A DNA stretch of 41,855 nt, taken from NCBI GenBank assembly GCA_944363735.1, contig CALVVB010000005.1:1-41855 (forward strand). The letters run 5' to 3'. Source of the stretch: an uncultured Bacilli bacterium. GTDB lineage: Bacteria > Bacillota_I > Bacilli_A > RF39 > UBA660. How positions within the stretch are numbered: the first letter of the stretch is position 1; every line of letters starts with the position of its first letter. A program made the translations under genes and the position numbers. Shown in pieces: positions 1-41,855 of the stretch. The notes beneath the pieces were generated by a model. That model worked only from the letters and a program-made list of their open reading frames with translations. It was not told where the DNA came from and searched no databases.

Positions 1-76
1 TTCATACAAAAACCTCTCCATTTCTTCTATTTTATCATGGAGAAGTTTCTATTTACACAATTTTATTTACAGACTC
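1..76 (-). mobile_element. Start of an IS256-type insertion sequence (runs off the window)
   Basis: On the minus strand, positions 75-52 read like an IS256-family terminal inverted repeat (GAGTCTGTAAATAAAATTGT followed by GTAAA). A ribosome-binding site GGAGAGG lies at 19-13 and an ATG at 5-3, so a transposase gene would begin here and leave the window. Only the first codon is visible. The family call rests on the terminal repeat and its spacing to the start codon, compared from memory; the protein cannot be seen. Confidence 0.45.
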
Positions 77-115
77 ACTAAAAAAGTATTATTGAAATCC
101 TAATTTAGTTCTGTA

Positions 116-333
116 CTAGATTGGGATTTTATATTTTAAATCATAACTTGGTTTTCTTTTATGAATATCTCTAATCAACTCTTCTAAATCTCTATGATTA
201 ATTTCATATCTATTTAAAACATCCTTTGTCTTTAACTATTTATAATATCCATTTCTTGATATGTTTATTAATTTATATAAAGATTTAACAGAAAATTCCT
301 TTTGTTTTATTTCTTGAACATTGCAACTTAACC
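116..333 (-). pseudogene. Decayed IS3-family transposase (OrfB N-terminal piece)
   Basis: The minus strand translates to a run containing SVKSLYKLINISRNGYYK, a TAG stop (236-238), then NRYEINHRDLEELIRDIHKR and a PSYDLKYK-like end, stopping at 116. This matches the usual start of IS3/IS150 OrfB proteins, a helix-turn-helix ending in a GYYKW-like motif followed by an ELI..IH...P.YG-like segment. The conserved Trp codon has become TAG. No DDE catalytic core follows, and the IS256-type end abuts the remnant. It is a dead fragment. Confidence 0.6.
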
Positions 334-355
334 ATCTCCTTTATTTTATTATAAC

Positions 356-385
356 AAAAAAATGTAGACACTTTTGTGTCTACAT
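356..385 (-). terminator. Intrinsic terminator of the 411-1226 gene
   Basis: A perfect 10-bp stem (ATGTAGACAC / GTGTCTACAT) closes a 4-base loop and, on the minus strand, is followed by a run of seven T. It lies 26 bases after the stop codon of the upstream minus-strand gene. Confidence 0.85.
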
Positions 386-410
386 CTATCTTACAACTTC
401 AGAAAAATCA

Positions 411-1226
411 CTACTCTTTTATTCTTGATACAAATGAATACATATTATCATTATCTATATTAAAAGTATAAACATAAGTCGTTGGTTCACTAACTTTAAT
501 ACTAGAATCTAGTGGCACTTGTGTAACTTCTTCATAAATAATTATCTGATTATCATATTTTACTGCTTTAGTTACTTTACTATTAAAATATGAACCACTA
601 ACTCTTCCTACTTCAATTATATAGGGAATATAACCATCAAGGGTTTCATTGTAAATATAGTATTTTACACCATATGGGTCTGTTTTAATTGGAATAGATT
701 TATCAATAACAATATTATTACCAAATAAATCTCTATAAGCTAAAAGTAAAGCATCATATGTAAAAAATGAAACATAATTATCATCCAATCCCCATACATC
801 TCCTCTACATAAAGTATGATAAGACAATCCTAAAGAGGAATAAGTATATCCTGTGATTACCATTGTTGTAGGCAGATTAACTATACTAACATTACTAAGT
901 TCATCTTCTTTAAGATTTTGATAAGCTAAAGTAAGTTTACTCATCTCACTAGCTTGACTAACAATATAATTATCATTATTTTCATACATAAAATACTTAT
1001 AATAACTATTATCTTTTAATACCACTTTATTATATAAAGATTGAACTAATCTACTATTAATATCTAATGTTTCAATAGAAGAACTAGTTTCAACTGTATC
1101 AGGATCAACTTTCTCTTTATTATTTGTAGTTCTTATATCATCTTTGAATAGGATATAACTAACACCTGCTGCAATTGCTAAAAGAGCGACAATAACACTA
1201 GTTATTAAAATATTTTTTTGACTCAT
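411..1226 (-). CDS. Membrane-anchored extracytoplasmic protein of unknown function
   Basis: I do not recognise the family. The start chosen is the ATG at 1226 (MSQKN), because GGAGG lies 8 bases upstream; a longer frame to 1265 has no such site. The 271-aa product has a short positive N-terminus, one hydrophobic segment at about residues 5-27, and a polar remainder, so it is probably anchored in the membrane with the C-terminal 240 residues outside. The outer part is rich in Tyr, Asn and Ser, with beta-strand-like stretches near the end. It is a single gene with its own terminator. A TATACT box near 1256-1261 on the minus strand may be its -10 element, but no good -35 is visible. No catalytic motif was found. 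Confidence 0.7.
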   Translation of the reverse strand: MSQKNILITSVIVALLAIAAGVSYILFKDDIRTTNNKEKVDPDTVETSSSIETLDINSRLVQSLYNKVVLKDNSYYKYFMYENNDNYIVSQASEMSKLTLAYQNLKEDELSNVSIVNLPTTMVITGYTYSSLGLSYHTLCRGDVWGLDDNYVSFFTYDALLLAYRDLFGNNIVIDKSIPIKTDPYGVKYYIYNETLDGYIPYIIEVGRVSGSYFNSKVTKAVKYDNQIIIYEEVTQVPLDSSIKVSEPTTYVYTFNIDNDNMYSFVSRIKE

Positions 1227-1320
1227 CAAGACCTCCATCTGTACTGCATATAAATAGTATAACAAATGTTAGGTTGTATAGCCATTTTTAATTTTTTTAA
1301 GTGTAAACTGCCTGTAAATA

Positions 1321-2910
1321 CTAAATACTCCTCTTTTCATAATATTCATCAAAAGAAAGTCTTCTATCTATTATAGAGCCATCATCTAATATTTCGATGA
1401 TTCTATTACAAACAGTTTGATTTAACTCGTGGTCTCTAGAAGTTAATATTAACTCTCCCCCAAAATTTTCCAGACCTTTATTTAAAGATGTTATACTCTC
1501 TAAATCTAAGTGGTTAGTAGGTTCATCCAATATGAGAAAATTAGGTTCTTCTAACATTAATTTACTAAACATGCAACGAGCTTTCTCTCCTCCTGATAAA
1601 ACACTAACTTTCTTAAATACATCTTCTCCACTAAATAACATTCTTCCTAAAAAACTTCTTATATGAGTATCATCATCTACTTTGTAAAACTGACTTAACC
1701 ACTCAATAATAGTTTTATCATTGTCAAAATAATTACTATTATCTTGTGGTAAATAACCAGCTTCTATTGTCTTTCCAAACACTATTTCACCATCATCATA
1801 TTTAGTAATTCCTGCAAGTATATCAAAAAGTGTTGTTTTTGCTAGATCATTATTAGATATTATTGCAATCTTATCTCCTCTTAGAACTGTAAACGATATT
1901 TTATTAAGAATTTTTTTACCATCAACCTCTTTAACTAGATTAGTTACTTTAAGTACTTCTTTACCAATATTTTTAGTAATCTTAAAGTCTATATAAGGAT
2001 ACTTTCTAGATGAAGGTACTATCTCATCTAATTCAATCTTCTCTAACATCTTCTTTCTAGAAGTTGCTTGTTTACTTTTAGAAGCATTTGCAGAGAATCT
2101 TGCAATAAAGTCTTGTAATTCTTTTATTTTTTCTTCTTTCTTCTTATTAGCATCCTTCATTTGCTTTAAAGCTAGTTCACTAGATTGATACCAAAAGTCA
2201 TAATTACCAATATATATCTTCATCTTACCATAATCTATATCTACAATATGGGTACATACTTTATTTAAGAAATGTCTATCATGGCTGACTACTATTACAG
2301 TATTAGGGTAATTTATTAAAAACTCTTCTAACCAACTAATTGCATCTAAATCCAAACTGTTGGTAGGTTCGTCTAATAAAAGAATATCAGGATTACCAAA
2401 TAAAGCTGATGCTAACATTACCTTTACTCTTAATTTAACAGGAATATCCTTCATACTCTTATCAAAATATTCATCACTAACTCCTAGATTAGTTAAAAGT
2501 ATGGCAGCATCATTTTCAGCATTCCATCCATCCATATCTAAAAATTCTGCTTCAAGATCAGCGAGTCTATATCCATCTTCTTCACTAAATTCTGTATGAG
2601 AGTATAATTCTTCTTTTTCTTTCATAATTTTATAAAGTTTATCATTACCCATAATAACAACATCTAAAACTCTCATATCATCATATTCATAATGATCTTG
2701 TTTTAAAATAGAAATTCTTTCGCCTTTACTAACTGTAATATCTCCTGTTGTGGTATCAATTTCTTTTGTAAGGAGTTTTAAAAAAGTACTTTTTCCTGCT
2801 CCATTCGCTCCTATTATTCCATAACAATTTCCATTAGTAAATTTTAAATTAACATCACTGAATAAAGTCCTTTTATCAAATTTTAGACTAACATTATTTA
2901 CTTGTAACAT
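1321..2910 (-). CDS. ykpA: ABC-F family ATPase, YkpA/YbiT type, with one degenerate nucleotide site
   Basis: This 529-aa cytoplasmic protein has two ABC ATPase domains and no membrane segment. ABC-F proteins act on ribosomes rather than transporting solutes. The linker with a lysine-rich helix and the segment RFSANASKSKQATSRKK (about residues 271-287) is typical of the YkpA/YbiT branch. Domain 1 has a normal Walker A (GANGAGKST, 34-42), Walker B (DILLLDEP) and H-loop (H210), but its signature is IPVKLR (156-161) instead of LSGGxx. Domain 2 has a normal signature (LSGGEK, 438-443) and Walker B, but its Walker A is SNNDLAKTT (352-360) and its H-loop His is Arg492. All defects fall in the same composite site, so one ATP site looks intact and the other dead. 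Some Firmicute relatives may share part of this. The start has a TGAGGTGATATT ribosome-binding context. Confidence 0.93.
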   Translation of the reverse strand: MLQVNNVSLKFDKRTLFSDVNLKFTNGNCYGIIGANGAGKSTFLKLLTKEIDTTTGDITVSKGERISILKQDHYEYDDMRVLDVVIMGNDKLYKIMKEKEELYSHTEFSEEDGYRLADLEAEFLDMDGWNAENDAAILLTNLGVSDEYFDKSMKDIPVKLRVKVMLASALFGNPDILLLDEPTNSLDLDAISWLEEFLINYPNTVIVVSHDRHFLNKVCTHIVDIDYGKMKIYIGNYDFWYQSSELALKQMKDANKKKEEKIKELQDFIARFSANASKSKQATSRKKMLEKIELDEIVPSSRKYPYIDFKITKNIGKEVLKVTNLVKEVDGKKILNKISFTVLRGDKIAIISNNDLAKTTLFDILAGITKYDDGEIVFGKTIEAGYLPQDNSNYFDNDKTIIEWLSQFYKVDDDTHIRSFLGRMLFSGEDVFKKVSVLSGGEKARCMFSKLMLEEPNFLILDEPTNHLDLESITSLNKGLENFGGELILTSRDHELNQTVCNRIIEILDDGSIIDRRLSFDEYYEKRSI

Positions 2911-2941
2911 AATATCACCTCAAAACAATTAAAATTTTAAC

Positions 2942-2980
2942 AGAAAAAGAAAGAAAAAGAAAGTTATTTTAAAACTTTCT
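2942..2980 (-). terminator. Probable weak terminator overlapping the 3' end of the 2964-3620 gene
   Basis: An 8-bp stem (AGAAAGTT / AACTTTCT, 2958-2980) spans the stop codon and is followed on the minus strand by a pyrimidine-rich tract interrupted by C. It is a weaker version of an intrinsic terminator. Confidence 0.4.
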
Positions 2981-3620
2981 TATAACTTATTGATGCTTCA
3001 ATAGGATAATGGGTACTAATTTGCATAATATCGACAAGACCAATTTGTTTTTTTACATCAGTTGCTTCTAAATTTTGAGAAATCAACATATGGTGTATTG
3101 GCTTTTTCTTCCCATAATAACTGGAAGCGATAGATGAAGAAATATCTACTAAATTATAATCAGCACAAAATTTTTCTATATCTACATCGTGAAAAGTACC
3201 TGATACTATACATGATTTAACATATTCATTACTATCAGTATTATTATAAAGTCTGTATAGTTCTTTGAACTCTTCTAGGCTTTCTTTTTTACTTTTCTTG
3301 ACATTAAATAAGGCAATAGGATCTCTTTCCAGTTGAGAAACAAATACACTACATGTTTTACCATCATGACACCCTAAATATGGAACCTTTGATCTTAATA
3401 AAACCATAGACTGTTTCATATGATTAAATATTCTATATTGACCAAGATTATCTTGCATTTTTAGATTATAAAGTAACTTCTTATTCCCTTGTAACAAAGT
3501 AATATCAAAATTTTCTTTTTTAATAAAATCAACAACTGCTTCTGTAATTTTAGTTTTACCTTTAAGTAAAGCGAAAGCATTTTTGTCTAAATCAAGGCTA
3601 AATATTCTTAAATTTTTCAT
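2964..3620 (-). CDS. Degenerate endonuclease/exonuclease/phosphatase-fold protein
   Basis: The 218-aa protein starts at an ATG with GGAGGGG upstream. The order of segments resembles the endonuclease-exonuclease-phosphatase (EEP) superfamily: an N-terminal strand (LRIFSLDLD), DITLLQ at 39-44, VSGTFHD at 139-145, PIHHMLIS at 174-181, and STHYPIEASI at 202-211. In active members these correspond to N, LQE, GDFN, IDxI and SDHxP. Here the catalytic Glu is Gly45, GDFN reads GTFH, the IDxI Asp is His, and SDH is STH; only the last His remains. If the fold call is right, metal-dependent hydrolysis is unlikely and a binding role is more plausible. No signal peptide. It sits between the ABC-F and Ca2+-ATPase genes with no obvious functional link. 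The fold assignment is from motif order only. Confidence 0.6.
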   Translation of the reverse strand: MKNLRIFSLDLDKNAFALLKGKTKITEAVVDFIKKENFDITLLQGNKKLLYNLKMQDNLGQYRIFNHMKQSMVLLRSKVPYLGCHDGKTCSVFVSQLERDPIALFNVKKSKKESLEEFKELYRLYNNTDSNEYVKSCIVSGTFHDVDIEKFCADYNLVDISSSIASSYYGKKKPIHHMLISQNLEATDVKKQIGLVDIMQISTHYPIEASISYKKVLK

Positions 3621-3662
3621 AATACCCCTCCGAATGTGCCATTATTATAGCATATAACTTTA

Positions 3663-6275
3663 TTAAACGCAACCTAAATTTCCTTTACTTTTAAGATATA
3701 GCTTTCTAATAAATTCTACTGGTATAACAGAAAAAGCACAGATTAGCATTATTTCTATTTCTTTTAAGCTAAGAGATGTTGTTCTAAATAAATCACCTCC
3801 ATAATAAATTAGAAGAACTTGAACTGCTACTATGAAAAGAATTATTCCTAAAAACACTTTATTAGAAAGAAGGTTAGCAAAGATATTTAAACGAGAAGTT
3901 CTAGCATTAAAACTATTAAATATCATCATAAATATGAAAAGGCCAAAGAAAGCACTCATAAAATAAATATCGTTTTTACCACTTCTAAAGAATGAATGAA
4001 TTAGAGGACTTTTTAAAAAGAATATGCAAAGTAAAAAGGAATAAATACTAGTAAAGACTATCTCATGTATCATATAACTATTAAGAATTTTCTCATCACG
4101 TTTTTTAGGAGGCTCATCCATATATTCTAAAAGAGGAGCTTCATAAGAAAAAGCAATACCTGCAAGAGTATCCATAACCATATTAACCCAAAGCATTTGA
4201 ATAACAGTTACAGGATTAGCAACTCCGATAAAAGGTCCTACTATTGATAAGAAAACAGCGCAGAAATTAACAGTTAATTGAAAAATAATGAATTTACGAA
4301 TACTTTTAAATATTGTTCTACCATAAAGTATTGCTTTAACAATGGAATTGAAGTTGTTGTCAAGTAGAATAATATCACTAGCTTCTTTAGCAACTTCTGT
4401 CCCACTTCCCATAGCAAAACCAACATCTGCCTTTTTTAAAGCAGGAGCATCATTAACACCATCACCAGTCATACCGACAACTAAACCTAACTCTTGACTT
4501 AGTCTAACTAATCTACTCTTATCAGTAGGTAAAGCTCTTGAAACAACAGAAAGTCTAGGAATAATCTTTTTAACATCAACATCACTCATATTATTAAGTT
4601 CACTACTTGTAAGAATAATATCTTTATCATCAAAAATAATTCCTGCATCTTTTGCAATAGACATCGCTGTCTTCTTATTATCCCCAGTAATCATAACAGT
4701 CCTAATACCAGCTTTTCTAACAAGCTCTATTCCATCTTTAACCTCTTCTCTTAACTCATCTTTAATAAATAATAAAGATATAAAAGATAAACCACTACCA
4801 TCATCCATAGCAAGTATTAAGACTCTAATACCAAAAGAGGTATATTCATCTATTACATCTATAATTCTATTTTTATTAACAAAAGGAATCTTTTTTCCAC
4901 TAGAAGAAATATAATACTTACATTTATCAAGTAATACTTCAGGAGCACCTTTATAATAAGTTATCTCTTTACTTCCATCTAATACTTTAGTATAGGAATA
5001 TTTATTCTTACTATCAAAAGGGACTTCCTTTATCTTTTTAACAGAATAATTACTTTCATCTAAATAATTAACAATTGCCTTATCAGTAGCATTCCCTCCT
5101 ATCCAAATATTTTTTTTCTCATCATATACACAATTAGTATTAGATAAAATTGCATTTTTCAAGATATTATAATAAGAAATACTATTCTTAAGTCTATCTT
5201 TTTCTTTATAATAATCAAAATTACCAAACATAACTCCTACTACTTCAAGTTCTCCTTTAGTAAGAGTACCAGTTTTATCTGTAAATAAAATATTTAAACT
5301 CCCAGCAGTCTCTATTCCCATAAGTTTTCTAACTAAAACATTATCTTTTAACATTCTTTTCATATTACTAGAAAGTACCAAAGTAATCATCATAGGTAAC
5401 CCTTCAGGGACAGATACTACTATTATTGTAACAGCAAGTGTTAAAGCTTGAAGAAAATAAGCAACTAGTAAGGATGTATCAGAAAGAGTAAAAAGTATTC
5501 TATTTATATCAAAGTTATTATTTATAATAAGAACAGAAAACAAATATGAAAAAGCAACAAGAAAAGCACCAATATAGCCTATTCTACTAATTACTTTAGC
5601 AAGATCTCTTAACCTTAATTTTAAAGGGCTTTCAGGCTGTTTTTCTTGTAACTCTAAAGATATCTTACCATAAAAAGTATTAATTCCTACTTTAGTAACA
5701 ATCATCTCTCCTACTCCATGATATATAACACTACCTCTTAATAGTTCATTATTATTATTTGGATTAAGTCCACTAATAAAGGGTTTTTTATATACTTCTT
5801 TGCTTTCTCCTGTAATAGAAGATTCATCTACACTAACTTCTCCTTTAATTAGTACACCATCTGCAACTATTCTATCTCCACTTTCAAGTATGATAATATC
5901 TTCTACTACTACATCATTTATATCTATGAGTAATATTTTTCCATCACGTCTGACTTTTACTTTAATAGATTCTGCTTCACTTTGTAGTTTTAAAAAAGCT
6001 TTCTCACTTCCATACTCTGATATTGTTGAAATAAATGATGCTAGAAATATTGCAATTACAATACCAACAGTTTCATACCAATCAAAATCTTGAATTAAAA
6101 ATACTGTTTTAATACCAAGGGCAATTAAAAGTATTTTAATAATTGGATCTCCTAAACTTCTAATTAATTGTCTAAAAAAACTATCTTTTTTTACTGCTAC
6201 TAAAGAATTCTTACCATATTTATCTCGTGACTTAATAACTTCATCATTACTTAAACCATTGCTATTTACTTTCAT
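3663..6275 (-). CDS. Calcium-transporting P-type ATPase (P2 type)
   Basis: The 870-aa integral membrane pump moves cations across the cell membrane using ATP. It has the P2 layout: N-terminal cation ATPase domain, actuator loop with TGES (155-158), PEGLP in M4 (290-294), the phosphorylated Asp333 in DKTGTLTKG, a TGDGVNDAP hinge, and a C-terminal membrane block. M6 contains MLWVNMVMDTLAG, whose Asn and Asp together with the PEGLP Glu form the Ca2+ site II pattern of SERCA/PMCA-like enzymes. The length is typical for bacterial Ca2+-ATPases such as LMCA1. The start has a strong AGGAGG 8 bases upstream. Ca2+ (or Mn2+) export is the likely role; the exact ion is inferred from these residues. Confidence 0.95.
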   Translation of the reverse strand: MKVNSNGLSNDEVIKSRDKYGKNSLVAVKKDSFFRQLIRSLGDPIIKILLIALGIKTVFLIQDFDWYETVGIVIAIFLASFISTISEYGSEKAFLKLQSEAESIKVKVRRDGKILLIDINDVVVEDIIILESGDRIVADGVLIKGEVSVDESSITGESKEVYKKPFISGLNPNNNNELLRGSVIYHGVGEMIVTKVGINTFYGKISLELQEKQPESPLKLRLRDLAKVISRIGYIGAFLVAFSYLFSVLIINNNFDINRILFTLSDTSLLVAYFLQALTLAVTIIVVSVPEGLPMMITLVLSSNMKRMLKDNVLVRKLMGIETAGSLNILFTDKTGTLTKGELEVVGVMFGNFDYYKEKDRLKNSISYYNILKNAILSNTNCVYDEKKNIWIGGNATDKAIVNYLDESNYSVKKIKEVPFDSKNKYSYTKVLDGSKEITYYKGAPEVLLDKCKYYISSSGKKIPFVNKNRIIDVIDEYTSFGIRVLILAMDDGSGLSFISLLFIKDELREEVKDGIELVRKAGIRTVMITGDNKKTAMSIAKDAGIIFDDKDIILTSSELNNMSDVDVKKIIPRLSVVSRALPTDKSRLVRLSQELGLVVGMTGDGVNDAPALKKADVGFAMGSGTEVAKEASDIILLDNNFNSIVKAILYGRTIFKSIRKFIIFQLTVNFCAVFLSIVGPFIGVANPVTVIQMLWVNMVMDTLAGIAFSYEAPLLEYMDEPPKKRDEKILNSYMIHEIVFTSIYSFLLCIFFLKSPLIHSFFRSGKNDIYFMSAFFGLFIFMMIFNSFNARTSRLNIFANLLSNKVFLGIILFIVAVQVLLIYYGGDLFRTTSLSLKEIEIMLICAFSVIPVEFIRKLYLKSKGNLGCV

Positions 6276-6377
6276 AAGTTACCTCCTAAAAAATAATATG
6301 AAAGTAAGTAATTAATTAAGATAATTATAACAAGACAAAAAAATACATATAACTTAATATATGTATTAATTATATAA

Positions 6378-6404
6378 TAAAAAGAAAAAGAGCCTAGGCT
6401 CTTT
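6378..6404 (-). terminator. Intrinsic terminator of the glucosaminidase gene
   Basis: The perfect palindrome AAAGAGCCTAGGCTCTTT (6387-6404) forms a GC-centred hairpin overlapping the stop codon at 6403-6405. On the minus strand it is followed by TTTTCTTTTTATT. Confidence 0.85.
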
Positions 6405-7134
6405 ATCTACTTCTAATTAATGCAATGTAATTATTTACTTTACTAGTCCAAGTAGTACTTGCTGCATATTTTGGACCAATTGTCTCAACAGTAGTTAAAC
6501 CAACAGCATAATAATTACGATATAAGTTATCTAAATAACCCATAATACCTTCATCAAGTGTAGGATATGCTTTATAAGATCCTCCGCCACAACTAGGTCC
6601 ACCTTTTTGACCACCAACATTATTACACTCACGAACTAAACTACTACAAGTACCATTACATCCAGTCTCATGAAGAATAATAGCAGTTGCCATATAAGGA
6701 TCGATTCCCAGTTGTAGTGAATAACTAGCAATTAGATATCCTTTTCCTGAAATATTAGACTTTAAAGATCTATTTAACTTATCAGCTAACTCTTCCATTG
6801 TTAATCCATCGTAAACTATAGGATCAACCGGGATAGTACTAACATCTTCATAAGTTTTAACATCCTCAAGTTCTTCTTCAATAACTACTTTTTCTGTTTT
6901 TATATTAGTAGATTCATTTTCTATTTCAGTATTATCAGATTCTAAATCAGAACTATTTTCATTATTTTCTACTTCTTTAATTTTTCCTGAATAAGAATCG
7001 TTCATTGTCACAGTTTCATAAGCTACAGTATTATCTTCTATTTCAAAAGCTTTATACTGTAATACTCCGGCTAAACCTATCATAAAAACACCAATTGATG
7101 CTAAAGTAAGGCTCAGCTTACTAACTTTTTTCAT
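6403..7134 (-). CDS. Membrane-anchored lysozyme-like glucosaminidase
   Basis: The start at 7134 (MKKVSK) is set by GGAGG 5 bases upstream; the frame continues to 7158 without a site. The 243-aa product has a signal anchor (about 9-26), a long acidic Glu/Asn/Ser linker (about 31-105), and a C-terminal lysozyme-like domain with LHETGCNG carrying the presumed catalytic Glu156, followed by NNVGG, YPTLDEGI and YAASTTW, as in endo-beta-N-acetylglucosaminidase (GH73-like) domains. It should cut peptidoglycan glycan strands outside the cell. Four cysteines lie close together in the catalytic domain (159, 163, 170, 182) and could form disulfides. The gene has its own promoter, a palindromic operator candidate and a terminator, so it is a single transcription unit. 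Confidence 0.85.
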   Translation of the reverse strand: MKKVSKLSLTLASIGVFMIGLAGVLQYKAFEIEDNTVAYETVTMNDSYSGKIKEVENNENSSDLESDNTEIENESTNIKTEKVVIEEELEDVKTYEDVSTIPVDPIVYDGLTMEELADKLNRSLKSNISGKGYLIASYSLQLGIDPYMATAIILHETGCNGTCSSLVRECNNVGGQKGGPSCGGGSYKAYPTLDEGIMGYLDNLYRNYYAVGLTTVETIGPKYAASTTWTSKVNNYIALIRSR

Positions 7135-7162
7135 AGTTCCTCCTTCAAATAAGAACAATAAA

Positions 7163-7199
7163 ATTATAGCAAATTATTATTTTTTTGTCAAATTTGACA
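7163..7199 (-). promoter_or_regulatory. Sigma-A promoter with a palindromic operator candidate over the -35 box
   Basis: On the minus strand TTGACA (7191-7186), a 17-bp spacer and TATAAT (7168-7163) form a consensus promoter 29 bases before the glucosaminidase start. The -35 box is half of a perfect 14-bp palindrome, TGTCAAATTTGACA (7186-7199), which could be a repressor site. The promoter is clear; the operator role is inference. Confidence 0.75.
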
Positions 7200-7247
7200 C
7201 CTGAACCTATTATATTATATGCATTTTTTATATTTTTTACTTGACTT

Positions 7248-9401
7248 TTATCCTATTTCATTTATCAATGATAAATTAACTTTTTTCTTATTTAAATCAA
7301 TACTTTCTACATAACAATCAACTATATCTCCAACACTAAATAAATCACTAGGATTCTTAATATACTCATGAGTTAGTTTAGAAATATGAGCAAGGCCATC
7401 ATTTTTTAATCCTATATCAATAAATAGACCAAAATCGACCACATTACGTACAGTTCCTTGTAATTTATCACCAATCTTTAAATCTTCTATATGTAAGATA
7501 TCGTTTCTTAAAATTGGTTGTGGGTATGAATCACGTAAATCTCGCATTGGTTTTTCTAAAGACTCTATAATATCATCTAAAGTATAGTTATCAATATTTA
7601 TCTCTTTACTAATCTTTTCTCTATTTAAATTATTCAATTTATCAATTAGTTCTTTACTACCCAAATCATTTTCCTTATATCCTAAATAATTTAAAAGTTC
7701 TCTAGTTTTATTATAACTTTCAGGGTGAATTGAGGTTTTATCTAAAGGATTATCTCCATCTAATATTCTTAAAAATCCCACTGCTTGTTCATAAATTTTA
7801 TCACTCATTCCTTTAATAGAAAGTAATTCATTTCTATTTTTAAATTTACCATAACTTTCTCTAAAGGAAATGATATTATCTATTACTTTTTTATTTAATC
7901 CTGATACATATTTTAACAATGAAGGACTTGCTGTATTAATATTAACACCAACTCCGTTAACAGCTTTACTAACAACAAAGTTTAAAGATTCATCTAATTT
8001 TTTTACTGGTACATCATGTTGATAAAGACCAACTCCAATACTTTTTGGATCTATTTTAACAAGCTCTGATAAGGCATCTTGAACTCTTCTTCCAATACTA
8101 ACAGCACTTCTTTTTTCGACAGTTAATAATGGAAACTCTTCTATTGCAAGTTTACTAGCAGAATAAACAGATGCCCCTGCTTCACTTACTATTATATAAG
8201 ATACATCTTTTTTACAAGATTTAATTGTATCTGCCACAAAAGCTTCACTTTCACGAGATGCAGTACCATTTCCAATAGCGATTACATCAATATTGTATTT
8301 ATCTATTAGTTCAAGTAGTGTCTTTTTAGAGCCTTCTATATCATTATGAGGTTCTGTTGGATAGATAACAGCGATTTCTAATACTTTACCAGTTTTATCT
8401 AGTACAGCAAGTTTACAACCGGTTCTAAAAGCAGGGTCAAAACCTAAAACAGTTTTGTCTTTTAAAGGTGGTGTCAATAAAAGTTTTTCTACATTAATAG
8501 AAAAATTATCAATCGCTCGTACTTCTCCTTTTTCTTTTAATTCACTTCTAACTTCTCTATCAACACTAGGTAATATTAGTCTTTTAAGACTATCATTGAT
8601 AGAATCACTTATTATATCATAGCAAAAAGATTCTTTATTCTTAATTACTTTAGTTTTTAAATAATTAATAATTTTTTCAGTGTCATAATCCAGTTTAACA
8701 GAAAGTACACCTTCTTTTTCTCCTCTATTTATCGCTAAAATTCGATGTGGTTTAATATATTTTATTGTTTCTGTAAAGTCATAATAGTTACTATAAGTCT
8801 TATCTTCATCATTAGCACTTTTCTTTAATTTACTAACAATAACTCCTTCTTTAAAGATATAATTTCTAATCCATTTACGATAATATGCATTATCACTAAT
8901 CCATTCAGCAATTATATACTTTGCTCCCATAATAGCATCTTCAACAGTCTTAACCTTATCATTAAGATATTTTGATGCAATAGTATTTATATCTCCTTTA
9001 GTAGGACAAGACATAATAATCTTTGATAGAGGTTCTAATCCATTATTAATAGCATCTGTAGCTTTTGTCTTTTTCTTCTCTTTATAAGGACGATATAAAT
9101 CATCTACTTCTACTAACTTACTACATTTCATAATAGATGTTTTTAATTCATCAGTAAGAAGTCCCTTCTCATCAATTAATCTAATAACATCTTCTTTACG
9201 TTTTAAAAGATTAACTTGATATTGATAAACATCATCTATAGATTTTATAATTTCTTCATTTAAAGCCCCTGTCACTTCTTTACGATATCTTGCAATAAAA
9301 GGGATAGTATTCCCCTCTTCTAACAAATTTAGTACAGTTATAACCTGTTTCTTACTGATATCTAAATCTTTGCTAATCTCTTCAATAATTACTTCATTCA
9401 T
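7248..9401 (-). CDS. tex: Tex family RNA-binding transcription accessory protein
   Basis: The start used is the ATG at 9401 (MNEVI), which has AGAGGA at a good distance; the frame extends to 9422. The 717-aa length matches Tex. The domain order is standard: an N-terminal helical region with PFIARYRKEVTGAL, a YqgF/RNase H-like domain with VLGFDPAFRTGCKLAV (about residue 320), helix-hairpin-helix repeats (VNINTASPSLLKYVSG and GMSDKIYEQAV), and a C-terminal S1 domain (VRNVVDFGLFIDIG, then HISKL). Tex-type proteins bind nucleic acid and associate with transcription and ribosomes in the cytoplasm. The intergenic region to 7134 carries the promoter of the next gene, so it is probably transcribed separately. 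Confidence 0.96.
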   Translation of the reverse strand: MNEVIIEEISKDLDISKKQVITVLNLLEEGNTIPFIARYRKEVTGALNEEIIKSIDDVYQYQVNLLKRKEDVIRLIDEKGLLTDELKTSIMKCSKLVEVDDLYRPYKEKKKTKATDAINNGLEPLSKIIMSCPTKGDINTIASKYLNDKVKTVEDAIMGAKYIIAEWISDNAYYRKWIRNYIFKEGVIVSKLKKSANDEDKTYSNYYDFTETIKYIKPHRILAINRGEKEGVLSVKLDYDTEKIINYLKTKVIKNKESFCYDIISDSINDSLKRLILPSVDREVRSELKEKGEVRAIDNFSINVEKLLLTPPLKDKTVLGFDPAFRTGCKLAVLDKTGKVLEIAVIYPTEPHNDIEGSKKTLLELIDKYNIDVIAIGNGTASRESEAFVADTIKSCKKDVSYIIVSEAGASVYSASKLAIEEFPLLTVEKRSAVSIGRRVQDALSELVKIDPKSIGVGLYQHDVPVKKLDESLNFVVSKAVNGVGVNINTASPSLLKYVSGLNKKVIDNIISFRESYGKFKNRNELLSIKGMSDKIYEQAVGFLRILDGDNPLDKTSIHPESYNKTRELLNYLGYKENDLGSKELIDKLNNLNREKISKEINIDNYTLDDIIESLEKPMRDLRDSYPQPILRNDILHIEDLKIGDKLQGTVRNVVDFGLFIDIGLKNDGLAHISKLTHEYIKNPSDLFSVGDIVDCYVESIDLNKKKVNLSLINEIG

Positions 9402-9504
9402 AAACATCCTCTTTTCTAACAATATCTATTTTATTATAAATACTAAAATGATAAAAGTAAAAAAAAATTACTTGACAGAAAAATACGCAGTAATACATAA
9501 ATTT

Positions 9505-9600
9505 CTATCTAGTAATTTTATTGGAAGAAATGATTCCTAATACTTCATAACCTATAATACAATCAATAATACTAAAGTCAAAATTATCTATAGTTATTTT
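9505..9600 (-). other. Possible gene remnant in the intergenic region
   Basis: On the minus strand a short frame ending at 9505 reads TIDNFDFSIIDCIIGYEVLG and then IISSNKITR, with no start codon or ribosome-binding site and a stop just upstream. The GYEVLGIIS stretch recalls the start of YbjQ/UPF0145 proteins (GYxIxxYLGxVSG), but this is a weak resemblance. The rest of 9402-9635 shows no gene. Confidence 0.2.
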
Positions 9601-9635
9601 TTATATATAAAGATTTGATCACTAATAATTTTTTA

Positions 9636-10298
9636 TCAATAACCCACCCTTAAAATTTCGAAAGTAACGTTTTTACTAATGCCATAATTCATAGCTTCCT
9701 TACTTGTTTTAAAAAGCAAATCAAAGTCATGAACTTTATCAAAACCTACTTTACTACCAGTGTCTATAACTATACCTATAAATTCTCCAATCTTACTATT
9801 AGTAACTCTTACAATGGTACCAAAAGGAATATCATCATCTCCTGACAATATTCTGACATTGCCATAAGTAGAATCATTGTAATATATACTATCTCCGATA
9901 TAGTGTCCTGATGCTGTAAAATTACCTATATCTGAACCATATCCACTCATAGTACCAGTAAAAGTAGAGCCCACTGTAAGGGATGGAATATTAGTTTCTA
10001 TATTAGGTTTATTTGTGTTATCTTCTGCTGATTCAGTCTTATTTACTGTATCATTTTTAGACTTTTCTTCTATAACTTTTTCTTGTACCTTTTCGACTTT
10101 AATTGGTTCTTCTTCTACCTCAGTAATAATCTCTACGGGAGCGATTTCAATAACTTCTTCTTTTTTTATTGCATCACTATTTACATAAGTTATTTTATTA
10201 TTTACATCTATATCTTTTATATTAGGTGTAGTTGTGCTGACAAGCAAACAACACCCCATAAATAAAATTGCATTAATAATATAAATGGTTCTTTTCAT
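9636..10298 (-). CDS. Secreted 3D-domain protein, wall-hydrolase-like
   Basis: The ATG at 10298 (MKRTIY) is preferred over an in-frame GTG at 10307, because AGAAGG sits 11 bases before the ATG. The 220-aa product has a hydrophobic N-terminal segment (about 4-22) that is a signal anchor; a Cys pair near its end does not form a clear lipobox. A Glu/Lys/Val-rich linker follows to about residue 100. The C-terminal half has the 3D domain pattern: GTMSGYG, DDDIPFGTIVRV, GIVIDTGSKVGFDKVHDFDL, the last containing the clustered Asp residues that give the domain its name. Such domains occur in Rpf/MltA-like and YuiC-like wall enzymes with a double-psi beta-barrel. Lytic transglycosylase activity is possible but not shown by the sequence. 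Confidence 0.85.
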   Translation of the reverse strand: MKRTIYIINAILFMGCCLLVSTTTPNIKDIDVNNKITYVNSDAIKKEEVIEIAPVEIITEVEEEPIKVEKVQEKVIEEKSKNDTVNKTESAEDNTNKPNIETNIPSLTVGSTFTGTMSGYGSDIGNFTASGHYIGDSIYYNDSTYGNVRILSGDDDIPFGTIVRVTNSKIGEFIGIVIDTGSKVGFDKVHDFDLLFKTSKEAMNYGISKNVTFEILRVGY

Positions 10299-10382
10299 AA
10301 ATATCACTGCCTTCTATTTTCATTAATATCTTAACATATTGACATTTATAATACAACCATTTGACAATAACACAAGTGTAAA

Positions 10383-11795
10383 CTACTGTTCATAATAACT
10401 TTTGATAACATCATAATCACAGTAAGGTAAATATTTATCATCAATAGCCATATAATCATCTCTACCCTTACCAGCGATTAAAATAATATCATTATCCTCT
10501 GCTATATCTAAAGCTTTATATATTGCTTTTTGTCTATCAACGATTCTCTCATAATTTGTTTTATTAGATCCGCTTATTAAATCATCTATAATATTATTAG
10601 GATCTTCAAACCTTGGATCATCCATTGTAAATATAACATAATCTGATTTTTCTAAAACTACTTTACCCATACTTGGTCTTTTAGATTCTTCTCTTCCACC
10701 AGCACTACCAGTAACTGTGATTATTCTATTTTCTTTAATTCTATTTAAGAACGTTAATATATTATCTAGTGCATCTGTAGTATGAGCATAATCTAATATA
10801 ACTGTGTATTTATCTGTAAAAGGTAACTTTTCCATTCTACCTTCTATTTGCGTTAAATTACTAATTCTATCTATAATACTATCAAAACTCATTCCTTTAC
10901 ACAAAAGGCATAATAAAGCACATCCTAAATTATCAACGTTGAATCTACCAAGTAGTGGGGATATTACTTCATATATCTTATTATTATATTTAAATTTAAT
11001 AATAGTTTTGTCTCTTTTTAAAATATAATCTTCTATTTTTAAAGTATCACTATCTTTATATCCATAACTTATAATATTGCCATGAGCTTCTTTTTTAAAT
11101 TTATCAAAATATTTATCACTACTATTTAAGATTGAATAGCCATCATCTTTAACTTGTCTAACTAACTGACATTTAGAATCTACATAGTTTTCCAATGTCT
11201 TATGAATATTTAAATGATCTTCAGTAATATTAGTAACAATGCCTATATCATATTTAATATCATCTAGTCTATGTCTATAAAAAGCTTCACTAGAAGTTTC
11301 CATACAAATGGTATTACATCCTGCATCAATAAACTCTTTAAAATACATATAAAGCCTATCTACATCAGGAGTAGTATTTCTCATACTAAAATGTTTATCT
11401 TTATATTTTCTACCATTAGTACCTATATAGGCACAACTATCACCTAATAGTTTATAAATAATCTCTGCAACTGTAGTTTTACCATTGGTACCTGTAACAC
11501 CTATTATATAAGCATTGTCACATGGATAGTCATAAAACTTTGCACTTATTTTTCTAAGTTCTAAATTAGTATTATCTACTCTTATAACAGGAACAGATTT
11601 TTCTCCTACATCACGACTAACAACGATCGCACTCGCTCCATTACTAATCGCTTCATCAATAAAATCATGCCGATCTGCAGTCACTCCCATTGTACATACA
11701 AATAAATCACCATTTTCTATTTCTTTAGAATTTATTTTAATAGATTTAATAAGCCTATTATCATCTATGTTATATAATTCACTTAATTTTTTCAA
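10383..11795 (-). CDS. murE: MurE-type UDP-MurNAc-tripeptide ligase, DDPR motif
   Basis: The 470-aa cytoplasmic Mur ligase adds the third stem-peptide residue to UDP-MurNAc-L-Ala-D-Glu. Seen: P-loop GVTGTNGKTT (99-108), NTTPD (140-144), the ITEDHLNIH segment, a DSKCQLV stretch containing the likely carbamylated Lys208, EGRMEKL (318-324), DYAHTTDAL (335-343), and MDDPRFEDP (391-399). The amino-acid selection motif is usually DNPR for meso-diaminopimelate and D(D/N)P(N/A) for lysine; here it is DDPR, so the substrate is uncertain. Translation appears to start at TTG (11795) with AAGGTG upstream; the nearer ATG at about 11803 is followed at once by a stop. The downstream neighbour is a wall-related 3D protein. 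Confidence 0.92.
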   Translation of the reverse strand: MKKLSELYNIDDNRLIKSIKINSKEIENGDLFVCTMGVTADRHDFIDEAISNGASAIVVSRDVGEKSVPVIRVDNTNLELRKISAKFYDYPCDNAYIIGVTGTNGKTTVAEIIYKLLGDSCAYIGTNGRKYKDKHFSMRNTTPDVDRLYMYFKEFIDAGCNTICMETSSEAFYRHRLDDIKYDIGIVTNITEDHLNIHKTLENYVDSKCQLVRQVKDDGYSILNSSDKYFDKFKKEAHGNIISYGYKDSDTLKIEDYILKRDKTIIKFKYNNKIYEVISPLLGRFNVDNLGCALLCLLCKGMSFDSIIDRISNLTQIEGRMEKLPFTDKYTVILDYAHTTDALDNILTFLNRIKENRIITVTGSAGGREESKRPSMGKVVLEKSDYVIFTMDDPRFEDPNNIIDDLISGSNKTNYERIVDRQKAIYKALDIAEDNDIILIAGKGRDDYMAIDDKYLPYCDYDVIKSYYEQ

Positions 11796-11905
11796 CTTAC
11801 ATCAACACCTTCTACTATAAAATATAAATATATACAAAGATTGTTACTTACATTATATATCAACTATAAGATAATTAAAAGAAAAAAGACTTCTTTATAA
11901 GAAAT

Positions 11906-14900
11906 CTATTTCTTCCTACGTTCTACTTTAAGTCCCATCATTAAATCATTAACTGGAATATTTCTATCAAGTTTTTCATCTTTTATGACTTCAATTGATA
12001 AAGTTTCTTCTTTAACATAATTTAGATATTTATCAAGCATTATGTCAATAATTTCTTCTCCATTATAGTAAAGATTAATTCTATCAGTAATAACAAAATC
12101 AGCTTCTTTTCTAAGACTTTGTACTTTTCTAACAACCTCACGAGCTAATCCTTCAAGGATTAAGTCTTCAGTTAATGTCGTATCTAATACAACACTAATA
12201 TTACCATTACTTGAGGCACAGTAACCTTCTTTATTCTTAAGTGTTGTAATAATCATATCTTCAGTTATTTTTAATTCTTCACCTAAAAAGTCTGTAGTAT
12301 AGTAACCTGATTTAATCTGATTAACATCATTGATATTAAACTTACTAACTAATTCTTGGAATTCTTTGATATTTGAACCAAACACCTTACCAACAACTCT
12401 AAAGTTAGGTTTAACTATATAATCCATGTAAAGACTCATATCTTCTTCATAAACTACTTCTTTTACATTTAACTCTTCTAAAATTATAGATTCTAACTCT
12501 CCTACTACACTTTGAGCAGCTTTAGGAACGATTATAAAGTTAAGTGGCTGTCTAACTTTAATAGATACATCTTCACGAGCATTACGTCCTAAACTACAAA
12601 TATCACGCACTAAACTCATTCTGTTTTCAAGTTCACTTGATATTAATGTTTCATCTGCTTTCGGAAAATCCGCTAGATGAACACTTTTGCCATCTGTTAA
12701 ATTACGATAAATTTCTTCTGTGACAAATGGAGTAACAGGAGCTGCCATTTCACATAAAGTTAGTAAAACTTCATAAGTAGTTTGATAAACTGCCTTTTTA
12801 CTTTCTGTAAGTTCACTATCCCAGAATCTTTTTCTATTACTTCTAATATACCAGTTAGAAAAATCATCATTTAGGAAATCTACGATATAATGAACTACTT
12901 TATTTAGATCATATTCATCATAGGCTTTAGTAACAAGTGCTAAAGTATTATTAAGTCTAGATAATAACCATTTATCAGTAATATCACGTTCATTTACAGG
13001 AACATTATAAACTCTAGGATCTATTTTATCTGCATTTGCATACATCTCAAAGAATGAATATGCATTTTTAAGAGTTGATAAGTATTTAGAATTAACTTCT
13101 TTTAAACCATCATTATCAAATTTAATTGGTGTCCAGACAGGAGAAACATAAGGTAGATAAAATCTAATAACGTCAGTTCCAAATTCATTCATCAAATCAA
13201 ATGGTTTAACAATATTACCTTTACTTTTACTCATCTTCTTCCCATACTTGTCAAGTAGCAAGTCATTAACTAATACATTTTTATATGGGCTTTTACCGGT
13301 AACAAAAGTAGAAATTAACATAAGTGTATAAAACCATCCTCTAGTTTGATCAATTCCTTCACAGATAAAATCTGCTGGAAATTGGTCTTCAAACAATTCT
13401 TTGTTTTCGAATGGATAATGGTATTGTGCAAAAGGCATAGAACCTGAATCAAACCAGCAGTCAATAACTTCACTAACACGACTCATCTCTTTACCACATT
13501 CAGGACATTTAATATGAATATCATCAACATATGGACGATGTAATTCTACCTTCTCATCTATATCTTCTATTGCTTTTTCAATAAGTTCAGCTCGTGAACC
13601 TATCATTTCTTCGTGTCCACAACTACATTTCCATAAAGGTAATGGAGTACCCCAGTACCTATTTCTAGATACTGCCCAGTCATTCATATTTAATAGCCAG
13701 TTACCAAATCTTTTTTCTCCAACAAAAGTAGGATACCAGTTAACACTATTATTATTCTTAACAACTTGATCTTTTATTTTTGTAACTTCTAAATAGTATG
13801 ATGGTTTAGCATAGTATAAAAGTGGAGTATCGCATCTCCAACAATGTGGATAATTGTGTTCCATTTTAATTTTCTTAAACAATTTACCATTTTCTTTTAA
13901 ATATTTAATAACTTCTATATCAGCATCAAATACTCGCATACCTTGCCATAAACCTTCAGTATATTTACCATCTTCACCAACTGGATTTAAAACAGGTAAA
14001 TTATATTTCTTACCTACATTATAGTCATCTTGACCAAAAGCAGGAGCGATATGAACAATACCAGTACCATCTTCCATAGTTACATAGTCATCTACTGTTA
14101 CAAAGAAGGCTTTTTTATCAACTTTTAAACTAGGTATTAACTGTTCATATTCCATAAACTCTAAGTTCTTACCACTATATTCTTCTAATACTGTATATTC
14201 ATCTCCAAGTACTTTAGAAGCTAGTTTTTTGCCCACAATAAATTTATTACCTTGGCTTTCTACTAATACATACTCTTCTCTTGGATTAACACATAGTGCT
14301 ACATTACTAATCAAAGTCCAAGGAGTAGTAGTCCACACTAAGAAATAAACATCTTCATCTTTTTTCTTCATTGGAACAATAACAGTATTAGCAGTTACTT
14401 CTTTATAACCTTGTGCTACTTCATGAGAAGCAAGACCAGTACCACATCTTGTACAGTATGGAAGTATCTTATGCCCTTCATAAAATAATCCTTCATCAAA
14501 GAATTTTTTAAGAATCCACCATTCTGTTTCTATATAGTTATTATCATAAGTAACATAGGGATGCTCTAAATCAATAAATTGTCCCATTTCTTTAGTTAAA
14601 TCAGAGAAAGCCTTCTCATTTTCCCAAACACTTTCACGACATTTTTGATTGAATTCTTTAATACCATAGTCTTCGATATCTTTCTTACTACTAAAACCTA
14701 GTTCCTTTTCTACTTGTAACTCTACAGGAAGTCCATGAGTATCCCAACCTACTTTACGAAGAACTCTATACCCTTGCATAGTCTTATATTTACAAAAGGT
14801 ATCTTTTAAAAACTTAGCCATCATATGATGTAGTCCTGGTTTCCCATTAGCAGTTGCAGGTCCATCATAAAAGACAAAGTTTTCACAATCCTTTCTATTA

Positions 14901-14998
14901 TCTATACATTGTTTTAAGATATCCATCTTCTCCCAAGTCTTTAAAATGTCCATCTCAACTTCATGAGTTTTACCTTTTTCAAGTTCTTTAAATGCCAT
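11906..14998 (-). CDS. ileS: Isoleucyl-tRNA synthetase, type 2 (eukaryote-like), with GLHH signature
   Basis: The 1030-aa class I enzyme charges tRNA-Ile. GWDTHGLPVELQVEKELG, KMSKSKGN (about 585-592) and the C-terminal anticodon-binding part identify IleRS, and the length and sequence style place it in the type-2 branch, which is naturally less sensitive to mupirocin. The HIGH signature, expected after YDGPATANGKP, reads GLHH (55-58): the first and third positions of HxGH are swapped to GxHH. Metal-binding cysteine pairs occur around CTRCG and CSCG/CPECG. The gene is controlled by a T-box leader with an AUC specifier and a GGAGGGAG ribosome-binding site. It is the only IleRS gene in this window, and its own T-box suggests it is the housekeeping copy; the rest of the genome is not visible. 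Confidence 0.97.
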   Translation of the reverse strand: MAFKELEKGKTHEVEMDILKTWEKMDILKQCIDNRKDCENFVFYDGPATANGKPGLHHMMAKFLKDTFCKYKTMQGYRVLRKVGWDTHGLPVELQVEKELGFSSKKDIEDYGIKEFNQKCRESVWENEKAFSDLTKEMGQFIDLEHPYVTYDNNYIETEWWILKKFFDEGLFYEGHKILPYCTRCGTGLASHEVAQGYKEVTANTVIVPMKKKDEDVYFLVWTTTPWTLISNVALCVNPREEYVLVESQGNKFIVGKKLASKVLGDEYTVLEEYSGKNLEFMEYEQLIPSLKVDKKAFFVTVDDYVTMEDGTGIVHIAPAFGQDDYNVGKKYNLPVLNPVGEDGKYTEGLWQGMRVFDADIEVIKYLKENGKLFKKIKMEHNYPHCWRCDTPLLYYAKPSYYLEVTKIKDQVVKNNNSVNWYPTFVGEKRFGNWLLNMNDWAVSRNRYWGTPLPLWKCSCGHEEMIGSRAELIEKAIEDIDEKVELHRPYVDDIHIKCPECGKEMSRVSEVIDCWFDSGSMPFAQYHYPFENKELFEDQFPADFICEGIDQTRGWFYTLMLISTFVTGKSPYKNVLVNDLLLDKYGKKMSKSKGNIVKPFDLMNEFGTDVIRFYLPYVSPVWTPIKFDNDGLKEVNSKYLSTLKNAYSFFEMYANADKIDPRVYNVPVNERDITDKWLLSRLNNTLALVTKAYDEYDLNKVVHYIVDFLNDDFSNWYIRSNRKRFWDSELTESKKAVYQTTYEVLLTLCEMAAPVTPFVTEEIYRNLTDGKSVHLADFPKADETLISSELENRMSLVRDICSLGRNAREDVSIKVRQPLNFIIVPKAAQSVVGELESIILEELNVKEVVYEEDMSLYMDYIVKPNFRVVGKVFGSNIKEFQELVSKFNINDVNQIKSGYYTTDFLGEELKITEDMIITTLKNKEGYCASSNGNISVVLDTTLTEDLILEGLAREVVRKVQSLRKEADFVITDRINLYYNGEEIIDIMLDKYLNYVKEETLSIEVIKDEKLDRNIPVNDLMMGLKVERRKK

Positions 14999-15009
14999 AA
15001 ATTCTCCCT

Positions 15010-15240
15010 CCTAAACAAAAAAATCTATGAATCACAAGGGTGTTAAAAATAACACTGTACCACCTTGGTTCATAGATTTTGTCTATCTTATTAATATAAC
15101 GGTTTTACCCGGCTTTAACTTATCCTTAAAGCACAACTTGAAAGTGATCCGAAATAAGTTCCTTTATTCTTTTCCACCAACCAAGAACTCTCTTTAAAAT
15201 TTCCTTACTTCCGTCTTTCGCACTTGTTTTAAATAAAACT
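15010..15240 (-). promoter_or_regulatory. T-box riboswitch (tRNA-Ile) upstream of ileS
   Basis: The minus strand carries a full T-box: the AAAGAGAG box and GGTTGGTGGAA segment of stem I (near 15195-15170), the specifier AUC within CGGATCACTTT (15148-15146), the T-box core AAGGTGGTACAGTG (15066-15053), and a long terminator hairpin (15077-15023) followed by seven T. Uncharged tRNA-Ile would pair with the specifier and the T-box core, break the terminator and turn on ileS. Confidence 0.95.
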
Positions 15241-15246
15241 AAACAA

Positions 15247-15276
15247 AATATATCACAGTTTTAGTAGTTTATGCAA
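15247..15276 (-). promoter_or_regulatory. Promoter of the T-box/ileS transcript
   Basis: TTGCAT (15276-15271), an 18-bp spacer and TATATT (15252-15247) with a TG one base before the -10 box (extended -10). Transcription should start near 15240. Confidence 0.6.
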
Positions 15277-15282
15277 CTATTT

Positions 15283-15774
15283 TTACAAATGTTTTATTAT
15301 TTTCTTTTCCCCAACAATAATATTAGTAAAAACAGAATCCATTTCCATCATACTAATGCAGCCTATTTCTTCTTTATCTAATTTTAACTTTAACTCATCT
15401 TTACTAAGTAGTATACCACCTGCTGTACTATTATATCCAGTTATAGTAATACAACTCTAATACCGTAAATATTAGTTTTATGATTTCCCCTCAAAACATC
15501 TTCTAAGTCTACTTTAATTATAATAAGAATAAAGATTATTAATAGAAGTCTTATTATCTTTAGCATATTTCTTTAATTCTTGATATTTTATTAAAATAAC
15601 ATCATCTTTTAAACTATCAGGATACTTATATAATAATAAGTAAAGCTGTTTTAAAAACAATTTAAATTGATGCTCTTGATAATCATCCTAATCATATTTT
15701 ATATTAGAAATTCTCTCACGCCATTCAACAGTTTGATTTTCCTTATTTGCAAAATTAGTTACTCTAGCAATCAT
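15283..15774 (-). pseudogene. Broken unknown gene with stops and frameshifts
   Basis: An ATG at 15774 with GAAGG upstream opens a frame reading MIARVTNFANKENQTVEWRE, which meets a TAG after YD, continues in the same frame (DDYQEHQFKLFLKQLYLLL and onward), hits further stops near 15520, and resumes in other frames as ITGYNSTAGGILLSKDELK to a stop at 15283. The reading can be followed through about 490 bases only with one stop and at least two frameshifts. I do not recognise the protein family. The region 15283-15840 otherwise holds no gene; the 3' end of the remnant adjoins the ileS promoter. Confidence 0.6.
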
Positions 15775-15840
15775 AGTATTTTCTACCTTCAATTAGTGCT
15801 TATTATATGTTAAAGAAAAGAAAAAAGCAAGAATTCTATC

Positions 15841-17016
15841 TTACTTCATAGTTCTTCCAACATCTAAACTAGGAGCATTACTAAATACATCGCCAGTATT
15901 ATTAACTGACATCAAAGCTTCTCTCATACTATCTAACTGTGCTCTTTTAATGGCAATGTCTTGTTCCTTTTTTTCTCTTTTAGCTTCATTTTTCTCTTTA
16001 GCTTCCTGATGAGCGTAAGAGACACTATCTATTTTTACTTTAATATCTCGTTTAATATCATTATATCTATTATTAATATTAGCTTTTAAGTCATTTAACT
16101 CACTATTAAACATAACTCTTATTCCCGACATAGCCTTGGAAACTTTACCCATCATATCATAGGTATTAACTATCATTTTACCTTCTGTTTCTAAAGCCTT
16201 TTCCTTAGCTTTGCTAATTAACGTATCTTTCTTACTTTTAAAATATCTAACCACTCTGTTAGTAGCTTTTCCCATATAACTACTTTGTGTACGTGCTTTT
16301 TGTATTTTTTCATTTATATTAGAAAATGGAACATCACGATTCTTCAATTCTATTTTAACGCCTTCATCAAAATTAATAGCATCACTTAACTCCTGTTCTC
16401 TGGCTTTCTCTTCTTCTTTTTTCTTTTTCTCTACTGCTCTATCATATTTATTAGTTGCATATTTTAACTTAATATCTTCTATCGCATTCCTAATAGTTAA
16501 ATCTATAGTAGTATTTTCTCTAATTTTTTTAACAGCAGAATTTTTAACACTAATAACAAAAGATGCTGAACTATTAACTCTACTATGACCCATTTCTTTT
16601 ATATAATCAAAAGTATCTCTAACTTCACTACCAATCTCTTCACCGAAATTAATAACGCTATCTTTTTTCTCAGCGACAAAGTTTACTATATCTTCTTTTC
16701 TTTTATCTCTAATAGCCGCCTTAAAGTCTGATTTTGCCTGTTTCCTTTCTAATTTTACTTGTTTCTCTTGTAGCTTCTCTGCTCTTCTAATCTCTTTCTC
16801 TCGTTTCTTCTCTAACTTCTCTATCATTGCATCATACTTTGCAATAGATTGTTCTATTCTAAAACGTCTATAAGGAGCAAGAAGTTTATTAGAAATAGAA
16901 GTAATTCTAGCCTTTCTAAGTGTTGCCTTTGCATTCTTATACTCCTCTAAGCTAGAAACTAATCTCTCTTCATCAGACAAAAGCTCTCTATCTAACTCTT
17001 CTAATGACATAACCAT
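15841..17016 (-). CDS. Long coiled-coil protein of unknown function
   Basis: The start is taken at the ATG at 17016 (MVMSLEEL), with AAGGTGAG upstream; a GTG in the same frame at 17025 lies inside that site. The 391-aa product is almost entirely charged helix: long Glu/Lys/Arg-rich runs at about 60-115, 190-215 and 335-365, no signal peptide and no membrane segment. Sequence of this kind forms coiled coils and gives unreliable database matches. It lies 14 bases after the DUF1292 gene and 3' to dut, so it is probably the last gene of that operon. No catalytic motif. A structural or scaffold role is possible but not supported by anything specific. Confidence 0.7.
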   Translation of the reverse strand: MVMSLEELDRELLSDEERLVSSLEEYKNAKATLRKARITSISNKLLAPYRRFRIEQSIAKYDAMIEKLEKKREKEIRRAEKLQEKQVKLERKQAKSDFKAAIRDKRKEDIVNFVAEKKDSVINFGEEIGSEVRDTFDYIKEMGHSRVNSSASFVISVKNSAVKKIRENTTIDLTIRNAIEDIKLKYATNKYDRAVEKKKKEEEKAREQELSDAINFDEGVKIELKNRDVPFSNINEKIQKARTQSSYMGKATNRVVRYFKSKKDTLISKAKEKALETEGKMIVNTYDMMGKVSKAMSGIRVMFNSELNDLKANINNRYNDIKRDIKVKIDSVSYAHQEAKEKNEAKREKKEQDIAIKRAQLDSMREALMSVNNTGDVFSNAPSLDVGRTMK

Positions 17017-17030
17017 ATTTATCACTCACC

Positions 17031-17273
17031 TTATGAAAACATTGCATTTACTATATCTTTTAATTTGTTTCTTTCTTCATCACTTTCTAAATCAACTAGA
17101 GTATCTTTATTATCATTATCTTTAATTATACGAGAAGCTAAAATATCACTAGTCTCATCACCTTTATCAATCGCATAAATTGCATAATCATTACCATCAA
17201 GACTAACAGTTTTTAGTATTTCTGCCTCTTTTACTTCTCCGTCTACTTCAATTTTAAATTTTGCATCCTCCAT
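17031..17273 (-). CDS. DUF1292 family small acidic protein
   Basis: The ATG at 17273 (MEDAKF) is chosen because GGAGG is 8 bases upstream; the in-frame ATG at 17279 is too close to it. The 80-aa product has the DUF1292 (YrzB-like) pattern: a FKIEVDGEVKEAEILKTVSL start, YAIYAIDKGD in the middle and an acidic tail with EERNKL. These proteins are small and cytoplasmic, with no established activity; in many Firmicutes they sit near yrrL/yrzL, but not here. Here the neighbours are dut and a coiled-coil gene, likely in one operon. Confidence 0.8.
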   Translation of the reverse strand: MEDAKFKIEVDGEVKEAEILKTVSLDGNDYAIYAIDKGDETSDILASRIIKDNDNKDTLVDLESDEERNKLKDIVNAMFS

Positions 17274-17343
17274 AATCATAACCTCCTTTTATCTTATATA
17301 ACTATATTAGCATAGAAAAAGAAAAAAAGATAGAAAATTCTAT

Positions 17344-17802
17344 CTATTTATCAGTAGAACCAAAGCCACCGTTTCTAATGCCAGAAGCATTATCATTATC
17401 AACTATTAAATATTTTTGAAATATTGCTTGTCCTACCGCTTCACCTTTTTTTATAGTAACATCTTCATCTTTTAAATTAATACATTGTATAAAGATATGG
17501 CCTTCATTATCACTGTTATTATAATAATCAGAATCTATTACTCCTACATTATGAGGAAAGCTAATACCTTGTTTTTTAGGAGAAGAGCTTCTTGGTACTA
17601 TAAGTAATACTTCATCACTTTGCATATAAGCTTTAAGTCCTGTTGGAATTAATGTTGGTTTCATTCCTTTCTTAAAACTAGGTAAAACAATCTCTTCTGC
17701 TGCTTCTATATCATAAGCGGCAGAGTTTTTTGTCTTTCTAACAGGTAAATTAATTCCTTTATCAATATATTCTTTAACTATTTCAAAACCTCTTGTTTTC
17801 AT
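17344..17802 (-). CDS. dut: dUTP diphosphatase (trimeric dUTPase)
   Basis: The 152-aa enzyme hydrolyses dUTP to dUMP and diphosphate, keeping uracil out of DNA and supplying dUMP for thymidylate synthesis. All five trimeric dUTPase motifs are visible in order: AAYDIEAA (about 28-35), PRSSSPKK (70-77), NVGVIDSDYYNN (85-96), GEAVGQAIF (120-128) and the C-terminal RNGGFGST (142-149). The length is normal. It lies 3 bases after an unknown gene that overlaps nrdG, so dNTP synthesis and cleaning are co-transcribed. No signal peptide. Confidence 0.95.
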   Translation of the reverse strand: MKTRGFEIVKEYIDKGINLPVRKTKNSAAYDIEAAEEIVLPSFKKGMKPTLIPTGLKAYMQSDEVLLIVPRSSSPKKQGISFPHNVGVIDSDYYNNSDNEGHIFIQCINLKDEDVTIKKGEAVGQAIFQKYLIVDNDNASGIRNGGFGSTDK

Positions 17803-17805
17803 TAT

Positions 17806-18237
17806 TTAATTCTCCTCTAATTTATATTTGTCACTTCCATATAGCTTATAAGCTTTTCTTGTTCTTTTAAAAGTTTTTTGTTCTTCTTTTTCTTCATGAT
17901 TAGATAACTCTAAATTTAACTTTTCCAAGACACAAAGAACACTATCTTCCCTAGCTTGAGCCTCAATATCTAAATATTCTTTCTCAGCATATGGAGCCTC
18001 ATATTGTCTAGTTCCAATACAAGCAACTACATCGTCATCTATTGAATATAATTGCAATATTTTTTCGTTATTTAAAGTTTCTAACACTGAAGGAAAAGAC
18101 TCTAAAGTTTCTACCTCACTTCCTATAAATGCAGCAGGTACCATTCCTTTATCACCCTTTTTCAAGTATCCTCCTGATATCCTGCCATATTCACCACTCA
18201 TAATTAAGGTAAAACCTTCTTTTAATCTTTCTTCCAT
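17806..18237 (-). CDS. Unknown protein within the nrdG-dut operon
   Basis: I do not recognise this 143-aa protein. Its ATG overlaps the nrdG stop codon by one base (TAATG), a sign of translational coupling, and its own stop is 3 bases before dut, so it is firmly part of this operon. It is soluble, with no signal peptide. The N-terminal half (about 1-65) has short strands with GRISGGYLKKG and MVPAAFIGSEVETLE; the C-terminal half is helical and charged, ending in a Lys/Arg/Tyr-rich tail. There are two cysteines near the middle (68 and 97 by rough count). Its position suggests a link to dNTP supply, but no known nucleotide motif is visible. Confidence 0.75.
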   Translation of the reverse strand: MEERLKEGFTLIMSGEYGRISGGYLKKGDKGMVPAAFIGSEVETLESFPSVLETLNNEKILQLYSIDDDVVACIGTRQYEAPYAEKEYLDIEAQAREDSVLCVLEKLNLELSNHEEKEEQKTFKRTRKAYKLYGSDKYKLEEN

Positions 18238-18779
18238 TATTTTGCTCCTTCTAATATTTTACTATTATCAATATAAAGGACAATCTCTTTACTGTCAAGA
18301 GACTTAGGAACATCGATAATTCTTTGGTTAGCACTTCCTATATAATGAAGTTTTTCTTCCTTTTGTGATAAAATGAATTTTCCATCTAAAAGTACATCTA
18401 TATTATTAAGAATATCTTCTAAATAAGTATCAACCTCTCTTTGAGCCATTAACTCTTCCCAAGTATACCCTGTATAACACCAAATATTTTTATTTGGATA
18501 TAATTCTCTTATATTAGTAACTAAATCTCTAATCATCTTTCTATTACCAAGAAATAGAGGATCTCCCCCTGATAAAGTAATACCATTACACCAATCTTGA
18601 TCAAGTTCACGATAAATTTCTTCTATTGCTTTATCATCGAATTCTACTCCATCATTAGGATCCCAAGTAAGAGCATTTTGACAACCTGGGCATTTATGAG
18701 AGCATCCACTAACCCATAAAACTACTCTTAAACCTTCTCCATTTAACATATCCGCTTTTGTTATATTATGATATTTCAT
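18237..18779 (-). CDS. nrdG: Anaerobic ribonucleotide reductase activase
   Basis: The 180-aa radical SAM enzyme makes the glycyl radical on NrdD. The cluster motif CSHKCPGC (Cys26, 30, 33) is the CX3CX2C form, followed by the SAM-contacting SGGDPLF segment (about 94-100). NrdG proteins are usually 150-200 aa with no extra domains, as here. The start at 18779 has GAGGGAAC upstream. It lies 141 bases downstream of nrdD on the same strand; no terminator is obvious between them, so they may be co-transcribed with the downstream unknown gene and dut. Confidence 0.96.
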   Translation of the reverse strand: MKYHNITKADMLNGEGLRVVLWVSGCSHKCPGCQNALTWDPNDGVEFDDKAIEEIYRELDQDWCNGITLSGGDPLFLGNRKMIRDLVTNIRELYPNKNIWCYTGYTWEELMAQREVDTYLEDILNNIDVLLDGKFILSQKEEKLHYIGSANQRIIDVPKSLDSKEIVLYIDNSKILEGAK

Positions 18780-18920
18780 TTAAAAGTTCCCTCCTCTATT
18801 TCCTTTTTATTTCTAGCATTTTTCTTATCTAACAAAATTTTACATCTTCATTAGTTAAATTACAATACTTTTAACCAATTATATTACTATTAAAACATCT
18901 TTTACTTTGTAGTAATTAAT

Positions 18921-21191
18921 TTACATAGACTTTCTTTCAGCAATCTCTGCCATTTTAGCTTTATTAAGTCTTGTATCACCATGGACTCTTGAATATGATA
19001 AATATCCATTCATTCTATCTATTTTAGTTAAATCACTACTACCACACTTTGGACAAACATCCATGTCTAACTCTTGATGTCCACAGTTATTACAATATGA
19101 TAATGCTAAATTAACCCCTTCATAGAAACCTTTATCCATCGCTCTTTCTACATAAGTTCTCATCGCTTTATCATTGTAGTTTAGATTATATCTAACATAC
19201 TGAATTCTTCCACCTCTAAATAAATCCCAGAATCTACCTTCTAAATCTTGTTTTTGAATACCACTAATATCTTCCCAAACAGCACAATGGAAACTATTAG
19301 AAACATATTCTCTATCAGAAACCCCTTTAACTATACCATATTTCTTTCTAAATTGTTCTACTTGTGTACCACATAAAGATTCTGCTGGTGTTCCATATAT
19401 TGCATAAAGAACGTTATCTTCTTTTTTAAATTTCTGAATTTTTTCATTAATATACTTCATAACCTCTAAAGCGAAAGATCCATCTTCAACTAAACTTTTA
19501 CCATTATATAATTCTTGTAATTCATTTAAAGCTGTAATTCCAAAAGATACGGTTGATGATTTTAATATTGGTTCTATTGGTTCATTAGGTTTTAAATTGC
19601 CTCCATAAAAGCCTCCTTCACAGTAAGCAAGTGGATTAGTAGAAGCTTTCTTTTTCGCAAGATAATCTCTTGTCCTAATATGAACTTTTCTAATCATTTC
19701 AAGATAATAATCTAAAACTTCGTAAAAATCTTTTTGTTCTTCTCTTGCTTTAGCAAGTATCATTGGTAAATTCAAAGATATCGCTCCAATATTAAATCTA
19801 CCAATAAACACAGGTTTGTCGTCATCATCTGCTGGTTCCATTCCTCCACGTTCATACCAAGGAGATAGAAAAGCACGACATCCCATTGGACTTACAATAC
19901 GACCATATTTCTTATACATCTCTGGAACATATCCTTCTCCTGTCAATGATAAATAATCAGGATACATTGTTTTACTACTACATTCTAGTGCTGTGTCAAA
20001 TAAATGTGCCATTTTCTTTCCTTCACCATGTAAGTTCTTATCATATAAAAATACTAGTTTAGGAAATAAAGTTGGTTTTCTAAATCCAGGTTTACCTTGA
20101 CCTTTCATATGTGTTTTCAAGATTATTTCTGATACCATTTGCCCATAAGGGTCTTGTTCTACTCCAAAAGTAAATGTAACAAATGGATAGTCTCCACGAG
20201 AAGAACCTACACTATTAAGTTTATATTCAATACCTTGATATCCTTGTTCACATTCACGTCTTGTTTTCTTCCAAGCATATTCTTCAGCTTTTGCAGGATC
20301 AACTCCACCAGTAATTTCCATATATTCATCATAAAATTTATTATAACTCTTCTTTGCATAAGGAGTAAGTATTGTATCTACTTCAGGAACTGTAAAACCA
20401 CCATATTGCATTGCTGCTGTATTAATGATAACATCTCCCATAACATCAAAAGCTGTGTCTAATGTTTTTGGTTCATTATACCAAAGATTGCCCATTTCAA
20501 AACCATCTTTCATAACAGTACCAACATCGCATAAACAACAGTTCATGGTATCACGTCTTGCACTCATATCATGAATATATATATATCCATCTTCACAAGC
20601 CTCGATCTCTGCTTTAGTTAAGAAGAATTTTTTATAAAGCTCTTTATTAAGATTTCCATATACTAAACTTCTTTGTGTAGATACTAAGGCACTATCAGTA
20701 TTAGAATTTTCTTTATCTCCAATATAGTTAATTGCTTGAGCTTTCTTATATACTTTATCTAAAATATGTACAAAATCATTCTTATAGTTACGATACTCTC
20801 TATAACTTTTTGCAACTAAAGGATTAACTTGTTCAAGCGCTGCTTCTACACAGTTATGAATTTGATTAACTTCGGCATCACTTGTTTGATTTTTTAACAT
20901 ATCAATTACAAGGTTAACTACTTCGTCTTTCGCTTCTTCAGTAAGATCAACCATAACTCTTTCTGCACTTTTTTCAATCGCACTTCTTATTTTATTGCCA
21001 TCAAAAGCCTGTCTTGTACCATTCTTTTTAATGATATTAATATGTGGATTATCAAACTTATGCTCCTTATTTTTATTTTCAACCTTCTTAGTAAGAGTTT
21101 TATTTCTTCTATTGCCCCCATTGTTGCCATTATCTTCGTTAATAGCATTAACATTATTTTTTTTCGCATTTACCGCTTTCGCTTTTGTCAT
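18921..21191 (-). CDS. nrdD: Anaerobic (class III) ribonucleoside-triphosphate reductase
   Basis: The 756-aa enzyme reduces ribonucleoside triphosphates to deoxy forms under anaerobic conditions. The parts are a basic, Asn-rich N-terminal extension (1-50) not typical of the family; an ATP-cone allosteric domain (about 51-137); the catalytic barrel with MNCC (216-219) and finger-loop MGCRAF (436-441) holding the expected active-site cysteines; a C-terminal zinc site (Cys700, 703, 713, 716); and the glycyl radical site at Gly729 in RMNGYLS. All needed residues are present. It works with NrdG next door. The start has AAGAAGG and AAGG upstream. The divergent neighbour at 21490 is a related protein without the radical domain. 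Confidence 0.97.
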   Translation of the reverse strand: MTKAKAVNAKKNNVNAINEDNGNNGGNRRNKTLTKKVENKNKEHKFDNPHINIIKKNGTRQAFDGNKIRSAIEKSAERVMVDLTEEAKDEVVNLVIDMLKNQTSDAEVNQIHNCVEAALEQVNPLVAKSYREYRNYKNDFVHILDKVYKKAQAINYIGDKENSNTDSALVSTQRSLVYGNLNKELYKKFFLTKAEIEACEDGYIYIHDMSARRDTMNCCLCDVGTVMKDGFEMGNLWYNEPKTLDTAFDVMGDVIINTAAMQYGGFTVPEVDTILTPYAKKSYNKFYDEYMEITGGVDPAKAEEYAWKKTRRECEQGYQGIEYKLNSVGSSRGDYPFVTFTFGVEQDPYGQMVSEIILKTHMKGQGKPGFRKPTLFPKLVFLYDKNLHGEGKKMAHLFDTALECSSKTMYPDYLSLTGEGYVPEMYKKYGRIVSPMGCRAFLSPWYERGGMEPADDDDKPVFIGRFNIGAISLNLPMILAKAREEQKDFYEVLDYYLEMIRKVHIRTRDYLAKKKASTNPLAYCEGGFYGGNLKPNEPIEPILKSSTVSFGITALNELQELYNGKSLVEDGSFALEVMKYINEKIQKFKKEDNVLYAIYGTPAESLCGTQVEQFRKKYGIVKGVSDREYVSNSFHCAVWEDISGIQKQDLEGRFWDLFRGGRIQYVRYNLNYNDKAMRTYVERAMDKGFYEGVNLALSYCNNCGHQELDMDVCPKCGSSDLTKIDRMNGYLSYSRVHGDTRLNKAKMAEIAERKSM

Positions 21192-21489
21192 TACCTTATA
21201 CCTTCTTTCTTAGTTTTGATAATTTGATTATAAACACACTTTTAAAAAAAAGAAAGTTTTTTTTAAAAAAAAATATTAATTTTACACTAAAAAAAACATT
21301 TATAAAATTTGAATCGAACAGTTTGTGAAATCTATATTTTTTCCTTATAATACAAGTGTTTTGTGTTTTTTTATCACAAATAAATAGAAAATGTTTTTTT
21401 TGTTACTTTTTTCAGAAAATAAACGGAAACATTGATTTTATAAGGAATTAAAGGTATAATTAAAACAAAGAAGAAAAGAGGTAATTTTT
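21192..21489. promoter_or_regulatory. Divergent regulatory region between nrdD and the NrdD-like gene
   Basis: This 298-bp, extremely AT-rich spacer must hold both promoters. For the rightward gene, TTGATT (21432-21437), a 17-bp spacer and TATAAT (21455-21460) is a good sigma-A promoter. For nrdD a TATTAT box lies near 21347-21352 on the minus strand, without a convincing -35. Near 21352-21367 the sequence ACAAGTGTTTTGTGT is a partial dyad and could be an NrdR-type box, but it does not match the consensus well. Long A and T runs flank 21246-21300. Confidence 0.6.
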
Positions 21490-23451
21490 ATGACAAATAA
21501 AAATCTATTTGACACTTTAGTTGTCGTTAAAAGAAGTGGTCAAAGAACAAATTTTCAAGGAGAGAAAATTGCAATCGCTATTCAAAAAGCATTTAGTTCT
21601 ATAGATATTCCTTATAAAGATGAAGATGTTAATAAAGTATATTCTAAAGTTTTAAAGAAAATAGAAACAGAATATAAAGATAGAAAAACTATAAATATTG
21701 AAAATATTCAAGATATTATTGAATTAATGTTAAAAGAAGAAAAACTAATAGATGTTTATGATGCTTTTAAAAGTTATCGGGATAAGAGAAATGCTTCAAG
21801 AAAAACTTTTGTTATTAAGCAGCAGCATAAGTTTTTAAAAGCAATAGAGTTTTTAGGACTTGATAATTTGAGCAACGAGAAAGAACAACCAGAAATTACA
21901 TTAAAACGATTTGGAGATACTATCTCTACAGAATTTGCTAAAGCTTATCTTTTAGATAATAAAAGTTCTAGATGTCATGATAGTGGTCTAATATATATAG
22001 ATTCTCTTGAAACAATGCCTATGGGAGAAATAGACAGTTTAGAGATAAGTTTTACTGAATATATAGAATCTAATACTAACTTAAAAGAAAAGTTAGTAAA
22101 TGCAAATAGTATAGAAGAATATTTAAGCATTATAAAAATTACCCTTTTTAATTTAAAGAAAGAATTATATGGTTCTATTTGTCTATCGACTTTTGATAAA
22201 GATTTAGAAGAAATAACATTAAAAAGTTATAAAGACATTCTTTTAGAATATTTAAAAATATATCTAAAAACAAGTAATTTAGATGCACTTTTACCTATAG
22301 AAAAGATTAAAGAAGAGATTAATATAATAAAAGATATAGATGAAGATTGTTTTTATAACTATTATAAAGATTCTAGAAGTTTAGAAGATAATTTCAATAA
22401 TATAAGAAAAGATGCTAAAAGTAAATTAGAAAGTGATTTAATAAAACAACTAAATAATTTTTTTAAAGAGTTAGTATTTCTAAGTATAAGTATAAATTTT
22501 GGTACAAGTAAATCTAATTTAATAGTAGAAAGCATAATAAACTCCAGTATAGATTCTGATAATATAGAGTATTACTTTAAAGTAAAAAAGAATAATAAAG
22601 ATGGTTCTTTATTAGAAAAATATAAAGATAAGAGTTTGAAAAGAAACAATTTTAGTTTTATCTTTTTAGAAGGCTTTAATAATTTAAAAGACGAGGAAGT
22701 ATGTTACTTTAAAAATGGAGAAAGAGTTATTGAAGATAATACTACTTCTTTAAAAAAACTAACAACTGGTAAAGGAAACATTGCAAGTGTATCTATAAAT
22801 ATTGTTAGAATTGCTTTAAAGAATAGTTATTTATTAAATAAAGAATCTAATATAAGAGGATTTTATCAAGAGTTAGACAAACTAATTAATCTTGCTAAAG
22901 ATTCTTTACTTGAAAGATTTGAAATTGATTGTACAAGAAAAAGTACCAACTTTCCTTTTCTTTATGAAGAGGGATTATGGCATGATGGAGAAAAAGTTAA
23001 AGCGACTGATAGATTAAGAAAACTATTGAAGCATGGGACTTTAACAATATCATTTTGTGGTTTAAAGGAAGTGTTATATGCTCTTCAACAAGATGAAAGT
23101 AAACATATTGAGTTAGCAAGAGATATTATCCTTTATATGGCTAAAAAGATAGATAAAATAAGTGATGATAATAATTTGAATTTTACTTTATCTACAATCG
23201 TTTCTAATGATATTAAAACAGAATTTAAAAAACAAGATACAGCAATTTATGGTAAATTAAAAAATATAACTGATAAAAACAGTTATTGTAATGCAAATTA
23301 TTTTAGTAATGATTTAAAAGATATAAGTCACCTACAAAGAAAATGTAAGGGAGGATCTATTTATAAAATTAAAGTTAAAACAAAAAAAGAACTAGATAAT
23401 CTAATTCTTAACTCTTTAGATAATAACATTGGTGCTATTAAAATTATTTAA
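21490..23451 (+). CDS. NrdD-like protein with ATP cone but no zinc or glycyl radical domain
   Basis: The 653-aa protein follows the class III reductase plan but stops short. An ATP-cone is at about 9-104 (VKRSGQRTNFQGEKIAIAIQ). Then come SGLIYIDSL (165-173), aligned with DGYIYIHDM of NrdD; TTGKGNIASVSINIVRIAL (425-443), aligned with the conserved GRGNxxxxTINLPRIAL of other NrdDs; NFPFLYEEGLW (487-497); and LTISFCGLKEVLYAL (518-532). The MNCC cysteines are replaced by MPMG (176-179), and the finger-loop Cys appears to be Asn409 in FKNGERV, although Cys405 is close. The chain ends just after the KGGSIYKIKV equivalent of GGRIQYVRY, so the zinc site and Gly radical loop are missing. The stop is clean and the frame intact, so this is not a recent pseudogene. 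It resembles GRGN-type NrdDs more than its neighbour. A nucleotide-sensing or regulatory role is inferred. Confidence 0.8.
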   Translation: MTNKNLFDTLVVVKRSGQRTNFQGEKIAIAIQKAFSSIDIPYKDEDVNKVYSKVLKKIETEYKDRKTINIENIQDIIELMLKEEKLIDVYDAFKSYRDKRNASRKTFVIKQQHKFLKAIEFLGLDNLSNEKEQPEITLKRFGDTISTEFAKAYLLDNKSSRCHDSGLIYIDSLETMPMGEIDSLEISFTEYIESNTNLKEKLVNANSIEEYLSIIKITLFNLKKELYGSICLSTFDKDLEEITLKSYKDILLEYLKIYLKTSNLDALLPIEKIKEEINIIKDIDEDCFYNYYKDSRSLEDNFNNIRKDAKSKLESDLIKQLNNFFKELVFLSISINFGTSKSNLIVESIINSSIDSDNIEYYFKVKKNNKDGSLLEKYKDKSLKRNNFSFIFLEGFNNLKDEEVCYFKNGERVIEDNTTSLKKLTTGKGNIASVSINIVRIALKNSYLLNKESNIRGFYQELDKLINLAKDSLLERFEIDCTRKSTNFPFLYEEGLWHDGEKVKATDRLRKLLKHGTLTISFCGLKEVLYALQQDESKHIELARDIILYMAKKIDKISDDNNLNFTLSTIVSNDIKTEFKKQDTAIYGKLKNITDKNSYCNANYFSNDLKDISHLQRKCKGGSIYKIKVKTKKELDNLILNSLDNNIGAIKII

Positions 23452-23468
23452 TTAATAATAAAGCTTTT

Positions 23469-24188
23469 TCATCTTACTTTGCCATGTAAATTGTTGATAT
23501 CTTCTAATTCGTTATGTAATTGTCTTACTACTATATAATTAATATTATCTTCACTTTCTAAATAATCAACATAAATATCACTATCTATATGATTTCCACT
23601 TTTATCAAAAGTTAAGGCATTTATTTGCAATTCTTTTTTATAAGGAGTAGTAAATCTAAATAAGTAAGGTTCTTCTTTATCTTTTAAAATATTATCTACA
23701 TTAAAATAATATTCTCCTATATGTACATTTTTATAATCATTATTATTATGAACTATATCATTACTATAGATGTTTTTACTGTTATAACCTATTAATAATT
23801 TCTTCATATTATCTTTACTAGGTAAAACTCCACAACTATCTTTACCACTTAAATATCTATCTGATAACTCTTGATTAGAAAAATTAGCACTGAATAAAGG
23901 TCCTATTTTTATTTTTCCTAAACCTATCTCTTTGATAGAGTTACCATAAAGATTAAAACTAATTTCTCCTATATTAAAAAGCAAATAATTCTTTAATAAA
24001 TTATAAATTCCTTCATTAATATTTTCTTTTCTTACACTACAGATATTACTAATAATATACTCTACTATTATATCTTTTTGAGATTCACTTAATTTATCTT
24101 TATTTTCACTAATATAATTACAGAAAAAGGACATAAAAGTCCTATTTTCTTTATCTAAAATAACCATATTAGGTAGTAATTTTGCCAT
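23469..24188 (-). CDS. Unknown protein downstream of the HtrA gene
   Basis: I do not recognise this 239-aa protein. It is soluble, without a signal peptide or membrane segment. The N-terminal part (1-75) is helical; the C-terminal part is rich in Asn, Asp and Tyr and looks like beta structure (IGEYYFNVDN, YLFRFTTPYKKELQINALTF). Three or four scattered cysteines form no motif. It starts 23 bases after the HtrA stop with AAGGAC upstream, so it is probably the last gene of the Abi_2-HtrA operon. It converges on the NrdD-like gene with only 17 bases between the stops and no clear terminator. Confidence 0.7.
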   Translation of the reverse strand: MAKLLPNMVILDKENRTFMSFFCNYISENKDKLSESQKDIIVEYIISNICSVRKENINEGIYNLLKNYLLFNIGEISFNLYGNSIKEIGLGKIKIGPLFSANFSNQELSDRYLSGKDSCGVLPSKDNMKKLLIGYNSKNIYSNDIVHNNNDYKNVHIGEYYFNVDNILKDKEEPYLFRFTTPYKKELQINALTFDKSGNHIDSDIYVDYLESEDNINYIVVRQLHNELEDINNLHGKVR

Positions 24189-24211
24189 AACTACACGTCC
24201 TTTTCTAATTA

Positions 24212-25333
24212 TTAACTCTTACTACTACTCAATACAACTTTTGTTGCATATTCTTTACCGTTACGGATATAAGTTATCTCTATTGTATCACCTGCTGAAT
24301 ATTTGTAAAGTTCATATCTTAAATAAGCAGAATCTTGTACTTTTTCTCCATTGAGTTTGGTAATAATATCTCCTTCTTTAAGATCAGATGAAGCTGCTCC
24401 ACTTCCAGATTCAATTCCTGCAACTACAACACCATAATCTAAATCATTAGGAATATCAAAATTATATCTAAAACTATTTTTTGCATCATTTACATTAAGC
24501 ATAGAAACGCCAAGTAATGGCCATTCTATAGATTCTCCTTTTTCAAGAGTTTCTATTTTACTATTAATATATTCTATAGGAATAGCAAATCCCATACCTT
24601 CAACTTCTGTTTGAACAAGTTTCATAGAAATAACTCCAATAACTTCGCCATTAGTATTCATTAAAGGTCCACCACTGTTACCAGGATTAATTGCTGCATC
24701 AGTTTGTAATACTTTCATAACCCAATCACTACTATTAGTATTACCATCAGTACTGACACTAACTAATCTATCTTTACCTGCTAAATGGCCTGTAGAAACA
24801 CTACCTCTATATTCATATCCTAAAGGACTTCCAACTGTAAATACTAAATCACCAAGTTTAGCATTTTCACTATTACCAAGTTGTAGTGCTACTAATCCAT
24901 CAGTTTTTTTAATTTTAATTACAGCGATATCAACGTAAGAGTCTCCTCCTAATACTTCTCCTTCAATCTCTTCATCATTAGAAGTAATTAAAGTAATTTT
25001 ATTAGCACCTTCTACTACGTGTTGATTTGTCATGACATAAGCATAATCACCTTCAATTTTATAAACAAATCCTGTCCCTGTCGCTGCTACTTCATTATTT
25101 TGATAATTTCTGATCATCAAAACCCCATCATAAACTTTAGATACTGCCTCACTAATACCTGATTCATCAACGACTACTTTAGTACAGTTTGCCGAACTAC
25201 AAGTTAAACCACTACTTGTAGTAGCATTATTACTAATTAAGTCATCTCCCCCTATAACTACAAAGGTTAGCGCACCACCTATTACAAAAGATACAATTAT
25301 AAGTACAGCTTCTTTAATTCTTTCTGCTTTCAC
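24212..25333 (-). CDS. htrA: HtrA/DegP-like membrane-anchored serine protease
   Basis: The 373-aa protease handles misfolded or surface proteins outside the membrane. One N-terminal transmembrane anchor (about 9-28) is followed by a Ser/Thr/Cys-rich linker, a trypsin-like domain with catalytic His105 (TNQHVV), Asp135 (VDIAVI) and Ser220 (GNSGGP), and one PDZ domain (about 285-365; GVVVAGIESGSGA, LKEGDIITKLNG). This is the usual single-PDZ Gram-positive form. Translation starts at GTG (25333), inside the end of the Abi_2 gene and 20 bases before its stop, with GGAGAG upstream, so the two are coupled. The overlap with an Abi gene is unusual. Confidence 0.95.
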   Translation of the reverse strand: MKAERIKEAVLIIVSFVIGGALTFVVIGGDDLISNNATTSSGLTCSSANCTKVVVDESGISEAVSKVYDGVLMIRNYQNNEVAATGTGFVYKIEGDYAYVMTNQHVVEGANKITLITSNDEEIEGEVLGGDSYVDIAVIKIKKTDGLVALQLGNSENAKLGDLVFTVGSPLGYEYRGSVSTGHLAGKDRLVSVSTDGNTNSSDWVMKVLQTDAAINPGNSGGPLMNTNGEVIGVISMKLVQTEVEGMGFAIPIEYINSKIETLEKGESIEWPLLGVSMLNVNDAKNSFRYNFDIPNDLDYGVVVAGIESGSGAASSDLKEGDIITKLNGEKVQDSAYLRYELYKYSAGDTIEITYIRNGKEYATKVVLSSSKS

Positions 25334-26294
25334 TATTTAAATCTCTCCTTTCAATGCTTGTTTCAATATCTGCAAGTTCCATATAATTATTAGGAAATCC
25401 CATTCTATCTAATATTTTATCTATTTTAATACTATGCAGATTATAAGCAAGATTATCAATTCTATTTTTTAGTTCTAAACACATATCTTTAAATTCATCA
25501 TACGATAACATTCTCTTCATTATAATAAGTAAGGAAAACAAGTCATTAGTTCCTTTAGTATAATATCCATCTTCGTCTTTTTCTAATCCAAGCAATTCAT
25601 GGAATCTTGTACCTTTAATTTTTTTCTGTGTTCTATTTTCGTATAAAATATCTTCATGAGCACATAAATTACGGTAATTAGATAATATTGGTAAATAGTT
25701 TATAAATTCTTCTAATTGTATATTATAAATTTTACAAATATTAACTTGATCATCGTATTTCATTATTGAAAATAATTCTCCAACTATTCCAAAAGATAAA
25801 ACTTTAACTAAAATCCAAAGTGGTACATATCCATAATTAGACATATAATGAGCGGTCGCTGTATGTTGAGAACCATTAATTCTAATTTGTCTTTTCATCT
25901 TCTTAATTAAATCATTTACCTGTTTTTGTTTATTCTTATCATTTGTAAAGTTTTTAGCCCGTAAATAATATTTATCTTTATAGCCATATTTTTTTGATAA
26001 CTGATATGAAAATATAGATTTTAAGTTATTTTCAATAACAAGTAAATATTTAAAAAATACATTTCTAATCGCTCTATCAAAAAGAAATAAACTATACATC
26101 TCTTCAAAGGTAACACCATCTAAAAAATGTTTATCAATATTACTTTTCATAAAAGGGTATCTATAACCTGATAAAAAGAAATAATTTTCTCTTAATAATA
26201 TTTTTTTAGTATATCCTTCATCAGTAATAGTCATACCCTTATATTTAAGTATTTCTATTTGTTCTTCAAGATTCTTAAACTGCTTATCTATCAT
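25314..26294 (-). CDS. Abi_2 (AbiD/F-like) protein with a HEPN RNase motif
   Basis: The ATG at 26294 (MIDKQF) has GAGGA 6 bases upstream; the frame extends to a GTG at 26306. The 326-aa product has the Abi_2 pattern: LEEQIEILKYKGMTI (9-23), NYFFLSGYRYPF (37-48), GVTFEEMYSLFLFDRAIR (60-77), LLVIENNLKSIFSYQLS (84-100), and SNYRNLCAHEDILYENR (205-221). The last contains an Rx4H motif (Arg208, His213) as in HEPN ribonucleases. Abi_2 proteins were first known from lactococcal phage abortive infection and may cut RNA. The 3' end overlaps the HtrA start by 20 bases. A defence role is inferred from the family; the operon with a protease is not a known defence pairing to me. Confidence 0.88.
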   Translation of the reverse strand: MIDKQFKNLEEQIEILKYKGMTITDEGYTKKILLRENYFFLSGYRYPFMKSNIDKHFLDGVTFEEMYSLFLFDRAIRNVFFKYLLVIENNLKSIFSYQLSKKYGYKDKYYLRAKNFTNDKNKQKQVNDLIKKMKRQIRINGSQHTATAHYMSNYGYVPLWILVKVLSFGIVGELFSIMKYDDQVNICKIYNIQLEEFINYLPILSNYRNLCAHEDILYENRTQKKIKGTRFHELLGLEKDEDGYYTKGTNDLFSLLIIMKRMLSYDEFKDMCLELKNRIDNLAYNLHSIKIDKILDRMGFPNNYMELADIETSIERRDLNSESRKN

Positions 26295-26404
26295 CTTCTT
26301 CCTCACCTAGAATAAATTATATCATAAAAATTATGTAAAAAATATGAATTTTTTATGAAAAATTATGTTATACTTTTAAAAGTAGAAAGGATTGATTATA
26401 GATT

Positions 26405-27379
26405 ATGCCTGCAACTGTTACTCATGCTTATTTTGCAAATGACCTTTACGATATACTGCCTATTGGTCTAAAGAAGTTATTAATGGATGATAAAAAGAAG
26501 TTACGAATGTTTTCACAAAGTACTGATGCTTTTATATTTTATAATTTATTAAAGAAAAAAGATCAAAAGATAAGAGACTTTCAAGCATTTTTTCATAATA
26601 ATAAATCACAGGAGTTTTTTATCAATTTAGTTAACTATATAAAGTATAATAACTATTATCAAAATAGTGAAATTATGGCTTTCTTATACGGTTTTATTTC
26701 TCATTATGTCTTAGATTCTAAACTTCATCCTTTTATAATTTATAAAACAGGTGTATTTAATGAAAGCGATGTTTCTACTTACAAGTATAGGAATAAGCAC
26801 GAGTACATGGAAAATTTTTTGGATAATTATATGATTAAACAAAGGGAGAATATAACCCCATATAGTTTTAAATTCTATGATTATTCTTTTGATCTTACTA
26901 CATTTTCTAAAGAGTTAATAGAAGTTATAGACTATGCTTTTAAAGAAACTTTTAATTTTCACAATTTCTCTATTTATTATTACAAATCATTAAAAGATAT
27001 GTATAGAGCTTTAAAGTATTTAAGATATGATAAGTATGGTATAAAAATGTTTTGTTATAAGACTATTGATAAACTTACTAGTAATAAGACTTTTAAGTTA
27101 CAAGCGATATCTTATCATACTCCATTGAAAGATGAATTTAATTATTTAAATAATAATCATAGTACTTGGATCCATCCCTGTTTAAAACGAGAAAAGCATA
27201 ATGAGTCTTTTATTGAATTATACTCTATCGCTTTAAAAGATACTAAAAAGATTATTACTGATGTCAATAGTTATTTAAAGGGAACTAAAAAAGTTAATCT
27301 AAAAACGGTATTTAATAACTATTCATATGTAACAGGAAAAGATTGTAATAATAAAAATAAATTAAAATATTTTGAATAA
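26405..27379 (+). CDS. Zinc-dependent phospholipase C-like protein
   Basis: The 324-aa protein has the ligand pattern of the zinc-dependent phospholipase C (PF00882-type) fold: His7 in ATVTHAYFA, Asp41 in STDAFIF, His64 in FFHNN, His100, Asp104 and His108 in SHYVLDSKLHPF, and His132 with Glu133 in KHEYMENFLDNYM. The N-terminus has no signal peptide, so it is probably cytoplasmic, unlike secreted clostridial alpha-toxin-type enzymes. Many Firmicutes carry such unstudied intracellular members. The metal site looks complete, so a hydrolase is likely; the substrate is unknown. It is followed after 39 bases by the SpoIID-like gene on the same strand. A TTATACTTT box at about 26368 may be the -10 element. 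Confidence 0.8.
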   Translation: MPATVTHAYFANDLYDILPIGLKKLLMDDKKKLRMFSQSTDAFIFYNLLKKKDQKIRDFQAFFHNNKSQEFFINLVNYIKYNNYYQNSEIMAFLYGFISHYVLDSKLHPFIIYKTGVFNESDVSTYKYRNKHEYMENFLDNYMIKQRENITPYSFKFYDYSFDLTTFSKELIEVIDYAFKETFNFHNFSIYYYKSLKDMYRALKYLRYDKYGIKMFCYKTIDKLTSNKTFKLQAISYHTPLKDEFNYLNNNHSTWIHPCLKREKHNESFIELYSIALKDTKKIITDVNSYLKGTKKVNLKTVFNNYSYVTGKDCNNKNKLKYFE

Positions 27380-27418
27380 ATTTAAATCTAATATATCACT
27401 ATATAAATAGGTGATAAT

Positions 27419-28417
27419 ATGTTAGAAAGCTATAAGATTGTAAGAAATAATCATGAGGAAGTATTATATTTATATTTAAATGTTAATTATGAATTTGGTA
27501 GTGATTTAGAAGATGAAGATTTAGAAAAGAAAGCTAGAAGTTATTTAGTTAGTCATAATATTAAATTTAATGGTAATAAGATAGTTTTTGTTGTTAATGG
27601 TATTAGTACTAAAGTAATTACTATAGATAATGCTAAAATATATTTAAATGATTATTTAATTACTATTAATTCTAAAGATAAAATGAGTATAAAAGAAATA
27701 TTATTGAGTTTATTGTTTAGTAATATAAATATCTCTTTAAGAGAAGAAACTTTAAAAGCTTTAACCACATTGTATAGAGATGAAATAATTTATAATTTAG
27801 ATAAGAAAGATAATCTTGATTTAAGAAAATTATCTTTATCTTACCATAACTATAATTACTATAAAGTTACTTATCCTGAGATATATAAATCTAAATTTAC
27901 TATATTTAACAAAGTAATAGATGATACTAATGGAGAGTATTTAATTAATAATAATAAACCTATTAGATGTTTTACTCATCTAGTTAGCAATGGTTATACA
28001 GAGGAAGATAAAAGTATTCCTTATACAGTAAAAAAAGAAAGTCTTTGGGATTTAGTCTATCCTAATTATTTACAAAGGAAAAGTTATAGTATTGAGGAGT
28101 TTAAAGAACGGTTGAATTTAAAAAATGAGAAGTTTAATATAAAAATTACTAGTATAAGTAATTCTAATAGAATAAAAGAGTTAGATTTAGGAGAAAGAAA
28201 AATAGATGCTAGAAGTTTAGCAGTATATTTAGATTTACCTTCTACAGATATTACTATAATTATTAAGAAAGATTATCTTACTTTCATAACAAGAGGAATA
28301 GGTAGTGGTCTTGGTCTAAGTATTATAGGATCAGATAATCTAGCAGAATTAGGTTATAACTATAAACAGATATTAAATTATTACTTTAAAGATGTCTCAC
28401 TAGTTGTGAAAAAATAA
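27419..28417 (+). CDS. Divergent SpoIID/LytB-like protein lacking catalytic residues
   Basis: The 332-aa protein has no signal peptide. The second half follows the SpoIID/LytB amidase-enhancer layout: KFTIFNKVIDDTNGEYL, NNKPIRCFTHLVSNG, a tryptophan-containing YTVKKESLWDLVYP segment, SIEEFKERL, ITSISNSNRIKELDLGERKI, and a C-terminal ITRGIGSGLGLSIIGSDN then LAELGYNYKQILNYYF. In active proteins the end reads GHGVGxSQ; here it is GSGLGLSI (about 295-302), so both His and Gln are gone. The upstream catalytic Glu of the VxxE motif is not found; the likely site is LLFSNI (about 99-104). SpoIID is normally a secreted lytic transglycosylase. Loss of the signal and the key residues suggests a non-enzymatic protein. 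The start has AGGTGATAAT upstream. Confidence 0.7.
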   Translation: MLESYKIVRNNHEEVLYLYLNVNYEFGSDLEDEDLEKKARSYLVSHNIKFNGNKIVFVVNGISTKVITIDNAKIYLNDYLITINSKDKMSIKEILLSLLFSNINISLREETLKALTTLYRDEIIYNLDKKDNLDLRKLSLSYHNYNYYKVTYPEIYKSKFTIFNKVIDDTNGEYLINNNKPIRCFTHLVSNGYTEEDKSIPYTVKKESLWDLVYPNYLQRKSYSIEEFKERLNLKNEKFNIKITSISNSNRIKELDLGERKIDARSLAVYLDLPSTDITIIIKKDYLTFITRGIGSGLGLSIIGSDNLAELGYNYKQILNYYFKDVSLVVKK

Positions 28418-28604
28418 ATTTCACAAATGTAATAACTATGATTAAAAAAGATACTAAAAAATATTTTTCTCATAATGTCAAACCTCTTATATTAATAGTA
28501 GGTAAGTACTAAATAATTTAGTTTTACCTATATATAGCATCTTATTAATTTCTAAAGTGCAAGATAATTTTAGATAAAAGTTACGAAAAGATCGTAACTT
28601 TTAT
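28418..28604. other. Intergenic region with an imperfect hairpin
   Basis: Between the convergent SpoIID-like and DUF3006 genes. Besides the terminator at 28573-28605, there is an imperfect inverted repeat at 28499-28528 (AGGTAA..ACTAAA / TTTAGT.TTACCT) with no T run. No gene is visible. Confidence 0.4.
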
Positions 28605-28605
28605 C
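28573..28605. terminator. Bidirectional hairpin between convergent genes
   Basis: A perfect 13-bp stem (GATAAAAGTTACG / CGTAACTTTTATC) with a 7-base loop lies at the 3' end of the DUF3006 gene and could also end the rightward transcript. There is no strong T run on either side, so efficiency is uncertain. Confidence 0.6.
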
Positions 28606-28799
28606 TATTCAAAAACACTATTCATCAGCTCTTCTATAGTCTTTTTTCTCTTTTCAGTTTTATCTTTATTAATAGTTATAGTAACAATATCCCCTTCTTT
28701 AACATATGGGACTAATTCTAAAGGTATTTCACTCATATTACCTTTTTCTATTTCTACAACTGCATAATCTCCTTCAATTCTATCAACTATTACTTCCAT
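28605..28799 (-). CDS. DUF3006 family small protein
   Basis: The 64-aa product begins MEVIVDRIEGDYAVVEIE and contains IPLELVPYVKEGDIVTI, the standard DUF3006 pattern. Genes of this family are very often found directly after ComEC-type metallo-beta-lactamase genes, as here: only two bases separate it from the stop of the gene upstream. It is soluble, with a charged Lys-rich C-terminal third. Its function is not established; partnership with the lipoprotein hydrolase upstream is suggested by the conserved neighbourhood. The start has GAGGTGATTTAGTA upstream. Confidence 0.85.
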   Translation of the reverse strand: MEVIVDRIEGDYAVVEIEKGNMSEIPLELVPYVKEGDIVTITINKDKTEKRKKTIEELMNSVFE

Positions 28800-28801
28800 T
28801 A

Positions 28802-29968
28802 CTAAATCACCTCTAAACTATATGTAACACTATTTTTGCCATCAGTAATTTTAACTTCATAAGTACCAGGCTTGACATTACTACTAACTTTAAAAGTCCA
28901 ACTAACATTACCTTCACTATCACTAGTTTTATCTTCAAGTCCAGTTGCCTTACTAGCTCCACTAGAATATATTACATCTATATCATAAGTTGTATTGGGT
29001 TCTCCTTTTATCCTAACAGTAACATCACTTCCCCTATTAACTGGTGTTGTCAAACCAATAAGATTTATATTACTAGTTGTATTAGAACTACTATCACTAC
29101 TATAATCTTTATCACCATTGCAACTAACTTTATTCCCATCACTATCACAAACTATATTACCATCTAAATCAGTTCTAAGTACTTTTGCACCTATATTTTC
29201 ATATCTATCTATAATAGACTGATAAGGATGATTATAAGAGTTGCCAACTCCAACCATAATAATAGCATACTTTGGACTTACTTTCTTAACAAATTCTATT
29301 CCTGATGAGGTATTACTTCCATGATGACCTACTTTAATAACATCAGCTTTGATATCACTAGTTATTTCATCTTCACTTAAAGTCTCTGCATCTCCCATAA
29401 AAATAAAGGTATTATCTAAAAAATTAAGTTTAACTACTGCTGAATAATTGTTTAAAGAACTATAACTATCATTATTAGGAGCGATAAATTCTAATTTTAG
29501 ATTATTATCATCAAGAATAACCACTCCACTCTTTGCAGTCTTAATTTTAAGACCTTTATTACTGACAGTAGTGAGTAAAGCTTCATAAGTCTTACTGGTA
29601 GAACTAACTTTAGGCATATAAATAGAGCCGATATCAAAAGTATTAATAATTGATTCTAATCCTCCAATATGATCAGTATGTGGATGCGTACCAACTATAT
29701 AATCTATTTTTTTTATACCTAAATTATTAAGATAATTGATAACATTATCTGATTCATAACTTTCTCCAGCATCTATAAGCATAGTCTCATTGTTAGGAAG
29801 TTGAATAAATATAGAATCTCCTTGTCCTACATCAATATAATTAACTCTTAAATTATCACTATTAAAAGTAGAAACACTAGTCTTATCATTACTTTCTATA
29901 AATGGACTTTTACAGCCTACTACTAATAAACACAAAATTATTAATACCAAAATTCTTATCTTATTCAT
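28802..29968 (-). CDS. ComEC-type metallo-beta-lactamase lipoprotein
   Basis: The 388-aa protein has a signal peptide ending in a lipobox (LVVGC, lipidated Cys19), so it should be held on the outer face of the membrane. The metallo-hydrolase domain matches the C-terminal domain of ComEC: NYIDVGQGDSIFIQ (43-56), LIDAG (64-68), THPHTDHIGG (94-103, metal residues His95, His97, Asp99, His100), MGDA, and KVGHHGSNTS. The C-terminal 90 residues form an immunoglobulin-like domain (NLIGLTTPVNRGSDVTVRI to the end). Proteins of this kind are thought to be secreted nucleases or phosphodiesterases; the substrate here is not known. It is coupled to DUF3006 and lies 23 bases after the amidase gene. Confidence 0.9.
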   Translation of the reverse strand: MNKIRILVLIILCLLVVGCKSPFIESNDKTSVSTFNSDNLRVNYIDVGQGDSIFIQLPNNETMLIDAGESYESDNVINYLNNLGIKKIDYIVGTHPHTDHIGGLESIINTFDIGSIYMPKVSSTSKTYEALLTTVSNKGLKIKTAKSGVVILDDNNLKLEFIAPNNDSYSSLNNYSAVVKLNFLDNTFIFMGDAETLSEDEITSDIKADVIKVGHHGSNTSSGIEFVKKVSPKYAIIMVGVGNSYNHPYQSIIDRYENIGAKVLRTDLDGNIVCDSDGNKVSCNGDKDYSSDSSSNTTSNINLIGLTTPVNRGSDVTVRIKGEPNTTYDIDVIYSSGASKATGLEDKTSDSEGNVSWTFKVSSNVKPGTYEVKITDGKNSVTYSLEVI

Positions 29969-29991
29969 AACATACCTCTATTAAAAGTATA

Positions 29992-30666
29992 TCATAAATC
30001 AATCTCTTTAAAATAATTTTCTACACCTTTAGTAATAGAACTAGCAAGTTTTTCTTGATAACTTTTCTTTTGTAGGAGATATCTTTCATTTTGGTTAGAT
30101 ATAAAACCACACTCTATTAAAACTCCTGGTACTCTTGTATTAGAATAAAGATATAAATTAGTTTTAATAACCTTTCTATTAGTATTTAAATTATTCTTAA
30201 ACTCATCCATAATAGATTCTGCTAATATTAAATTGTTCGGATTAATTGGATGATATAAAACTTCGGCACCACTAACACTACTATAATAATGATAATTTAT
30301 ATGAATAGACAAATATAAATCACTTTTATTTTCTTGAATCTTTAGTATTCTTCTATATAAATCTCCTCTTTTTTTAGCACGGTCCCATTTACTAGATAAG
30401 TCACTATCATCTTCTCTTATCATATAAACTGTAGCACCTTTTTCTTCTAATACATTCTTTAACACTTTGGATATTGCTAAATTAAGATCTTTCTCATAAA
30501 TTTTACCATAACTAGTACCTGCATCTCTTCCTCCATGACCAGGGTCTATTGTAATAATTTTACCTGTTAAAGTCATCTTAGGCTTTATTTTAGCATCAAC
30601 AAACTGTAAAGACATAAGTAATACTATAAACATAATTATAAAAAGAACTTTATATTTTCTTATCAT
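29992..30666 (-). CDS. N-acetylmuramoyl-L-alanine amidase (Amidase_3, CwlD-like)
   Basis: The ATG at 30666 (MIRKYK) has AGGTG 6 bases upstream; the frame runs to a GTG at 30675. The 224-aa product has an N-terminal signal anchor (about 7-24) and an Amidase_3 domain with the zinc ligands and catalytic Glu in order: DPGHGG (His44), YEKDLNL (Glu58), LSIHIN, and LIECGF. It should cut the bond between MurNAc and the stem peptide outside the cell. The length fits CwlD-like single-domain enzymes. It begins a minus-strand operon with the lipoprotein hydrolase and DUF3006 gene. Confidence 0.93.
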   Translation of the reverse strand: MIRKYKVLFIIMFIVLLMSLQFVDAKIKPKMTLTGKIITIDPGHGGRDAGTSYGKIYEKDLNLAISKVLKNVLEEKGATVYMIREDDSDLSSKWDRAKKRGDLYRRILKIQENKSDLYLSIHINYHYYSSVSGAEVLYHPINPNNLILAESIMDEFKNNLNTNRKVIKTNLYLYSNTRVPGVLIECGFISNQNERYLLQKKSYQEKLASSITKGVENYFKEIDL

Positions 30667-30725
30667 TATAAACACCTAATAAAGTATATGTTTGAAATAA
30701 TTTTTATATCAAAAGAAAAAGATGC

Positions 30726-31146
30726 CTACCAAGAGCCACCTCCAGATGAAGAAACACCTGATGAAGATGATAAAGTACTTGAATATAACATTACTCTTTC
30801 TGCATTATTCATTGTATTGTACATAAAGTTCGAAAAATTGAAACATTAAAAGCAGTTGAACTATCATACCAACTAGGTAGTGAAATAGAAATCATTTCAA
30901 ATACATAAGTATAAGGTAAAATATCATAAAAATATGTAGGATTTTTTGAAACTAGATCTTCTAAATTATCTTTTTCATGTTTGGCATAACTCTTAACTAC
31001 TTCCACTAAATTAGGACCTAAATCCCATCTTTTCTTTAAATATAAAGTTCCTTTACTTTATTATCTAAACTAGAAAAACTATTAAATAAAATAATAGAAT
31101 AAACAAGAATTATAATAATAACTTCTATAACTATATAAATCTCCAT
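30726..31146 (-). pseudogene. LemA::DUF2207 deletion remnant
   Basis: From an ATG at 31146 with GAGGTG upstream, the frame reads a short LemA N-terminus (hydrophobic segment, then FNSFSSLDNKVKELY), shifts frame, and continues KKRWDLGPNLVEVVKSYAKH, the core LemA motif. It then joins, after EDLVSKNPT, to YFYDILPYTYVFEM and SLPSWYDSS, which match the end of DUF2207 membrane proteins (LPYA...PSWY). After another frameshift it ends in the Ser/Gly tail SSSSGVSSSGGGSW at 30726. lemA and DUF2207 genes are commonly neighbours, so an internal deletion most simply explains this. Neither protein can be made. The rest of 30667-31208 shows no gene. Confidence 0.7.
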
Positions 31147-31208
31147 AAATTACACCTCTATCTTAATATAATTCTAATACCGAAATAACTCATAGTAAAG
31201 CTAATAAA

Positions 31209-32462
31209 TTATTTATAAGTATATTTAAATTTATGTATTTCTAAATGTTTATCAGATATATCATATTTCATAGCATAAATTAGATAATCACTAGCTTTTT
31301 CTGGTAAAGTATTATATTGGTTTGTTGTCTTATTATAAATAGAATAATAAACATCATTTGAAGAACGAAATACTGATGGAACAAAGATTTTAAGAGGTGA
31401 TTTTATATCTTTACTCAAAATCCAAGTATTATTATTTTTAATACTATTTACTAAATCGCTTACATCTTCTTTACTATAATAAATATTAATAATGGTATAA
31501 TCAGTTTTATCTTCATCAAAATAAGTATCCCAATTTTGAATTTCTAACTCTCCATTACTAGGAAGATCAGCATCAATAATATTTCGATATTTATCTATCA
31601 TATCATAATCTTGTGAAAAATTAAATATCATAGAAAAAGAACCATAACCTAATAAAAGAAAAACAATTATAAAGCCACCAATAATATTTTTAGTACATTT
31701 AAAACCAGCTTTTTTATATTTAAAGCCAAGTATAATAGAAAGTATTGGAACTGGTAAGAAACACCAAAATATCCACATATATTTTATAAAACTAAATTGA
31801 TTATTTTGATTTATAAAATATATTATATATAAGGCTAGAAATAAACTAGAAATTGTTATTACAAATAATATCAACATTATTTTTTTTATAAAATTAGGAT
31901 TATGATATTTTTTTACTCCTTTAAACTTTGAATTATCTTTAAGATGAGTTTCTAAATTTTTAAATTTCTTTCTAATAAAATTAATTAATTCAAGTTCACA
32001 TTTATTTTTTTGAATTATTATTATCAAGTTTTCTTTATCACATTTTAAATAAAAATTTGTATCAGTTTCAATACATTTATCTATAAAAGAATAATTAACT
32101 TTACAAGTCTTTGTTTTCCCACTCTTTATTAAATAATTATCATAAAACTCTATATCCACTTTTGTATCTATATTTTTCTTTTTCTTAATAAGAGTAAATG
32201 ATCTTTCTACTAAATACCCTAATTTAATTTTATAAATTATCATAATAATTATTTGAAATAATATAAAAAACACTAAAGTTATTAACAAATTTCTTAATAT
32301 TAGTAAAAGTATTAATACAAGAAAAACATTTAATAGCGTACCAAACTTTACATAACTAAAATATATTTGTGGAAAATATTTAGCCATTTTAATACATTCA
32401 TAAGCATTAATTTCACTTTCGCAAGTATATAAATACTTACTATTACTTTTTTCTTTACTCAT
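31209..32462 (-). CDS. Membrane protein with a YcxB-like segment
   Basis: The 417-aa protein has about five hydrophobic segments: two close together near 40-78, two around 190-260, and one near 265-285, then a soluble C-terminal part of about 130 residues. The stretch CKVNYSFIDKCIETDTNFYL followed by NLIIIIQKNK between the membrane blocks resembles YcxB-like domains found in Gram-positive membrane proteins. No catalytic motif. The C-terminal part (TYFDEDKTDYTIINIYY and onward) is not recognised. It has no clear partner; the upstream gene is separated by a terminator. Confidence 0.65.
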   Translation of the reverse strand: MSKEKSNSKYLYTCESEINAYECIKMAKYFPQIYFSYVKFGTLLNVFLVLILLLILRNLLITLVFFILFQIIIMIIYKIKLGYLVERSFTLIKKKKNIDTKVDIEFYDNYLIKSGKTKTCKVNYSFIDKCIETDTNFYLKCDKENLIIIIQKNKCELELINFIRKKFKNLETHLKDNSKFKGVKKYHNPNFIKKIMLILFVITISSLFLALYIIYFINQNNQFSFIKYMWIFWCFLPVPILSIILGFKYKKAGFKCTKNIIGGFIIVFLLLGYGSFSMIFNFSQDYDMIDKYRNIIDADLPSNGELEIQNWDTYFDEDKTDYTIINIYYSKEDVSDLVNSIKNNNTWILSKDIKSPLKIFVPSVFRSSNDVYYSIYNKTTNQYNTLPEKASDYLIYAMKYDISDKHLEIHKFKYTYK

Positions 32463-32508
32463 TTATTACACCTCAATCTATTTAAGAAGAGTATAACATA
32501 AATAATTT

Positions 32509-32533
32509 TAAAAAAAAATCTATTAAAAATAGA
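32509..32533 (-). terminator. Terminator after the small membrane protein gene
   Basis: TCTATT / AATAGA with a 3-base loop (32519-32533), followed on the minus strand by a run of nine T. The stem is short, but the T run is long. Confidence 0.65.
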
Positions 32534-32535
32534 CT

Positions 32536-32697
32536 CTATAAACTCATTAACCAACTATCCACATCATCTCTCTGTTCTCCTTCATAATAATCGTAGACAT
32601 TAATATCATTATAAGAACGAAAGAAAGCAAAATAGATAAGAAGAATAATTAAGATAATGAGTAATATAACAAAGATAATTATATTCTTTTTACTCAT
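32536..32697 (-). CDS. Small single-pass membrane protein
   Basis: A 53-aa frame starts at an ATG overlapping the stop of the upstream flavodoxin-like chimera (ATGAGTAA), which suggests translational coupling; AGG lies 6 bases upstream. It begins MSKKNIIIFVILLIILIILL, one transmembrane helix, then a short acidic tail (YDYYEGEQRDDVDSW). A terminator follows. No homologue is recognised. The clean frame, the start/stop overlap and the terminator support it as a real gene. Confidence 0.5.
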   Translation of the reverse strand: MSKKNIIIFVILLIILIILLIYFAFFRSYNDINVYDYYEGEQRDDVDSWLMSL

Positions 32698-32983
32698 ACA
32701 AACCTAAGTCCTCTAACCAATCTCTAACTGTTTCAGTCTGGTTACCTTCCATATCACCACCACGAATAGTAAGTCCATCTAAAACAGTTGCATCAGGTTC
32801 TATTTCTTGAATATCACTATAAGTACCGCTATCACCTGATCTTTCATGAGTATTAAAAGGTACTATTGTTTTCCCACTTAAATCATATTCATCAAAGAAA
32901 GTATACATTATCATTGGCATTTGATAAACACCAAACCCTAATATTGGCATTTCTACGCTATTGTTTAATTTTACATATTCCAT
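32690..32983 (-). CDS. Aldo-keto reductase::flavodoxin chimera
   Basis: The ATG at 32983 (MEYVKL) is set by GGATG 9 bases upstream. The first 23 residues, with MPILGFGVYQMP, are the standard start of an aldo-keto reductase. The rest, beginning MIMYTFFDEYDLSGKTIVPF and including ERSGDSG, PDATVLDGL and VRDWLEDLGL, is the end of a long-chain flavodoxin-like domain. The two join at MP/MIM with no frameshift. Total length is 97 aa against about 280 and 160-200 for complete proteins, so both active sites are absent: no AKR catalytic Tyr and no FMN-binding N-terminal loop. A deletion between neighbouring genes is the simplest explanation. The operator upstream is intact, so a protein may still be made. 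Confidence 0.75.
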   Translation of the reverse strand: MEYVKLNNSVEMPILGFGVYQMPMIMYTFFDEYDLSGKTIVPFNTHERSGDSGTYSDIQEIEPDATVLDGLTIRGGDMEGNQTETVRDWLEDLGLYE

Positions 32984-33032
32984 AAAAACATCATCCTTTC
33001 TTGACAATTAAACATTTTTCTAATACGATTAA

Positions 33033-33063
33033 AATATACAACCAAGGAGTAACTCCCGGTCAA
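33033..33063 (-). promoter_or_regulatory. MerR-type promoter/operator with a 19-bp spacer
   Basis: On the minus strand TTGACC (33063-33058) and TATATT (33038-33033) are separated by 19 bp, the overlong spacer typical of MerR-controlled promoters. The spacer holds the dyad GGGAGTTACTCC, matching the GGAGTnnACTCC core used by many MerR family members. It drives the chimeric gene, and the divergent merR gene starts 32 bp away. Confidence 0.88.
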
Positions 33064-33094
33064 GTATTTTTTTAATATTTTTTAGGAGGTTAAA

Positions 33095-33508
33095 ATGATA
33101 TATACAATGAAACAAGCCTGTGAGAAAACAGGATTAACTTATGATACATTAAAATTTTACTGTAATGAAGGTTTAATCCCTAATGTCAAAAGAGATAAGA
33201 ATAACTATCGTGTATTTAATGATAAAGACATTGAATGGATTAAAAGCCTATCTTGTCTTAAAAGTTGTGATATGAGTATCGCCGAAATGAAAGAATATCT
33301 AGATCTTTGCTTAAAAGGTAAATCTACTATTCCTGAAAGACAAGAAATACTTAATAATAAGTTAAAGGAATTAGAACAACAAATTAATAAGATAAGGGAT
33401 AGTATTGACTATATCCACTGGAAACAAAACTTTTATAATGATGTCTTAAGTGGTAAAACACAATACTATAGTAACTTAATAGACATAGAAAAAGATGACG
33501 AAATATAG
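33095..33508 (+). CDS. MerR family transcription regulator
   Basis: The 137-aa regulator has a winged helix at residues 1-70 (TMKQACEKTGLTYDTLKFY, then NYRVFNDKDIEWIKSL) and a dimer coiled coil at about 75-115. It resembles the AdhR/YfmP-type regulators that control aldo-keto or alcohol dehydrogenase genes. No cysteine pair typical of metal-sensing members was noted; SCLKSCDM carries two Cys close to the helix. It would bind the dyad at 33046-33057 and untwist the 19-bp spacer of the divergent promoter. The start has AGGAGG upstream. Its original target genes are now fused into a chimera. Confidence 0.93.
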   Translation: MIYTMKQACEKTGLTYDTLKFYCNEGLIPNVKRDKNNYRVFNDKDIEWIKSLSCLKSCDMSIAEMKEYLDLCLKGKSTIPERQEILNNKLKELEQQINKIRDSIDYIHWKQNFYNDVLSGKTQYYSNLIDIEKDDEI

Positions 33509-33517
33509 TCATCTTTT
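33490..33517. terminator. Bidirectional terminator between merR and the GltD-like gene
   Basis: AAAAGATGAC / GTCATCTTTT forms a 10-bp stem with an 8-base loop, with A-rich and T-rich arms for both directions. It overlaps the end of merR. Confidence 0.8.
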
Positions 33518-33520
33518 AAA

Positions 33521-34774
33521 TTATTTATCTTTTAAATATTCCATAATTGCATAAGCTGCATCTCTTCCTGCACGTGAGGCAAAGGCAACTGTAGAAATAG
33601 TTCCTGCTACATCTCCTCCTGCAAAGATTTTTTCTTTTGAAGTATGTCCTTCTTTATCTATCAGGATTCTTCCTCTATCATCAAGTTTGATTCCTAAACT
33701 ATTAATAATATTACTTTCAGGATAACTTCCTACAGCCATAACCACATAGTCACAAGATAAATAATAATTAGATCCTTCTATATTAATTGGAGATAAGCGT
33801 GTATCTTCTTCTTTTTTTACAAGTTCCGTCTTAATAACTTCAACTTTCTCCACTTTGTATTTTCCATATATACCAAGGATATTATGTTGAAACAAAAACT
33901 CTACTCCTTCTTCTTTGGCATCTTCTATCTCTTTCATATCTGCAGGAGATTCTTTAGCATCTCTTCTATAAATAACATAAACTTTTTTAGCACCTTTTCT
34001 TTTTATAGTGCGAGAAACATCCATAGCAACATTCCCACCACCACTAACTACTACAATTTTATCAGTATAATCAGGATGATTATTAGACTCTAGCAACTCA
34101 TTTCCACCAATTACACCATCCAAATCTTCTCCAGGTATATTCATCTTACTAGAAAGATTCGCTCCAAACCCTAAAAACACTGCATCATACTGATTCTCTA
34201 GATCTTCTAAACTAAAGTCTTTCCCAATACTTTTATTTAATTTTACATCAATCCCTAAACTTATAATATTATCAATTACTCTTTTAAGTAAAGTCTTATC
34301 TAATCTAAAATCAGGTATCCCATGATATAAAAGTCCTCCTAGATAATTATGTCTTTCATAAATTGTAACATTGTAACCATTTCTTCTTAAAAAAGCAGCG
34401 CATGTTAATCCACTAGGTCCTCCTCCTACAACAGCTACTTTTTTATTATTTAAAGGTGATAGTTTGATATACCAATTATTTTTCAAGCCCATATCTCCAA
34501 TAAAAGCTTCTATAGCTCCTATTTCTACAGCTTTATCAATTTTAACTCTAATACACTTTCCTTGACACTGCTTACTATGAGGACAAATTCTACCGCAAAC
34601 AGAAGATAATACTGTTGTTTCTAATAATAAATAATATGCTTCCTCATAATTTCCTTCTTTAGCCAGTTTTATAAAAGCTTCTGGATTGTTATTTAAAGGA
34701 CATCCTGTTTGACAAGGCTTTTTAATACAAGAAAAACATTTTAAAGTTTTCTCTTGTATATCTTTTTCTTTCAT
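33521..34774 (-). CDS. GltD-like FAD/NAD(P)-dependent oxidoreductase
   Basis: The 417-aa cytoplasmic protein resembles the small subunit of glutamate synthase and NADPH-dependent relatives. The N-terminal Fe-S region has CFSCIKKPCQTGCP and VCGRICPHSKQCQGKC. An FAD-binding motif (VVGGGPSGLTCAAFL, about 114-128), GGLLYHGIPDFRL, an NAD(P)-binding motif (VVSGGGNVAMDVSRT) and YRR, PADMKEIEDAKEEG follow, then a C-terminal FAD contact (FAGGDVAGTISTVAFASRAGRDAA). No glutamate synthase large subunit gene is nearby, so the electron acceptor is unknown; it could be a stand-alone ferredoxin or NADP oxidoreductase. The start has AGGAGGG upstream. Confidence 0.9.
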   Translation of the reverse strand: MKEKDIQEKTLKCFSCIKKPCQTGCPLNNNPEAFIKLAKEGNYEEAYYLLLETTVLSSVCGRICPHSKQCQGKCIRVKIDKAVEIGAIEAFIGDMGLKNNWYIKLSPLNNKKVAVVGGGPSGLTCAAFLRRNGYNVTIYERHNYLGGLLYHGIPDFRLDKTLLKRVIDNIISLGIDVKLNKSIGKDFSLEDLENQYDAVFLGFGANLSSKMNIPGEDLDGVIGGNELLESNNHPDYTDKIVVVSGGGNVAMDVSRTIKRKGAKKVYVIYRRDAKESPADMKEIEDAKEEGVEFLFQHNILGIYGKYKVEKVEVIKTELVKKEEDTRLSPINIEGSNYYLSCDYVVMAVGSYPESNIINSLGIKLDDRGRILIDKEGHTSKEKIFAGGDVAGTISTVAFASRAGRDAAYAIMEYLKDK

Positions 34775-34973
34775 ATCTTATCCCTCCTAACAAATAACTT
34801 TATCATATTGTCTCCTAAAACTGTCTTTTTAGATTCTTTATATAATATATATTTTAGCATTTTTCATTTAATTAGCAACTATAAATTTAATTTCTACAAT
34901 ATTAATAAAATATAATTTAAAAAGCCCACTACTAATAACGCACTTTGCATAACTTACAACTAGAGGTGTTATA

Positions 34974-35774
34974 ATGTTAGATTCATTTAGTTATTTATCA
35001 CCAATATTACAAGCCTTTATAGCTTGTCTCTTCACTTGGAGTATAACTGCTTTAGGAGCGAGTATTGTTTTCTTTTTTAAAAAAGTAAATAAAACTTTAA
35101 TGGATGCTCTTTTAGGGTTTGCAGCTGGTGTAATGGTAGCGGCTAGTTTCTTTAGTTTAATCTCCCCTGCTCTTGAGATGGCTAATGAACTAAATATGTC
35201 TAGTTGGATAGTTATATCGTTAGGTTTTCTAGCGGGAGGAGTATTATTATTCATAGGTGATAAAGTATATGATTATCTAGATAAAAAACGAAAAGATGAA
35301 AATAGCTCTAAGGCTAAAAGGTGTTTTATGTTAATATCATCAATTACTCTACATAATATTCCTGAAGGAATGGCTGTAGGTGTTGCCTTTGGATCTCTTG
35401 CTTATTCACTAACAGGCTCAACTCTTGCTAGTGCTCTAACACTCGCTCTTGGAATAGGACTTCAAAACTTTCCAGAAGGTAGTGCTGTTTCTCTTCCGTT
35501 AAGACGCGAGGGTTATTCAAGAGGTAAAGCTTTCTTTTATGGACAACTATCAGGAATAGTCGAACCAATCGCTGCTGTAATAGGAGCCTTGTTAGTCTTA
35601 AAAATTCAACTAATATTACCATTTTTATTATCATTTGCAGCAGGAGCGATGATTTATGTAGTTGTAGAAGAACTAATACCAGAAAGTCAAACCAATAAGA
35701 AAAAAGACCTTATGGCCTTATTCACAATTCTAGGATTTATGGTAATGATGATATTAGATGTCGCCCTAGGTTAA
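34974..35774 (+). CDS. ZIP family divalent metal transporter
   Basis: The 266-aa integral membrane protein has about eight hydrophobic helices. The two metal-binding helices show HNIPEGMAVG (about 122-131) and QNFPEGSAVS, the two conserved ZIP motifs, with the usual His/Asn and Glu ligands. The stretch between helices 3 and 4 is charged (DYLDKKRKDENSSKAKR). The branch is ZupT/GufA-like, for zinc or iron uptake. The exact metal cannot be read off. It is a single gene with AGAGGTG upstream and a terminator after the stop. Confidence 0.93.
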   Translation: MLDSFSYLSPILQAFIACLFTWSITALGASIVFFFKKVNKTLMDALLGFAAGVMVAASFFSLISPALEMANELNMSSWIVISLGFLAGGVLLFIGDKVYDYLDKKRKDENSSKAKRCFMLISSITLHNIPEGMAVGVAFGSLAYSLTGSTLASALTLALGIGLQNFPEGSAVSLPLRREGYSRGKAFFYGQLSGIVEPIAAVIGALLVLKIQLILPFLLSFAAGAMIYVVVEELIPESQTNKKKDLMALFTILGFMVMMILDVALG

Positions 35775-35795
35775 GAGTCATTTGGCTCTTTTTAA
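35773..35795 (+). terminator. Terminator of the ZIP gene
   Basis: AAGAGTC / GGCTCTT forms a 7-bp stem with a 4-base loop, followed by TTTAATTT. It overlaps the stop codon. Confidence 0.8.
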
Positions 35796-35796
35796 T

Positions 35797-36516
35797 TTAC
35801 TCTAAATATAACTTCTGTCCAGCCTTTAACTCTATCGCATAAATATCATCACTTTTACAAGTAAATATTAGTTTAGGTTTAACTATATCAACACTTATAT
35901 CTGTATTATTAGTATCACTATTATTTGAGTCATTTATACCAGTATCTGTAGGCTCTTCTATAACTGGTTCTTCTACCACAGGAGTATCAGGAACACTAAC
36001 TTCAGGTTCAATTCTCTTAAAAATGTAACCATTACTATTTAAAACTGTAATACTATCATCTATCCATAAGCACTCTGTAGGATTCTTTCCATTATTAATA
36101 GACCAGTACCCCGCACTGTTCAAATGCCATCCACTACCAGTAAACTTACCCTTACCACATTCCATATGGACATGATTACCACTTGCATTACCTTTTGTTC
36201 CTTCTTCATAAAACCTTTCTCCACGATTAACTACTTTACCAACAAAAAGGTTAGATATATCGTTATCATGAGCGAACATCATCGTCATATAGTCTACTGT
36301 ACCATCAGGATAAATTACCGGTTCACTACTTTCAAGCCAGACTTCATTGGCATCCCCTGTATATATTTTCCTAATAACACCCGTAAAAGGAGCGACAATA
36401 AAATCTATTCCACTATCACTCCCAGCATCATCAATTGCATAACTATCAACATGAGTACCTGTCATATACCCTTGAGTTATTCGCATATAAGGACTAGGAT
36501 AAAGAGGTTTTTCCAT
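35797..36516 (-). CDS. Phage-type endolysin with an M23-like domain
   Basis: The 239-aa protein has an N-terminal M23-like peptidase domain: TGTHVDSYAIDDAGSDSGID (20-39) carries a His22/Asp29-type metal site, FAHDND (81-86) and GNHVHMECG (113-121) the remaining histidines. This domain is common in Firmicute phage lysins, often with GxGWxLNxAGYWxINN after it, as here. The C-terminal part is a Pro/Glu/Asn/Thr linker (about 170-215) and a short end that may be a cell-wall-binding region. No signal peptide, as expected for release by a holin. Its ATG overlaps the holin stop (TAATG). No other phage gene is nearby. Confidence 0.85.
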   Translation of the reverse strand: MEKPLYPSPYMRITQGYMTGTHVDSYAIDDAGSDSGIDFIVAPFTGVIRKIYTGDANEVWLESSEPVIYPDGTVDYMTMMFAHDNDISNLFVGKVVNRGERFYEEGTKGNASGNHVHMECGKGKFTGSGWHLNSAGYWSINNGKNPTECLWIDDSITVLNSNGYIFKRIEPEVSVPDTPVVEEPVIEEPTDTGINDSNNSDTNNTDISVDIVKPKLIFTCKSDDIYAIELKAGQKLYLE

Positions 36517-36866
36517 TATTTATCACTACCTTTCGTATTAGTACTAATAATATTAGACTTCTTTACCGTAATATAATCAGTGTTTACTAAAGATGAATAA
36601 TCTTTAAGTTTGCCTTCTAAAGACTTATAAATAGTATCAGCACCTATAAAACTAAAGAAAGATACCCATAAACTATTAGGGAAACCTACACTCGTAAAAG
36701 TAATGCAAAAAAGTGTTCCTACTACAAAGTTAACTACTAAATTATAAATAACTAAACAGCTAGAACAAGGAAAATATTTTTTGGTCTTTTGAATAAAAGC
36801 ACAAGTTATAACACTAAGGGCGATTGCCACAACTAACATTTGTTGTAATAGTGTTAAATTTAACAT
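36516..36866 (-). CDS. Phage holin-like membrane protein
   Basis: The ATG at 36866 (MLNLTLLQQ) has AGAGG 8 bases upstream; the frame opens at a GTG at 36875. The 116-aa product has about three hydrophobic segments (about 4-22, 38-55 and 60-77) and a charged C-terminal tail, the general form of small phage holins. The stop overlaps the endolysin start, the classic holin-lysin order. Holins are diverse, so the call depends on the context. It may be a remnant lysis cassette or a co-opted toxin/release system. Confidence 0.7.
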   Translation of the reverse strand: MLNLTLLQQMLVVAIALSVITCAFIQKTKKYFPCSSCLVIYNLVVNFVVGTLFCITFTSVGFPNSLWVSFFSFIGADTIYKSLEGKLKDYSSLVNTDYITVKKSNIISTNTKGSDK

Positions 36867-36922
36867 ACAATTCACCTCTAAAATAGTCTATGAGAAAGTC
36901 GGTGAAAAGAAACATTGAAAGC

Positions 36923-37624
36923 CTAGATTACTAAAAGCATCTTAATAAGTCCTAAAACTAATATATGTAATGGATAATATAAATAGAAAAAAATCTTACA
37001 TTTCTTACCAAGTTTCTTATTATAAAAATAAATAAGAATTAAAGAAAATAATGAAAAATATTGCATAGGCTCTCCAATTATTAATGTTGATAAACTAATG
37101 GATATAACAATAAGAAAAAAGTTATTTTTAAACAAGTAGAAAAAACTAATAACAAGAATACCTAACATTCCATAACTAAAATTTAAAAATTCTCCCATTA
37201 ATCCCATAATAACAATAATTAATAGATATGTTATAGGTAATATGATAAATAAATCAACCTTATCTTTAAAATATTTCTTAATCAAACCTTTACTTTTATC
37301 TAACAAAAACAAAGTTAAAAGTCCTAAAGCAAGAGTAAAGAAAATATTATTTGCACCTCTATAAATAAAACTACCAAAGAAAACATAATCATAAATAACT
37401 TCTGAAATTAAAGCAAGTACTAAAAGTCTTAAAAAATATTTACTAAAGCTTTTAGTATGAACATATCCTTCTGTTAATAAAAAGGCAAAGATAGGAAAAG
37501 AAAGTCTTCCCACTGCTCTTAAAAAATTATAAAAAGGCATACCAAAAACAACTCCAATATGATCTATTGTCATTGTGATGATTGCAATAAGTTTTAAATC
37601 AAAATTACTCAGACACTTTTTCAT
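36923..37624 (-). CDS. TraX family membrane protein
   Basis: The 233-aa protein has seven to eight hydrophobic helices and the TraX features: LKLIAIITMTIDHIG (12-26), GRLSFPIFAFLLTEGYVHT (39-57), YGMLGILVISFFYLF, and YYPLHILVLGLIK near the end. TraX acetylates pilin in F-type conjugation, but chromosomal homologues in Firmicutes are common and are probably acyltransferases of unknown substrate (acyltransferase-3-like). No conjugation gene is nearby. The start codon has a poor ribosome-binding site. Confidence 0.85.
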   Translation of the reverse strand: MKKCLSNFDLKLIAIITMTIDHIGVVFGMPFYNFLRAVGRLSFPIFAFLLTEGYVHTKSFSKYFLRLLVLALISEVIYDYVFFGSFIYRGANNIFFTLALGLLTLFLLDKSKGLIKKYFKDKVDLFIILPITYLLIIVIMGLMGEFLNFSYGMLGILVISFFYLFKNNFFLIVISISLSTLIIGEPMQYFSLFSLILIYFYNKKLGKKCKIFFYLYYPLHILVLGLIKMLLVI

Positions 37625-37688
37625 AAATATAATATACCATAAATACAGATTTTAATATATAATATTAATTAATTTGAGATGTTATAAC

Positions 37689-37948
37689 ATGGATTTAGAA
37701 AGTATTAGAAAAAATATTTATCATAGTTACAATGAAGAATACCTAAAGAAAATATATATAAATACACAAAAGAAAAAGGTCTTCATTTAGTAAATTTAGG
37801 AGATACTAAAAAAATAAAACTTTTAAATGATTGGTTAGATATAGCTACAAAAGTTGGTTTTACTTTAGAAGAAATAGAAACATTATCAACAAGAAAAAGA
37901 TTTTCTAATAAAAATAGTAACAAATTATTAGTTATGCGGAAAAGTTAA
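37689..37948 (+). pseudogene. Frameshifted small gene of unknown function
   Basis: An ATG at 37689 opens a frame reading MDLESIRKNIYHSYNEEYLK that stops at about 37790. A second frame takes over (KGLHLVNLGDTKKIKLLNDW to VMRKS) and ends at 37948. Joining them with one frameshift gives about 85 aa. The second half has a helix-rich, possibly helix-turn-helix, look (DIATKVGFTLEEIETL). I do not recognise the family. No function is suggested. Confidence 0.45.
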
Positions 37949-37982
37949 TTTATATAAACTTTAAAATAATCATATACTAATT

Positions 37983-38012
37983 TTGACAATAGTCATAATT
38001 TTTTGATATATT
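37983..38012 (+). promoter_or_regulatory. Promoter of the rightward small RNA
   Basis: TTGACA (37983-37988), an 18-bp spacer and TATATT (38007-38012) with TGA just before it. No coding gene follows on this strand. Confidence 0.8.
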
Positions 38013-38018
38013 ATCGCC

Positions 38019-38117
38019 AGATAACTTGCATGTGAAGGATTAAAGCTTAGTTCTCAAATGAGAGTAGATATACATTTGTATATTTAGAATTCCTTTGCTC
38101 CTGGGGCAAGTTTTTTT
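38019..38117 (+). ncRNA. Structured small RNA with its own promoter and terminator (unassigned)
   Basis: About 99 nt, predicted to start near 38019 and end in TTTTTTT at 38111-38117. The ends AACTTGC (38023-38029) and GCAAGTT (38106-38112) can close a 7-bp stem; inside are AAGGA/TCCTT and two hairpins (TCTCAAATGAGA; ATATACATTTGTATAT). The 3' terminator TTGCTC CTG GGGCAA competes with the long-range stem for GGGCAA, so two folds are possible. It is not recognised as 6S, SRP, tmRNA, RNase P or any riboswitch I know, and no gene follows in the same direction. There is no significant reading frame. Confidence 0.6.
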
Positions 38118-38118
38118 A

Positions 38119-38188
38119 AAATAAAAATGCCTGAGGGGCAACGTACTTAACATACGCTTAGCATTTAGCTACCTACCTCAGGTCTTGT
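38119..38188 (-). ncRNA. Second small RNA, convergent with the first (unassigned)
   Basis: About 70 nt on the minus strand, starting near 38188 and ending in a T-rich tract (complement of 38118-38128). Outer stem CCTGAGG (38182-38176) / CCTCAGG (38136-38130) encloses two hairpins, TAGC-TAAAT-GCTA and CGTA-TGTTAAG-TACG, a three-way-junction layout. A five-codon frame (MLSVC) preceded by GAGGTAGG lies inside; it is probably incidental. The length and stems do not fit a tRNA. The two RNAs end tail-to-tail without overlap of their structured parts. Confidence 0.6.
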
Positions 38189-38194
38189 GAGAAT

Positions 38195-38223
38195 ATATTA
38201 ACATAAAATTTATATATTGTCAA
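38195..38223 (-). promoter_or_regulatory. Promoter of the leftward small RNA
   Basis: TTGACA (38223-38218), a 17-bp spacer and TAATAT (38200-38195). The -35 box includes the TGA stop codon of the upstream DUF3800 gene. Confidence 0.8.
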
Positions 38224-38927
38224 ACATTCTCATTATTAGTATATTCAATTTTTTTATTTCTACCCTTAATTTTATGTCCAGGAAATAAACTTATTCTAAA
38301 ATTCTTTTCCTTTAAATTGGGCAAAACTTTTTTTACTATATTTCTATCCTTATATGAATTATAAAACGTATTAACAATTAAATCAGCAAGTTGTATTCCA
38401 TAATTAGTAGCCGAATCATAATAAGTTACTTTAAAATTAAAGTTTTCTAAACAAAATTCAGTTTTTAAATACATTTCTAAATTATTCAAATCACCTACTC
38501 TTATATTTCTATTATCTACACTTAGTATAAATTCAATATTTTCATTTAATTGATCTAAATTAAGTAATGGTAATATACAATCTATAAATAACAATTTAAC
38601 TGCATAATTAAAAAATATATTAGAAGCTATAATTTCTTTTTTCATAGATGACTTTTCAAATATTTTAGCACATCCATAAAATGTATCAATATCTTGAATA
38701 ATTTTAAAAATTTCTATCTTTTCTAAATCACTCATATCATATGATTTAATTTCTTTTTTTAAATCAATTTTTTTCTTGTCTTTAATAGATTTATTTATCT
38801 TCTTATATTTTGATGTTATTTTATTTTTATCTTTTACAAATGTAAAATAACCACCAACTGCAAAATATTTCGTCTTACTATTTTTATGAATAGAACCACT
38901 TTCATCTAAATATACATATATTCTCAT
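38220..38927 (-). CDS. DUF3800 family protein
   Basis: The ATG at 38927 (MRIYVYLDESG) has AGGAGG 10 bases upstream; the longer frame to 39104 runs across the end of rpsI and is not real. The 235-aa product has the DUF3800 pattern: YVYLDESGSIH (about 4-14), YFAVGGYF (about 21-28), FILSVDNRNI, and SATNYGIQLADLIVNTFYN (about 172-190), the Asp residues resembling RNase H-fold catalytic positions. DUF3800 proteins are found near mobile and defence genes, with no settled role. The stop codon TGA shows that TGA is not read as Trp here. It is likely its own transcript, since the rpsI terminator lies upstream. Confidence 0.85.
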   Translation of the reverse strand: MRIYVYLDESGSIHKNSKTKYFAVGGYFTFVKDKNKITSKYKKINKSIKDKKKIDLKKEIKSYDMSDLEKIEIFKIIQDIDTFYGCAKIFEKSSMKKEIIASNIFFNYAVKLLFIDCILPLLNLDQLNENIEFILSVDNRNIRVGDLNNLEMYLKTEFCLENFNFKVTYYDSATNYGIQLADLIVNTFYNSYKDRNIVKKVLPNLKEKNFRISLFPGHKIKGRNKKIEYTNNENV

Positions 38928-38983
38928 AGGCTCGTTACCTCCTGTAAGAATATAATAACACAAACAAATATCAATATCTATAC

Positions 38984-39015
38984 AAAAAGAAAAAGTACTG
39001 ATTAAACAGTACTTT
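38984..39015 (-). terminator. Terminator of rplM-rpsI
   Basis: AAAGTACTG / CAGTACTTT forms a 9-bp stem with a 6-base loop, followed on the minus strand by TTCTTTTT. It is 13 bases after the rpsI stop. Confidence 0.85.
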
Positions 39016-39027
39016 AGAAACAATAGA

Positions 39028-39450
39028 CTAACGTTTACTAAATTGTGGAGCACGTCTTGCTTTCTTAAGACCTGGTTTCTTACGTTCTTTCTTACGTGCA
39101 TCACGAGTAATAAATCCTTCAGCTTTTAATATTTTACGGAAACTATTCTCAGAATCTGCTGGAGTAGATGCATCATATTGTAATAATGCTCTAGTAATTC
39201 CTAATCTAACTGCACCAGTTTGACCAGAAAAACCTCCTCCTCTTACATCAGCTTCAACATCGAACATTTCACGAGTATTAGTAACATCAAGTGGTTGAGT
39301 TAAATCCATAACTAAAGTTGGATATGGGAAATATTCATTAACATCACGACCATTGATAGTAATTTTACCAGTTCCAGAAGTTAATCTAACTCTTGCAACA
39401 CTAGTTTTTCTTCTACCAGTTCCTGTATATACTTGTTTCTTATCTGCCAT
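39028..39450 (-). CDS. rpsI: Small-subunit ribosomal protein uS9
   Basis: The 140-aa protein of the 30S head contacts tRNA in the P site through its C-terminal tail. The start [20 protein letters not shown], the central [20 protein letters not shown] (89-108) and the tail [17 protein letters not shown] are all standard, including the invariant C-terminal SKR. It is 12 bases downstream of rplM with a GGGAGG site, the usual rplM-rpsI order, and ends at a strong terminator. Its length is slightly above the 130 aa typical because of the N-terminal residues before the conserved YTGTGRRK. Confidence 0.98.
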
Positions 39451-39462
39451 AATTTAACCTCC

Positions 39463-39891
39463 CTATACATCCATCTCGCTAGGTTTTTGAGCTATATGTT
39501 TATGTTCACTACCTGCATATACAAATAGTTTTTTATACATTGCTCTACCTAAACGATTCTTTGGTAACATTCCTTTAACAGCTTTCTCAACCATTTCTTC
39601 AGGATACTTCTCGATCATTTCTTTTGCAGTTCTAGTTCTTAATCCACCTGGATAGCCTGAATGACTATAATATTTCTTATCCTCTAACTTATTACCAGTA
39701 AGTAATACTTTAGAAGCATTAAGAATAATTACATAGTCACCACAATCAATATGAGGTGTATAAGTAGCTTTATGCTTACCACGTAAGATATGAGCAGCCT
39801 TACTAGCTACACGGCCTAAAGGTTTTCCTTCAGCATCAATAACGTACCATTTACGCTCTACTGTTTCTTTCTTTTGCATATAACTTTTCAT
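39463..39891 (-). CDS. rplM: Large-subunit ribosomal protein uL13
   Basis: The 142-aa protein of the 50S subunit starts [20 protein letters not shown], with the conserved [20 protein letters not shown] (17-36) and [19 protein letters not shown], then [11 protein letters not shown] and [20 protein letters not shown]. All are typical. It leads the rplM-rpsI operon and follows a pseudoknot leader that is probably the autoregulatory site. The start has GGAG 6 bases upstream. Confidence 0.98.
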
Positions 39892-39899
39892 AATATTCT

Positions 39900-39963
39900 C
39901 CTTCTACTAAATAACTTAAACTTTCCCACAGCTTAAGTTCTAGTGGGGATATAAAATGTACCG
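39900..39963 (-). promoter_or_regulatory. L13-type leader RNA pseudoknot
   Basis: In the rplM 5' leader, CCCAC (39947-39943) pairs with GTGGG (39929-39925), and AACTTAA (39939-39933) with TTAAGTT (39919-39913). The order is a-b-a'-b', an H-type pseudoknot, just before the ribosome-binding site. This is the layout of the Bacillota L13 leader. Binding by L13 would reduce its own expression; the leader is about 70 nt. Confidence 0.75.
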
Positions 39964-39969
39964 ATTAAA

Positions 39970-39998
39970 ATTATATCAGTATTTTAACTTAAAGTCAA
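39970..39998 (-). promoter_or_regulatory. rplM-rpsI promoter
   Basis: TTGACT (39998-39993), a 17-bp spacer and TATAAT (39975-39970). A strong match to the sigma-A consensus, with transcription starting near 39963. Confidence 0.9.
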
Positions 39999-40013
39999 TC
40001 TTTTTTTAGTAAT

Positions 40014-40041
40014 AGACAAAACAAAAAAAATATAGTATAAT
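40014..40041 (+). promoter_or_regulatory. RNase J promoter
   Basis: TAGACA (40014-40019), a 16-bp spacer and TATAAT (40036-40041), about 48 bases before the RNase J start and back to back with the rplM promoter. Confidence 0.65.
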
Positions 40042-40088
40042 CTATTCGGTTAGTTCTTTCAGGTTTTATTAAAAAGAAAGGAGAAATA

Positions 40089-41762
40089 ATGAATAAAAAG
40101 CAGGATGAAACAAAAATAATTGTTTTAGGAGGCTTAGGAGAAGTAGGAAAAAACATGTATTGTGTAATGCATGAAGATGAAATTATTGTTATAGACGCGG
40201 GAGTATCTTTTGCAGAAGGAGAACTTTTAGGTATAGATTATGTCCTTCCAGATTACTCATTTTTACAAGAAAACGAAGATAAAATCAAGGCACTACTTAT
40301 TACTCACGGTCATGAAGACCATATTGGGGCTATTCCCTTTTTATTAAGAAGTGTTAATATTCCTGCTATCTATGCCCCTAATCAAGCTAAAGAATTAATT
40401 AAGTTAAAATTAGAAGATAGAAATATTAGATATGATAATTTATTTGCATATGATGAAAATACAAAATTAAAATTTAAATATATGGAAGTTGAGTTTATTA
40501 GAACTACTCATTCTATACCTGATTCGCATGGTATTTGTATAACTTCACCAAATGGTAGAATTGTAACAACAGGAGATTTTAAATTTGATTTAACTCCTAT
40601 TGGACCAATGGCAGATCTTTACAAAATGGCTAAATTAGGTAGTGATGGAGTAGATTTATTAATAAGTGATAGTACTAATGCTTTAAGTGAGGGAATGTCT
40701 ATTAGTGAATCACGTGTTGATGATGCTATTATAGATATTTTTGATAAATATAAATATAATCGTATTATAATTGCAACTTTTGCCTCTAATATTTATAGAT
40801 TAAAGCATATATTTGAATCATGCTATCAACATGGAAGAAAAATATGTGTCTTTGGTCGTAGTATGGAAAATAATATAGATATATCTATTAAAGGTGGTTA
40901 TATTGATCATAAAGAACTATTAGTAACACCCGAAGTTGCAAATACACTAAAACCTGGAGAAGTAACAATACTATGTACTGGTTCTCAAGGAGAACCACTA
41001 GCTGCCTTATCAAGGATAGCAGATGGAACTCATAAGCAAATTAAATTAAGACCTGATGATATCGTAATATTCTCATCTAGTGCTATACCTGGTAATGCTT
41101 TAAGCATTCATAAAACCATTAATAAATTATATTTAAAAGGGGTTAAAGTCTTTACCAATATGACTATGAATAACTTACATACATCTGGTCATGCTAATCA
41201 AGAAGAATTAAAATTAATGATAAGATTACTAAAACCTAAATATTTAATGCCTTTCCATGGAGATTATAGAATGTTAAAGCAACATGCTAATCTTGGAATA
41301 GACTGTGGTATACCTAAAGAGAATACTTTTATCTTAAAAAATGGAGACAGTCTTATTTTAAAGGACCATGTAATAACAAAGGGTGAAAGTTATCCTAATA
41401 ATGATATTTATGTAGATGGTAATAGAATTGGTGAAGTGGGAAGTGCTGTTATTCGTGATAGAAAGATAATGGCTAATGATGGAATTTTAGTAGTTATTGC
41501 TAATATTAATTCTAAAGAAAGAATATTATTAACTAAACCTAATATAACAACAAGGGGATTTGTTCTAGTAAATGAAAATGAAGACTTAATTAAAAGGATT
41601 GAGAAAGAAGCAACTAATGTTATTAATGAAAAATTAAAAGATAAGAAAGCTACATTTACTGATATAAAAAATCAATTAAGTTTAGATTTAATTCCATTTA
41701 TTATGAATTTAACTGGAAGAAGACCACTTATTTTACCAATAATTTTGGATATAAAAAAATAG
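40089..41762 (+). CDS. rnjA: Ribonuclease J
   Basis: The 557-aa cytoplasmic RNase cuts RNA as an endonuclease and 5' exonuclease and is central to mRNA decay and 16S processing in Firmicutes. A metallo-beta-lactamase domain with THGHEDHIG (72-80; His73, His75, Asp77, His78), HSIPDSHG, TGDFKFD and ISDSTNALSEG is interrupted by the beta-CASP domain (RIIIATFASNIYRLKHI, VFGRSM, and CTGSQGEPLAALSR) and followed by HTSGHANQEELK and FHGDYRML. The C-terminal domain is present to LTGRRPLILPIILDI. The length is normal. RNase J1 and J2 cannot be told apart with certainty; all metal ligands are intact, which favours J1. The start has GAAAGGAG upstream. Confidence 0.97.
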   Translation: MNKKQDETKIIVLGGLGEVGKNMYCVMHEDEIIVIDAGVSFAEGELLGIDYVLPDYSFLQENEDKIKALLITHGHEDHIGAIPFLLRSVNIPAIYAPNQAKELIKLKLEDRNIRYDNLFAYDENTKLKFKYMEVEFIRTTHSIPDSHGICITSPNGRIVTTGDFKFDLTPIGPMADLYKMAKLGSDGVDLLISDSTNALSEGMSISESRVDDAIIDIFDKYKYNRIIIATFASNIYRLKHIFESCYQHGRKICVFGRSMENNIDISIKGGYIDHKELLVTPEVANTLKPGEVTILCTGSQGEPLAALSRIADGTHKQIKLRPDDIVIFSSSAIPGNALSIHKTINKLYLKGVKVFTNMTMNNLHTSGHANQEELKLMIRLLKPKYLMPFHGDYRMLKQHANLGIDCGIPKENTFILKNGDSLILKDHVITKGESYPNNDIYVDGNRIGEVGSAVIRDRKIMANDGILVVIANINSKERILLTKPNITTRGFVLVNENEDLIKRIEKEATNVINEKLKDKKATFTDIKNQLSLDLIPFIMNLTGRRPLILPIILDIKK

Positions 41763-41779
41763 AGTTTCATAAACTCTAT
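41759..41779 (+). terminator. Hairpin at the end of RNase J
   Basis: ATAGAGTTT / AAACTCTAT, a 9-bp stem with a 3-base loop overlapping the stop codon. There is no T run, so it is weak. Confidence 0.4.
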
Positions 41780-41791
41780 TGGTTGTATTAT

Positions 41792-41832
41792 AAATAGTGT
41801 TGGTGAAGAAAATCACTGGCACTATTTTATTT
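41792..41832 (+). terminator. Probable terminator downstream of RNase J
   Basis: AAATAGTGTTGGTGA pairs with TCACTGGCACTATTT (15 bp including G-U pairs, 6-base loop) and is followed by TATTT. It is more convincing than the hairpin at 41759. Confidence 0.55.
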
Positions 41833-41855
41833 AGCAAAAAAAGACATGTAATCTG

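Follow-up and report, generated by a model that had tools for sequence, protein, structure and literature searches.

In type 2 isoleucyl-tRNA synthetases (IleRS2) the class I signature, canonically HxGH, can occur with its first and third residues exchanged. This G/AxHH form was present in 86 of the 163 IleRS2 of a set published in 2023, while HxGH was found in all IleRS1 of the same set (PMC10485003). The third histidine replaces the first in catalysis and at the same time clashes with mupirocin; the shift in the inhibition constant (Ki) for mupirocin that accompanies the exchange amounts to two to three orders of magnitude, up to about 1000-fold (PMC10485003). The ALHH enzyme of D. radiodurans has a Ki of 6.6 mM against 8.1 µM for its HVGH mutant; conversely, mutation of HVGH to GVHH raised the Ki from 1.08 to 460 µM in P. 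megaterium IleRS2 and from 0.20 to 35 µM in TtIleRS2 (PMC10485003). ALHH is the natural non-canonical enzyme tabulated in that study, with S. griseus as the other natural case cited, and the reason why bacteria keep either type, a growth-rate cost versus antibiotic pressure, was left open there (PMC10485003).

The window, a stretch of 41,855 nucleotides from an uncultured Bacilli bacterium (contig CALVVB010000005.1), very probably carries the sole and essential IleRS gene of its host, encoding a mupirocin-excluding IleRS2 of the G/AxHH subclass that is controlled by an AUC-specific T-box and belongs to a lineage exchanged with IleRS1 within the family (Table 1). The enzyme resembles those of D. 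radiodurans (ALHH) and S. griseus in being of type 2, in the swap of the first and third signature residues and in its housekeeping role. It differs from them in its GLHH motif, in its host, a reduced-genome member of the animal-gut Bacilli, and in an N[DE][LM] segment preceding KMSKS.

Table 1. Coordinates of ileS, its active-site motifs and its leader in the window
Feature	Position	Strand	Basis
ileS, type 2 isoleucyl-tRNA synthetase (IleRS2), 1030 aa	11906..14998	-	ORF; TIGR00392; best PDB match P. megaterium IleRS2
GLHH (residues 55-58) replacing class I HxGH signature	14825..14836	-	Gapless alignment to 8c8u and 8c8w; DNA read; kept in relatives
NDL (residues 578-580)	13259..13267	-	Alignment and counts; coordinates computed from residue numbers
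Canonical KMSKS, the second signature (residues 588-592)	13223..13237	-	Motif found at 588; coordinates computed from residue numbers
T-box leader, upstream of ileS	15033..15232	-	RF00230, 73.5 bits, E 1e-15, full length; gathering score 93
T-box specifier codon AUC (isoleucine)	15146..15148	-	cmscan alignment and sequence
T-box sequence AAGGUGGUAC	15057..15066	-	Sequence and cmscan alignment

The coordinates originally predicted for the IleRS gene were upheld and its strand was corrected to minus, on which the reading frame is free of stops, whereas the plus-strand reading is full of them. The product scored 948 bits against NCBIfam TIGR00392 (cut-off 621). Four structures of P. megaterium IleRS2 were its best solved relatives by phmmer, followed by T. 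thermophilus IleRS, and it matched P. megaterium IleRS2 with 1001 bits as opposed to 380-388 bits for the IleRS1 of P. megaterium and S. aureus. Identity to P. megaterium IleRS2 (8c8u) was about 44% over 1038 columns, with a TM-score of 0.91 for an AlphaFold model (mean pLDDT 82, pTM 0.73) whose input was the family alignment. The protein falls on the IleRS2 side of a branch with 99% support in a quick tree, in which a Nonomuraea reference, its longest ORF being in the wrong frame, was not counted as evidence. These scores and this placement agree with the type 2 identity proposed originally. IleRS1 are characterised by a C-terminal cysteine zinc site, an example of which is present in one IleRS1 compared here (L146); CxxC occurs in the window protein only at residues 182, 386 and 498, and none lies near the C-terminus. 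The HYPFE motif, reported for the eukaryote-like group of IleRS (PMC4861432), is found at residue 527. Judged by its sequence, the ileS product is a bacterial (eukaryote-like) type 2 IleRS. Its closest relatives are from uncultured Bacilli, including Candidatus Onthousia faecigallinarum (79%).

Residues 44-66 of the protein read YDGPATANGKP-GLHH-MMAKFLKD, the motif being encoded by GGACTACATCAT. In phmmer alignments GLHH stands, without gaps, opposite HVGH in the wild-type IleRS2 of P. megaterium (8c8u, 8c8v) and opposite GVHH of the engineered mutant 8c8w. Helix alpha-1 of the AlphaFold model begins at residue 56, the site of the HIGH motif. The placement of GLHH at the HIGH position was thus confirmed, and with glycine first and histidine third the window IleRS carries the G/AxHH motif. 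A sequencing error can be discounted, since GLHH, GIHH or GVHH occurs in 132 of 134 related IleRS2 sequences (not deduplicated, window included), while of the other two one has HIGH and one is truncated. The member with HIGH (L074, 269-3202) belongs to the GxHH clade, is 66% identical to the window protein and retains NEL and KMHKS; its motif represents either a natural reversion to the canonical form or local recombination. P. megaterium had been offered as a natural precedent for GxHH, which proved mistaken: its natural IleRS2 is HVGH with a Ki of 1.08 µM, and GVHH is the engineered mutant. That enzyme shares fold and type with the window IleRS, and the 8c8w mutant shares the motif pattern, but the natural form is moderately resistant and is a second copy beside an IleRS1.

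By analogy with P. megaterium IleRS2 mutated to GVHH, for which a structure is solved, the swap of the first and third signature residues would let the third histidine assume the catalytic role normally played by the first, and its side chain would fill space that mupirocin requires for its ring and its nonanoate tail. A Ki in the high-micromolar to millimolar range would be expected. Hyper-resistance of the window IleRS is a sound prediction from the motif and from the Ki shifts published for the class, in agreement with the strong resistance originally proposed. The Ki values of P. megaterium are not transferable to the window enzyme, because its adenine-side residue is Leu580 and not histidine. 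Counted from KMSKS, Leu580 takes the place of His582 in P. megaterium IleRS2 and of Phe586 in the IleRS1 of that species, where Phe586 makes the stacking contact with mupirocin or adenine (PMC10485003). Residues 578-580 are N[DE][LM] in all 134 clade sequences; the HxGH-bearing IleRS2 checked at that site have GH (L131, Sutcliffiella, Paenibacillus) or GL (L132). N[DE][LM] accompanies GxHH in this lineage, for which shared ancestry could be the cause. No account of mupirocin in RF39-type Bacilli was found in the open-licence literature searched.

Further variants of the signature motifs were seen among the genomes compared. KMHKS replaces KMSKS in 55 of the 134 family IleRS2 (not deduplicated; e.g. 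L031, L033-L037, L041 and L103), a variant of which PMC10485003 makes no mention. HxGT, in which the fourth histidine is replaced by threonine, occurs in IleRS1 as HAGT in three genomes, all of one genus (L146 in G410, L309 in G429 and L311 in G145), and as HIGT in a genome of the window's own family (L162 in G084), where it arose independently; no account of HxGT in IleRS1 was found in the open-licence literature searched. Four family genomes hold a divergent IleRS2 of about 35% identity (L169, L170, L171 and L172) with HVGH, GIHH, KIHH and GIHH, respectively, and KFSKS or KFSKT. The lysine-initiated KIHH falls outside the published G/AxHH. One of these genomes (G095, loci L172 and L173; listed contamination 4%) carries both the divergent IleRS2 and the common one, the latter as a fragment.

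No second IleRS was found in the draft genome to which the window belongs (1.25 Mb, 94% complete), where the other class I matches were weak (24-40% identity), in keeping with class Ia synthetases of other kinds. The window gene is accordingly read, from this draft, as encoding the sole and essential IleRS of the cell. It could be asked whether the gene was instead acquired as a MupA/MupB-like resistance determinant, residing alongside a normal sensitive IleRS. The mobile mupA also encodes an IleRS2, with mupirocin resistance expected in both cases, and the plasmid matches retrieved were mostly staphylococcal mupA. MupA and MupB of staphylococci are, however, plasmid-borne extra copies, and identity of the window IleRS to MupA is only 43-44%. 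Membership of either family was rejected, the NCBIfam MupA and MupB profiles scoring 933 and 907 bits against cut-offs of 1900. The draft genome showed no other ileS, the gene has a T-box leader, and the same IleRS2 lineage is the single IleRS in most genomes of the family (see below), all of which render such an origin most improbable.

At the Rfam gathering threshold no RNA was reported in the window; the T-box surfaced in a search by E-value. The T-box of a relative of the same genus (L097) scored 73.4 bits, and the ileS leaders of other relatives mostly 88-115. An isoleucine specifier codon and a UGGN bulge are both present in the window leader, and AUC stands at the same place in four relatives (L097, L116, L160 and L168). 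The UGGU of AAGGUGGUAC presumably pairs with the ACCA terminus of tRNA-Ile when this is uncharged. On the alignment and these elements the T-box upstream of ileS is considered probably real, with a score below the gathering score; it would sense uncharged tRNA-Ile and so set ileS expression. The view of the gene as a sole, T-box-controlled housekeeping copy was thereby borne out as far as the 94%-complete draft and the isoleucine T-box match extend.

Downstream of ileS lies a Mur ligase gene, and past the T-box are ORFs that include dUTPase, nrdG-like and nrdD genes. About 600 bases (15240-15840) between the T-box and a 394-aa ORF are without an ORF of at least 80 aa. The usual site of ileS in Bacillota, also seen in relatives here, is the sepF-divIVA locus. 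In the window genome this locus is located elsewhere and the ORF that follows it is not ileS but, read by eye, a RelA/SpoT-like synthetase; the window ileS therefore sits away from the usual site.

This IleRS2 (at least 54% identity) was present in 113 of 145 genomes of the family, IleRS1 (29-34%) in 20 and the divergent IleRS2 alone (about 35%) in three, while no IleRS was found in the remaining nine. When 284 genomes from the other families of this class were searched, just two proved to have an IleRS2 by score (G330 and G257), both with HIGH, and the remaining matches were at IleRS1 level or lower. The nearest named outside relative found was the IleRS2 of the clostridial Acetoanaerobium noterae, compared here by protein sequence, which is sister to the family's clade (57% identity over 98%) and has GIHH and a VNDL segment; the search outside the class covered plasmid records, and nearer clostridial relatives may exist. 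The opposition of housekeeping to acquired is a false choice, because the Bacilli sampled from other families have nearly all IleRS1 and the nearest outside relative found is clostridial. Of the claim that the gene is a housekeeping copy rather than an acquired one, the first half stands; the second does not, as the lineage has been exchanged with IleRS1 many times in the family.

In an rpoB tree covering 67 genomes of the family whose type is clear, the IleRS1 and IleRS2 carriers are interspersed; no fewer than 14 changes are needed, and a grouping of all IleRS1 carriers in one clade was rejected (p about 1e-86). One row, G021a, which had a branch length of 10 in a first rpoB tree and is probably a misread frame, was left out of the second. 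In the ileS trees, by comparison, the family IleRS1 form one clade, apart from the IleRS1 of other Bacilli, and the family IleRS2 form another. Sister genomes 79-91% identical in RpoB may differ in type. One such pair (G044, L160, and G023, L116; 89%) shares the order sepF-divIVA-T-box-small ORF-ileS-cation-efflux gene, yet ileS encodes an IleRS1 in G044 and a GxHH IleRS2 in G023. The T-box is present in both, and DNA similarity ends just past it and restarts 105 bases beyond the end of the IleRS1 gene. A second pair (G084, L162, and G129, L128) has sepF-divIVA upstream and hrcA downstream at 72-75% DNA identity, with homology up to the ileS start codon and again from 82 bases past the ileS end. 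In a third set IleRS1 (G016, G006) and IleRS2 (G090, L025) occupy the same place, preceded by sepF-like and divIVA genes and followed by a sigma-factor gene. Both types are found in the same sepF-divIVA-ileS place in three sets of loci, with homology ending at or near the ends of ileS.

Nearly all family genomes are draft metagenome-assembled genomes and several ileS contigs are short, which raises the question of whether the mosaic of types is an artefact of binning. This explanation is considered improbable. The same-locus exchanges are each contained in one contig, between flanks that are homologous on either side, and are, as contig-level evidence, independent of binning. One contig carries both rpoB and ileS in a genome with IleRS1 (G083) and in four with IleRS2 (G094, G097, G099 and G048). 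The family IleRS1, forming one clade apart from other Bacilli, are not outside contamination. The IleRS1 and IleRS2 gene trees conflict in part with the rpoB tree, and the switching may have arisen either from an ancestor with both types followed by loss, or from gene transfer within the family.

GxHH may also have been kept for reasons other than antibiotics, being inherited with a transferred gene or neutral, with resistance as a by-product. We are aware of no mupirocin producer in this habitat, HIGH has reappeared in one relative (L074), and the second signature is likewise variable in many relatives. The motif is nevertheless conserved in nearly all relatives and in A. noterae, and is therefore regarded as maintained. 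This reading, judged unlikely but deserving of consideration, concerns why GxHH evolved and not the predicted resistance. A broader proposal, more doubtful and offered tentatively, is that the single-copy essential IleRS may behave as an exchangeable allele, passing many times between a sensitive IleRS1 and a drug-excluding GxHH IleRS2, sometimes precisely at divIVA-ileS, under selection by IleRS inhibitors in the animal gut.

The GxHH motif and its effect were already published in 2023, and the window gene adds a further example. The new element is the repeated swapping of IleRS1 and IleRS2 in the family, sometimes at the same chromosomal spot. Reduced-genome gut Bacilli depend on an enzyme predicted to be hyper-resistant to mupirocin as their only IleRS, and the frequent switching within their family represents a natural experiment on why bacteria keep the sensitive or the resistant type.

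Follow-up and report, generated by a model that had tools for sequence, protein, structure and literature searches.

The gene at 21490-23451 (+) of the window (the whole stretch of DNA that was analysed, 41,855 nucleotides) encodes a 653-aa relative of the class III ribonucleotide reductase NrdD that has the NrdD barrel and an ATP cone without the catalytic residues, as indicated by Pfam profiles (PF13597, ATP-cone), an AlphaFold2 model, fold matches and dN/dS values. This protein, referred to here as pseudo-NrdD, is non-catalytic and is retained by selection together with the active enzyme. Our preferred reading, to which we assign a probability of roughly 0.55, is that pseudo-NrdD serves NrdD as a regulatory subunit and reads ATP/dATP through its cone.

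The source genome is a 1.25-Mb MAG, 94 % complete, and a search of it returned two NrdD-like genes, namely that of pseudo-NrdD and a complete nrdD. The original prediction had described an intact 653-aa frame with an ATP cone and an NrdD-like core, and had proposed a search with the two corresponding profiles. The frame is indeed intact, and both profiles match: NRDD (PF13597) scores 142 bits over aa 128-631 (cut-off 26.2), and ATP-cone (PF03477) scores 51.5 bits over aa 11-101 (cut-off 25.8), i.e., positions 21520-21792 (+), where conserved columns and contact residues also identify the cone. Among NCBIfam models the top match is PRK07111 (NF005497), at 224 bits; this is below the equivalog cut-off of 764. 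HMM scores and the tree described below agree with the earlier view that pseudo-NrdD is nearer to the GRGN/TINLPR (PRK07111) type of NrdD than to its neighbour. The NrdR family TIGR00244 is absent from the Pfam and NCBIfam matches, which list no zinc ribbon, and no DNA-binding domain was found in the protein.

The catalytic parts are lost throughout the chain. In an alignment with related active NrdDs, the motif MGTTTC becomes MGEIDS in pseudo-NrdD, so that the active-site Cys of MGTTTC/MNCC is aligned with Ser183 (22036-22038, +). It had been claimed that MNCC is replaced by MPMG at residues 176-179; MPMG does occur there, but the Cys position itself lies slightly downstream, at Ser183. In the finger loop, YMGCRTR is changed to YFKNGER, and the Cys that carries the thiyl radical is aligned with Asn409 (22714-22716, +), the substitution that had been predicted. 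This Cys is missing from every RF39-type pseudo sequence shown in the alignment. The chain also stops short of the zinc site and the RITGY glycyl-radical domain, again as anticipated. Two losses extend the initial list: pseudo-NrdD has neither the NxN substrate flap (RENAN), which is deleted, nor the TPAE(S/G) motif, which is TPAEG in active relatives.

The predicted fold nevertheless remains that of a reductase. The AlphaFold2 model, computed from a 39-sequence alignment, has a pLDDT of 88.6 and a pTM of 0.87, and the top matches to it in Foldseek and VIA-align are the NrdDs of P. copri, S. thermophilus and T4. Superposition on 8p27_A with VIA gives Z 40.2 and an rmsd of 2.5 Å over 485 residues, so the expectation that the predicted structure would superpose on the NrdD barrel was correct. 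The aligned span runs from residue 132 to 653 of the model and from 120 to 674 of the experimental chain, so that the predicted ten-stranded barrel is complete and the radical domain alone is missing.

Orthologues of about 650 aa are present both within the genus and elsewhere in the family. A search of 197 relatives identified 25 genomes (in G098 the gene is divided between two contigs), and a scan of named genomes added 13 further contigs, giving 38 genomes that carry pseudo-NrdD. That the same truncated, Cys-less form is kept in all 38 is far beyond what chance would produce. Pairwise dN/dS ratios (Nei-Gojobori) are 0.07-0.24 within the genus, 0.11-0.16 in the group from other genera and 0.10-0.28 in other pseudo groups, and purifying selection acts outside the cone as well. 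The original prediction held that the pseudoenzyme is maintained and that a ratio well below 1 would reveal this; the ratios and the form conserved across genomes bear it out. Pseudo-NrdD does evolve faster than the NrdD of the same locus, as a decaying relic kept by chance would; given the low dN/dS, the intact frames of similar length in more than 10 genera and the conservation of both cone and promoter, we consider such a relic very improbable.

Conservation is distributed unevenly along the protein. When the alignment columns of 37 RF39-type pseudo sequences were compared with those of 46 active sequences, 143 columns that are invariant in the related active NrdDs were found to be lost. 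The pseudo group keeps 0/27 invariant columns in the middle region, 0/39 in the finger region and 0/20 in the C-terminal region, and in the RF39 branch the region of the specificity site has eroded. The cone is the best-kept region, with 15 of 17 invariant columns retained and a mean conservation of 0.68 vs 0.67 in the active group. The cone is therefore under the constraint seen in functional reductases, in contrast to the active site. In S. thermophilus NrdD (StNrdD) the nucleotide is contacted by Lys19, Arg20, Ile32 and Gln79 of the cone (PMC12662201), which align with K14, R15, I27 and Q74 of pseudo-NrdD. Among 59 pseudo-NrdDs from all groups, these residues are kept in 58, 59, 54 (Val in the others) and 59 sequences, respectively.

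The same comparison bears on whether the barrel has been repurposed to catalyze a different, non-radical reaction. A confidently predicted barrel and purifying selection beyond the cone would both be expected of a new enzyme. However, the 37 vs 46 comparison revealed no new conserved polar cluster, and A34 is the single position that is conserved in the pseudo group yet different from the active group; the residues of the pocket drift freely, as the finger columns show. We therefore regard a new catalytic function as quite unlikely.

Among the active PRK07111-type NrdDs of the family, 49 of 59 cores have no glycyl-radical motif in the chain. The motif is encoded instead by a separate ORF of 49-70 aa with its own start, located between nrdD and nrdG; that of locus L060, for example, is MDKEKKVKMVGEGVKFDRIRRITGYLVGTLDRFNNAKKAEVSDRVTHGTN. 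Split loci include L060-L064, L066, L073-L079, L081-L087 and others. A Cys pair (DCCGC, DCCN, QCGC and the like) ends 37 of the 49 split cores, e.g., that at 6094-8367 (-) of L060, and these ends recall the redox-active tails found in reductases of classes I and II. A separately encoded glycyl-radical domain of NrdD was not found in the open literature searched.

Splitting being the rule in these relatives, the pseudo-NrdD core might likewise be completed by a separate glycyl-radical peptide, and a radical domain encoded nearby had been named at the outset as an argument against a pseudoenzyme. No such peptide was detected in any of the nine pseudo-gene genomes searched, including G000, although it was recovered in 5/5 controls. 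As pseudo-NrdD also has neither active-site Cys nor the NxN flap, we consider a split reductase extremely improbable.

As had been noted, pseudo-NrdD is encoded head-to-head with a complete nrdD, at 18921-21191 (-). The product of this gene (TIGR02487, 568 bits) has its own ATP cone, TPAES, the zinc Cys and an RMNGY glycyl-radical motif; it is of the TIGR02487/PRK09263 type, and is the sole active NrdD found in the source genome. The same cluster includes the radical-SAM activase NrdG at 18237-18779 (-; PF13353/PF04055) and a dUTPase at 17344-17802 (-; PF00692, 63.5 bits). Besides the pseudo-gene, one active NrdD was found in each of 25 genomes searched, its gene being cut by contig ends in a few of them, and none of the 25 has an active NrdD of the PRK07111 type. 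The question of whether homologues also sit beside nrdD is answered by the 38 genomes, in 36 of which the pseudo-gene adjoins an active nrdD. In the first of the two exceptions, G018, the pseudo-gene occupies its usual locus but has no nrdD next to it, a D2 gene being present on another contig; in the second, G039, it lies at a contig end, and so adjacency cannot be judged.

Three arrangements are observed. In the first, that of the window, the pseudo-gene is head-to-head with an nrdD1-nrdG cluster; in the second it is head-to-head with nrdG2-nrdD2-trxB; and in the third all four genes form a single operon, pseudo-nrdG2-nrdD2-trxB, in which the stop of the pseudo-gene and the start of nrdG2 often overlap. 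NrdD2 is of the PRK08270 type and has a C-terminal glutaredoxin-like domain, so that the partners fall in two distant NrdD subclasses, D1 and D2; all active partners tested have an ATP cone of their own. In a single genus, a D1 partner at some loci is replaced by D2 at others, with the pseudo-gene and its htrA/p330 flank kept (L033 and L034 vs L036 and L037). From this exchange of partners beside a resident pseudo-gene, we conclude that the latter is not tied to one NrdD subclass.

The overlap with nrdG2 bears on a further alternative, in which pseudo-NrdD acts on NrdG or NrdD when the radical is installed, as a decoy, chaperone or quencher. The position of the pseudo-gene immediately before nrdG2 in the PSb operons would suit such a handling factor, but NrdG acts upon the C-terminal domain, which pseudo-NrdD lacks, and the best-kept region of the protein, the cone, would be needless for this role. 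This alternative is unlikely.

A regulatory subunit acting in trans is the simplest model for a protein that could pair with NrdD, through its cone or its core, but could not turn over; the original prediction had likewise suggested, as a possibility, a nucleotide-sensing partner, or a regulator, of NrdD. Class III cones bind two ATP or two dATP, and dATP pairs the cones and restrains the NxN flap (PMC12662201); alternatively, tetramers and disorder of the radical domain accompany dATP (PMC11226230). In P. copri NrdD, one protomer per dimer appears to be active at a time. For pseudo-NrdD, the binding of a nucleotide, an interaction with NrdD or NrdG and the sign of the effect are our inferences, as follows. 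Through its cone, pseudo-NrdD would bind ATP or dATP; with just one of these bound, it would associate with the active NrdD, adding in trans to the feedback control of NrdD or sharpening it. The contact would most likely be cone-to-cone, given that each partner has a cone and that the pairing of cones is known; the exchange of partners also points to contacts through something that both subclasses share, e.g., the cones. Otherwise, a mixed core dimer could form, but the eroded specificity-site region of the RF39 branch makes a canonical one uncertain. Three observations count against the regulatory model: each active partner could be regulated unaided through its own cone, G018 lacks the adjacent nrdD, and most clostridial pseudo-genes are not beside nrdD.

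These clostridial genes belong to a wider family. A sample of 195 genomes from a clostridial family yielded many more pseudo-NrdDs, of 690-740 aa, some of them less eroded. In a 97-sequence tree, made with a quick method and with some long branches, 51 pseudo-NrdDs form one clade (SH-aLRT 99) that spans gut Clostridia and Bacilli, is nested in the PRK07111-type clade and contains the family of the window. Group III (L135, L140, L143), group IV (L137, L139, L142) and L208 fall outside this clade. Group III is derived from the PRK07111 type and lies directly upstream of an active D1b nrdD and nrdG; group IV is derived from D1b and adjoins an active nrdD of the PRK07111 type. Each is thus paired with an active NrdD of a different subclass, and in each the cone persists but flap, finger Cys and radical domain are gone. 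Both groups are small, and some copies of group IV look damaged; those in G202 and G203 may be decaying. The separate positions in the tree (starred branches) imply at least three changes to the pseudo form, at least two further lineages being independent. We judge the odds to be about even that these proteins constitute a widespread and hitherto undescribed family of interchangeable, ATP/dATP-gated regulatory NrdD subunits that outlast the replacement of their partners, a design that would have arisen at least three times.

An NrdD of 785 aa at L227 (5333-7690, -) looks, from its sequence, like an early pseudoenzyme or intermediate: its radical motif is KITSYLVG, with Ser in place of Gly, the flap is altered, and the finger loop is YVGCGTRV.

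The region between the divergent genes of the window (21192-21489) contains two promoters and two operator-like half-sites. The -10 box of the nrdD promoter (TATAAT; 21227-21232, -) is identical in 11/11 divergent regions, and the pseudo-NrdD promoter, TTGATT-17-TATAAT (21432-21460, +), is conserved across them. One half-site, ATGTTTTTTTT on the reverse strand (AAAAAAAACAT on the forward strand), is upstream of nrdD at 21289-21299 (-), and the other, AATGTTTTTTTT, is upstream of the pseudo-NrdD promoter at 21390-21401 (+). Both keep their position in most of the 11 aligned divergent regions, whatever the type of partner. Where the genes form an operon, a pair AATGTTTTTTT-N~58-AAAAAAACATTGACA, overlapping the -35 box, lies upstream in 20 of 21 cases. 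Loci with paired half-sites upstream include L088, L094, L095 and others. Exact 9-mers occur upstream of 23/57 active PRK07111-type nrdD genes as well, compared with 0/87 and 2/87 of other upstream regions.

Whole-genome searches located the half-site pair at one place per genome in all nine genomes of the window's genus, the backwards control pattern also matching once per strand in G000. The pair is likewise at one place in seven of the eight operon-type genomes that matched; G093 has one extra site, and apart from this the pair sits at the promoter of the pseudo-gene. In one whole-genome search an exact match to the pair was absent from four of 12 genomes, one of them a pseudo-gene genome. 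No known RNA element at the locus exceeded the Rfam thresholds. NrdR (TIGR00244) was not found above the cut-off in any of the 197 relatives, nor in G000, and so another regulator presumably reads the half-site pair, which is a candidate operator for RNR regulation in this NrdR-less family. Pseudo-NrdD is an unlikely reader, because relatives without the pseudo-gene have the sequence too. Replacement of NrdR by pseudo-NrdD was also considered and rejected: in the family and in a sample of the class there is no correlation, NrdR being absent with or without the pseudo-gene.

The absence of NrdR is relevant to the main competing explanation, that pseudo-NrdD is an ATP/dATP sensor acting elsewhere, in salvage, replication or transcription, and partly filling the role of NrdR. 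In the clostridial branch the pseudo-gene is usually not beside nrdD, and at nine loci (L110, L117, L129, L200, L201, L202, L204, L205, L211) it directly follows a gene for pyrimidine-nucleoside phosphorylase, with no adjacent nrdD; in eight of the nine, rnhB (RNase HII) precedes the phosphorylase gene on the same strand. These loci, the missing NrdR and the pseudo-gene of G018, apart from nrdD, are all compatible with a sensor of this kind. Yet relatives that have no pseudo-gene are also NrdR-less and carry the operator-like sequence, and so pseudo-NrdD is not needed for that control; nor does it have a recognizable DNA-binding domain, and in the RF39 family its gene adjoins nrdD in nearly all genomes. 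We view a sensor acting elsewhere as possible but doubtful, and favor the regulatory subunit of NrdD.

Several known systems resemble pseudo-NrdD in part. The prozyme of trypanosomatids is an inactive AdoMetDC paralogue that controls the active one through a proven mixed dimer. Pseudoenzymes of this type, like pseudo-NrdD as proposed here, are inactive paralogues kept to control an active one; prozyme differs in that the enzyme is another, that for pseudo-NrdD a mixed dimer is conjectural, and that the partner of pseudo-NrdD comes from a different subclass and is not a sister copy. The inactive R1 homologues of betaherpesviruses are class I, viral, and used against host cell death. They too are RNR large chains kept after the loss of catalysis but, unlike pseudo-NrdD, they are not linked to an active reductase. 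NrdR is a small DNA-binding protein of about 150 aa, with a zinc ribbon and a cone. Pseudo-NrdD shares with it (PMC12051234) the lack of catalysis, the ATP cone and the connection to nrd control, but consists of a cone and a barrel without a DNA-binding domain.

Among the reductases, those of P. copri (PDB 8p23-8p39) and S. thermophilus (9d3x, 9dau, 9dca) have the same ten-stranded barrel, and their N-terminal ATP cone shares the Lys-Arg/Gln contact residues; unlike these, pseudo-NrdD has no radical Cys, NxN flap, TPAE motif or zinc/glycyl-radical domain, and is not an enzyme alone. The PRK07111-type NrdD (NF005497) is both the nearest profile and the evolutionary source of pseudo-NrdD, but all of its catalytic motifs have been lost, as the score of 224 bits against 764 reflects. 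The original prediction knew of no described family like this one, and we found no inactive, paralogous or accessory NrdD described in the open literature searched. Searches of RNRdb and of two large RNR family analyses for split, inactive or truncated forms turned up no such case.

Class III reductases are viewed as the products of one gene, served by an activase and controlled by a built-in cone (PMC11226230, PMC12662201). If the regulatory model is true, allosteric control can be moved to a separate subunit and shared between distant catalytic subunits. Because its cone is present and its flap and radical domain are absent, pseudo-NrdD is also a natural test object for whether cones act through the flap (PMC12662201) or through the order of the radical domain (PMC11226230), and it bears on the control of dNTP supply in NrdR-less gut bacteria.

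An anti-phage role was considered for pseudo-NrdD, but PADLOC returned nothing convincing. Viral contigs contained no close relative of it, only distant NrdDs of 25-35 % identity, and those inspected have ordinary catalytic motifs. We rejected a connection to the slot that follows the pseudo-gene at its 3' end (23469-24188 in the window), because the content of the slot changes between genomes: the cargo is an uncharacterised protein of 239 aa, a GmrSD-type nuclease or an ankyrin protein. Between L036 and L037, positions ~2400-7500 of the compared stretch form a diverged block of 78-89 % identity, with flanks mostly at 94-98 %. The block covers the variable slot together with the pseudo-gene, nrdG2 and the 5' part of nrdD2 (cone included), which suggests exchange as a unit. 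A 143-aa protein encoded between nrdG and dut (17806-18237, -) matches nothing in Pfam, NCBIfam or PADLOC and is conserved in part of the genus. An Abi_2 family protein (25314-26306, -; 142.6 bits), encoded beside an HtrA-like protease, is conserved next to the pseudo-gene throughout the genus.

Follow-up and report, generated by a model that had tools for sequence, protein, structure and literature searches.

Two abutting, unrelated small RNAs in an uncultured Bacilli bacterium: a short relative of DUF3800-I and a DUF3644-associated RNA, putative partners of mobile nucleases

Two small RNAs that face each other and end tail to tail raise the question of what they are, whether they belong together, and what they do for the genes next to them. 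The window, i.e. the whole 41,855-nucleotide stretch analysed here, comes from contig CALVVB010000005.1 of an uncultured gut Bacilli bacterium (RF39; UBA660), a metagenome-assembled genome. The rightward RNA (RNA-B) lies on the plus strand at 38019-38117, with a U-run reaching to about 38117, and is preceded by a sigma-A type promoter, TTGACA-18-TATATT, at 37983-38012. The leftward RNA (RNA-A) lies on the minus strand at 38112-38188, with a conserved core at 38129-38185; it runs from 38188 to about 38117 and is a three-way junction closed by a terminal stem, which a U-run follows. Its promoter, TTGACA-17-TAATAT (38195-38223, minus strand), carries within the TTGACA box the TGA stop codon of a DUF3800 gene (38220-38927, minus strand, 235 aa). 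The likely start of this gene is 38927, with AGGAGG upstream, and was preferred over a longer reading frame that reaches 39104. The order on the minus strand is rplM, rpsI, a terminator (38992-39015) that separates rpsI from the insertion site of DUF3800 and RNA-A, then DUF3800 and RNA-A. Past RNA-A comes RNA-B, facing on the plus strand behind the remnant of a DNA methylase gene (37689-37948, plus strand), and then a TraX-family gene. The full-length methylase has 315 aa, of which the remnant keeps residues 1-25 and 249-314, the middle having been deleted; in sister genomes the methylase gene upstream of RNA-B is intact.

The original prediction, made from the letters alone, was that of two independently promoted structured RNAs, and conserved promoters together with covariation across homologues support it. 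Both sigma-A promoters were found with the predicted spacings and both terminators at the predicted places, the end of RNA-A being its P1 stem plus the U-run. The overlap of the leftward promoter with the DUF3800 stop, i.e. the TGA within the -35 box, is likewise real and recurs in most relatives. Promoter-like matches are common by chance in AT-rich DNA, and in the window their number is near expectation (23 observed, 18.6 expected), therefore we relied on the homologues. A sigma-A site scoring at least 10/12 precedes 45 of the 63 distinct RNA-A upstream regions, as compared to 1.6% of shuffles, and 20 of the 28 RNA-B upstream regions, as compared to 2.3% of shuffles.

The folding energies of the single sequences differ modestly from those of shuffled ones (z = -1.6 for RNA-B and -2.7 for RNA-A), and covariation is the stronger evidence for structure. 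The comparison with related genomes that the original prediction had proposed revealed covarying stems in both RNAs. Among 17 T-type sequences of RNA-A, 99.1% of the cells of the three-way junction are paired and 10 of 19 pairs show two-sided changes; the covariation score is 0.315, versus 0.177 for shuffled and at most 0.13 for slid versions. For RNA-B the stems P1 and P3 are 97.5% paired in 22 diverse sequences, and the score is 0.72 versus 0.21 for shuffled and at most 0.16 for slid alignments. RNAalifold recovered the inner helices of RNA-B, including columns 25-27 with 78-80, and 14 of the 21 predicted pairs have two-sided changes. All copies examined form the P4 hairpin, the sequence of which varies. 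RNA-B had also been thought to have mutually exclusive 3' folds. The AACTTGC/GCAAGTT pairing stood as a true, covarying terminal stem, but the CCAG half of the alternative CCAG/CTGG helix is not conserved among the homologues; the helix was therefore rejected and the idea of exclusive folds is unsupported. The local hairpin TTGC...GCAA is weakened in three relatives (L087-L089) that keep P1. As for coding potential, the sole short ATG frame in RNA-A is broken in a homologous locus (L010).

Both RNAs are real, structured and conserved, but their families are unrelated to each other. Among 60 relatives searched, 38117-38188 and 38019-38117 proved to be conserved in different sets of genomes. A single, linked two-RNA system was rejected since RNA-A and RNA-B occur apart in other genomes; they are unrelated modules that happen to abut. 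The RNA-A core was found by pattern search in 43 of 385 genomes of the order (0 matches for the reversed pattern), and a scan of the genome collection gave 47 loci, all in metagenome-assembled genomes and nearly all labelled Bacilli or related. RNA-B was found by blastn in 11 of the 385 genomes, two of which have short, marginal matches without the motif. Viral contigs scanned with exact patterns yielded neither RNA; these patterns had been fitted to the chromosomes of Bacilli and would not pick up the phage variants that were found later.

The original prediction could name no RNA class for either RNA. This holds for RNA-B, which has no Rfam match in any homologue set at permissive thresholds, but not for RNA-A, which is near the Rfam family DUF3800-I (RF02969). 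The copy in the window scores 33.2 bits (E 7.7e-4 on 146 bases), below the gathering cut-off of 44.2 bits, and two homologues score above it (45.4 bits in L101 and 44.7 bits in L094). RNA-A shares with this family the adjacent DUF3800 gene, the UUAAGCG-hairpin-CGC core and the three-way junction. In the alignment, however, the 5' hairpin of the model falls on the RNA-A promoter and its separate terminator hairpin is deleted, being replaced by the P1 stem and U-run, and RNA-A is therefore a shortened, divergent relative of DUF3800-I, not a strict member. The suggestion that one of the RNAs might be a divergent 6S RNA found no support: Rfam covariance models gave no 6S match in the window or in the homologues.

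The association of RNA-A with DUF3800 is near-obligate. A search that started from the protein covered 29 testable loci and found RNA-A directly behind DUF3800, its spacing fixed, in 28 of them, the one exception being L113 (54% identity), and across loci the stop codon of the gene usually lies inside the -35 box of the RNA. Two subfamilies can be distinguished: DUF3800a precedes the TTGCC/CTGCC-type RNA-A, its position relative to the RNA core being constant at about -770 to -66, and DUF3800b precedes the GAT type. This match of subtypes is one to one, without exception wherever DUF3800 is adjacent. The reverse does not hold to the same degree, since among the 36 RNA-A loci with enough upstream sequence the DUF3800 gene is intact in 19, broken in five and not adjacent in 12; one of the latter (L129) has a displaced DUF3800 remnant. 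In several Onthousia genomes (L009-L014; corresponding to 38117-39030 of the window) DUF3800 is cleanly missing, which leaves RNA-A directly under the promoter of the lost gene. One Onthousia lineage without DUF3800 has a compensatory change in the P1 stem of RNA-A, CTTGAGG/CCTCAAG.

The AlphaFold2 model of DUF3800 (pLDDT 81.9, pTM 0.85) matches RNase HII best (1eke, Z 12.7, 166 residues, 3.1 A); Argonaute PIWI domains match it less well (Z about 8). The alignment shows no variation at D8-E9-S10-G11, D138 or D182. DUF3800 is thus predicted to have an RNase HII-like fold with acidic active-site residues; a fold alone is no proof of activity. We know of no experiment on the role of DUF3800 RNA motifs. 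An RNase H fold and an association with noncoding RNA have been stated for DUF3800 (PMC10910872, PMC12669027, PMC11701678).

RNA-B had been proposed as a possible part of a system with DUF3800 as well; that proposal fits RNA-A, whereas RNA-B goes with DUF3644. The covariance model of RNA-B matches the window at 38022-38113 (plus strand, 97 bits). Starting again from the protein, RNA-B was found at the 3' end of DUF3644 in 12 of 12 testable loci of the order: four are close relatives with a convergent RNA-B, and eight have a divergent DUF3644 (about 35-39% identity) with a clearly homologous, co-directional RNA directly downstream. Two further genomes (G009 and G011) bring this to 14 of 14, the DUF3644 locus of G019 being cut by a contig end. 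RNA-B is convergent with the DUF3644 3' end, abutting or overlapping it, in four other genera. In the 385-genome sample the association has a Fisher p of about 4e-18, a value based on RNA-B calls of differing sensitivity. A covariance model that is blind to the protein (R1) found five other strong matches in 247 genomes of the class, of which four adjoin DUF3644. Moreover, all 40 Bacillota phage or satellite records with DUF3644 (Streptococcus, Staphylococcus, Listeria and Flavonifractor) carry RNA-B at its 3' end, 39 detected by blastn and the Flavonifractor one by the covariance model, and so does the one Corynebacterium phage examined (65 bits). RNA-B is absent beside the divergent DUF3644 of L182, and none was found beside actinobacterial (26-29% identity) or Legionella plasmid DUF3644 genes. 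On a Dietzia plasmid (L203) the neighbours of DUF3644 are DUF262 and an EcoRI-type methyltransferase, and RNA-B is absent.

DUF3644 is a HEPN family (PMC3710099). In relatives the domain match has an E value of 8e-56, the HEPN RX4H motif is intact (RNTSTH/RNISTH) and a REase-like C-terminal domain follows. The protein also matches the PADLOC defence candidate PDC-S19 (E 1.6e-111), which in the PADLOC scan consists of protein models only; the libraries searched gave no RNA partner. PDB sequence searches gave no match for DUF3644 or DUF3800, and the AlphaFold2 model of DUF3644, built from one sequence, has a pLDDT of 37.6 and is not used as evidence. Among the openly licensed papers searched, the 2013 HEPN survey was the only one found to name DUF3644. 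RNA-B is the founding example here of a DUF3644-associated RNA family. Its members are about 90 nt long, covariation lends the family strong support, and it is unrecorded as far as the libraries and openly licensed papers searched go. In sum, RNA-A is a new, short form close to a known family and RNA-B represents a family with a defined HEPN partner.

DUF3644 itself was not found in the genome of the window, which is 94% complete; RNA-B is an orphan here, with DUF3644 lost and the methylase remnant left. It departs from its relatives in two alignment columns, 11 and 29, that hardly vary otherwise, which is consistent with an orphan that is beginning to decay, as in G033, where much of RNA-B is gone. 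The satellite phage Javan251 has a 77.7-bit RNA-B beside an 85-aa remnant of DUF3644. The genome of the window has a second RNA-B, of the co-directional type (L201, G000:C25:11998-12084), that follows a VirD4/TraG-like gene without DUF3644.

We propose that the two RNAs belong to two separate mobile nuclease modules, each made up of one protein and one RNA, and that both RNAs probably act as antitoxins that silence their cognate nucleases. The partner of RNA-A would be the adjacent RNase HII-like DUF3800, that of RNA-B the DUF3644 HEPN RNase lost here, and both pairs would constitute type III-like toxin-antitoxin or abortive-infection switches. With a sigma-A promoter of its own, the short structured RNA would be produced in excess, bind the cognate nuclease directly and hold it inactive. 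If the RNA pool fell, e.g. upon shut-off or degradation of host RNA by a phage, the nuclease, being stable, would be freed and would cut nucleic acid. We infer binding, inhibition, activation and phage defence for both pairs by favouring RNA antitoxins on three grounds: proteins are lost while the RNAs persist, the RNAs have promoters of their own, and AbiF offers a precedent. Nucleases that lack the partner RNA are rare, whereas intact RNAs persist beside broken or absent nucleases, and such one-way loss, in which the RNA outlives the nuclease, is what an antidote RNA predicts and so supports silencing.

In C. difficile the HEPN toxin AbiF is neutralised when the structured RNA next to it binds the protein directly (PMC12373285). 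The abiF RNA (RCd22, RF03085) resembles RNA-B in that an HEPN RNase is accompanied by a neighbouring structured noncoding RNA in Gram-positive prophages. DUF3644 is, however, a different HEPN family with a REase-like C-terminal domain, and the abiF RNA consists of repeated 33-37-nt motifs whereas RNA-B is a multi-stem fold 3' of the gene. RF03085 gave no match in the homologues up to E 1 or in the window up to E 10. A neighbouring HEPN gene with an RX4-6H motif, as in AbiF, is present in the relatives, the gene being lost in the window. Type III antitoxins are typically tandem-repeat RNAs located upstream of the toxin and co-transcribed with it. What the proposal shares with these systems (ToxIN, CptIN, TenpIN, AbiQ) is a nuclease held by a folded RNA. 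Neither RNA-A nor RNA-B is an upstream, co-transcribed repeat RNA; they differ in having no tandem repeats, their own promoters, a 3' position and unrelated nuclease folds. The single copy and the 3' position also count against the antitoxin reading, as do the DUF3800 of L113 and the DUF3644 proteins of L182 and of actinobacterial plasmids, for which no partner RNA was detected.

The main rival to silencing, though an unlikely one, is that the RNA is a required cofactor or a fixed guide that activates or aims the nuclease, like reRNA/omega RNA or crRNA. The strict pairing of protein and RNA and the one-to-one subtype match would suit this role, and so would the RNase H-type fold of DUF3800, which is also found in RNA-guided enzymes, and its weaker matches to Argonaute PIWI domains. 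DUF3800 proteins accompany some Cas12a2/V-A2 and VI-F loci (PMC10910872, PMC12669027). Inhibition and activation would give the same signal at the level of sequence, and linkage with one-way loss would also be expected of an obligate cofactor that decays slowly. We nevertheless judge the cofactor or guide role less likely, because neither RNA has a guide-like variable part, termini and loops being constant across genomes, and because intact RNAs persist alone after the protein is lost, which disfavours a pure cofactor. In addition, the last stem is followed by a terminator.

It is quite improbable that the RNAs are ordinary trans-acting or housekeeping RNAs, i.e. 6S-like RNAs or riboregulators that merely neighbour nucleases. 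Independent promoters and terminators, and orphan copies without an adjacent nuclease, are what one would see in that case; yet the distribution of both RNAs over the 385 genomes is patchy, there is carriage by prophages and satellite phages, their linkage to nucleases is near-obligate, and neither matches 6S nor has RNA-B any Rfam class. Still less probable is a cis-antisense control of DUF3644 by RNA-B, for which the convergent, overlapping arrangement in phages and in four Bacilli genera would speak: in eight genomes RNA-B is co-directional and downstream, without overlap, and keeps its structure and core sequence, and its conservation tracks stems and junctions rather than the overlap. The least probable reading is that the RNAs serve mainly, as tRNA genes do, as sites of integration or hotspots where defence genes gather. 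Varied genes abut RNA-B across genomes (DUF3644, methylase, AbiE, CapA/PGA_cap, AAA), insertions or deletions flank RNA-A, and phage RNA-B has DUF3644 on one side and the integrase on the other. Yet both RNAs keep to a single nuclease family each, their spacing is the same from genus to genus and they are missing elsewhere, whereas a hotspot would be a conserved host gene.

RNA-B and DUF3644 could tentatively be regarded as a HEPN immune system under RNA control that has so far gone unrecorded and does not belong to the AbiF/Cas13 lineage. It would be widespread in Streptococcus, Staphylococcus and Listeria, on their satellite phages and prophages, and its structured RNA would be the sensor disturbed by phage infection; DUF3800 and its RNA would be a parallel system with an RNase HII-type nuclease. 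A candidate defence family that PADLOC lists by protein alone appears to be half of an RNA-protein pair on well-studied satellite phages, and a second natural case, beside AbiF, of an HEPN RNase paired with a structured RNA. RNA-A, as a compact DUF3800 RNA, would be useful for probing what DUF3800 RNA motifs do. The pairing is directly testable by comparing the nuclease alone with the nuclease plus RNA, and the repeated loss of the protein with the RNA retained leaves an evolutionary trace for which other genomes can be scored.

Several loci deserve separate mention. In the genome with the 45.4-bit DUF3800-I-type locus there is also a DUF3800-VII RNA nearby (L101:3278-3376, 60.6 bits). In Fusobacterium vincentii (L208), TTGACA-17-TATAAT comes after a DUF3800 gene, and with it a stretch that looks structured, has no Rfam match and contains a UGUAA loop resembling DUF3800-I. 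RNA-B adjoins AbiEi/AbiEii genes in two genomes of another genus (L086, L089); in L198, where no DUF3644 was found, it has an AAA_21 ATPase on one side and an unknown protein of 232 aa on the other. In Staphylococcus prophages (L209:2501-2587; L186 and L190 near 1213) it adjoins a CapA/PGA_cap gene, not DUF3644, and seven S-CoN phages have only this CapA/PGA_cap-type copy. Finally, upstream of DUF3644 in the satellite phage Javan127 (L188:1447-1533) there is a match to the RatA RNA antitoxin at threshold (49.4 bits).
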